Shown here piece after piece: positions 1 through 64,000 of a stretch of 64,000 nt of DNA. Numbering within the stretch: the first letter of the stretch is position 1; each line of letters starts with the position of its first letter. The translations under genes were made by a program, and so were the position numbers. The notes below the pieces were generated by a model. The model ran no database searches, was not told the DNA's origin, and saw only the letters and a list, made by a program, of their open reading frames with translations. Source of the stretch: Zygnema cylindricum (lineage: Eukaryota; Streptophyta; Zygnematophyceae; Zygnematales; Zygnemataceae); assembly GCA_037447655.1 (NCBI GenBank), contig JBBHKE010002684.1:233827-297826 (forward strand), in the 5' to 3' direction.

Positions 1-91
1 ACCTACATGGGTTCGCGACTTAAATAAAATATGATATATCAAAGCGTTGCTCGAAAATCGCGATACGCCACCAAACAATACTTCGCGTCAA

Positions 92-266
92 TACTCTCGA
101 AATCGTGTGCTTACGCACGAAACGATAAATACGGCACGAAATAAAAGGTCTAGCACAAAATACTCGAAATCGCGTCACGTCACCCAAACGATGTTTCGCA
201 TCTAACTTTGAAAATTGTGTACCTACGCACGAAATATAACATATCGCACGAAATTAGTACCTTTCA
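92..266. repeat. Two imperfect direct copies rich in GCACGAAA
   Basis: The stretches beginning near 92 and 204 resemble each other over about 60 bases. Both run through a CTCGAAAT/TTTGAAAAT start, GTGTNC, TACGCACGAAA and a second GCACGAAAT. No coding sequence is evident in 1-300. The origin is unknown; it may be a decayed LTR. Confidence 0.5.
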
Positions 267-300
267 ACGAAAAACTGAAAATATGAATCGGATTTAAATT

Positions 301-500
301 GCACGTGTGAAGAAAAATTATGCACGCGTGCCAAAATCGTGCGTGCATGCATAAAACCGCGCGTGCATGCATAAAACCGAGCGCGCATGCCTTAAATTGC
401 ACGTGCATACAAAATACCGGGTGTGCGTGCAGAATACCGTGCGTGCGTGAGAAATACAGCGCGTGCGTGAGAAAACGGCGCGTGCGTTGTCGAGCGTGCC
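301..500. repeat. Degenerate ~20-bp tandem repeat
   Basis: About nine head-to-tail copies of a 19-22 base unit close to GTGCATGCATAAAACCGCGC are visible. The GCATGC core drifts to GCGTGC and GCGTGA along the array. Open frames through it are low-complexity His/Cys/Arg-rich translations and are not real proteins. The array ends where the dispersed repeat at 490 begins. Confidence 0.75.
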
Positions 501-699
501 TGGGAACCGGGAGGTTCAGGTAAGATGTCCAAGGAGGTGTGCATGAGAAACCTGCAATCCACCCCAAATGCTGATGCTTCCCTGGATCCCTGACAATGCC
601 CATTTCTGTCCATTACCCCCCCCCAGGGATATGCATAGATAGTAAGGAGGAATAGAGTGGAAAAGAAAAAGTACCCTGTACCCCCCCAGATTCCCCACT
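490..699. repeat. Dispersed repeat P, copy 1
   Basis: This ~210-base block reappears at 1879-2098 in the same orientation with only scattered differences. It starts TCGAGCGTGCCTGGGAACC and ends in a C-rich run. It abuts the G-family terminal repeat at 701. I do not recognise it; it could be part of the untranslated region of the G element. Confidence 0.8.
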
Positions 700-700
700 T

Positions 701-833
701 CTCCGTTGGAAGCCCACGAAATGCCACACTCCCAGCTAGTCTCCAAAGAATAGGAAGGAAATGAGAGTCGTCCGATCCTTTCCGCAAAACTCCGCACAAA
801 CCCAAAGATAACCACAAAAGTGTGCAAATAACT
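701..833 (-). repeat. Terminal direct repeat of G element, low-coordinate copy
   Basis: These 133 bases match 6342-6474 almost base for base and in the same orientation. The two copies bracket the minus-strand gag-integrase remnant of family G. On the minus strand a G-rich stretch (CTGCGTGGGAG) precedes the repeat, as a polypurine tract would precede a 3' LTR. The repeat may be only part of a longer LTR. Confidence 0.6.
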
Positions 834-1878
834 CCCACGCAGAAATATAGAAATAACAAATATCGACTTTTCAAATTAAACAATATCACCTTGCCAAAGA
901 GAATGGAATTAAAGATAGAAATGAATGATAATGGTGAAGCGAATTCACATACCTCGGAGTGCAACGATGACCAAACTTAGCAGAAGAAAACCTCTCCCAA
1001 AGGCCCCGAAGTCAGGTATGAGTCTCCCTCAACCCTCCCGGTTCCACCGCAAGGATCCGACAAGACTCTTCTTAGTTTCAACAGCGAAAGTCCAAACCGC
1101 CCAAAGAGGAGATAGTGCTAACTACCCACCCGTGCTACGGTCTCCACAAAAGACAATCCAAAACAAAGATGGCAATAGAGACGACACAATGCAACTGTTC
1201 TCCAAGAGAAAGATTGATTTAATTCTCTGGGGGTTTTCTGAGACAGTACTGAAAAAGCAACCTGTCTCCTTCGGCCCCAAGAGCCTTATACAATCAGAGT
1301 TTGTCCTACTGCAAGTGCCAAAGTCAAAGCAATGTGGCAAGCCAATCAGCGGCCAGCAATCGTTATCGCACTGACACAAGATAAGACAGTCTGTACTACA
1401 CTCAGGGCTAAAATATAGACGACTGGTTTTGGCTGGATTAGCGGCCGAAGGTCCTCCTATAATACACAAAAGGGCAACAAAGTTCTAACTTGACGTGAAA
1501 CCGCCCAACTTTGACCGAACCTCATAAATGCTTTACCCATCTGTAGGGCCTGAACTTACATCCTACTGACAGCTAACAGCAAGATCTACGAGATAATCCT
1601 AAAGGTTATGTGTTGTTCTCTAATGTATCCCTCTACTAGAGCTACATAGAACACACAATATAATGGAGCAGACACCTAGCAGCGGACTAACTCCGCCGTT
1701 CGGCCTCTGGTTAAGGTGAACAAAATTGCGTAGGGCTCCAGATTGAAAATATAACGATGTGATCCGGCTAGTTGTCCCCTTCCTTCTCCGTACGCTAGGG
1801 TCCGTACAAATTGGAAATGAGGCCCAGGAACACCTGAAGTGCAAATGTGCCAAATGATGCACACGAGCTTGAGAGCTA
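834..1878. other. Unassigned interior of G element
   Basis: There is no convincing gene here. An open frame at 925-1374 lacks any recognisable domain and overlaps an equally long frame on the other strand. The 16-mer ACAGTACTGAAAAAGC near 1242 recurs in inverse orientation near 6325, close to the other terminal repeat, so parts of this stretch probably belong to the untranslated ends of the same element. Confidence 0.4.
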
Positions 1879-2098
1879 TCGAGCGTGCCTGGGAACCAGG
1901 AGGTTCAGGTAAGATGTCAAAGAAGGTGTGCATGAGGAACCTGCAATCCACCCCAAATGCTGATGCTTCCCTGGATCCGTGACAATGCCCATCTCTGTCC
2001 ATTACCCCCCTCCAGGGATATGCATAGATAGTAAGGAGGAATGGAGTGGAAAAGAAAAAGTACCTTGTACCCCCCCATATTCCCCCCCCCCCCACTTA
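1879..2098. repeat. Dispersed repeat P, copy 2
   Basis: Second copy of the block at 490-699, including the motif GATATGCATAGATAGTAAGG and the poly-C tail, which is longer here (twelve C at 2082-2093). Confidence 0.8.
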
Positions 2099-2220
2099 GT
2101 CCCACGTGACTAAGAGGATTAGACAGATTAGCTGCCAAACTGGCAGTCCCCACAGAACCACGGATTTGCGATTGAGAGCGGGGCTCCCAATTCAGAGGTA
2201 GGCAGCAGTCATGCCACCCC

Positions 2221-2282
2221 TGGTGACGGCGTTCACACACCAACAGGAGGTTGGTGACGGCGTTCACACACCAACAGGAGGT
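2221..2282. repeat. Perfect 31-bp tandem duplication
   Basis: Two identical 31-base units (TGGTGACGGCGTTCACACAC followed by CAACAGGAGGT) lie head to tail just downstream (minus-strand sense) of the integrase fragment. A perfect tandem repeat in otherwise decayed DNA suggests a recent slippage event. Confidence 0.9.
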
Positions 2283-2329
2283 TGGGTACAGAGGACACAT
2301 GGCACGCAAAGGAACAGGCTGGAGGGTCT

Positions 2330-2830
2330 GCAAAATAAGTGAGGTGGAAAGTGGGTTCATCTTCTAACCCTCGCAGATGGCAAGGGGCCACATTGATATG
2401 ATTTTCTTTAACTTTGCGGCCATCCTTCCCTTTCAAGGTAAGAACCCCTTTGTTTGAGACCTCCACAACTTTCAGAATCACACGTCCGGCCAAAATGTCC
2501 AAAGTATCTTTCTTCTGTTGCATGCGATACACAAAATCCCCGGGCACAAATCGACGTTGCCGGGGACATAATTGTCGCTCCGTCGTTGGGAATACCAAAG
2601 TTGATCTTTCTGCTGAGCAGCCTGTAAATTGCCAATGGCCAGAGGTATTTCCCGCTGAAATACCTTAGCCCGGTCGGCAATCATTTTCTCTACAGTACCC
2701 CCAGTTGTCTTTCTCCGGAAGAACAACCGCCTGAGCCGACGCAGCCCCTAGTAGGATGGGATGTCGGCCAGGGATACAAAAGTTATAGTGGTAGAGGATT
2801 AACGGCAGTTTCCCCTTCGCCTGTAAACAA
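2330..2830 (-). pseudogene. Integrase C-terminal fragment, Ty3/gypsy type (G element)
   Basis: The minus strand encodes, across at least two frames, a YGRHPIL-like segment, a helix containing EKMIADRAKVFQREIP and then FVPGDFVYRMQQKKDTLD, followed by ILKVVEVSNKGVLTLKG and a final CHL. This order (helical linker, GDFVY strand, SH3-like barrel) is the C-terminal part of a Ty3/gypsy integrase. The zinc-binding and catalytic core, reverse transcriptase and RNase H are absent. The gag of the same element lies immediately upstream, so an internal deletion joined gag to the integrase tail. Frames change near 2600-2640. The GDFVY...CHL signature resembles algal gypsy elements as I remember them, but I could not search. 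Confidence 0.7.
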
Positions 2831-2839
2831 TGCATAGTG

Positions 2840-3649
2840 CATCATCTCCTTTGGAACCCCATTTTTCCGAAAGCATTGCCCTTCTTTATGGCCCATGAAC
2901 CCAGAAGCTTCACATTTTGACCCTTAATAGTATATTTCCCCCTTAGCTCATTAGAGATTTTAGCGTCATCGAATTTCTGAAGTCGGATTTGTCTGAACTA
3001 GGATTGAGACATTTTGGCGGGTTAAGAGCGTGGAGTAGGTTTATAGGTTTCTTTAGTGACCGGGGTTCTGTCTCCTCCTCCGCTTCCTTGCTTCCGTTCT
3101 TCCTGTTTCCTTGTTCTTTCCGCACGCTCCCTCTCAAACTCCTTCTGCTTGATGGCGAGTTTTGGTTTGAGCTTTTGGGGGCACCTTTTCCATCCGTGAC
3201 CGGGCTGGTTACAGTTCAGGCAGTCGTAAAGAAAAAACTCTTTCATCTCCCCCCATTGCCGCTTCTGGTTTGGCATCCGCTTCGTGTTTCCCCTTAAGTT
3301 TCCGCAAAGATTGCAGTTCTGTCTGTTCATCGTGGCTGAGCGATGTTTCCATGGCGAAACGTGCAAAATTGGCTCTGGATTTCCCGCTAACGGCCTTTTC
3401 TCGTGCCTCGCTATTAACAAAATGATTATACAATTTCATAGCAGCCAATGAAATTTCTTCAGCTGTGGGATTCCGATCGTGTATAGCTTGACTAACACTC
3501 CAATTGTCCAAAGCTGCCTGTCTTGTGGCCCGAAGGAATTTCGAACAGCGACATAATATTTGGTGGCCATAGCCGATGTATCGATGGTGGACAGTTTGGT
3601 TCCTGGCAGAGGTTGGAGAGGCGGTTGAACAGCGTTTGGGGAGTTTCAT
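2840..3649 (-). pseudogene. Gag nucleocapsid region with CCHC knuckles (G element)
   Basis: The minus strand continues the capsid region in shifted frames. Around 3649-3420 it reads into a helix-rich segment ending in KLYNHFVNSEAREKA. Another shift leads to a zinc knuckle CLNCNQPGHGWKRC (CX2CX4HX4C, about 3185-3225), followed by a strongly basic/acidic helix (KQKEFERERAERTRKQEER). A second knuckle lies further on near 2900, with its second Cys changed to Ser. The copy of this family at 40577-41350 keeps the second knuckle intact (CAACGFIGHHEELC), which shows that the family has two knuckles. Such knuckles bind retroelement RNA during packaging. Frameshifts make this copy non-functional. Confidence 0.75.
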
Positions 3650-6233
3650 TCTTCAAACAGCGGAAGTCTGTGAACTCCTTGATGGCAGTTTCGTTCCTTT
3701 CTATGTAAAGGAGTCTCCAAGCGTCCAGAAGAGTGGTACAGGGATTAGGATTGGCAACCATCCGGGTGGCCGCTTCCGCTGCCTGTACAGCGTGAAGGTG
3801 GTTGACATAGGCCCTGCCTTGGGACTGAAGTTTCATATCCATGGTGAAAGTGGGGGTGAGAGGAGCTGCGGCTGCAGCAGCCAGGTTGGCTGCTGCCTGA
3901 AGAGCATCGATGTTCAGAGCCAGATCCGATATTTTGATACTGGGGGACATCAACAAAGGTTGATGCTCCTTGTAATCGGCCAAAGCTCCTCTGGCTAGAT
4001 AATTTACCATCATCCGAAACAGGGTTGCTTCAAAATCTGCTAGAATGGCCCCTCCCCTGTATTTGTTGATTTCAGATTGGGTGAACGACTTTCACAACAG
4101 TTCGAAATCAGAGAAAGCCATTCCCAAGCTATCTTCTGTAAAGATCCTTACGTCCCCCATTTTTTTTTCCTCCTCTGCAAGGTTGGTGAACTGTGAAGAG
4201 GATGGTCCGGTTGGGCTAACAAACTGAACTGGTGAAATTACCCCTGGATCGGCGTCGTCTGGCTCGGGCTCACCTTCTTCTCCAGTAGAGGGAGCGGTCT
4301 GACGAGAGATGGCACTCCCCCCCACCGAGGAAGTTCCGGTTACTGGTGGGATAGTGAGATGACTAGTATCTCCTTGGAGTTGGCCGTTAGGAAACGAGGA
4401 GCTTATCACCTTGGGAAAAGCAGCCTGAAGTCCAGCTCCTCTATACCCAGGAGAGGCGCGTTCCTCCCAGTGAAGTGTTACCACCGAGGGAATTTGGAGA
4501 ATAGGTTTAGTCACCGGTGGTCCTTGAGGGATTGGTGGAGAAGGGGATGGAGATGACAAACAACTACGAGGGAAAGGTGTCTGTCTCCGTGTACGCCTTT
4601 TGGAGGTTTCTGGTGGAGGAGTCCCTTTGCTCGAACTGGGAGAATGTCGGTGAGGAGGAGAGTAGGCAGGAACGTCGTACTTATAGGGTAAGACTTGTGG
4701 TCCCGGTGACCCACGGACAGCAGCGGCTGGAGAAACAGAAGGTGAAGGAGAGGATGCCTGAGGTGGCGATGGAGGAGGAGTTGTAAGTCCGCGGGAAATG
4801 TGTAGTCTTCGGTCTGGTTGTAGCTGCACCACGACCTCCACGGTAGAAGATCCCTTGACCGAGACAATGGTAGGGAGATCTGTAGCCACGGCTACCGGAT
4901 TACTCGGCAAATCTGCACCAAACCCCATTTTGTTAGATCCTCCTGTTCCCCCCCCTTCTCGCTGAAGAGGGGACTCCGGCCTATGTTTCGAAGACGTCTT
5001 GGGATATGGAGTCCCAGTAGGGGCAATCTGCTCCGTAGGTTGTCTCAGAGCAGAGGGCCCTGTCTCTCTAGGAAGAGATCCCGGTCCACTAAGGATTCCA
5101 ATTGATTTCCGTCTTGCCTTCCTAATTAGGAACAGTTCTTGTTCTACAGCCCTCTTCCGTTATTCTTCTAGGGCCTTCCAATCTATGGTGACGGATCCAG
5201 CCCCCGCCGTAGCCTGACTTTGGGATCGGAGGATCTCCACTAGTTTTTGCGTGCTGCTTACCACCCCCGAGTGATCCGCAATCCCCAAACCGGGTACCTC
5301 GAGGTCCGTAGGCCTTGAACGCCATAGTCCTTTGGATGGTCGGACAACTGGTGCGGAAGGAGACATAGAACACGGGGAAATTGAGGCAGAAGGAAAGAAC
5401 GGCTTTTCTTTGACTAGGGGAGCAAATCGACCTTTGCTGTTTTGATGGTTGAACCGGAAATCTCTCTTAGGCTCACGTAACATCTGCTTGCTACTCCCTT
5501 CCCTGGTGCGGCCCCGAGAAGTTGCTCTGCCCCTAGAAGGTCTACTGGTAGCAGTTTCTTGAGATATGGTGGGCTGCGGGTAGTAAGTTGATGGTCCTCC
5601 CTGTTGCTCCGGTGCTGAGGTTGGGGAGCCGCTCTCCGACGAACTACTCAGTAACTCTACTACACCTCCCACTGGGCGTACCACCTTGGCTCGGTCTGAC
5701 CTGGCCACTCGCTGCACCAACTCCTTCTTAACCTTCAATTCATGGAGATTATGAAGGGCTAAGATTTCCTTGCGACCTGGCCGGTTAGGGTCAGACAGAA
5801 TCTCTGGATCTATGTATATCTCTGTTATCGGTGCCTTGGACCTGGTAAAGCGACCAATTTTGGGAAGGGGACCAGGGATCGCTTCCTTGTGTGCCAACCC
5901 CTTTCTACGGCTTTTAGGAGAAAGGGGCGGCCTCTCCGCCCTCTCCGCTGCCCAAGCTCGGGCTGACTCGGACAGAGTTAGAAAGTTCTCGGGGGAAAAG
6001 ACAGGTGGAGGTGGAGGAGAGGGTCGCCTCTTTGGCTGCGTTGGAGGAGTTTCGACTGCAACCTCCGGAGGCATCTCTCCCCTAAGAAACCGCTCTACGT
6101 GTAAAGGGGAGCCAAAGGGGGGTGCTTCCTCAGGCATCTGAGACTCTTCCTCTTGGGCCACCGCTTTCTGCCTCTCCTGCTCTTCCGATCTGACACCCGG
6201 AAGATCCTTATCCTGAACTTCTCCTCCCCCCAT
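3492..6233 (-). pseudogene. Large Gag polyprotein N-terminus and capsid region (G element)
   Basis: One minus-strand frame runs from ATG at 6233 to 3492, broken only by TAA at 5160 and TGA at 4092, so the original product exceeded 900 residues with its knuckle region. The first ~700 residues are Pro/Ser/Arg-rich and probably disordered (PSPPPPPVFS, RPSRGRATSRGR). A helical capsid-like segment follows (4013-3492) with an alanine run (AANLAAAAAAPL) and LWRLLY/IKEFTDFRCLKNE-type helices. The same capsid segment recurs on the plus strand at 39389-39767, confirming it as a repeat-family protein. A TATATAAG box lies on the minus strand just upstream (about 6265-6275). I infer Gag from the linked CCHC knuckles; the N-terminal part has no family I recognise. 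Confidence 0.7.
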
Positions 6234-6341
6234 AGCTGACTGAGGAAGAAGATCTAAATCCCCTTATATAAATGTGCTCCGATCTGAGCACCTATCCTCT
6301 TTAACCTAAAGAGACAAGGTAGCTTTTTCAGTACTGTGCTA

Positions 6342-6474
6342 CTCCGCTGGAAGCCCACGAAATGCCACACTCCCAGCTACTCTCCAAAGAATAGGAAGGA
6401 AATGAGAGTCGTCCGATCCTTTCCGCAAAACTCCGGACAAACCCAAAGATGACCACAAGAGTGTGCAAATAACT
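6342..6474 (-). repeat. Terminal direct repeat of G element, high-coordinate copy
   Basis: Partner of 701-833. It lies about 110 bases upstream of the gag start on the minus strand, where a 5' LTR would be. The boundaries of the full LTR are not clear. Confidence 0.6.
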
Positions 6475-6481
6475 ACTCGTT

Positions 6482-6504
6482 GTCACGTCCACCGTGGACG
6501 TGAC
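6482..6504. repeat. Perfect 11-bp-arm palindrome
   Basis: GTCACGTCCAC, a single C, then GTGGACGTGAC. Each arm carries an ACGT core. It sits immediately next to the end of the G element, so it may mark the insertion site or be a bZIP-type site. Confidence 0.85.
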
Positions 6505-7380
6505 GACGTGTCATTTTAGTTTCATCGATATTTATACGCGGGTAGTCGGGTACGCATTTTTATTTTGTACGAAGTTTATTTGGTTTCGTGCGATTTTACA
6601 CCATGTTGTACGTCGTCCTTTAATATGTGTCCAAGTTCAATGTAACGGTTCGCGAGTTGATTTCATTTTTGCAGTAAAGTACCTGCTCGCAGCCATTTTA
6701 TATATATGTGGCTGCCGCAGTTTGGTTACAGCTGCGCCGGCCGTGTGAAATTTTATTTTTTTTATGACGGTCGACGTTTGCAAACGCGACACTTTTTTAA
6801 CTGCCGGTACAATATTCCGCCAGTCAAAGTTGCTCGACGGATTGACCGTCAGATATGAAATTAAAGGTACGTAGCTTGTACAAAATTGTACTTCAAATGT
6901 ACAATTTCTGACAACTACCCGCGCGCAGCAAAAATAGTCTCTGCGATTAGCAATTCCCTTTGAAGAATTACGTTTGCTAATTTGGGTCTTTGAAAAAAAT
7001 AAATGTCGGTCGCAAACATGCTTACTCTAATATAGGTACTTGTACAATATTTGACAAATCGTACACAATTCGTACGTTCACACAGTCGAAATGTGGTTGT
7101 TAAACTAATATGTGCGAACGTGATATTTGACAGCCCGATTTCATCCCCTTTTTAGAGCTCATATTCTCATGCGTCCGCGGTTACTAAAACTCATTAATTA
7201 TACTTTTTCACTTAAAAGGTACAATTTTGTACGGTCTGTCTCATACCGTACACCACACTATTCAAACGACAACGTATTTTCGATTTGTACGGTACTTGAA
7301 AAATAACCCTAAATGGCGTAAAGAAAAAAATAGAATAAGCTATGCTATTCGAGAATAATAATAAAAAAAAGCGGGACGGA

Positions 7381-7401
7381 ATTAGCGTACACTACGCTAA
7401 T
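7381..7401. repeat. Short perfect inverted repeat
   Basis: ATTAGCGTA, CAC, TACGCTAAT: nine-base arms with a three-base loop in non-coding DNA. The function is unknown. Confidence 0.8.
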
Positions 7402-7772
7402 AGCGATTGGCGGTGTAGAGGACCAATCAGATAAGAGAACATGTAATGCCAAAAAAAATGTAATATTTTTTTTTTCGGGCGCCCGAGGTTTATTTTTTGC
7501 GCATGTTCTAAGTTCCTCCGGGGTTATTATCGGTCTGTACAACCGCTTGCGTGGCAGTACAACTTGATTTGGAAGGCTTCGCACATATCATGTCCGCAAA
7601 GCGTTTGCTTTCCGTACGGACAAGTGGCTCCTATCACGACACGCTAGTTGACGTAGGTTAGCGTCACGTGCCAGTCCACGACGGACAAAAAAATGTACCG
7701 TTTTCATACCATACCGTTTTCCCTTTTTGCTTTGCCCTTTTTCTAAAAGGGCAAAACATTGTAGTCGCATTC

Positions 7773-7934
7773 GTCTCTGGTGACAACGATAATTGACCGT
7801 CAATTTTTTTGTGTAAGATCTTGAGCCGTTGAATGTTTTGAGTTTTGATTGGCGTCTTTGGTGACAACAATAATTAATCGCCGATTGTTTTTGTGTAAGA
7901 TAGTGAGCCGTTGAATGATTTGAGTTTTGATTAG
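7773..7934. repeat. 81-bp tandem duplication
   Basis: Two adjacent units share GGTGACAACRATAATT, TTTGTGTAAGAT, TGAGCCGTTGAATG and TTTGAGTTTTGATT at a constant 81-base offset, with scattered substitutions between them. Confidence 0.85.
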
Positions 7935-8067
7935 CTTTGTCATGTTCCATTTTCATGAAATGAAAAGAGACACGTGGCACAATCGTATTTGTTGTATTTC
8001 ACGTGGTTGTAGTGGTATGTTAAAAGGCCAAACAAAATCGACGTCACGCCAAAATGTCGTGATATCA

Positions 8068-8301
8068 ATACCGGTTGAGTAACGTACAGAATCTTACTTT
8101 AAAATTTTGCGCGTGCCATCCCGTCACATCAAGCCACGTTGTCGTGTTCTCAATATCCGTACACTACTATTATTTCAGTATTGGCCTGACGTACGATGTG
8201 TCGTTTAATCTATACCGGTACAGAAACGTCCAGTATCGCACTTTTAATTTTGGCGCGTGCGATCTCGTCACATCAGGCCACGTTGTCGTGTTCTTAATAT
8301 C
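8068..8301. repeat. Spaced direct duplication, 144-bp offset
   Basis: 8068-8157 and 8212-8301 both run ATACCGG, AACGT, TTTTGSCGCGTGC, CGTCACATCA, then GCCACGTTGTCGTGTTCT and AATATC. The separation between copies is constant. Confidence 0.8.
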
Positions 8302-8931
8302 GCGCTAATTTGGTCGCCCTAAATTTTGACTCTATCACGTTAAATAGAGTAAATGATTCGATTTTTTTCATTATACTATTTAGGGGAAAGTTTAATTCGA
8401 GTAAAAAATTATAATATAGGTTCGTTTAAAATAGTGTGGAGTACGGACATCGTATGACTGTGCAAAATTGTGCTTTTATAAGTAAAAAAGTACAAATAAT
8501 AATTTAATAGAATCACGCTCGCATGTGAAATTGCTCTAAACAAAAAAATTAAATCGCATCGATATTACCCGTTCGCATAACTCCGAATGTCAACAACATT
8601 ATCGTCCATGTGAAAATTTACATGAATTTACATGTGAAAAGTATATAGTTAAACGGCAACAGTATGAGTTGAGACAAATAGTATATATATATATGAGACA
8701 AATAGTACTAACGTCATAATGACGTCAAAATATACGGACTAACAGTTTTCATATGTCTACATAATTTAGTGTTCATAATTACAAAACGGATAACTGTTGC
8801 CGACATAACCTAATATAGATTATGTTAAAAAGTTATATCATAATAATTAGCGTTTATTACTTTAAATATTATATTTTTTGTTTTTTTACTCTAATTTTTT
8901 CTTTACTCTAATTACGATTCGCGGTGTACCA

Positions 8932-9644
8932 TGTTGATCTACGACCACCGGTGCAGGTGGAGTAGCAACAGTAGTAGTAGAAGTAGACATGATACACTCT
9001 CAGAAGCTATCAAGAATCCTTCCAAACAGCTGTTCTTAAGTGCTCACCAATTCTTATACAAGCATCCAAACTTCACAAAACTCTATAAGAATATAGAGTA
9101 GCATAAAAACTGGCAACTCCTAGAGTTTCAGCACAATTGACCCGACAACACTCAATATATAATACCCAGAAATTTCCCAAAAACTGTTTGCAGTTTTACT
9201 ACTTGGAAGTCTGGATACCTAATATGTTCTGAGTCCTAAGTCTTATACTTGTGTTGAACTGACAATACCACTGTACTTGAGTGGTACGTCAAACCACGAA
9301 GCTACCACTAATTTGAGCTACCATTGAGCTATCACTAAGCTACCATTGAGCTATAGCTAAGCTACCACTGAGTTTACCCACTAAGTTGACTAGAATCGTA
9401 TCTATCGCAGTTGCTCTATTCTGTACAGAATCATATTAAGAATATCAGACGCTGCGTTGTCCTTACGGACCATATCAAATATAATCGTGGTTGCGTTGTC
9501 TTGTCTGTGTTGCAGCTTCGCTACTGCGCTGCACTGTTTGTTTAACAGTTACGTTGCTCTGTCTAAATAGCAGCGCACTGCTGCGCTGCTGCACTGCTGC
9601 GCTGCTGCGCTGCTCTGAGACTGAAAGATTTCCAAAAGACAACA
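8932..9644 (-). mobile_element. Solo LTR, copia family A
   Basis: The block matches the two LTRs of copia A at 11061-11890 and 16175-16986 from its TGTTG...ACGACCACCGG end to GACAACA. It carries the same gag ATG context (AGTAGACATGAT on the plus strand) and a shorter version of the GCTGC minisatellite (about 9526-9616). No internal region flanks it. I could not see a clean 5-bp target duplication, so an old or truncated copy is possible. Confidence 0.85.
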
Positions 9645-9949
9645 CAAATTAACCTACGCTGCTCACGCCAAGGCCTAACCGATTTCCCTTCACTTCTTCT
9701 CGCGTCCTATCAAGTGGATTTCTGCTTGGCCTTCTTTCTCAGGCTGATGCTGAACCTTCGATTGTGATTGGACCGTTTTGGGTTTTTTTGTGTGGTTTAC
9801 TGCGTGATAGTGGATTAGGGTTGGCTTTCCTTGCATGTTTTGGGTGTGACTAAATCTGGCTATTTTAGATTTGCTCGCAGTTTGCTTCATTTTCAGTTTG
9901 TGTGTTGTGATATTGAGTTAAATCTTTATTTATTGAACTCTTGTAAGGA
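9645..9949. other. Unassigned spacer
   Basis: There is no recognisable element. A 66-codon minus-strand frame at 9690-9890 has a Lys/Gln-rich translation and no family features. Confidence 0.4.
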
Positions 9950-10288
9950 AAATAGACCGACCTATTTCGTCATGTTTAAGTAGTTATCGTACCCTATATA
10001 CTTCAGCACTGGTCTTAGACTACGAGTAAGACTAACAGCTACTTTGGCAGACGGTTGGTACCAGGATCAAATCCTGGGTCCATCAATCCTTTTGGTGAGA
10101 TTACCAAGGATCTACCTTGTGAATCTATAAGGAGCATGGGCAGCCATGGCTCTAGCTTCCTCTCCAACCTTTAGTGACTACGACAAGTATGGAGGCTTAG
10201 AAAGAGACGCTAGAAGCATGTTGCCTCTGCTTTTTCCTACTTCTAATTAAACAATTAAATAATATAGAAAATACATTTTATTTCAACA
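9950..10288 (-). mobile_element. LTR-E fragment
   Basis: Read on the minus strand, it starts TGTTGAAATAAAATGTATTT and follows the complete LTR-E at 36158-37150 through the hairpin and tRNA-like module to TATAGGGTACGATA, then stops. The 3' two-thirds of the LTR are missing. It abuts another minus-strand LTR at 10289. Confidence 0.75.
10008..10235 (+). other. Antisense tRNA-like plus hairpin module in LTR-E fragment
   Basis: The B-box/T-arm near 10058-10077 reads CCAGG ATCAAAT CCTGG with a perfect 5-bp stem. The hairpin follows (10138-10228) with loop AGTGACTACGACAAGTATG, then TTTTT at 10231-10235. The module lies antisense to the LTR. No complete tRNA cloverleaf can be drawn. Confidence 0.6.
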
Positions 10289-10706
10289 TGCCCAAGACGA
10301 GAAACAAACAGTGTGACTGCACCTTTGTGCAGCGTGGACTCCTTTGAGTCTTTAGCAAAAAAAATAACTGAAAACGACCAACGAACCGATAAGTTATGGG
10401 GTGTCAAAAATGCCTATTTTATACAAATTCTCAAGGGGAGAGGCGACTGTTTTTCCAAAATTCACTAAGTCCTAATTCTCTCTAATAACTCCTATCTACT
10501 GAAGTACGGACCAATCATATTACTGTAATGTACCAAAAAGTACTACTGCCAATGTACCTTTTGTACGACCAATGTACGACATGGCTATTACGTGGACGTG
10601 TGGCCTGTTTTTAGTCGTCCCTAGGTTTCTTGGAATTCCCCCGACCAAATGTTATCTCTCCACGTGGCGCCAGGTAATGCTACGTCATAAAAAGGCCAAA
10701 GTGACC
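10289..10706 (-). mobile_element. B/H-type LTR, 3' part (split by the gypsy element)
   Basis: The reverse complement matches the second half of LTR-B (ACGTGG box, GTAC cluster, GATTGGTCCGTACTTCAGTA, the TCAGGGGAGTCC-like segment). It stops roughly 100 bases before the LTR end. It continues at 39016, across the whole gypsy insertion. The uninterrupted paralogue at 63130-63330 reads straight through the junction, which confirms the split. Confidence 0.8.
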
Positions 10707-11060
10707 TGTAAAAGAGTTACAAGGTTGAGTACTTAGTGGCTAGAAACTAGGCTGCTATAGTTGCGGTTGCAGAGCAGCACAGCTGCGATTCTAGATCAGC
10801 GCAACATAGCAGCATAGCAACTTAGTAGAAGAGCGTAGCGCAGCATAGCAACGCAGCGTGGCAGTATAGCAAAGCCGCAGAATGTAGATTAAACCGTATA
10901 GTGTTAGAAGGATACCTTCGATAGATCTCAGTTGACCGCGAAGGTCCACATGTACATTTGTATAGTATTTGGTTGACTAGCAGTTAGTTAGTTTAAATAG
11001 TGAGACAGACGTAGTACGAGACAAACCCTTTGAGTAGATCTTCGTAGCAAGCATTGAATC
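10707..11060 (+). mobile_element. Gypsy 5' LTR, first part
   Basis: It starts TGTAAAAGAGTTACAAGG. It matches the intact 3' LTR at 38521 until the point where copia A has inserted (GAATC, 11056-11060). GCAGCGCAG/GCAACGCAGC motifs are repeated here. The remaining 146 bases follow at 16987. Confidence 0.9.
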
Positions 11061-11890
11061 TCTTGTTCTACAACCACCGGTGCAGGTGGAGGAGCAGCAG
11101 TAGTAGTAGAAGTAGACATTATACACTCTCAGAAGCTATCAAGAATCCTACCAAACAGCTGTTCTTAAGTGCTTACCAATTCTTATACAAGCATCCAAAC
11201 CTCACAAAACTCTATCTAAATATATAGTAGCATAAACACTGATAACTCCCAAAGTTATAGCACAATTGATCTGACAACACTCAAGATATAATACTCAGAA
11301 GTTTCCCAAAAACTGTCTGCAGTTTTACTACTTGGAAGTCTGGATACATCATGTGCTCTGAGTCCTAAGTCTTATACTAGTGTTGTACCGGCAATACTAG
11401 TGTACTTGAGAGGTACGTCAAGTTGCCAAGCTAATACTAAGCTACCACTGAGCTACCACTGAGCTACCATTCAACTACCACTAAGCTACCATTAAGCTAC
11501 CACTGAGCTACCCACTAAGTTACCACTGAGTTCCCACTAAGTTGACTAGAATCGTTTTATCGCAGTTTCTCTATCCTGTACAGAATCATATTAAGGATAT
11601 CAGACGTTGCTTTGTCCGTACGGACCATATAAAATATAATCGTGGTTACCTTGTCCTGTCTGTGTTGCAAATTTGCTGCTGCGCTGCTCTGCTGCTGCGT
11701 TGCTCTGCTGTATAGCAGCTGCTCGGCTCTATAGGAGCTGCTCTGCTATATAGCAGCTGCTTTGTTGTATAGCAGCTGCGCTGCTCTGTTGTATAGCAGC
11801 TGCGCTGCTCTGTCTATATAGCCGCTGCGCAGCTTTGTCTGAAAAGCAGTTGAGCTGCTCTGAGGCTAAAAGCTTTCCAAAAAGACAACA
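11061..11890 (-). mobile_element. Copia A 3' LTR
   Basis: The minus-strand start TGTTGTC (11884-11890) is preceded by the polypurine tract AAAGCTTTAGGGGAG (rc of 11891-11905). The outer end is TCTTGTTC, where the 5' LTR has TGTTGTTC. It contains the GCTGC-rich minisatellite at about 11670-11870. Confidence 0.9.
11670..11875. repeat. CAGCTG/GCTGC minisatellite in LTR-A
   Basis: A unit near TATAGCAGCTGCGCTGCTCT repeats every ~25-35 bases, with some units decayed. It recurs in the 5' LTR (16790-16960) and, shorter, in the solo LTR (9526-9616), and copy numbers differ among the three. Confidence 0.8.
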
Positions 11891-12050
11891 CTCCCCTAAA
11901 GCTTTAGACTCAGTATCCCGGCGCAGCTGCGGTGATAAACTAGCGCAGCATCGTAGCATAGCAATGTAGCAATTAGCAAGTCACCCAGTCCCACTACCTC
12001 ACAATGGTGGATTTATCGCAGAGTGGCTGAATAGCAGTGCAGCAATTCAA

Positions 12051-13052
12051 CTATTCACTTAATCCCACTGCGTCCCTACAATACTTCAGCTTAGGAGCAG
12101 GAAGGGCTTTAGTGAGCATATCAGCAATCATTTTTGCATCTGGCGAATAACATAAGTTAAGCACTGAAGAGAACACTTTTTCTCTTACAAAGTGTAATCG
12201 TACATCCGTGTGCTTGCTTTTGAAGTGATGACTCGAGTAAGAAGCAATAGCAATGGCAGCCTGGTTATCACACCAGATCACCTGTGGACCAACTTGCATG
12301 TATCCTAGTTCTTGTAACATGGATTTTACCCATAAGAGTTCTTTGAGGGCCGAGTTTGCTGCCATATATTCCGACTCCATTGTCGATTGTGCTGTCACCT
12401 TTTGAAGTTTGCTGCTCCAGCAGCAAGTACCGTTCCCAATTTGTAGAACGAATCCCGTGGTAGATTTCCGGCTTGGCATGTCGCCATAGCTTGCATCACT
12501 CCATATTTGCAGCTTGACTTCTCCTCCCCCTAGAGTGAGTTTGAGATCTTTAGTTCCTGCCAAATATCTTAAGACTCTCCTTGCTGCATCAAGATCAGAT
12601 TTTCTCGGATTTTCTAGACTCCTACTCAGTGCCCCGACCGCTGCAGCAATGTCAAGACAGGTACAGTTCATGAAATATATTAAGCTTTTCATTATCTGTC
12701 TATAAGTTATTATTGTCATAGGATCATTCTCCCCTGACTCTAAATACTCGCTAAGAATGACACCTGGTTCTGTCTCTTCTCCCTCTAACTTCTGCCAAAA
12801 CTCCATTGGAGTTAAACATCCTTTTGCCCCCCGCATTCCGTACTTATCTAACATGTTTCCAATAGCCTCTTTTTGAGTCAATTTTATTATTTTCTTATTT
12901 CTGTCCCTCTGTACCTGGATACCCAAAATATATTTTGCCTCACCGAGGTCTTTCATCTTGAACCGTGAGTTTAGAGCAGTTTTGATTTTGTTAATATCAG
13001 CCATTGATTTGCTAATTAATAGCAAATCATCTACATATACTGCTATATACAC
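12051..13052 (-). pseudogene. Copia A reverse transcriptase C-terminus and RNase H
   Basis: This 333-codon open stretch starts in the RT palm with the catalytic YVDD (residues 6-10 region, AVYVDDLL). It passes the GEAKYILGIQ and LTQKEAIGNML signatures, the SLIYFMNCTCLDIAAAVG thumb/connection motif and the RNase H domain (WSDASYGD, STMESEYMA, CDNQAAI). It ends in the usual copia tail ADMLTKALPAPK. The length is normal for this part of copia Pol, and the domain looks intact on its own. A 1-nt frameshift just upstream (about 13075) separates it from the rest of RT, so the full protein cannot be made. Confidence 0.9.
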
Positions 13053-13059
13053 TATCCCA

Positions 13060-13620
13060 TTTTCACCCTTTAGAACATAACAGAGTGATCAGAACTTATC
13101 CTTTGAAATCCTAGACTAGTCAAGAATTCATCAAGCTTTATATTCCACTGTCTGGGGGCTTGTTTTAGGCCGTACAAAGATTTTAGCAACTTGCATACTA
13201 AGTGCTCTTTTCCTGGTTCCACATACTTTTCAGGCTGCTGATGTAAATGGTCTCTTCTAGTTCTCCATGCAAAAAGGCCGTTTTTACATCCATCTGATGG
13301 ATTTCCATATCTTCTATAGCGGCTAAGGACAGAAAAATCCTAACTGTTGGAAATCTTTCAACCGGAGAAAATGTTTCTTCAAAATTGATTCCTTCTTTTT
13401 GATTGTATCCCTTCGCCACAAGTCTGGCCTTATAGCGTTCAATGGTGTTATCGGGATTTAACTTAACCTTTAATACCCATTTGTTCTCGATCGCTTTTCG
13501 GTCCGGAGGAAGGTCCACAAGCTCCCATGATTGAGCCTCCATGATCGACTTCATTTCGTCGTTTGCCGCCTCAATCCAGTGATTCCGCTTTGGTGATGAG
13601 AAGGCCTCTTGGATGGTCAA
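13060..13620 (-). pseudogene. Copia A reverse transcriptase N-terminal half
   Basis: It encodes the canonical opening of copia [15 protein letters not shown], then [41 protein letters not shown] and [16 protein letters not shown]. The last 140 bases toward the YVDD region are out of frame. The usual APVVR is SPVER here. It needs the downstream half for activity and is therefore inactive. Confidence 0.9.
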
Positions 13621-13984
13621 GGGCTCCCTAAGACTGCCGAGTAGGCAAAGTGAGAGCTTGTTTGCAGGCGGCTGCTTGATCGTCTCCCCCCCGGAAATTC
13701 TGAGGCTGAGATCGTCGGATGCCGCGCATTGCGCTGATTGCGCTGGTTACGATCTGTGTCTTGCTGATTGCGCTGGTTGCGATCCGTGTGTTCTCGATTG
13801 CGCTGTTTGTCCGTCTGGATCCGAATTTGGTGAGGAACTTGGAGAGAGTCTGACTCCAGAGTCATTATTGGAGTTTGTGGAATCTGCGGGACAATTTCAT
13901 GCATGCAATCTAAGATGACATACTCCTTTTTGTTGCTTTTGCTGCTCTGTCAGTTGAAATAAATCTATAGAGTCTAGTTCATCT
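13617..13984 (-). pseudogene. Copia A integrase-RT linker with short tandem repeat
   Basis: This is the variable linker between integrase and RT, ending in the typical basic motif [11 protein letters not shown] ~30-base repeat (GATTGCGCTGGTTGCGATCC) occupies 13732-13805 and encodes an Asn/Gln/Arg repeat (RNQRNQ) on the minus strand. Linker repeats of this kind are tolerated because the region is not catalytic. Confidence 0.75.
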
Positions 13985-14755
13985 TTAACAATGATGTTTC
14001 TAGCTACAACTATTTTCTACCTTTCAAACACAAAGACTGTATAACCTTTTGAGTGATCGTCATATCCTAACAGAATACTCGGTAATCTCTTTGGTTCCAT
14101 TTTCCATCTATTTGTAGACGTATCCAATATAAAGCATTCAGTACCAAAGACCTGGAAATGGCTAACATCTGGTTTGCTACCTGTCTAGATTTCGTAAGGA
14201 GTTGTTTCTACCGATCTTGATCCTATCCTATTTTTAATATAAACTGCACAATTTAGAGCCTCAGCCCAGAATTTCGGATCCACATTTTTGTCTGCGAGCA
14301 TCGACCTAGAGCTTTCCGTGAGAGTTCTATTCAATCTTTCCGACACCCCATTTTGTTCCGGTGAATATGGAACAGTGAATAGATGACTAATGCCTTCCTC
14401 GAGTAAAAATGTTTCAAATTCTTTCGATGTATATTCACCACCATTGTCCCATCTGAGCTGCAAAATAGATGAATTATGAAGTTTTTCAGCCCATGCTTTA
14501 TAGTGTTTGAAGTGACCAAACACTTCACTCTTCTCCTTCATGAAGTAAACTTTTGTAAACCTGGAGAAATCATCTGTGAAGGTGACCATATATTTCATCC
14601 CTCCGGCAGATGGAACCTTCGCCGGACCAAAGACATCCGAATGAATTTGTTGTAAAAGTATTGTTGACCGATGCTCAGACTTCTTAGGAAATGGCAATTT
14701 GTGGATTTTGCCTAAAGCGCAACCATCGCAAGTTTTGACCGGCCCATCAGTGATT
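13985..14755 (-). pseudogene. Copia A integrase
   Basis: It carries the zinc-finger Cys pair (CDGCALGK) and the catalytic core with IHSDVFGP (first Asp), LRWDNGGEYTS (second Asp) and PEQNGVSER (Glu). PKFWAEALNCAVY follows. An in-frame TAG replaces the conserved Trp of YERWTGRKP-type motifs near 14187. Beyond it come FILDTSTNRWKMEPK and LLGYDDHSKGY, then another stop (about 14018). The catalytic triad itself is intact. Confidence 0.88.
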
Positions 14756-15315
14756 TATACACCCTCTATTTTCCCAGCAATGACCATTTTCCTCAAACTA
14801 TCATAATTAACATGGCCTAATCTTTTATGCCACAACTCATCTGAGTGCAAAACATCGGAGTACAAAACATCATTCTCCTTGGTATTAGCCATATCCATGC
14901 GATACATCTTGCTACTATCTCTAGTCCCTGTAACCGCAACCTTGCCATTTTTGCTAACAACTTGCCGACCATTTTTCAAATTAACCTCAAAGCCTTTGCT
15001 CTCTACCAACGACGTAGAAAACAGATTTTTCTTAAAGTCAGGTACAAATAAGACATTGTGAAGAGTCCTTTCGATTGCTTTTCCTTCTACATCAACTAGT
15101 AAGGACACATCACCCACAGCACGAGTTTGGACACTCATTCCACAAGCATAATAAATATTTTTCTCCGGCGTTGCTTTCAGATTTTTGAAGATGGTCTTGT
15201 TCCAACACATGTGGGCTGACGCTCCTGTATCCATTATCCATCCTGGGTCCTTTGCGCTCTCCATTGCAGCCGCCATAGCGAATAGATCCGTATCGTCCTG
15301 CGTAGAAACCGTCAA
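14755..15315 (-). pseudogene. Copia A protease and integrase zinc-finger start
   Basis: The aspartic protease active site WIMDTGASAHMC is intact (near 15225). It is followed by VLFVPDFKKNLFS and GFEVNLKNG, as is usual in copia, and by the integrase HHCC start ELWHKRLGHVNYDSL. It is in frame with gag upstream, separated by a single TAA at 15325, and is closed by TAA at 14755. A gag/pol boundary stop could in principle be suppressed, but the second stop argues for simple decay. Confidence 0.88.
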
Positions 15316-15324
15316 AGTCTCTTC

Positions 15325-16233
15325 TTAGAGAGACGAAGAAGCCGAAAATAGTGCATTTCCACGAGGCGGAGTCCCCGTGAAGCCTTTGTAAAACTGGCTT
15401 TGTTGCCATCCTGGCCGGTATAAACCAGTATCGTTAGCTTTTTTAAGCTTAGGACAAAATTTGTATCCATGACCTCTCTCACTACAATAAAAGCATGCAT
15501 TGTTGGATTGTCTATTTCCACTTTGATTAAAATGTCTGAACTGATAAAAGTGATTCCTTTGCTGATTAATTTGTCCTTTTCTCTCAAAGTCTGAATTAAA
15601 AGCCTCTACTTGCTCAACATTGAGAATATTAGATGTAGCTTCCTCCTCTAGTAAAATATTGATGGCTAACTGCAAAGTCCAGCTAGCTTTATCTTTCTGT
15701 TTGAGCATGTCAGATGCTCCTTTCATACTACGAGGGAGACCCCTCATGAGCAATGCCACCTGTTGAAAAGGAGGAAACACCCCACCTGCACAAGCATGTG
15801 CATCTACAAGGATACAAAATTTGTTAGAATATTCACCCATTGTAGCGCCAGTGTACTTATAGTCCCAAATTTTTCCAGCCAATAGAAGCTCTTCCTGGAG
15901 ATTAGCCTTTTCATAATCACTTTTAAGAGATTTCCAGATATCAATTGCTTTTTTCATTTTTATCCGAGACATAGCTAAGTCCTCAGATATACAAAATTTC
16001 ATAATAGAAGGAGCTTGCGTATTTTTTTTAGACCATGATGGATTAGATTCATCCAGCGAACTATCCAATATATCCAAATGATTGACATTTTCAAAATGTG
16101 TTTCCACCATATCCGCCCAGTAAACATACTTATCCCCGGAGAAGATAGGAATTCTTGATGACAAGCCCATAACCTGTTGTTCTACAACCACCGGTGCAGG
16201 TGGAGGAGCAGCAGTAGTAGTAGAAGTAGACAT
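15325..16233 (-). CDS. Copia A Gag (open, 302 codons)
   Basis: The uninterrupted frame starts at an ATG inside the 5' LTR (16233), crosses the LTR end at 16175 and reads through the primer-binding site as QQVMGLSSRIP. It has the copia Gag order: N-terminal FSGDKYVYWADMVE, central helical capsid (LLLAGKIWDYKYTG, LLMRGLPRSMKG) and a C-terminal CCHC knuckle CFYCSERGHGYKFC. The product would coat element RNA in virus-like particles. This is the best-preserved gag in the window along with that of C'. The 3' LTR copy of the start codon is lost (ATT). Confidence 0.85.
   Translation of the reverse strand: MSTSTTTAAPPPAPVVVEQQVMGLSSRIPIFSGDKYVYWADMVETHFENVNHLDILDSSLDESNPSWSKKNTQAPSIMKFCISEDLAMSRIKMKKAIDIWKSLKSDYEKANLQEELLLAGKIWDYKYTGATMGEYSNKFCILVDAHACAGGVFPPFQQVALLMRGLPRSMKGASDMLKQKDKASWTLQLAINILLEEEATSNILNVEQVEAFNSDFERKGQINQQRNHFYQFRHFNQSGNRQSNNACFYCSERGHGYKFCPKLKKANDTGLYRPGWQQSQFYKGFTGTPPRGNALFSASSSL
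16161..16174 (-). promoter_or_regulatory. Copia A primer-binding site (half-tRNA type)
   Basis: The minus strand reads GGTTATGGGCTTGT directly after the LTR. GGGTTATGGGCCC is the complement of the initiator tRNA-Met anticodon stem-loop, the site used by Drosophila copia. There is one base change in this copy. Confidence 0.8.
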
Positions 16234-16986
16234 GATACACTCTCAGAAGCTATCAAAAATCCTACCAAACAGCTGTTCTTAAGTGCTTACCAATTCTTAT
16301 ACAAGCATCCAAACCTCACAAAACTCTTTCAGAATATAGAGTAGCATAAACACTGATAACTCCCAAAGTTATAGCACAATTGACGCAACAACACTCAAGA
16401 TATAATACTCAGAAGTTTCCCAAAAATTGTTTGCAGTTTTACTACTTGGAAGTCTGGATACATCATTTGTTCTGAGTCCTAAGTCTTATACTAGTGTTGT
16501 ACCGGCAATACCAATGTACCTGAGAGGTACGTCAAGCTGCCAAGCTAATACTAAGCTACCACTGAGCTACCACTAAGCTACCACTGAGCTACCACTAAGC
16601 TACCATTGAGCTACCACTGAGCTACCCACTAAGTTACCACTGAGTTCCCACTAAGTTGACTAGAATCGTATCTATCGCAGTTGCTCTATCCTGTACAGAA
16701 TCATATTAAGGATATCAGACGTTGCGTTGTCCGTACGGACCATATCAAATATAATCCTGGTTGCCTTGTCCAGTCTGTGTTGCAGCTTCGCTGCTACACT
16801 GCTCTGCTGCTGCGTTGCTCTGCTGTATAGCTGCTGCTATGCTGTATAGCAGTTGCTCTGCTATATAGCAGCTGCGCTGCTCTGTTGTATAGGAGCTGCG
16901 CTGCTCTGTCTGTATAGCAGCTGCGCTGCTTTGTCTGAAAAGCAGCTGCGCTGCTCTGAGGCTGAAAGCTTTCCAAAAAGACAACA
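16175..16986 (-). mobile_element. Copia A 5' LTR
   Basis: The minus-strand start is TGTTGTCTTTTTGG at 16986 and the end ACAACA at 16175. It keeps the gag ATG. Clear units of the GCAGCTGCGCTGCTCTG minisatellite lie at 16790-16960. Confidence 0.9.
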
Positions 16987-17132
16987 GAATCTTGTAATCC
17001 ACCCTTGAGTAATAAAGCGCAATCTTGTCTGTCATTGTTGTGTGTGCCTGCTGTTGTTACGGGAAGATCCTTGGAGCTTTCCGCTTTGCATTGTGGTGTA
17101 TTGTGGTACTTATATTGGTTGTCACTTTTACA
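16987..17132 (+). mobile_element. Gypsy 5' LTR, second part
   Basis: It resumes exactly as in 38876-39015 (GAATCTTGTAATCCACCC...) after the copia A insertion and ends CTTTTACA. Confidence 0.9.
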
Positions 17133-17147
17133 CTGGTATCGCGGCTA
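17133..17147 (+). promoter_or_regulatory. Gypsy primer-binding site
   Basis: CTGGTATCGCGGCT begins one base after the LTR end. The leading TGG pairs with the universal CCA 3' end of a tRNA, so this element primes in the ordinary 3'-end mode, unlike the copia elements here. I cannot assign the donor tRNA. Confidence 0.65.
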
Positions 17148-17166
17148 TTTCTCCTGACTCGAGAGC

Positions 17167-18187
17167 ATGGACGAACACGGCGTGTCCACTATGGAAATGT
17201 TAGCGAAAGTTCTCAAGGAGTTAGAAAACATTAGATTACAGAATGCGCAGCTGAGCAACACCGTCGTAACTTTGGAATCTCGTCTTGGTGAGCGACCTCA
17301 TGGAGGCATGGAGAGGGACTACAAGACACCAAAACTAAGACTTCCCGACGAGTTCGACCCTGCAAGACAGAAGAACTTGGACACGTGGCTATTCTGCGTT
17401 GCGAATTATCTCGAGAATTTTCCTAGCCTATCGAACCGTGAGAAGATTCACTACGCGGGTGGTCTTCTTAAAGGGGGAGTGGTGGCAATGGTGGAGGACA
17501 TTGGTGGAGAATGATGAGATAGCGACCGTTTGGGCTCTCTTCGTTCAATTTCTCCGTTACGCATGGCAGCCTGTTAATACGGTTAAGGCTCCACGAGATA
17601 AGATCGCAGTGCTGAAGCAACAAACTTCGGTGTTGGAGTTTACACAAAGATTTTTGGAGTGTAAGGTTCAAATACCTACGATGACGGAGGATGAAGTTGT
17701 GGATCGCTACGTGAAGGGGCTTAAATCATCCATTCGCAGGGATGTGGAACAATGGCTCGCTCGGGAAAGCACAACTCCTAGTCTCTCAGCAATCATGCAG
17801 TTTTCTGAGCGGACTGATTCAATCGGCTTCACCTTCCGACGACCTTATCATTATAGGTTAAGTAGCGGTGGAGGGGGTCGTCGAGACAATGGTCCAACTC
17901 CCATGGAGCTCGAAGCAATTGATGAGGACAAGCAGGTGGTCAATGTGTTGCGGAAAAAGAAGAAAACTATCAAGACCAAGGCCAACAACTTGTCCCCCGA
18001 GGGGCTCCATTATAGGAGGCAAAATGGCTTATGCTTCCAGCGCGGTACCCCGAACCATATGGCCCGAGAATGTCCAAAACGGAAAAATTCTGGAAAGGGG
18101 AAACTTAACGTCATCAGGTTAGCCGGTGAAAGAGGAGACCCTTTGATATTTCCAGGTCGAATCGGAGTGTGCACCACTAGCTTCATG
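17167..18187 (+). pseudogene. Gypsy Gag
   Basis: The ATG at 17167 opens a coiled-coil-like start (MLAKVLKELENIRLQNAQL), then TPKLRLPDEFDPARQKNLDTW, the start of a Ty3-type capsid. A frameshift near 17500 moves the frame into VQFLRYAWQPVN, VLEFTQRFLECK and EDEVVDRYVKGLK, which are typical retrotransposon Gag helices. The knuckle CFQRGTPNHMAREC has its second Cys changed to Arg. It is non-functional owing to the frameshift and the altered knuckle. Confidence 0.85.
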
Positions 18188-18657
18188 GTGGACTCCTGAG
18201 CATCGAGAAATTTCATCAACGAGGCGACGGTGAAAAAGTTGAAACTTCCTCTCGTGGTGCTTAAGGATCATCAGTCGGTACAATTAGCAGACAGAAGTTC
18301 CTTATCCATTACCCATTGTACTCCGAGGTTACGCATCAGAATCGGGAAATTCCGATTGTACGACACTCTTCATGTATTACCTCTTGGGGACCATGAGGTA
18401 ATCTAGGGGAAGCCGTGGCTACAAAAATGGAATCCGACGATCGATTGGAGAAGTGGGGCCATGAGAGTGAAGAAGGGTGAAGAAGAGTTTGAGGTAAAAG
18501 CGGGAGAGGAAGAGGGACGCCTACTTTCAGCCTTACAGCTTAAGAGGGCACTCAGAAAAGTGGAAACTATTGGTGTAGCGGTCGTCCAGCCCATGGAGGA
18601 GGCGAAGAAGGAGATTCTAGAGGAAAGGAAGAATAAGGACCTCGACTTAGACTTATG
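18182..18657 (+). pseudogene. Gypsy protease
   Basis: The frame continues FMVDS, TGA, ASRNFINEA: the catalytic D-S-G-A motif is destroyed because GGA became TGA. Downstream come DTLHVLPLGDHEVI, a TAG, and GKPWLQKWNPTIDW, the LGxPWL motif that closes gypsy proteases. A basic/acidic tail ends at 18657, a few bases before copia B1 inserted. Confidence 0.85.
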
Positions 18658-18668
18658 AGAAAGAGACT

Positions 18669-19685
18669 ATTTAAATCATAGATTTCTATAGTATTTTTTA
18701 GGTTTAAATATGTTAGGAAAAAGAAAAAGGACAGACAGCCTACCTCCACCTCCTTTCTCTAGCCCCCATACTTGTTGTAGTCACTGAAAGATAGAGAAGG
18801 TGGTTGATCCATGGCTGCCTTAGTTCAACAGGCAGTTATTTTTAGAAGGTTACTAAAAATAGTCTTGACGGACCCATGATTTAAACCCATAACTTGCGGT
18901 TTCGTCAAGTTGGCCGATAGCCGTCTGCTTTATCCTACTAGACTAGGACCAATGCTAAGTGCTATAGAGTATGATAGATATTTATACATTTCGGAAGTAA
19001 GAAATACATTTAACTAAAACTAGATACGGCATCCATAGATTCAGTTTTAGTACGACATCATTTCAAAATGAATACCTCGCATTTGGTTGACAGCGAAACA
19101 AATATCTCGCAAGTAATTATAACGGTTAAGATTACGTCTCATTACGAATCCGACGCCGCACGTCATCGTCGAAATCCCGGTGTGGTCACCTTGGTGTTTT
19201 GTGACGTGGCATGACCTGGAGCCACGTGGAGAGATGACATTCGGTCACAGGAATTCCGAGGAATGTACGGACAAATAAAAAGCCGACACGCATCCACTTA
19301 ATAGCATTGTCGTACATAGGCCGTACAAAAGGTACACTGACAGTAGTACTTTTTGGTACGGTATAGTAATTTGATTGGTCCTTACTTCAATAGATAGAAG
19401 TTATTAAAAGGAATCAGGACGTAGAAAATTTTGGTAGGTAGTCACCCCTCCCTTTGAGAGTTTGTACAAAGTGGCATTTTTGGTGCCTCATAACTTATTG
19501 GCTAGTTGGCTGTTTTCAGTGATTCTTTTTGCTACGGACTTAGGGGAGTCCAGGCTGCATAGGGGTGCAGTCAGATTTTCAGTTTGCCTTCTTGGGCAGG
19601 AGTGGTTGTGGCTTAAAGTGGGTTAGTTAAATACTATTTAGAGGCTTCTTGTATTCTGTAGTCCAATGGAGGACACAAAATTGCA
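18669..19685 (+). mobile_element. Copia B1 5' LTR
   Basis: The degenerate start TATTTAAATCATAG stands where other copies have TGTTGAAATTCATAG. The end ATTGCA is immediately followed by the primer-binding site. It carries GCCACGTGG (near 19220), a GTAC cluster (19260-19370) and the inverted CCAAT motif GATTGGTCC. Confidence 0.85.
18717..18955 (-). other. Antisense tRNA-like plus hairpin module in B1 5' LTR
   Basis: The hairpin arms CCACCTCCTTTCTCTA and TAGAGAAGGTGG flank the conserved loop. The minus-strand T-run comes from AAAAAGAAAAA at 18719-18727. The T-arm has decayed here (the stem no longer pairs), unlike in the other B copies. Confidence 0.5.
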
Positions 19686-20600
19686 GGTTATGGGCCCACC
19701 CTCTAGGGTGCCCACCTTCAATGGATCTGGGTTTATCTATTGGGAAGCCATGATGATGGGAGCTTTGTGTGAGAAACGATACTGGGGTATCGTCAGTGGA
19801 CAAGTGAAACGTCCACCTTCGGGAACTCCACCCGGATTTGGGGGAGTAAGGTTTTCTGCAACAACGGCTGCCTCAGCGGAGGAGGAAGAATATGGGGACA
19901 CCAGTATGTCTGAAAAGGAGAAAGGGAAGGAGACACCCCTCACTCCTATTGTCACAGTATCGGGAGCGGCGACCGTGGAGACCATGGAGAACAATACTCA
20001 AATGTGGGAGGATGTAAACATGGCTTCGAAGAACTTCATTCTGAGGCTCTTCACTCAAGGTTTGGCCACTCCTCATCTTCACATTCACAAGGCCGAGGAG
20101 TTGTGGGAGAGTTTGGTGGAGATTTATAGAGTTGGAACTATTCAGGAGCTCCAGTTGGCTGAGCAAAGGCTATTGAGTTACACTTACAAAGGAGGAAAGA
20201 TGTTAGATTACTGTAATGATCTTTCTTGTTTGTATATGGAAATGGAAAGTGCCGGGTGGACAGGTACAATAAAAATGACAGTTAACACCGTTATCATGAA
20301 ATTACCAGATGAGTTCGAAAACATACTGTACCGAGTACAGGGAATGCCTAGCGTTCATGGAAATGGAACAGTGTAGTCAAGATGATACTTGTACAGGAAA
20401 ACACAATGGAGATTAGGAGAGGAGGAAAGAGCATTCAAGCTCTAGCAGCAGGAGGGGACCGATGGGGGAAGGACCCGAAGAAACCTTATAGAGGGGAGAG
20501 AGATCATTTTGGGGGACAGAGGCCCCTAAAGGGTCTTTGTCATTATTGCAAAAAACCGAGACACTTTATTGCATTTGTGTCAAGCTATCTGAGCTGAGGC
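19666..20600 (+). pseudogene. Copia B1 Gag
   Basis: The ATG at 19666 lies in the LTR, 20 bases before its end. The frame reads PSRVPTFNGSGFIYWEAMM, then an acidic insert, then capsid helices (FILRLFTQGLATPHLHIHKAEELWE, LLSYTYKGGKMLDYCNDLS). It stops with TAG at 20374-20376. The continuation MILVQENTMEIRRGG and the knuckle CHYCKKPRHFIA lie in another frame, and the last Cys is lost by a further shift. The stop/frameshift is shared with copy B2. Confidence 0.85.
19686..19697 (+). promoter_or_regulatory. Copia B1 primer-binding site (half-tRNA type)
   Basis: GGTTATGGGCCC is a perfect match to the complement of the initiator tRNA-Met anticodon stem-loop. It lies inside the gag frame and encodes the V-M-G-P of QVMGPPSRVP. 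Confidence 0.85.
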
Positions 20601-21502
20601 TCCAAGAGAATCGTGGAGGGGGTTCTTCCGGAGGGAAGAAAAAGGCAATTGTGGTTACAAAAGTGTTAGGAGAAATTGAGGATGAGTCCTCTCAAGAGGA
20701 TGGGGAGCTTCTTTTGACGAGAGTCTGGAGGAGAAGGAAATCCCTCGAAGGCAGAAGTGTGCCTTTGGAGCAATTCGGGAAGCTCCACAGGAAGGATGGA
20801 TTATCGACTCAGATGCATCCATGCATATGTGTCGTGATAAATATGTGTCGTGATAAAGAACTTTTCACTAAGCTAAGAAAGATCCCTACTGTAAAGATAG
20901 AGTTTCGGGATGGGAGAGTGGTTACTACAGATCTAATGGGATCAGTAGATCTGAAAGTCTTAGTGGAGGGTAAGACTTCTATATTTACATTCTCAGATGT
21001 ACTTTACATTGCTCAGCTGAGTAAAAATCTTGTCTCTACGTCAGTGTTAGATGACAAAGAGTTTGATACCTTCACCAGAAAGGGTGTTTTTACAGCTAAG
21101 TATGGGAATGAAGTTTACTTCACAGCAGATAAGGGTAGCCAAGGAAAGTTTAGGCTTAACCTGTGTAATGAAAAGAAGAATGCTTACTATGTTGGTGTTC
21201 CTAAGGTGATGATTTGGCATAAGCGGTTGGGGCATGAGCATTTTGATAGGTTGAGGGAAATAAAAAAGCTTGGGGTAGTAGATGGCATTCAGTTTGGGGA
21301 TAATGAAATGATGGATGATTGTAGTGGTTGTGCTCAAGGTAAGGCTCACAGACTTCCCTTTCCCAAAGGTGCCACATATAGAGGTGAGAAAGTGTTAGAT
21401 TTGGTCCACACAGTTATTTGGGGACCTGCAAAAGTACCTTTTGTTGGAGGAAAGAGGTTCATGATGACCATAATTGATGACTGGTCTAGATAGTCTAGAG
21501 TC
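20537..21502 (+). pseudogene. Copia B1 protease and integrase start
   Basis: The protease active-site region reads DSDAS, so the essential Gly is Asp. The LKVLVEGKTS and TFSDVLYIAQLSKNLVS signatures follow, then the integrase zinc finger (WHKRLGHEHFDRL, CSGCAQGK). The first catalytic Asp is Val (LVHTVIWGP). The frame breaks at 21493-21502, where copia C has inserted; it resumes at 29302. Confidence 0.85.
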
Positions 21503-22560
21503 TGAAACTTTGAGACCTCCATAAGTCCTTAGAGTGGACTGCTTCCAAAAAGCCTCTAGGATAACCCTGACCCCTTTGTGTTTCAGCAAAAATAACAGCC
21601 ACCCTGGCAGACAAAAACACTGACCAACTTCACCCCTCTGAAGAAAAGACTCCCCTGAGTCGATAGCAAAAAGAATCTCTGAACTTGCTCCCCTGAGCAG
21701 TAAGTTATGGAGGGTCAAAGTTGACCTTTTGTACAGAAGCTCTCTAGGAGAGAGGGTCCTATCTTCTAATTTTTCTAAGTCCTATCTCTCTCACAGACTC
21801 TATCTACTGATGTACGGAGCCAATCACATTTCAGTTTCGTACATAAAAGTACAGTTGCTGGTGTACTTTATGTACGGCCATTGTACGACCTGGCCTAGAT
21901 GTCGAAACGTGGTATGTCCGGATTCGCTCCCTTAATCCTCGGAGTGCCGCAATTCAATGTCATTCCGCCACGTGTCATCCGATGTGGCGATGACCACAAA
22001 CCGCCGAAATCCTCTTACGCGATCTCGACGTTAATTTTGGCCGTCCGATTAAATTCACATTTAATCGTAGCCGTAATAAATACATGCGCAGTATTCGTTT
22101 CACTAAAGAATTAAATGCGCGGTATTGGTTTCTTATCCGTACCGGAATCTGTACTTTTACATTTACTGGATATATGTCTCCCGTAATCAGTAACAGTTAA
22201 ATGAACTATCTTACGTATAAATGTTTAAGTAATTATCAAACCATATAGTACATAACATTACTCCTAGACTTCCTGGCTAAGGCTACCGGCTACTGGCTGT
22301 CTGCACGTCGGCAGGTACCAGGATCAAATCCTGTCGCCGGTACATATCTTTTAGTAAATTAAACCCCTAACTAAAATATATTTTCCCGTAAACCTCTGGA
22401 TAGCCTAGGTAGCCATGGCTTTAGCTCCTTCTCCAATTTCTCAGTGACTGCGAAAAGTTTGAGAAGTTGGAGAGAGAAGTTAAAGATACACTGCCTCGGC
22501 TTCTTTCTTATTTCTATTCACACGTAGAAAATACTTTAAAAAAAACTATTAATTTCTACA
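21503..22560 (-). mobile_element. Copia C 3' LTR
   Basis: On the minus strand it runs from TGTAGAAATTAATAG (22560) to AGTTTCA (21503) and matches the plus-strand LTR at 26565-27612. It holds CCACGTGTCA near 21971, the inverted CCAAT plus CCGTACATCAGTAGATAG block and several GTAC tetramers. Confidence 0.88.
22262..22510 (+). other. Antisense tRNA-like plus hairpin module in C 3' LTR
   Basis: The T-arm reads CAGG ATCAAAT CCTG (22319-22333). The hairpin (22411-22495) pairs TTCTCCAA with TTGGAGAG around loop AGTGACTGCGAAAAGTTTG. Only a weak T-rich tract (TTCTTTCTTATTT) follows. Confidence 0.55.
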
Positions 22561-22619
22561 CTCCTTTTATTATCTAGTCAATCTTTAATTTCAGACCACA
22601 CTTTTCCCTGGAGTAAATT

Positions 22620-23260
22620 AGCTTAGGGGAAGGCACAGGTTTTGGTCATCATATCTGCTATCATCTCACTATCAAGTCGGAACTATAAGCTGATTATTTT
22701 GTTTTCTACTTTCTCTCTAACAAAGCTGAGTTTAATGTCCATGTGTTTAGCTTTAAAATGATGTTTAGGATTGGCAGAAATAGCAATTGCTGCCTGATTA
22801 TCACAAAAAAATTTCTGCACACCACTCTTAAGGTGACCAAGCTCACCAAGCAAAGACTCGACCCACATCAACTCTTTTACACAGAGCAAGAGGCCATATA
22901 CTCAGCCTCCATGGTGGACTAAGCAATAACTTTTTGTTGTTTGCTACTCTAACAGCAAGCCCCATCACCCACATATAATACATATCTAGAAGTGCATCTC
23001 CTCATCGGAGCATCACCATAACTAGCATCACTCCAAGTAGTGATGTCAGTATTCTCCCCACCCAAATGCAACCATAGATCCCTAGTTCCCATCAAATATC
23101 TAATGACCCTCTTAGCTGCCTCCCAATCCCTCTTAGTGGGAGCATTTAGACTTCTACTCAGCACTCCTACAGCTACAACTAAATTTGGTCGGGCATAATT
23201 CATAAAATAGATTAGACTTCCCACTACTTACCTGTAAGTTATAGTCTGCATGATCTTCTG
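22620..23260 (-). pseudogene. Copia C RNase H
   Basis: The minus strand reads SLIYFMNYARPNLVVAVG, RSLNAPTKRDWEAAKRV, TTWSDASYGDAPMRRCTS, then a stop, then ELMWVESLLGELGHLKSGVQ and FCDNQAAIAIS, ending near KVENKII. The Asp residues of RNase H (WSDAS, CDNQ) are present. Stops near 22920 and 22955 and the lost C-terminal tail make it inactive. Confidence 0.85.
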
Positions 23261-23289
23261 TTCTTCAGGAGATAATTCCTTGTTTAAGA

Positions 23290-24130
23290 CTATGACTCAT
23301 TCGTCCTCACTCCCCTCACTTCCCTTCTTCAACTCCATTGGAGTTGTACAACTATTAGCTTTATCCATTTGAAATTTTTCAAGCATGTTCCCTATTGCTT
23401 CCTTTTGAGTCAATCTTATAATTTTTCTTTTTCGGTCTCTCTCTACTAGAATTCCCAATATATATTTTGCTTCCCCCATATCCTTCATTTCAAATCTCCA
23501 TTTAAGATCGGTTTTCAATAAATTAATTTTTTCCATTAATTTACTTAAGACAAGCAAATCATCAACATTAATTGCAATAAATATATAACCTTCCTCATCT
23601 TCGAAAACATAGATTGAGTGATCTGAGCTGATCCAGATTTATCCCAGACCGGTAAGAAACTCATCAAGCTTCTTATTCCACTGTCGAGGCTCTTGTTTCA
23701 AACCATAAAGGGATTTAATCAGCAGGCATACCTTACTCTCCTCTCCTTCCTCCACAAACCCTTCGGGTTGTCGCATGAAGATCTCCTCTTCCAATTCTCC
23801 ATGCAAAAAGGTTGTCTTGATGTCCATCTGGTGCACTTCCATGTCTTCTGCTGGTGCCAAGCTGAGAAGTATGCGGACGGAGGGAAATCTGACCACCGGG
23901 GCAAAGGTTTCCTCGTAGTCAATTCCCTCTTTTTGTGTAAATCCCTTTGCCACTAATCGGGCCTTGTAGCGCTCGATTGTGTTATCTGGGTTCAGTTTTA
24001 ATTTGAAAACCCACTTACAACCGATTGGTTTTGGGTTAGGTGGACAATCCACCAGCTCCCAAGTATCGGCTGCTATAATTGAGGCCATCTCCTCATTGAT
24101 GGCTGTCTTCCACCGGTTTCTTTATGGACA
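23290..24130 (-). pseudogene. Copia C reverse transcriptase
   Basis: It encodes the NDEMASIIA-type start, [62 protein letters not shown], then a break, then FEMKDMGEAKYILGILVERDR and LTQKEAIGNMLEKF. The catalytic box is NVDD rather than YVDD (near 23555). A stop near 23640 and another near 23575 disrupt the frame. Confidence 0.88.
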
Positions 24131-24361
24131 AGTCATCTTCTCTCCATAAGTTTGAGGTTCATCTTGATGAGATAGTTTAGTTACCTTGTTATTAACCTGT
24201 TTTTCTTGTAGTCTTTTACTACTTCTCCTTCCCCCCTCAAAATCTGAGGCCGGAATAGATGGTTCTCGTGGATTCTTTCGAACAAACACGGCTTCTCCCC
24301 AATTCGTTGATTCTGAATCAATTTCCACCACGTCTTCCGCTTCGGGTAGAGTTGTCACTGG

Positions 24362-24710
24362 TAGTGTTGGGTATCGGGTAGTTTCATATCGCGATAATTT
24401 CGATATTCGATATATCGAATATCGATCGAGTAGATTCCTCGATATATCGTACCGGGACCAACATAAATTATCGCGATATATATCGCAAAAATTGCATATC
24501 CGTAAAGTCGTAGTACGGAAAACCGTACGAAAAATCGTACGGATATTTTGCAAGTAGAGGAGGGGGGGGGGGTTTGAAAAAAAATTTAAAATTTCCATTT
24601 TCGATATATCGTCGATAAGATATATCGGCGATATATCGCGATAGTCTGAAATTCGATATATCGAAGCGATATATCAAATATCGGCAATGGGTCCTTGATA
24701 CCCAACGTTA
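24362..24710. mobile_element. hAT-type MITE (349 bp)
   Basis: Terminal inverted repeats TAGTGTTGGGTATC (left) and TAACGTTGGGTATC (right, reverse-complemented) agree at 12 of 14 positions. A perfect 8-bp duplication GTCACTGG flanks it (24354-24361 and 24711-24718); 8-bp duplications with short TIRs are the hallmark of hAT transposons. The interior has no open frame. It is packed with GATATATCG palindromes, including a perfect 24-base one at 24401-24424, and holds a G9 run near 24560. It was mobilised in trans by an unseen transposase, after copia C was in place. Confidence 0.9.
24401..24424. repeat. 24-bp perfect palindrome in the MITE
   Basis: The arm CGATATTCGATA is followed directly by its reverse complement. 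Related GATATATCGCG palindromes occur at 24470-24485 and 24600-24675, so the single strand would fold extensively. Confidence 0.85.
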
Positions 24711-24718
24711 GTCACTGG

Positions 24719-25655
24719 AGGTCCACAGCCGAGTCATTTTTGGTCTGATTTGTATCTGCAAGAATGTCATCTTTTCTAAAACCCGGATAGTTAGGGAGCT
24801 CAAAGTCATCAGAATTTTCTAACTCAAATCTGATTTTTGCTAACTTTGTATATTTGAAGGGATCCACAGACTTTCCTTCATCCATAACTACTAGATGCTT
24901 AACTAAGATTATATCTTCTCTTTTTAGATCATAAACTCTATATCCTTTAACATCCTCATCATATCCTAATAAGTATTTCGGTTTTCCTTTAAGATCTAGC
25001 TTCTAATTATACCGATCTGTATCTAGACTAAATACTTGACTGCCGAAAACCTTTAATTGAGATATGTCTGGTTTCCGGCCTGTCCATCTCTCATAAGGTG
25101 TTTGATCTTTTATAGCTGAAGTAAGAACTCTATTTTTGAGGTAATTAGCACAGTTCATTGCTTCTGCCCAAAATCTTTTTCCTATCTTCTTATCTGACAA
25201 CATACTTCTAGCATTATCACTTAGTGTTCTATTTAACCTTTGAGCTACCCCATTCTGTTCCGGGTTTTCAGGAACTGTCTTCTGGTGTTGGACTCCATCT
25301 TCCCTCAAAAAATCCTCAAACTGGTTAGAAGTATACTCTCCACCATTCTCACTCCTTATTCTCTTGATTGGAGTTTTATGATTTTTTCGCTCCTTGCTTT
25401 ATATTGTCTAAAACAATCCTGAGCTTCAGACTTGTTTTTTAAAAAATACACTCGGGAATACCGAGACCAATCATCAGTGATAGTCATCATATATCTCTTC
25501 CCCCCCGGTGAGGGCACTTTAGCCGGTCCCCAAATATCTGTATGTACTAGATCTAGAATTTTTTCTCCCTTATAGGTGGCTGTTTTAGGAAACAGTAATC
25601 TGTGTGTTTTACCTTGAGCACATCCACTACAATCACTTATATTATCACTCTCACT
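24719..25655 (-). pseudogene. Copia C integrase
   Basis: The minus strand contains LVHTDIWGP (first Asp), RSENGGEYTS (second catalytic Asp changed to Glu), PEQNGVAQR (Glu), KRFWAEAMNCANYLKN, TPYERWTGRKPDISQLKVFGS and, after an in-frame TAG at 25003-25005, KLDLKGKP and GYDEDVKGYRVYDL. That TAG occupies a codon that is TGG (Trp) in families A and F, and the same TAG is present in both B copies. A frameshift lies near 25390. Confidence 0.85.
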
Positions 25656-26030
25656 GAACTAAATCCCTTCAACCACTCCCATCTTTATCATCTCTCTTAA
25701 CTTGTCTAGATTCACATGCCCAAGCCTCTTATGCCACATCATAATATCATGAACACCAACATAATAAAGTTTATTCTTTTCATTACTTAAAACCAACCTA
25801 ATGATCCCAATGCTACCTTTCTCAGCAATAAAATAGACATCCTCCTCAAAACTAGTAGTAAAGACTCCTTCCTTAGTGCTAGTAAAAAAGCCCTTATCAT
25901 CTAATACGGATGTAGAGATGAGGTTTTTGTTCAGCTCCGGAATAAACAATACATCGGAGAATGTTAATATGGATGTCTTTCCTTCTACTAACACTTTCAA
26001 ATCTACCGATCATATTGGAGTAGTGGAGAC
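25656..26030 (-). pseudogene. Copia C protease
   Basis: LKVLVEGKTSILTFSDVLFIPELNKNLIS and the integrase start MMWHKRLGHVNLDKL are clear. The active-site motif just upstream (26100-26140) reads VDLSAS instead of D-S/T-G-A, so it is catalytically dead. Confidence 0.85.
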
Positions 26031-26564
26031 TATCTTTCCATCCCCGTACTCTATCTCTACGTTGGGAATATTTCTTATCTTAGTGAACAGGTGCCTATCC
26101 TTACATATGTGTATGGAGGCACTTAAATCTACAATCCTGCTTGCATCACCTTTCAATCCACCGTTAGCACATTTTTGCCTTCGTGGTATTTCGACCTCGT
26201 TTTTCGCCTCCAACTCCTCATCCAAAAGGAGCTCATTGTCCTCGTCCTCGGATTCCGCCTCATGTACCTGTGTGACAAGGGCCTTTTTCTTTCCTCTCGG
26301 AGTACCACCGGTTTGCCCCTCTTTTAACCGAAGCTTGGTTAGCTTAGTGCACTTTGCCATATAGTGCCTAGGTTTCTTACAAAAATGACATAAACCTTTG
26401 GGAGCCCTTGGTTCGAACTCGTCGGTCTGATTTTTTTGCTCCCTCCCCCCATAGTTTCCGAGCAGATTCCGGGAATCCTTGTTCCTCCAATCGGTCGCAG
26501 TTGCCAAGGCTTGGCCACTCTTTCCTCCTCTTCAGATCTCAATCGTATTCTCCCAAACGAGAAT
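26010..26564 (-). pseudogene. Copia C Gag nucleocapsid fragment
   Basis: Only the C-terminal part of gag remains: a CHFCKKPRHYMAKC knuckle, KLTKLRLKEGQTGGTPRGKKKA and an acidic stretch (ESEDEDNELLLDEELEA). It begins abruptly at 26564, where the plus-strand LTR of C' has inserted. The missing part corresponds to the first ~700 bases of gag. Confidence 0.8.
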
Positions 26565-27612
26565 TGTAGTAATTAATGGTGTTTAAGTATTTTCTAGGTC
26601 TGAATAGAAATAAAGAAGCCGAGGCAGTCTACCTCGAACTTCTCTCTCCAACTCTCAAACTTGTCGCAGTCACTAAGAAATTGGAGAGAAAGCTAGAGCC
26701 ATGGGTACCTAGGCTATCCTCAGGTTTACGGGAAATTTATATTAGTCTAGGGATTAATTACTAAAAGATATGTGCCGGCGACAGGATTTGATCCTGGTAC
26801 CTGCCGGCCATCAGAGAGTAGATAGCCGGTAGCCTTAGCCGTTAAGTCTAGAAGTAGTGTTACGTAGTATATAGTATGATAATTATTTAAACATGTACAC
26901 ATAGGATAAATCATTTTACTATAACTATTAACGGGATACATAGATATGGTAGTGTAAAAGTACGAATTGCGGTACGGATAAGAAATCAATACCGCGCATT
27001 GATTTCGTAAGCGAAACAAATACCGCGCATGTATTTATTACAGCTACGATCAAATGCGAGTTTAATCGGACGGCCGGAATTAGCGCCGAGATCGCGGAAG
27101 GAGAATTCAGCGGTTTGTGGGCATCGCCACATCGGATGACACGTGGCGATGTAACATTGGAGCGCGGCATCTCCGAGGATTAAAGGAGCGAATCTGAATA
27201 TTCCACGTGTGGACATTTAGGCCATGTCGTACAATGTCCATATATAAAGTACACCGGCAGCTAAACTTTTGCTTACAGAACTGTAATCTGATTGGTTCCG
27301 TACATCAGTAGATAGAGTCTGTGAGAGAGATAGGACTTAAAAAAATTAGAAGATAGGACCCTCTCTCCCAGAAAGCTTCTGTACAAAAGGTCAACTTTGA
27401 CCCTCTATAACTTATTGCTCAGGGGAGCAAATTCAGAGATTCTTTTTGCTATCGGCTCAGGGGAGTCTTACCTTCACAGGGGTGAAGGTGGTCAGAGTTT
27501 TTGTCTGCCAGGGTGGCAGTTATTTTTGCTTAAAAACAAAGGGGTCAGGATTATCCTAGAGGCTTCTTGGAAGCTGTCCACTCTGAGGACTTATGGAGGT
27601 CTCAGAGTTTCA
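26565..27612 (+). mobile_element. Copia C' 5' LTR
   Basis: It starts TGTAGTAATTAATGG and ends GAGTTTCA. It contains ACACGTGGCGATG near 27140, the ATTGGTTCCGTACATCAGTA promoter-like block near 27290 and the direct transition into the primer-binding site. Confidence 0.9.
26600..26860 (-). other. Antisense tRNA-like plus hairpin module in C' LTR
   Basis: The T-arm on the minus strand is CAGG ATCAAAT CCTG (26780-26796). The hairpin pairs CTCTCTCCAA with TTGGAGAGA around loop AGTGACTGCGACAAGTTTG. There is no strong T-run on the minus strand (TTCTTTATTT). Confidence 0.55.
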
Positions 27613-29056
27613 GGTTATGGGCCCACCCTCTAGGGTACCAATCTTTAATGGAACTGGCTTCATATATTGGGAAAGTATGATGATAGGAGCTCTATGCGAA
27701 AAAAGGTTTTGGGGGATAGTGAGTGGACGATTCGGGCGTCCATCAAGTCTTGGAATTCCTCCAGGGTTTAAAGGAAGCAGATTCACCAGGAAAGAGGATT
27801 CATCTTCAACGGAGGAAACAAAGGAAGGAGAGGTGGTGGACAAAGGAAAGGAGAAGGAGGCGACCACACCAATAGCAACTGGTTTAGCATTCATGTCACC
27901 TATTCCGAGGAACGAGGAGAATGATACTGAAACCTGGGACTTCAACAATATGGCGGCAAAGCACTTCATTCTACGCCATCTCACTCAAGGACTTCCATGT
28001 CCTCATTTGCAAGTAGAGAGGGCATCCGATCTTTGGATGGCTCTCATAGAGATGTACCGAAGTGATACGATTCAGCAACAACAGTTGGCTGATCAGAAAT
28101 TTAAGGAGTATGTATACAAAGGGGGAAATATGTTGGATTTTTGCAATGAGCTTGCTACACTCTTCATGGAGCTAGTGAGTGCGGGAAAAGTTTTTAGTGA
28201 AAAAGAAAAGGTTAACTGTTTACTAATCAAGTTACCTAATGAGTTCGAGAACATAGTCAACTGTGCGCAGGACTTGCCGGACTCAAGGTGGATATGGAAC
28301 TCAGTGGTAGGGATGATTCTCGTTCAAGAGAATACGATTGAGATCCGAAGGGGAGGAAAGAGTGGCCAAGCCTTGGCAACAGCGACCGATTGGAGGAACA
28401 AGGATTCCCGGAAACCAGTTGGAAACTATGGGGGTAGGGAGCAGAAAAAACAGGCTGAAGAGTTCGAACCAACGGCTCCCAAAGGTTTATGTCATTTTTG
28501 TAAGAAACCGGGGCACTATATGGCAAAGTGCACTAAGCTAACCGAGCTTCGGTTAAAGGAGGGGCAGACCGATGGTACCCCGAGAGGAAAGAAAAAGGCC
28601 ATTGTCACACAGGTACTTGAGGCGGAATCCGAGGATGAGGACGATGAGCTCCTTTTGGATGAGGAGTTGGTGGCGAAAACTGAGGTTGAAATTCCACGAA
28701 GGCAGAAATGTGCTTATGGTGGATTGAAAGGTGAAGCAGGCTGGATTATAGATTCAGGTGCCTCCATGCACATGTGTAAGGATAGGCACCTGTTCACTAA
28801 GATAAGAAAGATTCCCACGGTAGAGATAGAGTACGGGGATGGGAGGATAGTCACCACTACTCTTGTAGGATCGGTAGATCTGAAAGTGTTAGTAGAAGGA
28901 AAGACATCCATATTAACATTCTCCGATGTATTGTTTATTCCGCAGCTGAACAAAAACCTTATCTCTACATCTGTATTAGATGATAAGGGTTTTTTCACTA
29001 GCACTAGGGAAGGAGTCTTTACTGCTAGTTTTGAGGAGGATGTCTATTTTATTGCT
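27593..29056 (+). CDS. Copia C' Gag-protease (open, truncated)
   Basis: This is the longest open frame in the window, about 488 codons before the junction. It starts in the LTR and reads FQVMGPPSRVPIFNG, an acidic/Lys insert, capsid helices (FILRHLTQGLPCPHL, LADQKFKEYVYKGGNMLDFCNELA), the intact knuckle CHFCKKPGHYMAKC and an intact protease active site WIIDSGASMHMC. LKVLVEGKTSILTFSDVLFIPQLNKNLIS follows. It is cut at residue ~488 by the join to LTR-C, and the last ~19 codons are LTR-derived. Gag and protease are in one frame without a stop, showing the ancestral organisation. Integrase and RT are lost, so the element is not autonomous. Confidence 0.88.
27613..27624 (+). promoter_or_regulatory. 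Copia C' primer-binding site (half-tRNA type)
   Basis: GGTTATGGGCCC is identical to that of B1 despite diverged LTRs. It is read in gag as V-M-G-P. Confidence 0.85.
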
Positions 29057-29301
29057 GTAGCAGGATCAAATCATGTCCCCGGTACATATCTTTTAGTAAA
29101 TTTAACCTCTAACTAAAATATATTTTCCCGTAAACCTCTGGATAGCCTAGGTAGCCATGGCTCTAGCCCTTCTCCAATTTCTCAGTGACTACGACAAGTT
29201 TGAGTAGTTGGAGAGAGAAGTTAGAGATAGACTGCCTCGGCTACTTTATTATTTCTATTCAGACCTAGAAAATAATTTTAAAAAAACCATTAATATCTAT
29301 A
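29057..29301 (-). mobile_element. Copia C 5' LTR fragment
   Basis: On the minus strand it has TATAGATATTAATGG at 29301 and runs to the T-arm of the module (29065), where it is cut by the deletion joining it to C'. Confidence 0.8.
29062..29260 (+). other. Antisense module remnant in C 5' LTR fragment
   Basis: CAGGATCAAATCATG (decayed T-arm) is followed by the hairpin with loop AGTGACTACGACAAGTTTG. The tRNA-like 5' half is deleted. Confidence 0.5.
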
Positions 29302-30115
29302 GAGTTTACTTTTCTGAAAACAAAGTCTGAAGCATCAACCTACTTCAAGAATATAAAGCTTGGAGTGAGAAGTTGCATGAAACCCCCATTAAGAGGATAA
29401 GGAGTGATAATGGGGGGGAATATACCTCTAACGAGTTTGAGGAATATCTGAGAGATGAGGGAGTGCAGCACCAAAAAACGGTACCATATAACCCGGAACA
29501 AAATGGGGTAGCTGAGAGATTGAATCGAACACTAGGAGATAGTGTACGCAGTATGTTGGCCGACAAGAAATTAGGAAAGAGATTTTGGGCAGAAGCAATG
29601 AACCGTGCCAACTACATTAAGAATAAAGTCCTTACCTCAGCTATAAAGGGAGTGACACCTTATGAGAGATGGGTTGGAAGGAAACCAGATATCTCACACC
29701 ATAAAGTATTTGGTAGCCAAGTTTACAGTCTTGACACGGATAGGAAAAACTAGAAACTAGATGCTAAGGGAAAACCTGGATACTTTGTGGGATATGATGA
29801 GGATGTTAAAGGATATAGAATTTATGTCTTAGCAAAGAAAGATATCATTCTGGTCAAACACTTTGTTTTCATGGATGAAGGGAAGTCATTTGACACCTTT
29901 TAATATACAAAGAAGATTAGGATCATATTTGAGTCCGAAAGTGATGAGAATTCGGTCGTGTCCGAAAGGGACATGAATGAAACCGTGATTAGAGATTCAG
30001 GGGAGATCCAAAATACAGGAGACTCACCGGAAACCTCACATACTCTTATGGACTTCGAGGAGATAGAACAAGCGGGACAAGAACCAGTTTCGGGGAGCCG
30101 ATAAGACAGTGAGAA
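29302..30115 (+). pseudogene. Copia B1 integrase, second part
   Basis: It resumes the frame lost at 21502: RSDNGGEYTSNEFEEYLRDEG (second Asp), PEQNGVAER (Glu), KRFWAEAMN, TPYERWVGRKPDISHHKVFGS. It then hits TAG at 29751-29753 in DRKN-stop-KLDAKGKPGYFVGYDEDVKGY. The variable acidic linker to RT follows (ESDENSVVSERDMNE). The TAG is shared with B2 and C. Confidence 0.85.
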
Positions 30116-30119
30116 GAAA

Positions 30120-31001
30120 TTGAAGACTTCCATCCATCCAGCTTTGCAGTTTAAGGGAGGAAGGAGGAGCAGCAAAAGGATACACGAAAAACAAGCTGCT
30201 CAAAAGGTAACTAAGCTATCTCACCCAGATGAGCCTCAGTCTTACTTAGAGACAGTGAATAGTCCAGAGAAAGAAAGATCGATTAGAGCCATAAATGATG
30301 AGATGGCTTCTATCATGGAAGCAAATACTTGGGAACTAGCAGATTGCCCTCCAGACAGAAAACCTATTAGATGTAAATGGGTATTTAAACTAAAACTAAT
30401 CCCAGATAATACAATTGAGAGGTATAAGGTTCGATTGGTAGCGAAGGGGTTCACCCAAAAAGAGGGGATTGACTATGAGGAGACCTTTGCTCCAGTTGTT
30501 CGGTTCCAATCGGTAAGGATTCTCCTCAGTCTAGCCGCAGCGGAAGACATGGAAATACACCAAAGGGACATTAAGATTGCTTTTCTTAATTGTGAGTTAG
30601 AGGAAGAAAATTTTATGAGGCAACCCGAGGGGTTTGTGGAAGAAGGAGAAGAGAGCAAAGTCTGCAGGCTCATAAAGTCCTAATATGGATTGAAACAGGC
30701 TCCCTGACAGTGGAATAAGAAACTAGATGAGTTTCTTACTGATCTGGGATACATTCCGATCAGCTCTAACCATTCTATCTATATGTTTGAAGATGAGAAT
30801 GGTGTCATTTTTATTGCAATTTATGTGGATGATCTACTTGTGTTAATTAAGTCTTTGGAGAATATCAATAGGCTAAGGAAAGATCTTAGGGGCAGATTTG
30901 ATATGAAGGATTTAGGGGAGGCAAAATATATATTTTGGGGATCTAAATGGAGAGAGATAGGGGGAAGAAGATTATCAGACTTACTCAGAAAGAAGCAATA
31001 G
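30120..31001 (+). pseudogene. Copia B1 reverse transcriptase
   Basis: KGGRRSSKR, NDEMASIMEANTWELADCPP, CKWVFKLKL, ERYKVRLVAKGFTQKEGIDYEETFAPVVRF and HQRDIKIAFLNCELEEE are clear. A TAA at 30681 interrupts SLYGLKQ. YVDDLLV is intact near 30825. A +1 frameshift after GEAKYI (near 30937) diverts the frame; it is identical in B2. Confidence 0.88.
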
Positions 31002-31724
31002 GTAATATGCTTGAGAAATTCCAGATGGAAAATGGTAACAGTTGTACCACTCCCATGGACTTGAAAAAAGTAAGTGATGGGAGTGTAGAAAGAGGAGTGA
31101 TGATCTTAGATAATCAAATGAGTCTAGAGGAGAGAGAGTTTATGAAGTCTATCCCTTATAGACAGGTCGTAGCAAATTTAATTTATTTTATGAACTGTAC
31201 CAGGCCGGACATAGCGGCAGCAGTTGGAGTACCCAGTAGGAGTCTTAATGATCCTAGGAAGAGAGACTGGGAGGCAGCCAAGAGAGTCATGAGATATCTC
31301 GTTGGAACCAGAGAATTATGGTTGCATTTGGGAGGGGAGCACACTGATATCACCACTTGGAGTGATGCTAGTTATAGGGATGCACCTATGAGAAGATGCA
31401 CTTCTGGATATGTTTTGTATATGGGGGAAGGTGCTTGCTGTTGGAGCAGTAAGAAACAAAGGTGGTTGCTTAGTCTACTATGGAGGTTGAGTATATGGCG
31501 TCTTGTTCTGCTGTAAAAGAACTAATGTGGGTGAAGTCATTGTTGCAAAAACTAGGATATATGAAGGAGGAAGTGCATGAGATATTTTGCGATAATCAAG
31601 GTACAATCGCAATTCCAGCCAATCGAAAACACCATTTCAAAGAAAAACATATGGATATAAGATTAAGCTTCATAAATGAAAAAGTTGAAAATAAAATTAA
31701 AATTAGACTAGAAAATAAGGGGAG
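30947..31724 (+). pseudogene. Copia B1 RNase H
   Basis: LTQKEAIGNMLEKFQMENGNSCTTPMDLK, NLIYFMNCTRPDIAAAVG, WSDASYRDAPMRRCTSGY, then a shift into EVEYMASCSAVKELMWVKSLLQKLGYM and IFCDNQGTIAIPAN. The usual C-terminal ADMMTKP tail is deleted, and the frame ends in the polypurine tract. Confidence 0.88.
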
Positions 31725-32742
31725 TGTTGAAATTCATAGATTTCTATAGTATTTTCTAGGTTTAAATATGTTAGGAAAAAGAAAAACGACAGACAGCCTG
31801 CCTCCACCTCCTTTCTCTAGCCCCCATACTTGTTGTAGTCACTAAAGGATAGAGAAGGTGGTTGATCTATGGCTGCCTTAGTTCAACAGGCAGTTATTTT
31901 TAGAAGGTTACTAAAAATAGTCTTGACGGACCCAGGATTTGAACCCGGAACCTGCGGTTCGTCAAGTAGGCCGATAGCGGTCAGCTTTATCCTGCTAGAC
32001 TAGGACCAATGCTAAGTGCTATAGAGTATGATAGATATTTATACATTTAGGAAGTAAGATATCCATTTAACTAAAACTAGATACGGCGTGCATAGATACA
32101 GTTTTAGTACGACATCATTTCAGAATGAATACCTCGCATTTGGTAGACAGCGAAACAAATATCTCGCAAGTAATTATAACGGTTAAGATTACGTCTCATT
32201 ACGAATCCGACGGCGCACGTCATCGCCAAAATCCCGAAGTGGTCACCTTGGCGTTTTGTGACGTGGCATGACCTGGAGCCACGTGGAGAGATGAAATTCG
32301 GTCATAGGAATTCCGAGGAATGTACGGACAAGTAAAAAGTAGACACGCGTCCACTTAATAGCCTTGTCGTACATAGGCCGTACAAAAGGTACACCGGCAG
32401 TAGTACTTTTTGATATGGTACTGTAATTTGATTGGTCCGTACTTCAGTAGATAGAAGTTATTAAAAGGAATCAGGACTTAGAAAATTTTGGTAGGTAGTC
32501 ACCTCTCCCTTTGAGAGTTTGTACAAATTGGCATTTTTGGTGCCTCATAACTTATCGGCTGGTTCGCCGTTTTCAGTGATTCTTTTTGCTACGGACTCAG
32601 GGGAGTCCACGCTGCCTAGGGGTGCAGTCAAATTGTCAGTTTGCCTTTTTGGGCAGCTGTGGTCGTGGCTTAAAGTGGGTTAGTTAAATACTATCTAGAG
32701 GCTTCCTGTATTCTGTAGTCCAATGGAGGACACAGAATTGCA
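31725..32742 (+). mobile_element. Copia B1 3' LTR
   Basis: It starts TGTTGAAATTCATAGATTTC and ends GAATTGCA, 1018 bp. The gag start codon context ATGGAGGACACAG lies near its end, so this LTR places an ATG just before the gypsy RT sequence at 32743. Confidence 0.92.
31772..32010 (-). other. Antisense tRNA-like plus hairpin module in B1 3' LTR
   Basis: The T-arm is CCGGG TTCAAAT CCTGG, where one pair is G-U compared with B2. The A-box-like segment is TAGTCTAGCAGGATAAAGC. The hairpin loop AGTGACTACAACAAGTATG is intact. The minus-strand T-run comes from AAAAAG near 31777. Confidence 0.6.
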
Positions 32743-33725
32743 CGACACCGTAAATACTTTCAAAGAGGCCCCGGAAGTCGTGACAAAACTTCTCGAGGAG
32801 TACGTAGATGTTTTTCCCACGAAGCTCCTCGAAGGCTTACCTCCGAAGCGCGAAGTAGACCACAAGATATAACTTGTTTTCGGAGCGGTACCCCTGGCTA
32901 ATTGGATGTACAAGATGAGTTACACTGAATTAGACAACCTCAAAAAGCAACTCGCGGAGTTGGTCGAAGCCGGAGCAATATAACCGAGCAATTCACCGTA
33001 TGGAGCCCCCGTTCTCTTCGTGAATAAAAAAGATGGAGGTTTTCGTATGTGTGTGGACTACCAAGTGCTAAAAAGTTAACGGTCAAGAATGCGTACCCTT
33101 TACCGAGAATAGATGAATTGTAGGATCGACTTTGAGGTGCTAAATATTTCTCGAAGATAGATCTGCGGAGCGGTTATCACCAGATTAGAATTGCCGAGGA
33201 GGATGTGGAAAAGACGGCGTTTAGAACTCGGTTTGGCCATTTCCAGTTTCGGGTAATGCCGTTCAGGTTAACCAATGCGCCAGTGACTTTTATGCATCTG
33301 ATGAACTCCATCTTTCGCCAATATCTCTATACGTTTGCAATCGTCTTTCTAGAAGACATCTTGGTGTATAGTCGAACGTTGGAGGATCACAGGAAGCACT
33401 TAGGAACGGTCTTACAAGTCTTTCGGGGAAATATGTTGTACGCAAAGAGGAGTAAATGTGACTTCTTGAAGGAGAAAATCGGTTTTGTGGGCCATGTGGT
33501 GAGCCGGGACGGAATCGCAGTGGATCCGAACAAAACGAGGGCAGTGAAGGAGTGGCCGTAGCTGGTGAACATTACGGAGTTACGGAGCTTTTGAGGATTA
33601 CGCTCCTACTATCGACGTTTTGTCGAAGGTTTTGCCAAGATCGTTACACCACTCACGGAATTACTTAAGATTGACGTACCTTACGAGTGGAAATCGGCGC
33701 AAGGGGTAGCTTTTAACACGTTAAA
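32743..33725 (+). pseudogene. Gypsy reverse transcriptase
   Basis: The frame opens with the pre-RT segment DTVNTFKEAPEVVTKLLEEY, then [70 protein letters not shown]. The catalytic box is FLEDIL in place of the Y/F-L-D-D-I-L consensus, so the first Asp is Glu. Several stops (32872, 32983, 33076) and frameshifts (33120-33180) are present. RRFVEGFAKIVTPLTELLK closes the thumb. Confidence 0.9.
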
Positions 33726-33732
33726 GGAGCGG

Positions 33733-34389
33733 TTGGTTACCGCCCCTGTGTTAGCTGTTCCCGACCCGGACTTACCTTGGACGATAATTACAGACGCCAA
33801 CGATATGGCTATTGGAGCGATCTTTATGCAGGATCAAGAAAAAGGCCTACAACCCATTGCCTACGACAGTCGAAAATTAAAGGCAGCGGAGCTTAACTTG
33901 GTCACCCATGAAAAGGAGACAATTGCGACCATGAACGCGCTGGAAGTTTGGAAATGTTACGTTCAGGGGAAGCGGATCACAATTATCACGGATCACCACG
34001 CCCTGCAGTACCTACAAACACAGCCGAAGTTGCCAAAGAAACAAGTGCGATGGATGACGTTTCTGCAAACCTTCGCGCCGGAACTTGCCATTGAATATAA
34101 GCCGGGCAAGACGAATCCGGCAGATGCGCTGTCGAGAAGACTCGGAGTCGCTGCTCCAGTGGTAGAGCAACAATCGCAAACATCGCAGGATGTAGATGTG
34201 AGCTCTGTGAAAAAGAACACCGCAGCGTCGGACAAAGCGCAAGATCCGAAACTCGGCGCAGTCACTAGTACGGTCCAAGTGGACGAGCACTTGCTAAATA
34301 GAATCAAGGCCGCATACGACGATGACGAGTTATTAAAAGAACTGCTAAAACGGAAGGTATTAGTTCGGACCGCCAATGGTATCTGGTGA
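33733..34389 (+). pseudogene. Gypsy RNase H
   Basis: This open stretch of 218 codons contains the RNase H motifs TDANDMAIGAIFMQ (Asp), NLVTHEKETIATMNALEVWKCYVQG (Glu), ITDHHALQYL (Asp) and GKTNPADALSRR. It then enters the linker toward integrase (DEHLLNRIKAAYDDDELLKELL). The fold looks complete. It ends at a TGA before YRPSQATRLYVPTNQ. Confidence 0.88.
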
Positions 34390-35490
34390 TACAGACCAAG
34401 TCAAGCAACAAGACTTTACGTTCCGACAAACCAGGAGCTACGTCATTCGATATTGAAATTAAGTCATGATGAACCGCTTAGTGGACACTTCGGCCGGGAT
34501 AAAACAACCGCACGTGTCGCTGAGGCGTAATGTTGGCCAAACATGACTCGGGACATTGCGGAGTATGTCCAGACGTGTGACTCCTGTAACAGAAACAAAT
34601 CGGAATCGGGTCACCAAAGTCTGTTAGAACCTGTTCCGATACCATCTATTCCTTGGGAAGCGATTTCAATGGACTTCATCGTGGCTCTTTTGTTGACCAA
34701 GGAAGGTTATGACTCTATTTTCGTCGTCGTGGATTACCTGACAAAAATGTCTCATTTCTTACCCAAGACATCCACAGCAACAGCGGGAGATGTGGCAGAC
34801 TTATTCTTTCGGGAGATATTATGCCATCACGGACTCCCTAAGAGGATCGTCAACAACCGGGATCGGAAATTTGTAAGTCACTTTTGGATAGGTTTGTTTG
34901 AGCTGTGTGGAACGTAGTTGGCCATGTCCACAGCTTACCACCCTCAAACGGATGGTCAAACTGAAAGGGTGAATCGGACGTTGGAGGAGGCGTTGCGAGC
35001 TTATGTTTCAGTACATCAAACGGATTGGGTGAACCATCTAACAGCGATTGAGGTGGCGTACAACAGTGTGGTGCACTCGTCCACGAATGCTACGCCATTC
35101 TCCCTCAATGGACGACAACCCACCCTTCCACAAAACCTATTGGTCGCGGACTGCCCTACGGTGCCAGCTTTGGATTTTGCCGAAACGTTGTAAGGGAGCC
35201 TGGAAAAGGCAGCGAAGGCACTCCTACTGGCAAAGGATTGTCAAAAGGTGGAGGCCGACTCTCACCGGAAGGAAACCGTTTTCAGCTTGGGTGATAAGGT
35301 TCGCCGTAATATGGCAAACCTCTCCTTACCGGGTGCCCTCTCTAAGAAATCAGGACCGAAATTCACGCGCCCATTCACAATTTTGTCATGTGTGGGTGAG
35401 GTGGCTTATAAGTTGGATATTGCGAAGGAGTGGCATATCCACAATGTCTCCCCTGTTTCCCTGCTTAAACCGTTTCGAGAACCTGATTAG
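34390..35490 (+). pseudogene. Gypsy integrase
   Basis: The zinc-binding H2C2 region (LSHDEPLSGHFGRDKT, then CDSCNRNK) and catalytic core are recognisable: MDFIVALLLTKEGYDSIFVVVDYLTKM (Asp), NNRDRKFVS where the consensus is SDRDxxF, so the second catalytic Asp is Asn, and YHPQTDGQTERVNRTLEE (Glu). The SH3-like C-terminus FSLGDKVRRNMANLSL follows. In-frame stops occur at 34528, 34915, 35191 and 35488. Confidence 0.9.
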
Positions 35491-36157
35491 ATGTTTCACA
35501 ATCGACGGCAAACTACTCCTTTGCCCCCCGTTCACGGTACCTCAGACGAGTATGAGGAGGAGGGGATCCTTCATTCGCGCCGCTCTCGGAATTCCAACTC
35601 GAGCCAGTATCTGGTGCGTTGGAAGGGCTACGGAGCTGAGGAAGACTCTTGGGTGAACGAGGAGGATCTGCATTCTCTTGAGCTACTGCGCCGGTTTCAG
35701 AGGAGTGAGGACACTCAACTTCACCGGAGGGGAAATCGTAGTGGCCGCGGTAAAGGAACAAATCGCAGTGTCGCAACCATCGCAATTATATTAGGGACGC
35801 GACGAAGAAACGCAGCGACGCGGTTACCGCACTTCGGCGATACAGCGGCGCAGCCACCGCAGCGCAACATGGATTCGGTACCATCAGAGGAACGCAGCGC
35901 CACTGCTGCGCTTACAAGAAAGCGCAACAACGCAATTCTGTTTCACCACATTGGTGACAACGAACCCTCAGTTTCGACGCAGCAGCGCAGTTTCTTAAAT
36001 GTTGGACGTTGCGATACCCTCACACGCTGCGACGCTTCGCAGAGTCCAAACGTGAAACCCTCAACCGTCTTTGGTAAAGCCGCCATCCGCCCTCGTGACC
36101 AGCCTAGTCCATGCATTTTAGAGAGTGCTTCACTCTGCACAACCTGCTTACCTTCCC
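35491..36157 (+). pseudogene. Gypsy chromodomain and basic tail
   Basis: The chromodomain reads EEEGILHSRRSRNSNSSQYLV, then RWKGYGAEEDSWVNEEDL, with the aromatic and acidic positions characteristic of chromovirus integrase tails, which direct insertion to modified chromatin. Beyond it, an unusual Arg/Ala/Thr-rich tail (RSGRGKGTNRS, RRRNAATRLPHFGDTAA) runs to the solo LTR-E. GCAGCG-type motifs recur here at the DNA level, echoing the element's own LTR. Confidence 0.85.
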
Positions 36158-37150
36158 TGTTGAAATAAAAGGTATTTTCTAGGTTAGTTATAAGATTTAA
36201 ATAAGAGCAGGAAAAAGCAGAGGCAGCCTGCTTCTAGCTTCTCTCTCTAGCCCCCATACTTGTCGTAGTCACTGAAGGCTAGAGAGGAAGCTAGAGCCAT
36301 GGCTGCCTATGCTCCTTCTAGAATCAAAAGGCAGATCCTTGGTAAACTTACCAAAAGGATTAACGGACCCAAGATTTGATCCTGGTACCTACCATCTGTC
36401 AAAGTAGCCGTTAGTCTTACCTTGTAGTCTAAGACCAGTGCTGAAGTATATAGGGTACGATAGCTACTTAAAAATGACTAAAAAAAGAAGTTCGATTTAT
36501 TGACAAACGGACCACAATCACACAAACACAGTTAAAAATAGAATAACACCGGAAATGTACTACTTGTATTTTTAACGGCTATAAATTAAGGCCGACATTA
36601 ATCTAACGACAGAGAAAGAAGCCGGCATCGCGAAATGGCCGATTTGGCGGTTTTCGGTCACAACCACAACGGGTGACACGTGGTAGCATGATATTTGATA
36701 ATGGCATCTCCGGGACATATTATGGTGAACCCGGATATGGCAAGCGTCGTCTTTCTGGCCATATCATACAATGGCCGTACGGAAAGTACTTCCGACCAAG
36801 TACCTTTCTGTAATGTACACTCAATTGATTGGTTCCGTACATCAGTAGGAGAGGGTTTAGAGAGGGGTTTAGGACTTAGAAAATTAGAGGTAGCCGCCTC
36901 TCTCTCAGAGAGCTTTTGTATAAAAGGGTCATCTTTGACCATTGATAATTAACTGCTCACGGGAGCAAATTCAAAGATTCTTTTTGTGGCAAACTCAGGG
37001 GAGTCAGCCCTTCCAAGGGGTGCGGTCTAGCAAGTCTGTATTCTGTCATGGTGTCAGCAATATTTAGACAAAGCTTAAAGAACTGAGGTTATCCTAAAGG
37101 CTTCTAGCATGCTGCCTACTTTGAGTACCTATGGAGGTCTCAGAGTTGCA
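36158..37150 (+). mobile_element. Solo LTR-E
   Basis: This 993-bp LTR runs from TGTTGAAATAAAAGG to GAGTTGCA. It is flanked by a perfect 5-bp target duplication TTCCC (36153-36157 and 37151-37155). There is no internal region, so recombination between two LTRs removed it. It holds GACACGTGG near 36676 and the TTGATTGGTTCCGTACATCA block near 36823. Confidence 0.93.
36212..36443 (-). other. Antisense tRNA-like plus hairpin module in LTR-E (best example)
   Basis: The hairpin is nearly perfect. CTAGCTTCTCTCTCTAGCC (36234-36252) pairs with GGCTAGAGAGGAAGCTAG (36277-36294) with one bulged base, and the outer arms GGCAGCC (36222-36228) and GGCTGCC (36301-36307) also pair. The loop read antisense is AGTGACTACGACAAGTATG. 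The T-arm is CCAGG ATCAAAT CTTGG with one G-U pair. The antisense strand ends GCTTTTTCC, a possible Pol III terminator, at 36211-36218. Confidence 0.7.
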
Positions 37151-38476
37151 TTCCCTTCTTGAACTACCAGAATTATCCGACGCCACAACATCCATGGCAT
37201 CGTCGTCTTCTCCATTGCCAAAAAAAAAGGAGCCTAGTACGGGTAGGGCAAGGAGATGTACCCCGCTCGGATAGGTTGTTCGAGGCGGCAGAGGCCATGG
37301 TAGAGGCAAATAGGAGGAGGGAGGTAGAGGCAATTCTTGAACCTGAGGAGACAACTAGTAATGAGGTAGGGCAAGCGGAGACCAGTGGAGGAGAGGGGTC
37401 AGAAAATTCACAAGACCCCAAGTATAACCCAATCCAGGAAGGGGATCAGAAGGATGAGGAAGACCATGAGATTTCGGATGTTGAGGAGCTGGAACGGGAA
37501 CCGACACCCGCGCAAATTGAGGAGTTTGCCTCTGATCTGGAGGTGATGAGGGACCCTAATAAGGAGAGCAACGCGGACGAGCAGTCCTCGGAAAGCTCGG
37601 AGAAGAAGGCGGAAGCACAATACCCTAGCGGAGATGAGGTATTTCTCCTCGGAAATGAAAGAGGGGACACGGACGAGGAAAGTGAACAGGAGGAAGAAAT
37701 CCTAGATTATCTCTTTCCATCTCTCTATGGACACTCGGCATCCTGAGCCTACCTTCAGCTTCGCCAAGCGCCTGTATTGGGACCCTTCGGAGTGGCCTGC
37801 AACGTGGTGCACAAGAAAACCTGGGGACCCCATCTATATCCCCGCCGACGTGCCATCACACCCATCCTAGAATTTCATGAGGACGAAGGACCTGGGGGAC
37901 AACCATAAGGGTTTCGTACAATTAAACCCCCATGCCTTGCCGTTTGTGGATGTGGTTGAAGAACACTATCAGTACAGGGTGCACGTTCCCGAGTTACTCC
38001 GCTTTTACCACCCGTGGGATATCTGTCTGCATGACATCATCTCTCAAGCGGAGGTTACACCCGAGGTACGAGCACTCAAGCTGGCCCGGAAAAACGCTCT
38101 GCAACGGGCCCGAGCTGCCAGGAAACACGTTTCTGTTAAATTAAAGAAAGTACCGCGGTGGGATTCGGCAGAGGGGGGGGCAATAAGGGCACAGCAAGGT
38201 GAAGAACTCGAGGCCGCCGAAGCTTCGGCACCAGCGGAATTTGCACCGGCAACAATTCCGTTGCAACCCGAGGCACTAGCGGAGGTACCAGAAGAAGGTA
38301 AGGACCAAGTTCGGGAGCAAATAACTCGGAGATGCTTGACAGCGGCGGACCACCATATTGCGCTGTTGGAGACTTGTTGTGAGCAGCTCCAACATCAACT
38401 TGACACACTACGACAAGAATTCAAGGAGTACCGTGAGGAGATATACGGCATGCTCCGGAAATTACAAATTCCTTGA
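37151..38476 (+). pseudogene. Extra ORF (ORF3) of the chromovirus, unknown function
   Basis: Between pol and the 3' polypurine tract lies a sense-oriented coding region of about 430 codons in three frames. It starts MASSSSPLPKKKEPS (37190), shifts near 37260 into DRLFEAAEAMVEANRRREVEA and a strongly acidic stretch (EESEQEEEILDYLF) to 37743. It shifts again into RLYWDPSEWPATWCTRKPGD, FVDVVEEHYQYRVHVPELLR and WDICLHDIISQAEV, then a basic helix (RARAARKHVSVKLKKVPRW) and a C-terminal coiled coil (LETCCEQLQHQLDTLRQEF). No signal peptide or membrane span is visible, so it is not an envelope gene. It could be an accessory protein or a captured host gene. I do not recognise it. Confidence 0.6.
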
Positions 38477-38507
38477 GGGAACAAAGTTAACGGGGACGCT
38501 GAATCCT

Positions 38508-38520
38508 TAGTGGGAGGCAC
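38508..38520 (+). promoter_or_regulatory. Gypsy polypurine tract
   Basis: AGTGGGAGGCAC lies directly before the TGTAAC start of the 3' LTR, the expected place for the plus-strand primer. Confidence 0.6.
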
Positions 38521-39015
38521 TGTAACACGGTTACAAGGTTGAGTACTTAGTGGCTAGAAACTAGGCTGTTATAGTTGCGGTTGCAAAGCAGCGCAGCTGC
38601 GATTCTAGATCAGCGCAACATAGCACCATAACAACTTAGTAGAAGAGCGTAGCGCAGCATAGCAATGCAGCGTGGCAGTATAGCAACGCCGCAGAATGTA
38701 GATTTAACCGTATTGTTCTAGAACAATACCTTGGATAGATCTCGGTTGACGGCGAAGGTCCACGTGTACATTTGTACAGTATTGGGTTGACTAGCAGTTA
38801 GTTAGTTTAAATAGTGAGACAGACGTAGTACGGGACAGACTCTTTGAGTTGAGCTTCGCAGCGAGCGTTGAATCTTGTAATCCACCCTTGTGTAATAAAG
38901 CGCAATCTTGTCTGTCATTGCTGTGTGCGCCTGCTGTTGCTACGGGAAGATCCTTGGAGCTTTCCGCTGTACATTGTGGTGTATTGTGGTACTTATATTG
39001 GTTGTCTCTTTTACA
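38521..39015 (+). mobile_element. Gypsy 3' LTR (uninterrupted)
   Basis: This 495-bp LTR, TGTAACACGG to TTTTACA, gives the empty site for copia A (single GAATC near 38870). Repeated GCAGCGCAG and ATAGCAACGCAG motifs fill its first 200 bases. Confidence 0.92.
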
Positions 39016-39388
39016 TGGCCACTCTGGGATCTTGGCGATGATGTGTGCCGTTGGATAAAAACCACAATGTAATCTCAGCCGTCGAAACAAATGTCCGATT
39101 CATTTTTTCGTGCAGAATCATGTTCGCACCGTATTTTATTAATTTTATGTCCTTATATTCATATTTTCGTTAATCAGTTTAGCGGACGTAACACACTCGA
39201 AGTAGAAATCACACCCTATGTATTCTAGCGAACTTTTATGACAAATTGGTTAGAGGGGACGGCTACGCCACGCTCTGCCGGTCTGAGGTTCGAGTCTTGC
39301 CGGGCTCAACCTTTTTTTGAGAGTGACTTAAAGTCACTCTTTAGTCATGCCTTATGAAGCTGAGGCAGCCATGGCTCCACTCTGGCTC
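39016..39388 (-). mobile_element. B/H-type LTR, remainder after the gypsy insertion
   Basis: It continues the LTR broken at 10706 and aligns to 63235-63600. It is cut at 39388 within the hairpin of the module, where G-family gag sequence starts. Confidence 0.78.
39246..39388 (+). other. Truncated antisense module in B/H-type LTR
   Basis: The A-box-like TTGGTTAGAGGGG and B-box GGTTCGAGTCT (39287-39297) are the closest to tRNA consensus in the window. The hairpin's 5' arm GGCAGCCATGGCTCCA is present, but the loop and 3' arm are deleted. Confidence 0.5.
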
Positions 39389-39767
39389 CCAATATCAAAG
39401 TCTTGGATCCGTTCCTAGATGCATCTGTGGTGCAAGGAGAAGCTGACCTAGCTGCGGGTGCCGCCGCCCCTGTCATTGCCACATTCACCAATGACATGAA
39501 ATTGCAAGGAGAAGGATTAGCTTATGTGAATTTGTTGCAAGCCGCCCGGGCCACCTAGGCTGCCACCCAGATGGTGGCCAATCCCCCACCTTGCTCCACT
39601 CTTCTACACTTATGGAGACTTCTCTACACCTAGAGAATCGAGTCTGCCATCAAAGAATTCACAGACTTTAAATGCTTGAAAAACGAAACTCCACAAACTC
39701 TCTTCAACTGCCTTTCCAGCCTATGCCAAAAAACCAAACTCTCCACAATAAATTTCCTTGTCGTGGC
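39389..39767 (+). pseudogene. G-family Gag capsid fragment, second copy
   Basis: The plus strand encodes FTNDMKLQGEGLAYVNLLQAA, MVANPPPCSTLL, AIKEFTDFKCLKNETPQTLFN. This aligns residue by residue with the minus-strand gag at 3492-4013, with TAG stops at 39557 and 39632. It is interrupted at GTGGC by solo LTR-D and resumes at 40577. Confidence 0.85.
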
Positions 39768-40576
39768 TGTTGTCGTGAGGCTACTGGTGACGGGGAAGAA
39801 GAAGAAGAAGCACCGGGAGTTGCCATATTAATCAATACACAAAGAGGAAACTCTCACGAAAACCCACAAAAGACCAACTTCACAATGAAGCCCCAAGCAA
39901 ACCAGACACATCTTAGGTCTGCAAATTTGTCACAATGTAGATTATACAACAAAGAAATTACATGCAGAATTTCACAAGGTTTTGCTTATAGATCACAATG
40001 ATCTTAAAATTCAAAAACCCCAAAAAATTGCTTTTGCAGTTTTTCCATACAAGAAATTCCTAACTCCAAGATATTCTAAGTCCTACATATACAAGTGAAC
40101 ATGAAGCTGATCTACACCGTTGGTTGACCGGTACACTCAAATTAATCAAACAAAAACCTGCTGTCAATCGTACACAATATTTACAACAAACCTCAACCTA
40201 ACAACCACTAAATTGAAATAGCAGGGGTCAAAGTTTGCCCGTTTAAATGACAGCGCAATCAATATTCTTCTTCTAAAAAATGACGGCAAACTCAAACCCC
40301 GTCCGCGCATTCTTTCATCTCCAAAGGTGGAAATCCACGTGTAAACACGGTCTCCAACCAAAACTGTACTTTTCATCATACGAAACACACAATCTTACTT
40401 CCCCACGGACTGACACGTGTGCCTGGAGTGTACTCAGCCCGTGTACTTCCTTGGAAATTACATACCACACTAAAAATATTTCTAAGATAAATCAGCCTGC
40501 ACACAAAAAAAACTAAGTCCGAAATCTTTTTCTCAAATATGAGATATAGAGAGGACTAAAGGTTTCCAAAACAACA
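39768..40576 (-). mobile_element. Solo LTR-D
   Basis: It matches the 5' LTR of copia D (61589-62402) end to end, from TGTTGTCGTGAGG to AAACAACA. A perfect 5-bp duplication GTGGC (39763-39767 and 40577-40581) flanks it, and the G gag reading frame is restored when the LTR is removed. Unlike the other families, LTR-D shows no tRNA-like/hairpin module. Confidence 0.92.
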
Positions 40577-41644
40577 GTGGCAACTAAATACTTCATTGCT
40601 GTCCGGAATTCTCTTGGACCAACAAGGCAGACTGCCCTAGATAATGGATTGCAAGTCATGCGATCCACGATATCAACCCCTCTGCCATGGAAACTTCCAT
40701 TGTTGTTATGAAGGTGTATGTTCACTTCGTCCACAGTGAAGCAAGGGAAAATACAGTCAATGGCAAGACTAGAGCGAACTTTGCCGGATTGGCCGGAGAG
40801 ACATCCTTGAACGATGACGAATAGTCTGAACTCCAAGCTTTGCAGAATCTTAAGGGGAAAACGGTGGCTGATAGCGGGTTAGAAATTGCAATGGGGGCAG
40901 ATGACAGAGTTTTTTTGTACAATTGCCTGAATTGTCAATAAACCGGCCATGGGTGGAAACTCTGACCAAGGAAACTCAAACCTAAACTCGCCATCAAACA
41001 AAAGGAATTTGAGAAGGAACGTGTTGAGAGGACTCAAAAGCAGATGGAACGGAAACAAAGAGAGGGGGGGAAAGGAAAAACCTCGGTGAACAAGGAAACT
41101 TACCGCCCAACCTCCCGGACCGAAACCGCAATGATGTCTCAATCTCAGCAGAGGCAAATAAAGCTTCCCTAATTTGATGATGCACGAGTGTCAAATGAGT
41201 TGAGGGGAAAAACACCACCGAAGGCTCAAAATGTGCAGCCTGTGGTTTCATTGGACACCACGAGGAATTGTGTTTCCGGCGAAATGGAGTCTTAAAAGAA
41301 ATTATGCAGTTTGCCTTGTTCACCGGTGAAGGAAAAACTACAATAAATCCTCTCCCACTTCAACTCCTTTACCCTTAGGGTCGTCGTGTCTTGTCTACAA
41401 CAAATGAACTGGAATGGACAATGGTCATTCTGCCAAAGTTTATACCAGAAAGGATCATCCTAGAGCATATCCAGCAATTAGCCGCAATGGCAACAGAATT
41501 AACTGCCCTCCGCTTAGGATCGTCATCCCGTGCTCCTCTCACTGCAGCACAAAGACTCAAAAAACACAAACATGAGTTATTACAGAAGCCCGCAGAGCTT
41601 GAACAGCAAACCACAGTGGGTGAGGATGATGATGACCTAATGGA
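40577..41644 (+). pseudogene. G-family Gag continuation with two zinc knuckles, second copy
   Basis: After the solo LTR the capsid continues (ATKYFIAVRNSLGPTRQTALDN). Broken frames then hold a decayed first knuckle (CLNCQ, stop, TGHGWKL) and the basic helix KQKEFEKERVERTQKQMERK. An intact second knuckle CAACGFIGHHEELC lies near 41230-41275. It then shares LFTGEG and NPLPL with the first G copy and ends in an open stretch, 41391-41657, with a helical Leu/Ala-rich part and an acidic EDDDDLMD end, cut by LTR-F at 41645. Confidence 0.78.
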
Positions 41645-41689
41645 TGTTGAAAAATGATATTTTACAATCTATCTCCTTAGTTAGTCCAT

Positions 41690-41885
41690 GGTTATTTTAT
41701 TGTTCTCATACTTGTCGTAGTCACTAAGAGCTTGCAGGCAGCCATGGCTGCCTCAAGCAGATGAGAAGACAAGTAGAAGATAGAGCTTCTGCAAAAGATA
41801 TTTCTACCAAGAACAAGAATTGATCCTGTGACCTCTGGAATTAGACGTACGGATCAGCCGTCCACCTTATCCGGTAGGTCTTGAA
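41690..41885 (-). other. Antisense tRNA-like module in F 5' LTR
   Basis: The T-arm is ACAGG ATCAATT CTTGT with one G-U pair. CTACCGG upstream can pair with the CTTGGTAG after the T-arm, giving the only plausible acceptor-like stem. The loop motif AGTGACTACGACAAGTATG is present, but the long hairpin arms of the other families are reduced here to GGCAGCC/GGCTGCC-type arms. Confidence 0.55.
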
Positions 41886-42512
41886 AAATCGATGCATGTA
41901 TTGTGTTTCATACACATTTAACGGATGACGCGACGACATAAATCATTTAACGGCTAACGAAACGAAACAAACTTTGAAAGGACAGTAGAGTATGAAGTAC
42001 AGTAGCACACAAAAGAAATGAAACGACATTTAATTTCAACGAACGAAATAAAATGCCATCCGTGATCGATGGCAGGTAGAGGAGCCGAGATTTTCAATGA
42101 TAAACGTGGGACGAAGATTGTTGAAATTCAAACGGTCAACACCTTAAAGAATTTCAACGGTAGACATTTTTCGGCGCGACGTCAACATCGGACGAGCGAT
42201 AGTTATTACTGAATCACAAACAGACGGCACGCATAAGTGCCACAATGCCAAAGAGAATATTTGACCCTAGTTGGCGAATAAAAATGAAAATGACATGTAG
42301 CATCGTCCTATAGGATGCCTAAGAAGAAAAAGACAGAATGACGATGACTTGTATGCTACGTGGGAGACCTAGAGTGTTACCGAATATTTCCGTACATAAA
42401 GTACAGCGGCTATTGTACTTTGTACATACATAATTTAGCGTACGATGTTTTGATTCATCTAGAGTAGTTATGAGTAGGTTCTTAGGACTTAAACAATTTT
42501 TTTTAAAGTCCT

Positions 42513-43534
42513 TGTTGAAATTAATAGATTTTTAGAGTATTTTCTAGGTTTAAAATATTAGTATAAAAGAAAAAGAAAAAGGACAGACAACGTGCCTACA
42601 CCTCCTCTCTCTAGCCCCCATACTTGTTGTAGTCACTGAAAGATAGAGAGAGTGGCTGATCCATGGCTGCCTTAGTTCAACAGACATTTATTTTTAGTGC
42701 TACTAAAAATATACCTGACAGACCCAGGATTTGATCCTGGTACCTGCGGTTCGTCAAGCTGGCCGATAGTGGTCATCTTTATCCTACTAGACTAGGACCA
42801 ATGCTAAATGTTATAGTATGTGATAGATATATGTATATTTAGGATGGAGCAAATCCATTTAACTAAAACTGTGTACGGCGTACATGGATACAGTTTTATG
42901 AATGTACCATTTCAAAACGGATACCACGCATTTTGTTTCGACAACGAAACAAATATCGCGCTGTATTTATTACGGCCAAGATTGCGTCTCGCTTCAAATC
43001 AAACGGCGCACATCATCGCCGAAATCCGGGAGTAGTCACTTTGGCATTTAGTGACGTGGCATGACCTGGAGCCACGTGGAGAGATGACATTCGGTCATAG
43101 GAATTCCGAGGAATGTATGGACGAGTGAAAAGGAGACACGCCTCCGCTTAATAGTCCTGTCCTACATAGGTCGTACAAAAGGTACACCGACAGTAGTACT
43201 TTCTGGTAGGTACAGTAATATGATTGGTCCGTACTTCAGTAGATAGAAGTTATTAGAGGAAATCAAGACTTAGAAAATTTTGGTAGGCAGTCACCTCTCC
43301 CTTTGAGAGTTTGTACAAATTGGCATTTTTACTGCCTCATAACTTATCGCCTGGTTGGGCGTTTTCAGAGATTCTTTTTCCTACGGACTCAGGGAAGTCT
43401 AGGTTACATAGGGGTGAATTCAAATTGTCTGCAATAATGCCAGGACAGCAGTGGCTGTGGGTTAAAATGGGCTAGTTAACAACTATCTAAAGGCTTCCAG
43501 TATTTTGTAGTCCAATGGAGGACACAGAATTGCA
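42513..43534 (+). mobile_element. Solo LTR-B inside LTR-F
   Basis: This 1022-bp LTR runs from TGTTGAAATTAATAG to GAATTGCA. The flanks GTCCT (42508-42512) and GTCTT (43535-43539) differ at one base. The undisturbed LTR-F at 56330 reads through the site as AAAGTCCTCTTTCCC. Confidence 0.9.
42566..42803 (-). other. Antisense tRNA-like plus hairpin module in solo LTR-B
   Basis: The T-arm CCAGG ATCAAAT CCTGG is perfectly paired, with both strands of the stem changed relative to the CCGGG/CCCGG of B2. The hairpin loop AGTGACTACAACAAGTATG is present. The minus-strand T-runs come from AAAAAGGACAGAC near 42577. Confidence 0.65.
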
Positions 43535-43769
43535 GTCTTCTCTCCTAGAGGCCATCTGTTTAAATATGTTGTCTTTGAACAGCCATAACTTAATGCTCAA
43601 GTGAGCAAATTTAGTGATTCTTTTTACTCCGGACGCATGGGAGTCTATGCTACACAAGGGTATAGTCCGTCAAGTTTTTTTGTGCTAAGGTGGCACCTAT
43701 TCATTGCCAAAGTCAAAAGTGCAAATATTATCCTAAAGGCTTCATATAAGCTAGACATTCTATATACCA

Positions 43770-44730
43770 ATGGAGGTCATAGAATCACAAGTTATGAGGC
43801 CACCTCATAGGGTGCCCATTTTCAATAAAACAGGGTTCATTTATTGGGAAACCATGATGAGGGTGCATTGTTTCAGAAACGGCTATGGGGCATTGTGAGT
43901 GGTCGTCTGCGTCGGCCATCCGCAAAATTAGGAGTCCACCAAGGTTTGCAAGATCTCGATTCACAACAGGATCTGCGGGAGTAGAGATTGTAGAGGATGT
44001 TGAAGAAAGCATCGTGTCAGACAAATGGAAGGAGAAGAGGAAGGAGGAACTACCACCGATGGCTACTAGATCTGTTCCGGTAGGAAACGTTCATAAAACC
44101 GAGGCACATGATAGTGAAATCTCGGATTTCAATAATACCATGGCGACTCTTTTTATTCTCGAGCGTCTTACTGAAGTAGTGGCTACACCTCATCTTCATA
44201 AGGAGAAGGCGGACGAGGTCTGGGAGGCTCTTGTCAACATTTACAAGAGCGGTATGATTCAACAACATAAGTTGGTGGTTCAGAAGGTACAGGCATATGT
44301 GTACAAACCGGGAAAGATGTTAAACTTTTACAATGATTTGGCCAGGTTATTTATGGAGTTGGATAGTGCAAGATAAAGGGAGACAGAGAAAAAAAAGGTG
44401 AATACTTTGTTAATGGAAGCTCCCAGATGATTATAAATACATTGACATAGGGTTCACGATTTGCCAGATCATCGATGGATATGGAATTCTGTTGTACGGA
44501 TGATTTTGGTTCGGGAAAGTACAATTGAAATACGGAGAGGAGGAAAGAGTGTTCATGCTTTGGCTACATGAACTAATTGGGGGGATAAGGATTTCTAGAA
44601 ACCTTATGGAAACTTTGGTGGAAGAGGAAGAGGAAACCATGACGGATCTGGATCAAGGCATTCGAAGGGGCTTAGTCACTTTTGTAAAAAGCCAAAGCAC
44701 TACATTGCAAGGTTTACGAAACTGACAGTG
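43770..44730 (+). pseudogene. Copia F Gag
   Basis: ATG at 43771 lies in the LTR, and QVMRPPHRVPIF crosses a decayed primer-binding site AGTTATGAGGCC (43790-43801). Frames break near 43860. The capsid part FILERLTEVVATPHLHKEKADEVWE and AYVYKPGKMLNFYNDLA is open to 44376. The nucleocapsid follows out of frame with a knuckle SHFCKKPKHYIARF, missing its first and last Cys. Confidence 0.82.
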
Positions 44731-45519
44731 TTGAGATTGAAGGAGGAACAAATCAGAAAACCAACCACAAGGAAAAAGAAGGCATTTGTGGCAACACAAG
44801 TCCTAGGAGAGGATTTTGATGAGAACGATGGAGAACTTCTCCTCAATGAGGAGCTGGATATAAAAGGTGAGCAGGAGATTCAAAGGAGGCAAAAGTGTGC
44901 TTTCGGTGGAGTAAAAGAAGCTCCTAAAGAAGGATGGATTATTGATTTAAAAGCCTCTATGCATATGTGTAGAGAAATAACTTTGTTACCAAATTGAGAA
45001 AGATCCCCACTGTAGAGATAGAGTATGAGGATGGGAGAATAGTTACCACTAAATCAGTGGGATTAATGGATGTGAGAGTCTTAGTTGATGGTAAGACATC
45101 TATGGTCACTTTCTTTGATGTTCTTTTTATTCGAGAGTTGAACAAGAATCTTATCTCTACGTCGATCTTAGATGATAAGGGTTTTGAGACTAGTACTAAG
45201 AAAGGAGTCTTTGTTGCTAGTTATGAGAATGAAGTGTTCTTCACAACCGAAAAGGGTAGCCAAAGTATGTTTAGGCCTAATTTGAGTCATAGAAAGACGA
45301 GAGTTTACAATGCCGGTGTAAGTGATTTAATGATGTGGCATAAAAGATTGGGACATATACATCTAGGTAGATTGAAGGAAATGAAGAAAATGGGTGTAGT
45401 TGAGGGTATACATTTTGGAGACAATGAGACTTTGGATGATTATGGTCGATGTGCTCAAGGAAAAGCCCACAGATTGCATATTCTAAAAATTACAACATAT
45501 AAGGGTTAAAAGGTCTTAG
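44587..45519 (+). repeat. 933-bp F-family segment, first of two direct copies
   Basis: It matches 51896-52825 at roughly 95% from AAGGATTYCTAGAAACC to AAAAGGTCTTAG. The two copies bracket copia B2. It contains the end of gag and the protease to the integrase zinc finger. Confidence 0.88.
44728..45519 (+). pseudogene. Copia F protease and integrase start, first copy
   Basis: KKKAFVATQVLGEDFDENDGELLL, the active site mutated to IIDLKAS, then (new frame at 44994) KIPTVEIEYEDGRIVTT, VRVLVDGKTSMVTFFDVLFI, MMWHKRLGHIHLGRL, CAQGKAHRL. The frame ends with TAA shortly before unrelated DNA at 45520. Confidence 0.85.
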
Positions 45520-45559
45520 TTGTTATCTTACTTACACAAACTGTTAGCGCTAACAAAAA
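45520..45559. other. 40-bp filler at the F/B2 junction
   Basis: TTGTTATCTTACTTACACAA and the following bases match neither the F nor the B element. They contain a short inverted repeat, GTTAGCGCTAAC. This could be junction filler from a repair event. Confidence 0.55.
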
Positions 45560-46566
45560 TGTTGATTTCTATAGTATTTTCTAGGTTTAAATATGTTAGG
45601 AAAAAAAAAAAGGATAGACAGCCTGCCTCCACCTCCTTTGTCTAGCCCCCATACTTGTTGTAGTCACTGAAGGATAGAGAAGGTGGTTGATCCATGGCTG
45701 CCTTAGTTCAACTGGCAGTTATTTTTAGTAGGTTACTAAAAATAGTCCTGACGGACCCGGGATTTGAACCCGGAACCTGCGGTCGTCAAGTTGGCCGATA
45801 GCGGTCAGCTTTATCCTACTAGACTAGGACCAATGCTAAGTGCTATAGAGTATGATAGATATATATACATTTAGGAAGTAAGAAATCCATTTAACTAAAA
45901 CTAGATAAGGCATCCATAGATTCAGTTGTAGTACGACATCATTTCATAATGAATACCTCGCATTTGTTTGACAGTGAAACAAATATCTCGAAAGTAATTA
46001 TAACGGTTAAGATTACGTCTCATTACGAATCCGACGGCGCACGTCATCGCCAAAATCCCGGAGTGGTCACCTTAGCGTTTTGTGACGTGGCATGACGTGG
46101 AGTCACGTGGAGAGATGACATTCGGTCATTTGAATTCCGAGGAATGTACGGACAAGTAAAAAGCAAACACGCGTCCACTTAATAGCCTTGTCGTACAAAG
46201 GCCGTACAAAAGGTACACCGGTAGTAGTACTTTTTGGTACGGTATAGTAAGTTGATTGGTCCTTACTTCAGTAGATAGAAGTTATTAGAAGGAATTAGGA
46301 CTTAGAAAATTTTGGTAGGTAGTTACCTCTCCTTTTGAGAGTTTGTACAAATTGGCATTTTTAGTGCCTCATAACTTATCGGCTAGTTGGCCGTTTTTAG
46401 TGATTCTTTTTGCTACGGACTCAAAGGAGTCTAAGCTGCACAGGGGTGCAATGAAATTGTCAGTTTACCTTCTTAAGCAGCAGTGGTCGTGGCTTAAAGT
46501 GGGTTAGTTAAATACTATCTAGAGGCTTCCTGTATTCTGTAGTCTAATGGAGGACATTGAATTTCA
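45560..46566 (+). mobile_element. Copia B2 5' LTR
   Basis: The start TGTTGATTTCTATAG lacks ~8 bases present in other B LTRs. It ends GAATTTCA before a decayed primer-binding site GGTTAACGGCCC (46567-46578). Confidence 0.9.
45600..45832 (-). other. Antisense tRNA-like plus hairpin module in B2 5' LTR
   Basis: The T-arm CCGGG TTCAAAT CCCGG pairs perfectly and contains a consensus-like B box GGTTCAAATCC. The A-box-like TAGTCTAGTAGGATAAAGC resembles a tRNA-Arg D-arm. The hairpin is intact, and a long minus-strand T-run comes from A10 near 45601. Confidence 0.68.
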
Positions 46567-47530
46567 GGTTAACGGCCCACCCTCTAGGGTGCCCACCTTC
46601 AATGGATCTGGGTTCATCTATTCGGAAGCCATGATGATGGGAGCTTTGTGTGAAAAACGATACTGGGGTATCATCAGTGGACAAGTGAAACATCCATCTT
46701 TTCGGAAACTCCACCAAGATTTGGGGGAGTAAGGTTTTTTGCAACAACGCCTGCCTTAGCGGAGGAGGCACAATATGGGGACAGCAATGTGTCCGATAAG
46801 GAGAAAGGGTAGGAGACACCCCTCACTCCTATTGCCACAGTATCGGGAGCAGCGACCGTGAAGACCGTGGAGAACGATACTCAAATGTGGAAAATGTAAA
46901 CATGGCTGTTAAGAACTTCATTTTGAGGCACCTCACTCAAGGTTTGGCCACTCCTCATCTTCACATTTACAAGGCCGAGGAGTTGTGGGAGAAATTTGTG
47001 GAGATTTATAGAGCTGGAACTATTCATGAGCTCCAGTTGGCTAAGCAAAAGCTATTGAGTTACACTTACAAAGGAGGAAAGATGTTAGATTACTGTAATG
47101 ATCTTTCTTGTTTGTATATGGAAATGGAAAATGTCGGGTGGAAAGGTACAATGAAAATGAAAGTTAACACCCTTATCATAAAATTACCAGATGAGTTCGA
47201 AAACATATTGTACCGAGTACAGGGAATGCCTAGCGTTCATGGAAATGGAACAGTGTAGTCAGGATGATACTTGTACAGGAAAACACAATGGAGATTAGGA
47301 GAGGAGGAAAGAGCATTCAAGCTCTAGCAGCAGGAGGGGAACGATAAGGGAAGGACCCGAAGAAACCCTATAGAGGGGAAAGAGATAATTCTGGGGGACA
47401 GAGGCCCCCAAAGGGTAAAAAGGCGAGACACTTTATTGCAGATTGTGTCAAGCTATCAAAGCTGAGGCTCCAAGAGAACCGTGGAGGGGGTTCTTCCGGA
47501 GGGAAGAAAAAGGCACTTGTGGTTACATAA
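46547..47530 (+). pseudogene. Copia B2 Gag
   Basis: The start in the LTR reads FQVNGPPSRVPTFNG, then a frameshift near 46700. The capsid AVKNFILRHLTQGLATPHLH and LLSYTYKGGKMLDYCNDLS is open from 46887 to the TAG at 47256-47258, the same stop as in B1. The nucleocapsid lost its CX2C half by a small deletion (47418) and reads KARHFIADCVK. Confidence 0.85.
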
Positions 47531-48469
47531 GTGTCAAGAGAAACCGAGGATGAGTCCTTTGAGGAGGATGGTGAGCTTCTTCTTGACGAGAGTCTGGAGG
47601 AGAAGGAGATCCCTCGGAGGCGGAAGTGTGGCGTTAGAGCAATTCGGGAAGCTCCACGGGAAGGATGGATCATCGACTTAGGTGCATCCATGCATATGTG
47701 TCGTGATAAAGAACTCTTCACTAAGCTAAGAAAAATTCCTATTGTAGAGATAAAGTATGGGGATAGGAGAGTGGTTAGTATAGATCTAGTGGGATCAAAA
47801 GATTTGAAAGTCTTAGTGGAGGGTAAGACTTCTATACTTACATTCTCAGATGTACTTTACATTCCTCAGCTGAGTAAAAATCTTGTCTCTACGTCTGTGT
47901 TAGATGACAAAGAGTTTGATACCTTCACCAGAAAGGGAGTCTTTACAGCTAAGTATGGGAATGAAGTTTACTTCACAGCAGATAAAGGTAGCCAACGAAT
48001 GTTTAGGCTTAACCTGAGTAATGAAAAAAATAATCCTTACTATGTTGATGTTCCTAAGGTGATGATTTGGCATAAGCGGTTGGGGCATATGCATTTTGAT
48101 AGGTTGAGGGAAATGAAAAAGCTTGGGGTAGTAGATGGCATTCTGTTTGGGGATAATGAAATGATGGATGATTGTAGTGGTTGTGCTCAAGGTAAGGCTC
48201 ATAGACTTCCTTTTCCCAAAGCCGCCACATATAGAGGTGAAAAAGTGTTAGATTTGGTCCACACAGATATTTGGGGACCTACAAAAGTACCTTCGGTTGG
48301 AGGAAAGAGGTTAATGATGACCATAACTGATGACTGGTCTAGATACTCTAGAGTCTACTTTCTGAAAACAAAATCTGAAAAATCAACTTACTTCAAAGAA
48401 TATAAAGCTTGGAGTGAGAAGTTGCATAAAACCCCCATTAAGAGGATAAGGAGTGATAATGGGGGGTAA
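47531..48469 (+). pseudogene. Copia B2 protease and integrase core
   Basis: These 312 open codons include the protease motif IIDLGAS (Ser/Thr to Leu), LKVLVEGKTSILTFSDVLYIPQLSKNLVS, the integrase HHCC elements (WHKRLGHMHFDRL, CSGCAQGK), LVHTDIWGP (first Asp) and IRSDNGG (second Asp). TAA follows at 48467. The integrase catalytic positions are intact here, unlike in B1. Confidence 0.88.
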
Positions 48470-49250
48470 TACACATCTAACGAGTTTGAGGAATATCTGA
48501 GAGATAAGGGAGTGCAGCACCTGAAAACTCTACCATATAACCCGGAACAAAATGGGGTAGCTGAGAGGTTGAATCAAACACTAGGAGATAGTGTACGCAG
48601 TATGTTGGTCGACAAGAAAATAGGAAAGAGATTTTGGGCAGAAGCAATGAACTGTGCCAACTACATTAAGAATAGAGTCCTTACCTCAGCTATAAAGGAA
48701 GTGACACCTTATGAGAGATGGATTGGAAAGAAACCAAATACCTCACACCTTAAAGTATTTGGTAGCCAAGTTTACAGTCTTGCCACGGATAGGAAAAACT
48801 AGAAACTAGATGCTAAGGGAAAACCTGGATACTTTGTGGGATATGATGACGATGTTAAAGGATATAGAATTTATGTCTTAGCAAAGAAAGATTCTGGTCA
48901 AACACTTAGTTGTCATGGATGAAGGGAATTCATTTGACACCTTCAAATATACAAAGAAGATAAGGATCAGATTTGAGTCCGAAAGTGATGAGAATTGGTC
49001 GTTTCCGAAAGGGACATGAATGAAACCGTGTTTACATATTCAGGGGAGATCGAAGATACAGGAGACTCACCGGAAACCTCACATACTCCTATGGACTTCG
49101 AGGAGATAGAAGAAGCAGGACAACAACTGGTTTCCATGGACAGGGGAGCCGATGAGACAGTGAGAAGAAATCCAAGACTTCCATTTATTCCAGCTTCGTA
49201 GTTTGAGGGAGGAAGGAGGAGCTGCAAAAGGATATAGGAAAAGAAAGCTG
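48470..49250 (+). pseudogene. Copia B2 integrase C-terminus and linker
   Basis: LPYNPEQNGVAER (Glu), KRFWAEAMNCANYIKN, TPYERWIGKKPNTSHLKVFGS, then TAG at 48800-48802 followed by KLDAKGKPGYFVGYDDD. The acidic linker reads EIEDTGDSPETSHTPMDFEE and ends in EGGRRSCKR. Confidence 0.85.
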
Positions 49251-49254
49251 CTCA

Positions 49255-50116
49255 TAAGGTAACTAAGCTATCTCACCTAGATGAGCCTCAGTCTTACTTA
49301 GAGGCAGTGAATACTCCAGAGAAAGAAAGATGGATAAGAGCCATAAATGATGAGATGGCTTCTATCATGGAAGCAAATTCTTCGGAACTAGCGGATTGCC
49401 CTCCTGACAGAAAACCTATTGGATGTAAATGGGTATTTAAACTAGAACTAAACTGAGATAATACAATTGAGAGGTATAAGGCTCGATTGGTAGCGAAGGG
49501 GTTCACCCAAAAAGAGGGGATTGACTATGAGGAGACCTTTGCTCCAGTTGTTCGGTTCCCATCGGTAAGGATTCTCCTCAGTCTGGCCACAGCGGAAGAC
49601 ATGGAAATACACCAGATGGACATTAAGACTGCTTTTCTTAATTGTGAGTTAGAGAAAGAAAATTTTTTAAGGCAACCCGAGGGGTTTGTGGAAGAAGGAG
49701 AAGAGAGCAAAGTCTACAGGCTCATAAAGTCCTTATATGGATTGAAACAGGCTCCCCGACAGTGGAATAAGAAACTAGATGAGCTTCTCCCAGATCTGGG
49801 ATACATCCGGATCAGGTTTAACCATTCTATCTATATAATTGAAGATGAGAATGGTGTCATTTTTATTGCATTTTATGTGGATGATCTACTTGTGTTAAGT
49901 AAGTCTTTGGAGAATATCAATAGGCTAAAGAAAGATCTTAGGGGCAGATTTGATATGAAGGATTTAGGGGAGGCAAAATATATATTTTGGGGATCCAAAT
50001 GGAGAGAGATAGGGGGAAGAAGATTATCAGACTTACTCAGAAAGAAGCAACAGGTAATATGCTTGAGAAATTCTAGATGTAAAATGCTAACAGTTGTACC
50101 ACTCCCATGGACTTGA
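49255..50116 (+). pseudogene. Copia B2 reverse transcriptase
   Basis: AINDEMASIMEAN, a stop at 49456, then [73 protein letters not shown] and the intact FYVDDLLVLSKS. It leaves frame after GEAKYIF at the same position as B1. Confidence 0.9.
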
Positions 50117-50119
50117 AAA

Positions 50120-50864
50120 AAGGAAGTGATGGGAGTGTAGAAGGAGGAGTGATAATCTTAGATGATCAGATGAGTCCAGAGGAGAGAGAGTTTATGAAGT
50201 CTATTCCTTAAAAACAAGTCGTAGGAAGTTTAATCTACTTTATGAGCTATACAAGGCCAGACATAGCCGCAGCAGTAGGAGTCTCGACGATCCTAAAAAG
50301 AGAAACTGGGAGGCACCCAAAAGAGTCATGAGATATCTGGTTGGAACCAGAGAATTATGATTGCATTTGGGAGGGGAGCACACTGATATCACCACTTGGA
50401 GTGATGCCAGTTATCGGGATGCACCTATGAGAAGATGAACATCTGGATATGTTTTGTATGTGGGGGAAAGAGCTTGCTGTTGGAGTAGTAAGCAACAAAA
50501 GGTGGTTGCTCTGTCTACTATGGAGGCTGAGTATATGGCGTCTTGTTCTCCTGTAAAAGAACTAATGTGGGTGAAGTCATTGTTGCAAGACCTGGGATAT
50601 ATGAAGGAGGGAGTGCATGAAATCTTTTGCGATAATCAAGCTGCAATCGCAATTGCAGCCAATCCAAAACACCATTTCAAAGCAAAACATAGGGACATAA
50701 GATTAAGCTTCATAAGAGAAAAAGTTGAAAATAAAATTTTAAATCTTGTGTATAGACCTGATGAAGAAATGGTGGCTGACATGATGACCAAACCTGTGCC
50801 CTCTCCTAAATTAAAATATTGTCGGGAGAAATGCGGGTTAAAAGAAAAAATAAAATTTGACTAG
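50120..50864 (+). pseudogene. Copia B2 RNase H
   Basis: The first half is broken (stops near 50209 and 50358, deletion near 50285). From 50454 an open stretch holds STMEAEYMASCSPVKELMWVKSLL, IFCDNQAAIAIAAN, KHHFKAKHRDIRLSFIREK and the complete copia C-terminus ADMMTKPVPSPKLKYCR. Confidence 0.88.
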
Positions 50865-50877
50865 AAAATAAGGGGAG

Positions 50878-51895
50878 TGTTGAAATTCATAGATTTCTAT
50901 TGTATTTTCTAGGTTTAAATATGTTAGGAAAAAGAAAAAGGACAGACAGCCTACCTCCACCTCCTTTCTCTAGCCCCCATACTTGTTGTAGTCACTAAAG
51001 GATAGAGAAGGTGGTTGATCCATGGCTGCCTTAATTCAACAGGTAGTTATTTTTAGTAGGTTACTAAAAATAGTCCTAACGGACCCGGGATTTCAACCCG
51101 GAACCTGCGGTTCGTCAAGTTGGCCGATAGCGGTCAGCTTTATCCTACTAGACTAGGACCAATGCTAAGTGCTATAGAGTATGATAGATATATATACATT
51201 TAGGAAGTAAAATATCCATTAAACTAAAACAAGATAAGGCGTGTATAGATATAGTTTTAGTACGACATCATTTCATAATGAATACCTCGCATTTGTTTGA
51301 CATCGAAACAAATATCTCGCAAGTAATTATAACGGTTAAGATTACGTCTCATTACGAATCCGACGGCGCACCTCATCGCCGAAATCCCGGAATGGTCGCC
51401 TTGGCGTTTTGTGATGTGGCATGACCTGGAGTCACGTGGAGGGATGACATTCGGTCATAGGAATTCCGAGGAATGTACGGACAAGTAAAAAGAAAACACG
51501 CGTCCACTTAATAGCCTTGTCGTACATAGGCCGTACAAAAGGTACACCGACAGTAGTACTTTTTGGTACGGTACAGTAATTTAATTGGTCCGTACTTCAG
51601 TAGATAGAAGTTATTAGAAGGAATCAGGACTTAGAAAATTTTGGTAGGTAGTCACCTCTCCCTTTGAGAGTTTGTACAAATTGGCATTTTTAGTGCCTCA
51701 TAACTTATTGGTCGGTTGGCCGTTTTCAGTGATTCTTTTTGCTACGGACTCACGGGAGTCTACGCTGCACATGAGCGCAGTCAAATTGTCAGTTTGCCTT
51801 CTTGGGCAGCAGTGTTCGTGGCTTAAAGTGGGTTAGTTAAATAGTATTTAGAGGCTTCCTGTATTCTTTAGTCTAATGGAGGACACAGAATTTCA
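50878..51895 (+). mobile_element. Copia B2 3' LTR
   Basis: It runs from TGTTGAAATTCATAGATTTC to GAATTTCA. Seven GTAC tetramers lie in 51510-51600, GTCACGTGGAGG near 51432, and the GTCCGTACTTCAGTAGATAG block at 51587. Confidence 0.92.
50932..51163 (-). other. Antisense tRNA-like plus hairpin module in B2 3' LTR
   Basis: The T-arm CCGGG TTGAAAT CCCGG has an intact stem with one loop change. The A-box-like TAGTCTAGTAGGATAAAGC and hairpin are intact. The minus-strand T-runs come from AAAAAGAAAAAGG at 50929-50941. Confidence 0.65.
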
Positions 51896-52825
51896 AAGGA
51901 TTCCTAGAAACCTTATGGAAACTTTGGTGGAAGAGGAAGAGGAAACCATGACGTATCTAGATCAAGGCATCCGAAAGGGCTTAGTCACTTTTGTAAAAAG
52001 CTAAAGCACTACATTGCAAGGTGTACGAAACTAACAGTGTTGAGATTGAAAGAGGAACAAATCAGAAAACCAACCGCAAGGAAAAAGAAAGCATTTGTGG
52101 CAACACAAGTCATAGGAGAGGGTTTTGATAAGGACGATGGAGAACTTCTCCTCAACGAGCAGTTGGATATAAAAGGTGAGCGGGAGATTCAAAGGAGGCA
52201 AAAGTGTGCTTTCGGTGGAGTAAAAGAAGCTCCTAAAGAAGGATGGATTATTGATGTAGAAGCCTCTATGCATATGTGTAGAGATATAACTTTGTTACCA
52301 AAATGAGAAAGATCCCCACTGTAGAGATAGAGTATGAGGATGGGAGAATAGTTACCACTAAATCAGTGGGATCAATGGATGTGAGAGTCTTAGTTGATGG
52401 TAAGACATCTATGGTCACTTTCTTTGATGTTCTTTTTATTCCAGAGTTGAACAAGAATCTTATCTCTACGTCGAATTTAGATGATAAGGGTTTTGAGACT
52501 AGTACTAAAAAAGGAGTCTTTGTTGCTAGTTATGAGAATGAAGTGTTCTTCACAACCGAAAAGGGTAGCCAAAGTATGTTTAGGCTGAATTTGAGTCATA
52601 GAAAGACGAGAGTTTACAATGCCGGTGTAAGTGATTTAATGATGTGGCATAAAAGATTGGGACATATACATCTAGGTAGATTGAAGGAAATGAAGAAAAT
52701 GGGTGTAGTTGAGGGTATATATTTTGGAGACAATGAGACTTTGGATGATTATAGTTGACGTGCTCAAGGAAAGGCCCACAGATTGCATATTCTAAAAACC
52801 GCAACATATAAGGGTCAAAAGGTCT
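51896..52825 (+). repeat. F-family segment, second direct copy
   Basis: Partner of 44587-45519. It begins exactly at the end of the B2 LTR. It keeps the last Cys of the knuckle (SHFCKKLKHYIARC region), has the protease site IIDVEAS, and reads through to integrase without the filler seen in the first copy. Confidence 0.88.
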
Positions 52826-53560
52826 TAGATCTAGTTTATATTGATATATGGGGACCGACCAAAGTGCCATCAGTAGGAGGGAAAAGATTTATACTTAGTA
52901 TCACTGATGATTGGTCCAAATACTGTAGAGTATTCTTCTTGAAAAAAAAATCTGAGGCTTTGGCTTATTTTAAGGAGTATAAAGCATAGAGTGAAAAGCT
53001 TCATGAGACACCTATAAAGAGAGTGAGGAGTGATAATGGGGGGGAATACACTTCAAATGAGTCTGAGGATTATTTGAAAGGGGAAGGGGTTCAACACCAA
53101 AAGATTGTTCGAAAGATCTAGAACAAAATGGTGTAGCCGAGAGACTAAATTGGACATTAAGTGATAGTGCCCGTAGTATGTTGATAGATAAAAATATAAG
53201 ATTTTTTTTTTGGGAAGAAGCTATTAATTTAGCTAACTATCTCAAAAATATAGTCCTTACCTCGGCGATAAAAGGACAAACACCTTATGAAAGATGGACC
53301 GGGAGAAAACCCAATATTTCACACTTAAAGGTGTTCGAAGTCAAGTGTTTAGTCTAAACACAGAAAAAATCTGATTGGAAGTTAGATGTAAAGGGAAAGC
53401 CTGGATTTTTAGTAGGGTAGGATGAAATTTTAAAAGGATATAGAGTTTATGATATCGGAAGAGAAGACATCATTGTAGTAAAACACTTGGTAGTCATTGA
53501 TGAAAAAAAGTCCATAGATCTCTTTAAGTACACTAAACCACTTAGAGTTAGAATTGAATT
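52759..53560 (+). pseudogene. Copia F integrase
   Basis: AQGKAHRLHILKTATYKGQKV, LVYIDIWGPTKVPSVGGKRFIL (first Asp), RSDNGGEYTSNES (second Asp), EQNGVAERLN (Glu), then decayed frames with PYERWTGRKPNISHLKVF and DWKLDVKGKPGF. The Trp before KLD is kept here, whereas it is TAG in B and C. Frameshifts lie at 52988, 53110 and 53338. Confidence 0.82.
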
Positions 53561-53799
53561 AGAAAATGAGTTAGATTCAAATTCCTTTAACCAAACTTCG
53601 GTTTAGTCTAACCTTGCAGAGGAAGAAGAAAAACTGATGGAGAGTGACCCTCTTTTGGAGTCACAACTTCCGGTTCAAATTGAGGAAGAAAACGAGGGAA
53701 GAGCGAAAATGGACAATGAATGTCCAAAGATGGACTCCACAGATACGGGAGAGGTTGAAGTTTTTCGGAGAAATCCAAGATTACCCTCCATTCCAGCTT

Positions 53800-54570
53800 A
53801 GAGTTTGAAGGAGGAAGGAGAAGCAACAAGAGACTTCAAGAGACACAAGTAAACAACAAGGTAACAAGTTGTCACATTTGAGCGAACCCCAAACTTACTC
53901 CAAAGCAGTTAATAGTCCGTAACGTAGTAGATGTATGACAACTATTAATGATGAGATGACTTCCATTATAGAAGCAAACACATGGGAGTTGATAGATTGT
54001 CCTCCGGAAAAAAAGCCAATAGGATTTAAGTGGGTATTTAAGTTGAAACTCAATGCGGATATCACTATCGAGCGATACAAGGCCCAATTAGTGGTAAAAG
54101 GGTTCACACAGAAAGAGGGAATCGATTATGAGGAGACCTTCGCTCTGGTTGTTAGATTTCCCTCCGTCCAAATCCAACTTAGTCTAGCGACACCAAAAGA
54201 CATGGAGGTGCACCAGATATACATCAAAACGGCTTCCTTACAGGGAGAATTAGAATAAAAGATCTTCATGCGACAATCGGAAGGATTTTTGGAGAAAAGA
54301 GAAGAAAGTAAGGTGTGCAGGTTGGTAAAGTCTCTACATGGGCTAAAGCAAGCTCCACGCCAATGGAACAATAAGTTGGACGAGTTTTTAACAAGTTTAG
54401 GATATATCCGAATTAGTTCGGATCATTCCATCTATCTATTTGAGGACGAGGAAGATATAATTTTTATTGTCATCTATGTTGATGATTTGTTGGTGTTGAG
54501 TAAATCAATGAAGAAAATTAATAGATTGAAAAAGGATCTAATGAGTAGATTTGAAATGAAAGACTAAAGG
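53800..54570 (+). pseudogene. Copia F reverse transcriptase
   Basis: EGGRRSNKRLQE, INDEMTSIIEANTWELIDCPPEKKPI, KWVFKLKLNADITIERYKA, GFTQKEGIDYEETFALVVRFP, HQIYIKTASLQGELE, then a TAA at 54256, SLHGLKQAPRQWNNKLDEFL and IYVDDLLVLSKS with an intact YVDD. A stop (TAA at 54565) replaces the codon after EMKD. Confidence 0.88.
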
Positions 54571-55470
54571 GAGGCAAATTATATTTTGGGAATTTTGATG
54601 GAGAGGGATAGAGAGAAGAAAACAATAAGACTAACTCAAAAAAAAGCAATAGGAAATAAGCTTGAAAAAATTCAAATGGATAAAACATATAGTTGTACAA
54701 CTCCAATCGAGTTAAAGAAGGGAAATTAGGGGAGCTCGGAAGACGGAGTTTTAATCTTGGATAATGAGTTAGGACATGAGGAAAGCAAGTTTATGTAAAC
54801 AATTCCGTAAAGACAGGTTGTCGGTAGTTTGATACACTTTATGAATTGTACTCGTTTTGATAGAGCAGAAGTTGTAGGGACAATAAGTAGGAGTCTGAAT
54901 GATCCTAGGAAGAAAGATTGGGAGGCGGCCAAAAGGGTCATGTGATACTTGATAAGAACGAGAGATCTGTGGTTACATTAGGAAGGGGATAACACTGACA
55001 TCACCACTTGGAGTGATGCAAGTTATGGGGATGCTCTAATGAGGAGGTGTTCTTCTGGGTATGTGATTTATGTTGGGAACAGGGCTTGCTGTTGGAACAC
55101 TAAGCAACAAAAGGTGGTTGCTCAGTCCACCATGGAGGTTGAGAATATGGCCTATTGTTCAGTTGTGAAAGAATTAATGTGGGTGAAATCTTTGCTTCCA
55201 AAACTTGGATATATGAAGAGTGGAATACAAAGGATATTTTGTGATAATCAAGCTACTATTCCAATTGCAGCAAACCCTAAACATCACTTTAAAGTAAAAC
55301 ATATGGATATTCGTTTGAGCTTTGTTAGAGAGAAGGTTGAGAATAAAGTAAATAGTTTGGAAAATATACCGGAAAGAGAATGGTAGTAGATATGATGACT
55401 AAACCGGTTCCCACTCCCAATTTGATATTTTGTAGGGAGAAGTGAGGACTGAAAGAAAAGATAGACTAGA
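54571..55470 (+). pseudogene. Copia F RNase H
   Basis: After EANYILGILMERDREKKTIRLTQ the frame has several stops (54729, 54796, 54808). WSDASYGDALMRRCSSGY, STMEVENMAYCSVVKELMWVKSLLP, IFCDNQATIPIAAN and HFKVKHMDIRLSFVREK are well kept to 55386. The polypurine tract AAAATAATGGGAG precedes the LTR. Confidence 0.86.
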
Positions 55471-55482
55471 AAATAATGGGAG

Positions 55483-56592
55483 TGTTGAAAAAGGGTATTT
55501 TACAATCTATCTCTTTAGTTAGTCCATGGTTATTTTATTGTTCTCTTACTTGTCGTAGTCACTGAGAACTTGCAAGCAGCCATGGCAGCCTTTAGCAGAT
55601 GAGAAGACAGGTAGAAGATAAAGCTTCTGCAAAAGATATTTCTACCAGGAACAGGGATTGATCCTGTTACCTTCGAAATCAGCAGCTGTCCGCCATATCC
55701 GGTAGGTCTTGAAGAATCGATGCATATATTTGTTTGATATATATTTCACAGATGACGCTCTGACATAAATCATTTAACGACTAATGAAACGAAACAAACA
55801 TGGGAAGGAGAATACAGTACGAAATACTGTACCGCACGAAATGAATGAAACAATATTTAATCTCAATGGACTAAATTAAACGTCATTCCTCATCGACGGC
55901 TCGCAAAGGAGCTAGGATTTTCAACGGTCAACATGGGACGAAGACCGTTGAAATTCAAACGGTCAACACGTAAAAGAATTTCAACGGTCGACATTTTTTG
56001 GCACTTAGTCAGCATCGGAGGACCGATATTTATTTCCGAATCACAAACAGACGGCACGCGTAACTACCGGAATGCCAAAGAGAATATTTGACTGTACTTC
56101 GCGAATAAAGAGGAAAATGACACGTGGCATCATCATATAGGATGCCGAAGAAAAAAAGGACAGAATGACGATGACGTGTATGCCACGTGGCAGATCGAGA
56201 GTGGTGCCAAATATTTTCGTACACAAAGTACAACGGCTACCGTACTTTGTATGTACATAATTTAGCGTACAATCATTTTAATTGGTCTAGAGTAGTTAAG
56301 AGTAGGTTCTTAGGACTTAGACAATTTTTTTTAAAGTCCTCTTTCCCAGAGGCCATTTGCATTAATACGTTGTCTTTGAAAAGCCATAACTTAATACTCA
56401 GGTGAGCAAATGAAGTGATTGTTTTTTCTCCGGACACAAAGGATTTCACGCTACACAAAAGTGTAGTCGGTGTGAGTTTATGCGTGTCAAGGTGGCACCT
56501 ATTCATTGCCAAAATTAAAAGTGCAAATATAATCATAGAGGTTTCATATAAGCTAGACATTCTGTGTCCCAATGGAGGTCACATAATTACAA
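55483..56592 (+). mobile_element. Copia F 3' LTR
   Basis: It runs from TGTTGAAAAAGGGTATTTTA to ATAATTACA and is the uninterrupted counterpart of the split 5' LTR. It contains GACACGTGGCATC and GCCACGTGGCAG. Confidence 0.88.
55530..55715 (-). other. Antisense tRNA-like module in F 3' LTR
   Basis: The T-arm ACAGG ATCAATC CCTGT has a perfect stem. CTACCGG pairs with CCTGGTAG as an acceptor-like stem. The loop motif reads AGTGACTACGACAAGTAAG. Confidence 0.55.
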
Positions 56593-57376
56593 ATGGTATT
56601 TGGAACCCCCAAAGGCCCACCATGCACGCACTTTTTTGATAGGATTTAGGAATGTGGGGGTGGGAGATAGCCGCCGTCAACTTCGCAATTCTACCTCGGA
56701 CCAAAGAAAGGACAAGCAACAAAGGTCCTTAAAGATCATAACCGGAAGGTCACATGACCTCTATCGATCACTCCTTCAGGAGTCATCTTAAACAGTGACT
56801 TCAGTCTCGGAATTAAACCAACTCACCCACCATCTCTCACTACAAAACAAAAAATGCCTCCCGACTTCGAGAATTATCAGGCAGATAAGCAACTGTGGGA
56901 GAAATAATCCATGGAGAGAGAGAGACAAAGCTATCAAGACTGGTTTGAGAAATACATGTCAGAACGCTCGGAAAATAAGACTCTTAGAACTCCTCCCTAC
57001 AAGATTCAGATAATGACAGTGAGGAAGCATGGGAGGGGGAACTAGAGAAACAAAATGAACCAAGTTGCACAGTTGCATTGCCTAGTACTCAACTTCCTTC
57101 CTCCAAACTAGCTTTCATGTTAGTGAGGCACCTTATGCCCTACGCTCCTACGTATGTCAAAACCTTGGCCTCGTCCCACAATCTGCCTGAAGAAATCCTC
57201 ATTTAGGCAATAGGAGAGGAAATACACTTGGGGAGAGAAAAAGTCGCTTCGAGAAATCAACCCAGAGCCGTCTTTTTGTCTGCGGAACCAAAAACCTCTA
57301 TGACGCATAGGGATTATAAAGCGTTATCGTTGGCTCTTATTCTGAACGAGACTCATTTTTCTATAACAAATTAGTC
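56593..57376 (+). pseudogene. Possible G-family continuation, unidentified coding remnant
   Basis: Broken plus-strand frames give PPDFENYQADKQLWEK, a Glu/Arg-rich helix (ERQSYQDWFEKYMSERSE) and a cleaner stretch with LAFMLVRHLMPYAPTYVKTLA and NLPEEILI, then LALILNETHFSI. It lies exactly where the G-family sequence should resume after the F insertion, so it may be a further part of that polyprotein. No domain is recognised. Confidence 0.45.
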
Positions 57377-57453
57377 AACACACAAAAACAACCAAGTACG
57401 GAATCTCTTTCTCACACACGAGATATAGAGAGGACTAAAGGTTTCGAAAACAA

Positions 57454-58115
57454 CACTCCCGTAAACCTTTAGACTCTCTCAGCCACTAAGTCCACATTCC
57501 TATCTGCAAAACTTCAATTTAGGTGTCGTTAAAGCCTTGGTTATCATATCGGCTACCATAATCTCATCCCGCAAATAATTGAGTTTCAAATTTTTGTTCA
57601 TCACCTTCTCTCTCAAAAATGCAACTTTATATCAATGTGTTTGCTTTTTTAAGTGATGACGCGGGTTAGATGCAATCGCAATAGCTTCGTGGTTATCACA
57701 CCACACTATTTGAGGTCTAGATTGGATAAAATGAAGTTTTTGAAGGAGAGACTTTACCTACTGTAACTCCTTGACAGTTGAGCTTGCCACCATATATTTA
57801 GCCTCTATTGTAGACTGAGCTGTTACCTTTTGAAGCTTGGTGCTCCACTAGCATGTTCCACTTCCAATCATTAAAAATAAATTCCGTGGTGGAACGACGG
57901 CTTCGCATGTCTCCGTAACTAGCATCGCTCCAAGTGTGAATTTTTACTTTGTCTCCACCGAGAGCAAGTGAAAGATTGCGTGCCCTTGGAAGGAACCTAA
58001 AAACCCTCTTTGCTGCCTTCCTATCCGTTTTCCTCAGATTTTGCAAATTCCCACTCAAAGCACCAACTGTTGCCCCAATGTGTGGCCTTGTGTAGTTCAT
58101 GAATTAGATTAGGCT
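57454..58115 (-). pseudogene. Copia D RNase H
   Basis: The minus strand has LIHELHKATHWGNSWCFEW-like broken start, then MNYTRPHIGATVGALSGNLQN, HTWSDASYGDMRSRRSTT, STIEAKYMVASSTVKEL and VWCDNHEAIAIASN near 57690, ending with a copia-type C-terminus in shifted frames. Stops and frameshifts are frequent. Confidence 0.75.
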
Positions 58116-59084
58116 GCCCACAATTTTCCAGTATGGAATGGTAGCCATAAATTATGACTCCCCTGACTCCAATGTGTCATCACAAATGACTCCTCCATCG
58201 GTCTCCATGCCTTCTATTTTCTGCTTATATTCCATGGGAGTGGCACTTCCCTTTGCCTCTCCCAAGCCGAATTTTTCAAACACATTCCCTATCGCTTCCC
58301 GCTGCGTTTTGATAGATTAATCTCCTATCTCTATCCCTTACTACTTGAATTCGAAGAATATACTTTGCCTCCCCTGAATTCCTCATCTCAAATCTTAAAT
58401 TCAAGGCTGCTTTTATTTTATTAATCTCATTCAATGAATTAGTTAGCACTAGCAAATCATCCACATACACCGCAATGTAGATAATCTCATTTTCCTCTTC
58501 TATAACGTAGACTGAATGATCTGAGCTAATCCTCACGAAGCGAAGATTGGTTAGAAACTCATCTAGTTTCAGATTCCATTGACGGGGAGCATGTTGAAGA
58601 CCGTAGAAGGATTTGAACAGCTTATAGACCAGATTTTCTTTTTTGGTCTCTGCATACATTTCAAGCGGCTTCATATAAATCACCTCCTTAAATCTCCATG
58701 CAAGAAAGCTGTCTTAACATCAATTTAATGTAATTCCATATTCTCAATGGCAGCTAAAGACAACAAAATTCTAACATTTGGAAATCGGACAACCGGAGAG
58801 AAAGTCTTTTCATAGTCAATTCCGTCTTTTAGACTATAGCCTTTTGCAACAACCCTAGCGTTATATCTTTCAATGGAATTATCTTGATTCAACTTAAATT
58901 TGAAGACCCACTTACAACCGATTGCCTTGGGCGAAAGTTCCACAAGCTCCCTAGTGTGAGCCTCCATTATCGATCCCATTTCATCGTTTGCCCCGAAGAT
59001 CCATTGATATTTTTCTAGAGCTGAACAAGCCTCTTGTACGGTGGCCGGTTCCATCGTGCTGGCAGAAAAAAAAGCATGCTCCAC
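58116..59084 (-). pseudogene. Copia D reverse transcriptase
   Basis: [63 protein letters not shown], then a break at 58725, LVYKLFKSFYGLQHAPRQWNLKLDEFL and the intact VYVDDLLVLTNS. EMRNSGEAKYILRIQVVRDRD is followed by a frameshift near 58320. Confidence 0.88.
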
Positions 59085-59400
59085 CGGTTCACCTCGTAGC
59101 CTAGTGCTTTGCCTTCTTCCCTCAGAAAATCTGAGGTTATTTGTGTCGGATCAGTACGTGGTCACCAAGGAGGAGGAGGAGGTGGTGGAGGAGGTGGAGG
59201 AGGTCGAGTATCCTGGACAAGTGGAGCAGCCAAAGTGTTCGGAGTAGGAATAGGAGATGTTACACAACCGATAGATGAGGAAGAGGTGGTGGAAGATGTA
59301 AAAGGAACACTTTCAAAAATTACATATTCTTGGATTTTGGCATTTTTCTCTAAATTTGTCATGCCAAACACATAAACATGACTTTCTTCCTTAACCTGAA
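59085..59400 (-). pseudogene. Copia D linker with polyproline tract
   Basis: This non-conserved linker between integrase and RT contains a GGA/GGT repeat (59167-59209) that reads as a run of about twelve prolines on the minus strand. It is simple sequence expansion in a tolerant region. Confidence 0.6.
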
Positions 59401-60360
59401 TATTCCTAGCAACTTGAGAGTTTTTATATCCGTGTTATATACTCTATAGCCTACAGACTCATCATCCTATCCCATAAAAATCCAAGGAGTTTAATTCGGA
59501 CTAAGCTTAGAAATAGGGAGATTATCCAAAATAAAACATTTGCTCCCAAATACCCGAAAGTGACTAACATTAGGCTTTCTTCTAGTCCACACTTCATGTG
59601 GTTTTTTCCTTTTTACGACTCTAGTTTCCCTTCTATTTCTTATATACGAAGCACAAGAGAAAGCCTCACCCCAAAACTTGAAATCTATCCTTTTATCTAA
59701 CAACATAGATTTTGCACATTCCGTTAATATTTAGTTACGTTTTTCCAATAGTGCGTTTTTCTTCAGAATATAGGGAACTCTAAATTGCCGAGAAATTCTA
59801 TTTTCTTTTAGATAGTCCGAAAATGCATAGGAAATATATTCACCTCTGTTATCAGACCGAAGAGAGAGGATCGGCTTCCCATGAAGCTTTTCCGCCCAAA
59901 CCCGAAAGTGCTTGAAATGAGTGAATACTTCACCCTTCTCCTTCATAAAGTAAACCTTGCTGTATGGTGAGTAATCATTGGTTAAGGTGACCAAAAACCG
60001 GTTGCCACTGAGGGAAGGAACTTTTGACGGTCCCCACATATCGGAATGTATAATTTGCAGCAAATCTGTAGCCCGGCTATCTGTGGCCAAAGGTAGCGAT
60101 AACTTATGAAGCTTTCCCAAAGTACATGCATCACCTACATGAGAGTCTTTTTGGCCTAAATTAACACCATCTATCATATTTTGTTTTACCATTTTATCAA
60201 GTCTCTCGTGATGAACATGACCAAGCCTCTTATGCCACAAAACATTTTCCGGAAGGACACTGTGGTATGCAAAGTCAATTTTATTAGCCAAGTCCATCCG
60301 GTACAACAAGTTTGGGCCTCTAGTTCTTATTAAGGCTACTCCCCCATATTTGCTTACCAC
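59400..60360 (-). pseudogene. Copia D integrase
   Basis: ENVLWHKRLGHVHHERLDKMV, ACTLGKLHKLSLP, IIHSDMWGPSKVPSLSGNRFLVTL (first Asp), LRSDNRGEYIS (second Asp), a broken PYILKKNALLEK where PEQNG would be, then KFWGEAFSCASYIRN and VWTRRKPNVSHFRVFGSKCF. A stop lies at 59731. The catalytic Glu motif is disrupted. Confidence 0.85.
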
Positions 60361-60640
60361 CTTTTCCCATTCTTTTGCAAAATTTCATATCCTTTCATTT
60401 CATCCACCGAAGTGGATTTTTTTTTTCTTAAACTTTGGAATATAGAGAACATCATGCAAGGTCCTTTTACAACTTGACCATTGATGTCACAAGCTAACTC
60501 CACGCTTCCCTTTGCCGTAGCCTCCACACTGCTGTCATCCGCATAATAAATCCGGCGAGTGGAAATTGGAGTGAAGGTTTTGAAGTAATCTTGATTGCCG
60601 CACATGTCGGAAAAGCATTTGGAGTCTATAATCAACCCGT
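60354..60640 (-). pseudogene. Copia D protease
   Basis: The active-site region reads LIIDSKCFSDMC, so D-S-G-A is lost. YYADDSSVEATAKGSVEL follows, then LHDVLYIPKFKKK-type sequence in a shifted frame. Confidence 0.75.
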
Positions 60641-61119
60641 TTTTTTAAGGTCCCTCCATGAGATGCTTTGCGAGAGCAAAGAATTCATCGTCATGTGATT
60701 GCGGAAATCTGACCACGTCGTCCCATTCCTTCGGTGATTCGTCTTGTGGCGTCTATCGGTTGCAAAGACCGACGAATTTTTAACCGGCAGTTTTGATGCC
60801 GCCACTTTGGATGGTGAATCCTCCTACCGCACATTACACCCCGCACGATAAATTTATGTTTCACACGCTTTTATAAATGCCGAAAACAGCCAGAAAACAT
60901 GACATTGACCAAAGCAATAGACACACCTATCATGTTCTCTATAATTCGGATTAGTGGAAAAGTTCCTATTTCCGGAAAATCCAGCCGGCTTATATGTTTG
61001 AGCATTCTAAGCTACCGCAGAGTGTCCACCGTTTAATGCTATTTGAAAGGCCTCTTCCTCTAAGATATAAGCTTGAGCTATTGCTATATATTGTATTTAC
61101 TCTTCTCTAACCTTTTTAA
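60641..61119 (-). pseudogene. Copia D Gag nucleocapsid region, decayed
   Basis: This 480-base stretch between gag and protease has no usable frame. A CX2C-like remnant lies near 60930, but no complete knuckle can be read. Confidence 0.45.
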
Positions 61120-61656
61120 CTATTCCGCGACTCTTTTATATTCGGTAGGAAGCCCTCTCATTAGAATCATAGCTTGATGATAGGGTGGAAAATTCCCCCT
61201 ATGACATGCATTTTCCGACAAAAGAAGTTTCAAGCCATTAGAATATGAGTTCATATCCCCCCTGGTATACTTATAATCCCATTTCTTTGTAGCAGTTATA
61301 ACCTCATTTTGCTCACTAGCTAGGACATAAGATTCTCTGAAAGCCTTCCATATATCAGATGCTGTAGAGATATTGATATATGTCATGTTCAAATGTTCTG
61401 ACAAGAGTAATTTAAGAGCATGCAAAGCATCCTCATTTTTCTTATCAAAATCTGGATCCGTATCCAGATGAACACTTGAAACCAGATCATATAATTTCAC
61501 TTGCTTAAGGTAAGACTTAGTTAAATCCGCCCAATACAAATAATTTTTCCCATTAAACACCTGGATCCGTGAGGGTGGGCCAGTGACTTGTTGTCCTAAG
61601 GCAACTAGTGCCCTGGAAGAAGAAGAAGAAGCACCGGCATTAGCCATAATAATCAA
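61120..61656 (-). pseudogene. Copia D Gag N-terminal part
   Basis: The ATG lies in the LTR. The frame reads a Ser/Ala-rich start, GQQVTGPPSRIQVFNGKNYLYWADL across the decayed primer-binding site (AGTCACTGGCCC, about 61577-61588), then capsid helices WKAFRESYVLASEQNEVITATKKWDYKYTRG and HQAMILMRGLPTEYKRVAE. It stops at 61120, so only about half of a normal copia Gag remains open. Confidence 0.83.
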
Positions 61657-62402
61657 TACACAAAGAGGAAACTCTTACGAAAACCCACAAAAGACCAACT
61701 TCCCAATAAAGCCCCAAATAAATAGGACTCACCCTAGGTCTGAAAATTTTCCACATTGTAAATTATAGAACAAAAAAACCACATACAAAATTTCACAAGC
61801 TTCTGCCCACAATTTACTATGATCTTGTAATTCAAAGACACCAAAAACAAACTGCTTCGCAGTTTTGCATACAACGAATTACCAACTCCAAAATATACTA
61901 AGTATTATACATACAAGTGAACCTCCAGCTGATCTACACTGTTGGTCGACCGGTACGCTAAACCTTTTCAAAAAAAAATCCCGCCATTAATCGTACACAA
62001 ATATTTACAACAAACCTAAAACTAACACCCGGTGAAATAAAATAGTACGCGGTCAAAGTTCGCCCCCTCAAATGACGGCGCATTCAGCATTCCTCTTCCA
62101 AAAATGACGGCAGACTCTGTCCACCGTCCGGGCATTCTTTCATCACCGAAGGTGAACCTCCACATGTAAACCCGGTCCCCAAACGAAATTGTACTTTTCA
62201 TCATCCGCAACACACAATCTTGACTTCCCCACGGACTGACACATGTGCCTCAAGTGTAGTCCACGTGTGTACTCTCTTCTGACTTACATACCACACTAAA
62301 ACCTTTCTATGAGAAATCATCTTGCACACAAAAAACAACAAAGTCCGGAATCTCTTTCTCACACATAAGATATGGAGATAACTAAAGGTTTCCAAAACAA
62401 CA
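61589..62402 (-). mobile_element. Copia D 5' LTR
   Basis: This 814-bp LTR runs on the minus strand from TGTTGTTTTGGAAACC to GGACAACA. A GAAGAAGAAGAAG microsatellite encodes the Ser run of Gag. No tRNA-like module is seen. Confidence 0.88.
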
Positions 62403-62814
62403 TAAAGTGATTCTTAGGATTTGCTAGAATTGCAATCGTAGCTTGATTATCTCAAAATACCTTTTGCACTCCACTTTTCATATATCCAAGTTCTTGAAGC
62501 AATGATTTCACCCATATTAATTCTTTCACAGCCGAACAAGAGGCCATATACTCAGCCTCCATGGTGGAGTGAGCAATCACCTTTTATTGCTTTTTGCTCT
62601 AACAGCAAGACCCATTCCCAACATAGAACACATACCTAGAAGTACACCTTCTCATTGGAGCATTCCCATAACTGGCATCACTCTAAGTGGTGATGTAAGT
62701 ATTATCCCCTCCCAAATGCAACAACAGATCTCTCGTTCCTTCCATATATCGCGCGATCCTTTTGGCCGTCTCCCAATCTATCTTCTTAGGATCATTTAGA
62801 CTCCAACTTAATAT
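62403..62814 (-). pseudogene. Copia RNase H fragment (B/C-like)
   Basis: The minus strand reads DPKKIDWETAKRIARYMEGTRDLLLHLGG, SDASYGNAPMRRCTSRYVFYVGNGSCC, STMEAEYMASCSAVKELIWVKSLLQELGYMKSGVQKVF, DNQATIAI, with TAA/TAG stops near 62440, 62585 and 62690. It is cut by copia D on the left and copia H on the right. Confidence 0.85.
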
Positions 62815-63727
62815 TGCAATTCTGTGTCCTCCATTTAGACCAAAAATGAGGAAGCCTCTAGGTAGTTTTTGACTAACCCACTTTTAACGAAAGCAACTGC
62901 TATCCTAACAGATATATAGATAACTTGACTGCACCCCTGTGCAGTCTGGACTCCCCTGAGGTGTTTATCTACCAAATTTCCTAAGTCCTTAATCCCTCTC
63001 TAAACCCCTATCTACTAAAGTATAAACCAATCACACAACTGTAAAGTACAGAAAGGTACTACGACCGATGTACTTTCTATACAGCCTGTGTTAGGACAAG
63101 GCCACTAAGTGTACGCGTGTCACCGTTACACTCGTATGTATGCTCCTGGGAATTCTTGCTACCAAATGTTATCCCTCCACGTGGTGCCAGGTCATGCCAC
63201 GTCCATAAACACCAAAAGTAACCATTCCGCGATCTGGGCAATGATAAACACCGTCGGATAAAATCAAACATTAAATATCCGCTGTCGAAACAAATGTCCA
63301 ATTCATTTGTTTCGTGTAAAATGACGTCTGCATTGAAACTTTGACTAATTCCATGTTCCTTTGTTTATATATCTATTAATCAGTTTCAGGATCATGTACA
63401 TGTTTAAATATATATCATACCCCATATAATCTAACGAACTTCTACGACAAACTGGATAGAGCTAATGGCTACACTGTACTCTACCAGTCGTAGGTTTGAG
63501 TCCTGCCGGACTCAACCTTTTATTGAGGTTGATATAAGTTACTCTTTAGTCCTGCCTGCTGAACTAAGGCAGCCATGGCTCAACCATCCTCTCTATCATT
63601 GAGTGACTAGATCAAGTATAGTGGCTAGAGAGAGGAGGTGTAGGCAAGCTATCCGCCTTTTTCTTTTTCTTAATTTATTGATATATTTAGATTTAGAAAA
63701 TACCCTATAAATCTAGTAATTGTAACA
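62815..63727 (-). mobile_element. Copia H 3' LTR
   Basis: On the minus strand it runs from TGTTACAATTACTAG (63727) to GGACACAGAATTGCA (62815). The polypurine tract AAAATAAGGGGTG (63728-63740 rc) precedes it. The 3' half is B-like and the 5' half differs. It gives the unbroken version of the LTR split by the gypsy at 10706/39016. Confidence 0.85.
63440..63680 (+). other. Antisense tRNA-like plus hairpin module in H LTR
   Basis: The A-box-like TGGATAGAGCTAATGGC is followed by B-box GGTTTGAGTCC with T-arm GTAGG TTTGAGT CCTGC (one U-G pair). The hairpin CCATCCTCTCTA/TAGAGAGAGGAGG has loop AGTGACTAGATCAAGTATA. CCTTTTTCTTTTTC follows (63656-63669). Confidence 0.65.
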
Positions 63728-64000
63728 CACCCCTTATTTTCTAGGCTTACTTTAACTTTAGTTTTAGACTAGACTTTTCTTTGCAATAGTTTAACTAGGG
63801 AAAAGACACAGGTTTTGTCATCATATCAGCTAACATTTCCTCATCTGATTTAGATATAAGATTTACAATCTTATTCACAACTTTTTCTTTCACAAAACTC
63901 AATCTTATGTCCCTATGCTTAGCCTTAAAATGATGTTTTGGATTAGCTGCAATTGCAATGGCTGCTTGATTGTCACAAAACACTTCATGCACTCCCTCCT
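63728..64000 (-). pseudogene. Copia H RNase H C-terminus (runs off the window)
   Basis: HEVFCDNQAAIAIAANPKHHFKAKHRDIRLSFVKEKVVNKIV and the tail DEEMLADMMTKPV are open through the window edge. This is the youngest-looking RNase H end here, but only ~65 residues are visible, so its state cannot be judged. Confidence 0.82.

Follow-up and report, generated by a model that had tools for sequence, protein, structure and literature searches.

The U3 region of a copia lineage in the window (the whole 64-kb stretch of DNA that was analysed) may carry a conserved RNA polymerase III (Pol III) type 2 promoter unit, placed antisense to the element and maintained under selection. We give this reading roughly even chances, considering the layout of the sequence, which recurs over LTR families that have diverged and, among the copies sampled, is confined to LTRs. 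In antisense order, the module shows a TATA-like octamer, a D-arm/A-box, a T-arm/B-box, a run of four to six T, a variable spacer, a CCATGG palindromic block, a hairpin and often a second T-run. The parts are listed below for a solo LTR, which is flanked by the 5-bp TSD TTCCC at 36153-36157 and 37151-37155 (one copy examined), with the basis of each in brackets.

36158-37150, + strand: solo copia LTR, TG..CA, 993 bp (sequence)
36919-36926, + strand: TATA box in the sense-strand (Pol II) promoter of the LTR itself (sequence)
36465-36472, - strand: TATA-like TTTAAGTA, 41 nt ahead of the A-box (the same 41-nt spacing in 26/40 copies)
36413-36431, - strand: A-box, tRNA D-arm-like segment (motif scoring)
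36369-36385, - strand: T-arm with B-box, the B-box at 36372-36382 (motif scoring)
36353-36356, - strand: T4 run directly past the tRNA-like part (spacer T4 or longer in 40/40 copies and 17/17 loop-picked loci)
36222-36307, listed on the - strand, strand of action not claimed: long hairpin with arms 36277-36307 and 36222-36252 (pairing, covariation)
36255-36274, - strand: conserved hairpin loop (loop pattern, conservation)
36212-36216, - strand: T5 run past the hairpin (a run of at least T4 within 40 nt in 33/40 copies, T5 in 23/40)

Copies of the module in the window

The first-pass annotation had named fourteen LTRs or LTR fragments with such a module, always opposite to LTR sense, and both statements were borne out. 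Exactly these 14 places were matched by a module profile, although 13 of them match it by construction because the profile was made from those copies. The 14th (39200-39393) was kept out of the profile and was recovered at E 5e-20. Independently of the profile, the loop of one copy used as a pattern returned 12 places in the window at up to 3 mismatches, against 0.05 expected. The loop itself had been claimed for all fourteen places and is kept in 13, being more changed in the copy at 63405-63722, and it is absent from the copy at 39200-39393. The module is antisense in 14/14 copies, all of them in the U3 of copia LTRs or LTR fragments, where LTR sense was set by the gag and pol ORFs, the PPT-like tract adjoining 3' LTRs and the TATA box at 36919. 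The copia elements of the window are broken; pol ORFs precede the 3' LTRs with the PPT-like tract, and gag ORFs of the lineage are also present. The other copies, all found by the profile, are the following.

9977-10285, + strand: module copy; LTR on the - strand
18673-18984, - strand: module copy; LTR on the + strand
22226-22557, + strand: module copy; LTR on the - strand, PPT-like tract adjoining
26569-26889, - strand: module copy; LTR on the + strand
29020-29297, + strand: module copy with the A-box side cut off; LTR on the - strand
31728-32041, - strand: module copy; 3' LTR, PPT-like tract adjoining
39200-39393, + strand: module copy in a truncated LTR, with tRNA part, T7 and palindrome, without loop
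41649-41920, - strand: module copy, short-hairpin family
42516-42832, - strand: module copy
45557-45864, - strand: module copy; contains the only window match of ARAGORN -ps, tRNA-like, 45750-45833
50881-51193, - strand: module copy; 3' LTR, PPT-like tract adjoining
55487-55746, - strand: module copy, short-hairpin family
63405-63722, + strand: module copy; LTR on the - strand

The place near 39246 was also considered as a free-standing element and rejected, since it is a truncated LTR and the five relatives inspected (of 39 other matches) continue into the hairpin and the LTR edge. At the junction between internal region and LTR (window 31715-31790 and 50860-50930), an inverted repeat is formed by the PPT-like tract (CTAGAAAATAAGG) on one side and the start of the LTR (TATTTTCTAG) on the other.

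Antisense boxes, T-runs and likeness to tRNA

The layout was scored in a first set of 40 copies. The TATA-like octamer stands 41 nt ahead of the A-box in 26 of them, and the distance from A-box to B-box is 46-58 nt in 37. The B-box scores at least 10/11 in 35 copies and the A-box at least 16/19 in 30; both boxes are high in 28/40 copies against 0/780 control stretches of the same LTRs, a generous control because the very copies being scored had supplied the A-box pattern. The A-box, which had been called a weaker A-box-like segment, is present and is better described as a recognisable D-arm. T-runs had been reported for most families, and this holds: every copy has a T4 or longer in the spacer, and its start, 7-12 nt past the T-arm in 39 copies, is almost invariant. 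Past the hairpin, a T4 or longer follows within 40 nt in 33 copies and a T5 in 23. The stretches L007 and L051, which are the window itself, were dropped, and L012 and L011_2738 lie outside the 38 references.

A second sample was picked by the loop and comprised 20 of the 100 exact loop matches listed, spread over the first contigs of the host assembly (353 Mb, 2,689 contigs); several of these loci come from families already in the first set. The tRNA-like part is present at 17/20. At the remaining three, the L079 stretch ends early, and the bases adjoining the loop are N in L067 and a gap of 10 N in L077; there is accordingly no clear case of an LTR lacking the module. These three loci were excluded from box scoring and hairpin pairing, which leaves 17. 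Among them, the B-box scores at least 10/11 in 17/17, the first T-run begins 12-17 nt past the B-box in 17/17, and the TATA-like octamer reaches at least 6/8 in 17/17 and 7/8 in 15/17, with the 41-nt spacing in 12. The A-box scores at least 15/19 in 13/17 and at least 16/19 in 7/17, and a T-run follows the hairpin in 10/17. Only the count of the first T-run is free of selection, since the B-box and the TATA-like octamer were taken as the best fit near the profile match and the T-run lies outside the profile. In both samples the copies are related, and the box and pairing counts are therefore not independent.

The likeness to tRNA is partial. In a sister copy, positions 43-63 of the Rfam tRNA model RF00005 match the T-arm at 45757-45778 and score 14.4 bits, where the cut-off is 29 bits; RF00005 has no match in the copy at 36158. 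An Rfam scan of the window at the gathering threshold gave no tRNA and no 5S match, and default ARAGORN found nothing in the window. With the -ps option there is one match in the 64 kb, on the module, compared with 4 matches in 30 random sequences of equal length; two looser settings gave 94 and 334 window matches, which is noise. No acceptor stem was seen in the aligned module copies, and neither a full cloverleaf nor an RF00005 match over the cut-off, which would mark a tRNA gene, was found. When 13 host tRNA sequences were compared with 20 copies, the mean z was 2.5, a weak similarity that pointed to no common isotype; in 6/20 copies the opposite strand scored equal or higher, perhaps because the T-arm is self-complementary. 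Regarding termination, only 4/20 host tRNA genes have a T4 that starts no more than 6 nt past the end of the tRNA, and 6/20 have none within 60 nt (a sample of 20 of 63 scored matches, stretches L031-L050, with some near-identical genes). This may indicate that Pol III termination in this host differs from the textbook.

Concerning function, the antisense Pol III unit that had been proposed keeps its type 2 promoter layout, its T-runs and compensatory pairs in the hairpin, and what was not seen is the full tRNA cloverleaf. TFIIIC and TFIIIB would bind the A and B boxes, and a short antisense RNA would start near the A-box. A stop at the first T-run would give a transcript of about 90 nt, and one that ran on through the hairpin would reach about 230 nt; one long product is difficult because the T-run ahead of the hairpin might stop Pol III. 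As the most likely effect, antisense transcription, or the Pol III factors once bound, would modulate the Pol II promoter of the element, which lies about 490 bp away, or would mark chromatin. A further step, in which the module is an antisense Pol III gene kept across families and its read-through RNA with the hairpin controls how the element is transcribed by Pol II, reverse transcribed or integrated at a given site, is possible, if doubtful.

The boxes could also act only as a platform for bound factors, recruiting TFIIIC so that the LTR is insulated or the integration of other copies is steered, with any transcript as a by-product. The recurrence of the boxes though the acceptor stem is lost, the thousands of copies in the genome and two L027 LTRs inserted within another module copy are consistent with this; however, targeting cannot be judged from two nested cases, and with the near-invariant T-run and the covarying hairpin left unexplained we consider this alternative unlikely. 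At extra-TFIIIC sites the B-box is bound without a tRNA product, and Ty1 antisense RNAs are a case of antisense RNA control of a copia-type element; the parallel of both with the module is one of description.

Structure and strand of the hairpin

The hairpin alignment comprised 33 sequences (32 distinct) and 29 pairs, with five short-hairpin families left out. In this alignment, 94.3% of the cells are paired, against at most 52.8% when the arms are slid. Cells changed on both sides number 53 compared with 23.3 in shuffled alignments (0/500 shuffles reach this value), and pairs changed on both sides number 11 compared with 7.5 (11/500); pair types, 35 compared with 32.7 (68/500), are not above the shuffles. 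Furthermore, 17 held-out copies contribute 46 further compensatory cells. Kinship among the sequences inflates these covariation counts. Judged from the aligned copies, the hairpin is under structural constraint, as compensatory changes exceed the shuffled and slid controls, and the stems are thus conserved beyond chance, a point on which the first-pass annotation had staked its reading. In one family (L025:7512-7737), the palindrome GGCAGCCATGGCTGCC has been swapped for another perfect palindrome, GGCAACTATAGTTGCC.

The strand on which the hairpin acts is a different matter, since fold prediction gives a stable structure on both strands. In the first set, the antisense fold is lower in 33/39 copies and in 8/8 clusters. 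G-U pairs also favour the antisense strand, with 138 against 25 on 30 antisense-derived pairs, 86 against 24 on mostly Watson-Crick pairs, and 16 against 5 at cluster level, where the count is small; base composition accounts for part of this preference. On the 8 pairs common to the predicted structures of both strands, the sense strand has more G-U pairs (11 against 6). In the held-out set of 17 copies, the antisense fold is lower in 12/17, and the G-U counts of 27 antisense and 23 sense (p 0.67) do not repeat the preference; for this reason, no strand is claimed for the hairpin. Mutation bias as the cause of the G-U preference was rejected, given that G>A (156) and C>T (112) changes outside the hairpin are near equal per site. 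A short antisense ORF through the loop was dropped as well, its frames differing among families in a by-eye reading.

These strand results bear on another explanation, according to which the hairpin acts in the sense genomic RNA (with U3 at its 3' end), in single-stranded cDNA or as a cruciform during replication, while the tRNA-like part is separate or a fossil. Stability on both strands, the held-out G-U counts and the lead of the sense strand on the shared pairs would be expected from it. The first set favours antisense in G-U pairs and in folds, even if composition explains part of this, and the tRNA part and the hairpin co-occur in nearly all sampled copies, which argues against separate functions and makes this explanation improbable.

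Conservation, distribution and known elements

The LTRs of divergent families align along their full length, so that the module forms a single conserved block within an LTR common to them. Between families, conservation is above the LTR average in the loop, the hairpin, the LTR edge, the T-arm and A-box blocks and parts of the promoter and R region, and below it in the spacer; homology extends beyond both ends of the module. Among young copies of three families, variation is 0.020 in the loop and 0.036 in the A-box stretch compared with 0.063 in the rest of the LTR, and the hairpin arm (0.039) is a little below the rest. No significant difference from the rest is seen in the B-box (0.063), TATA (0.050) or T4 (0.068) stretch. 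An A-box constraint in younger copies, on which the antisense unit had been made to depend, is therefore seen in the A-box, whereas the B-box varies as much as the LTR.

In the host assembly, the loop has 8,732 matches at up to one mismatch, against 21 for the reversed pattern, and 3,403 exact matches against 5. The LTR edge motif past the loop is clear in 19/20 loop-picked loci and present in a weaker form in one, and no free-standing loop copy was found among these 20. In 248 kb of sequence, the 49 tRNA-part and 50 hairpin matches are all in modules, save one reverse-strand echo of a module hairpin, and three further 10-kb stretches added one module in which both parts are present. LTR similarity guided the choice of part of the 248 kb, but not of L015-L030 (16 stretches, about 145 kb) or of the window. 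No free-standing tRNA part or hairpin was found in the 248 kb and 30 kb, with profiles sensitive to close relatives only. Whether matches occur only in LTRs had been posed as a question, and within this sequence and the 20 loci they do. Since both parts sit in modules and the LTR edge adjoins the loop, the unit appears as a feature of the LTR. On the sequence sampled, a free-standing SINE was consequently rejected, and the suggestion of a SINE-like embedded unit finds no support here. In IMG/VR, the loop pattern had no match, and two copia protein queries gave 2 and 30 stretches with the pattern, none of them confirmed.

Several observations were made along with these searches. Two LTRs are inserted inside the module of another LTR (L027:3193-3633 and L027:4756-5177), which could reflect an integration preference. 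In L077, the 10-N scaffold gap adjoins the hairpin loop, and the palindromic module may break assemblies. Copia reverse transcriptase fragments occur in contigs filed as bacteria or archaea (L001-L006), probably as eukaryotic contamination. The host is probably a streptophyte: EF1A in L061 looks plant-like, and for one copia reverse transcriptase the named relatives nearest the top come from Closterium (31-37% identity), behind other matches that reach 45%. A PDB comparison added nothing to this, and a search for host genes had no match.

The module shares with tRNA-derived SINEs an A-box, a B-box, a structured body and T-runs, but SINEs have free-standing copies with their own TSD and the module has none in the sample. 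It is very unlikely that the module is simply a fossil of an ancient tRNA-derived SINE or tRNA gene in the ancestral LTR, retained because LTRs are copied whole: the order of tRNA head, body and T-rich tail, the B-box no more conserved than the LTR in young copies and the SINE insertion proposed as the origin of Cassandra, Ajax and Helenus (PMC10886601) agree with it, while the compensatory hairpin changes, box blocks exceeding the LTR mean between families, the lack of a free-standing relative in the sampled sequence and the homology continuing past both module ends do not.

Returning to the antisense promoter unit, its nearest known counterparts are Helenus (TRIMp3), Ajax and Cassandra, short non-coding elements whose LTRs hold a Pol III promoter derived from tRNA or 5S rRNA (Kojima 2024, PMC10886601). 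Helenus elements are non-coding TRIMs of 311-1263 bp, and the proposed role of their promoter is to produce the template RNA of the element itself; they show a 5-bp TSD in fungi and plants and are mobilised by copia in fungi (PMC10886601). The module LTRs resemble them in the A- and B-box tRNA-like sequence inside the LTR and in the 5-bp TSD, matched by TTCCC at the one solo LTR. On the other hand, the LTR here measures 993 bp by itself, has a sense TATA box and comes from a copia lineage with gag and pol, not from a short non-coding TRIM, and the unit is antisense, unlike a promoter for template RNA (the orientation in Helenus being deduced from its proposed role). Cassandra and Ajax likewise have a Pol III promoter within the LTRs, but they are 5S rRNA-derived TRIMs and no Rfam 5S match exists in the window. 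The same source notes a likeness to part of a tRNA in not a few LTRs of Repbase, with its analysis restricted to TRIMs, and argues that autonomous partners need Pol II (PMC10886601). As far as those statements go, the module LTRs are of the kind left aside by Kojima 2024, carrying the unit backwards.

The claim that this arrangement had no known description thus has to be narrowed: Helenus, Ajax and Cassandra already have LTRs with a Pol III promoter (PMC10886601), and what stands is the antisense arrangement in gag-pol copia LTRs. No earlier description of it appeared in a literature search covering abstracts and passages of PMC2774510, with most subscription journals outside its coverage. 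Because the known LTR promoters for Pol III are thought to make template RNA, an antisense unit in gag-pol copia LTRs would need another role, which could be self-regulation, chromatin marking or the steering of integration. If the reading is right, two polymerases read the same LTR in opposite directions, and one genome holds thousands of tRNA-type promoters that could compete with the real tRNA genes.

The window also holds other elements. A Gypsy-type element at 33595-36100 carries RNase H domains and an end that we take to be chromodomain-like. Moreover, another copia family lies at 8910-17340, with gag at 15328-16242 and 11-bp and 25-bp tandem repeats adjoining, and a 374-bp stretch there is an 84% match to the LTR of the copy at 10285 or to its flank.
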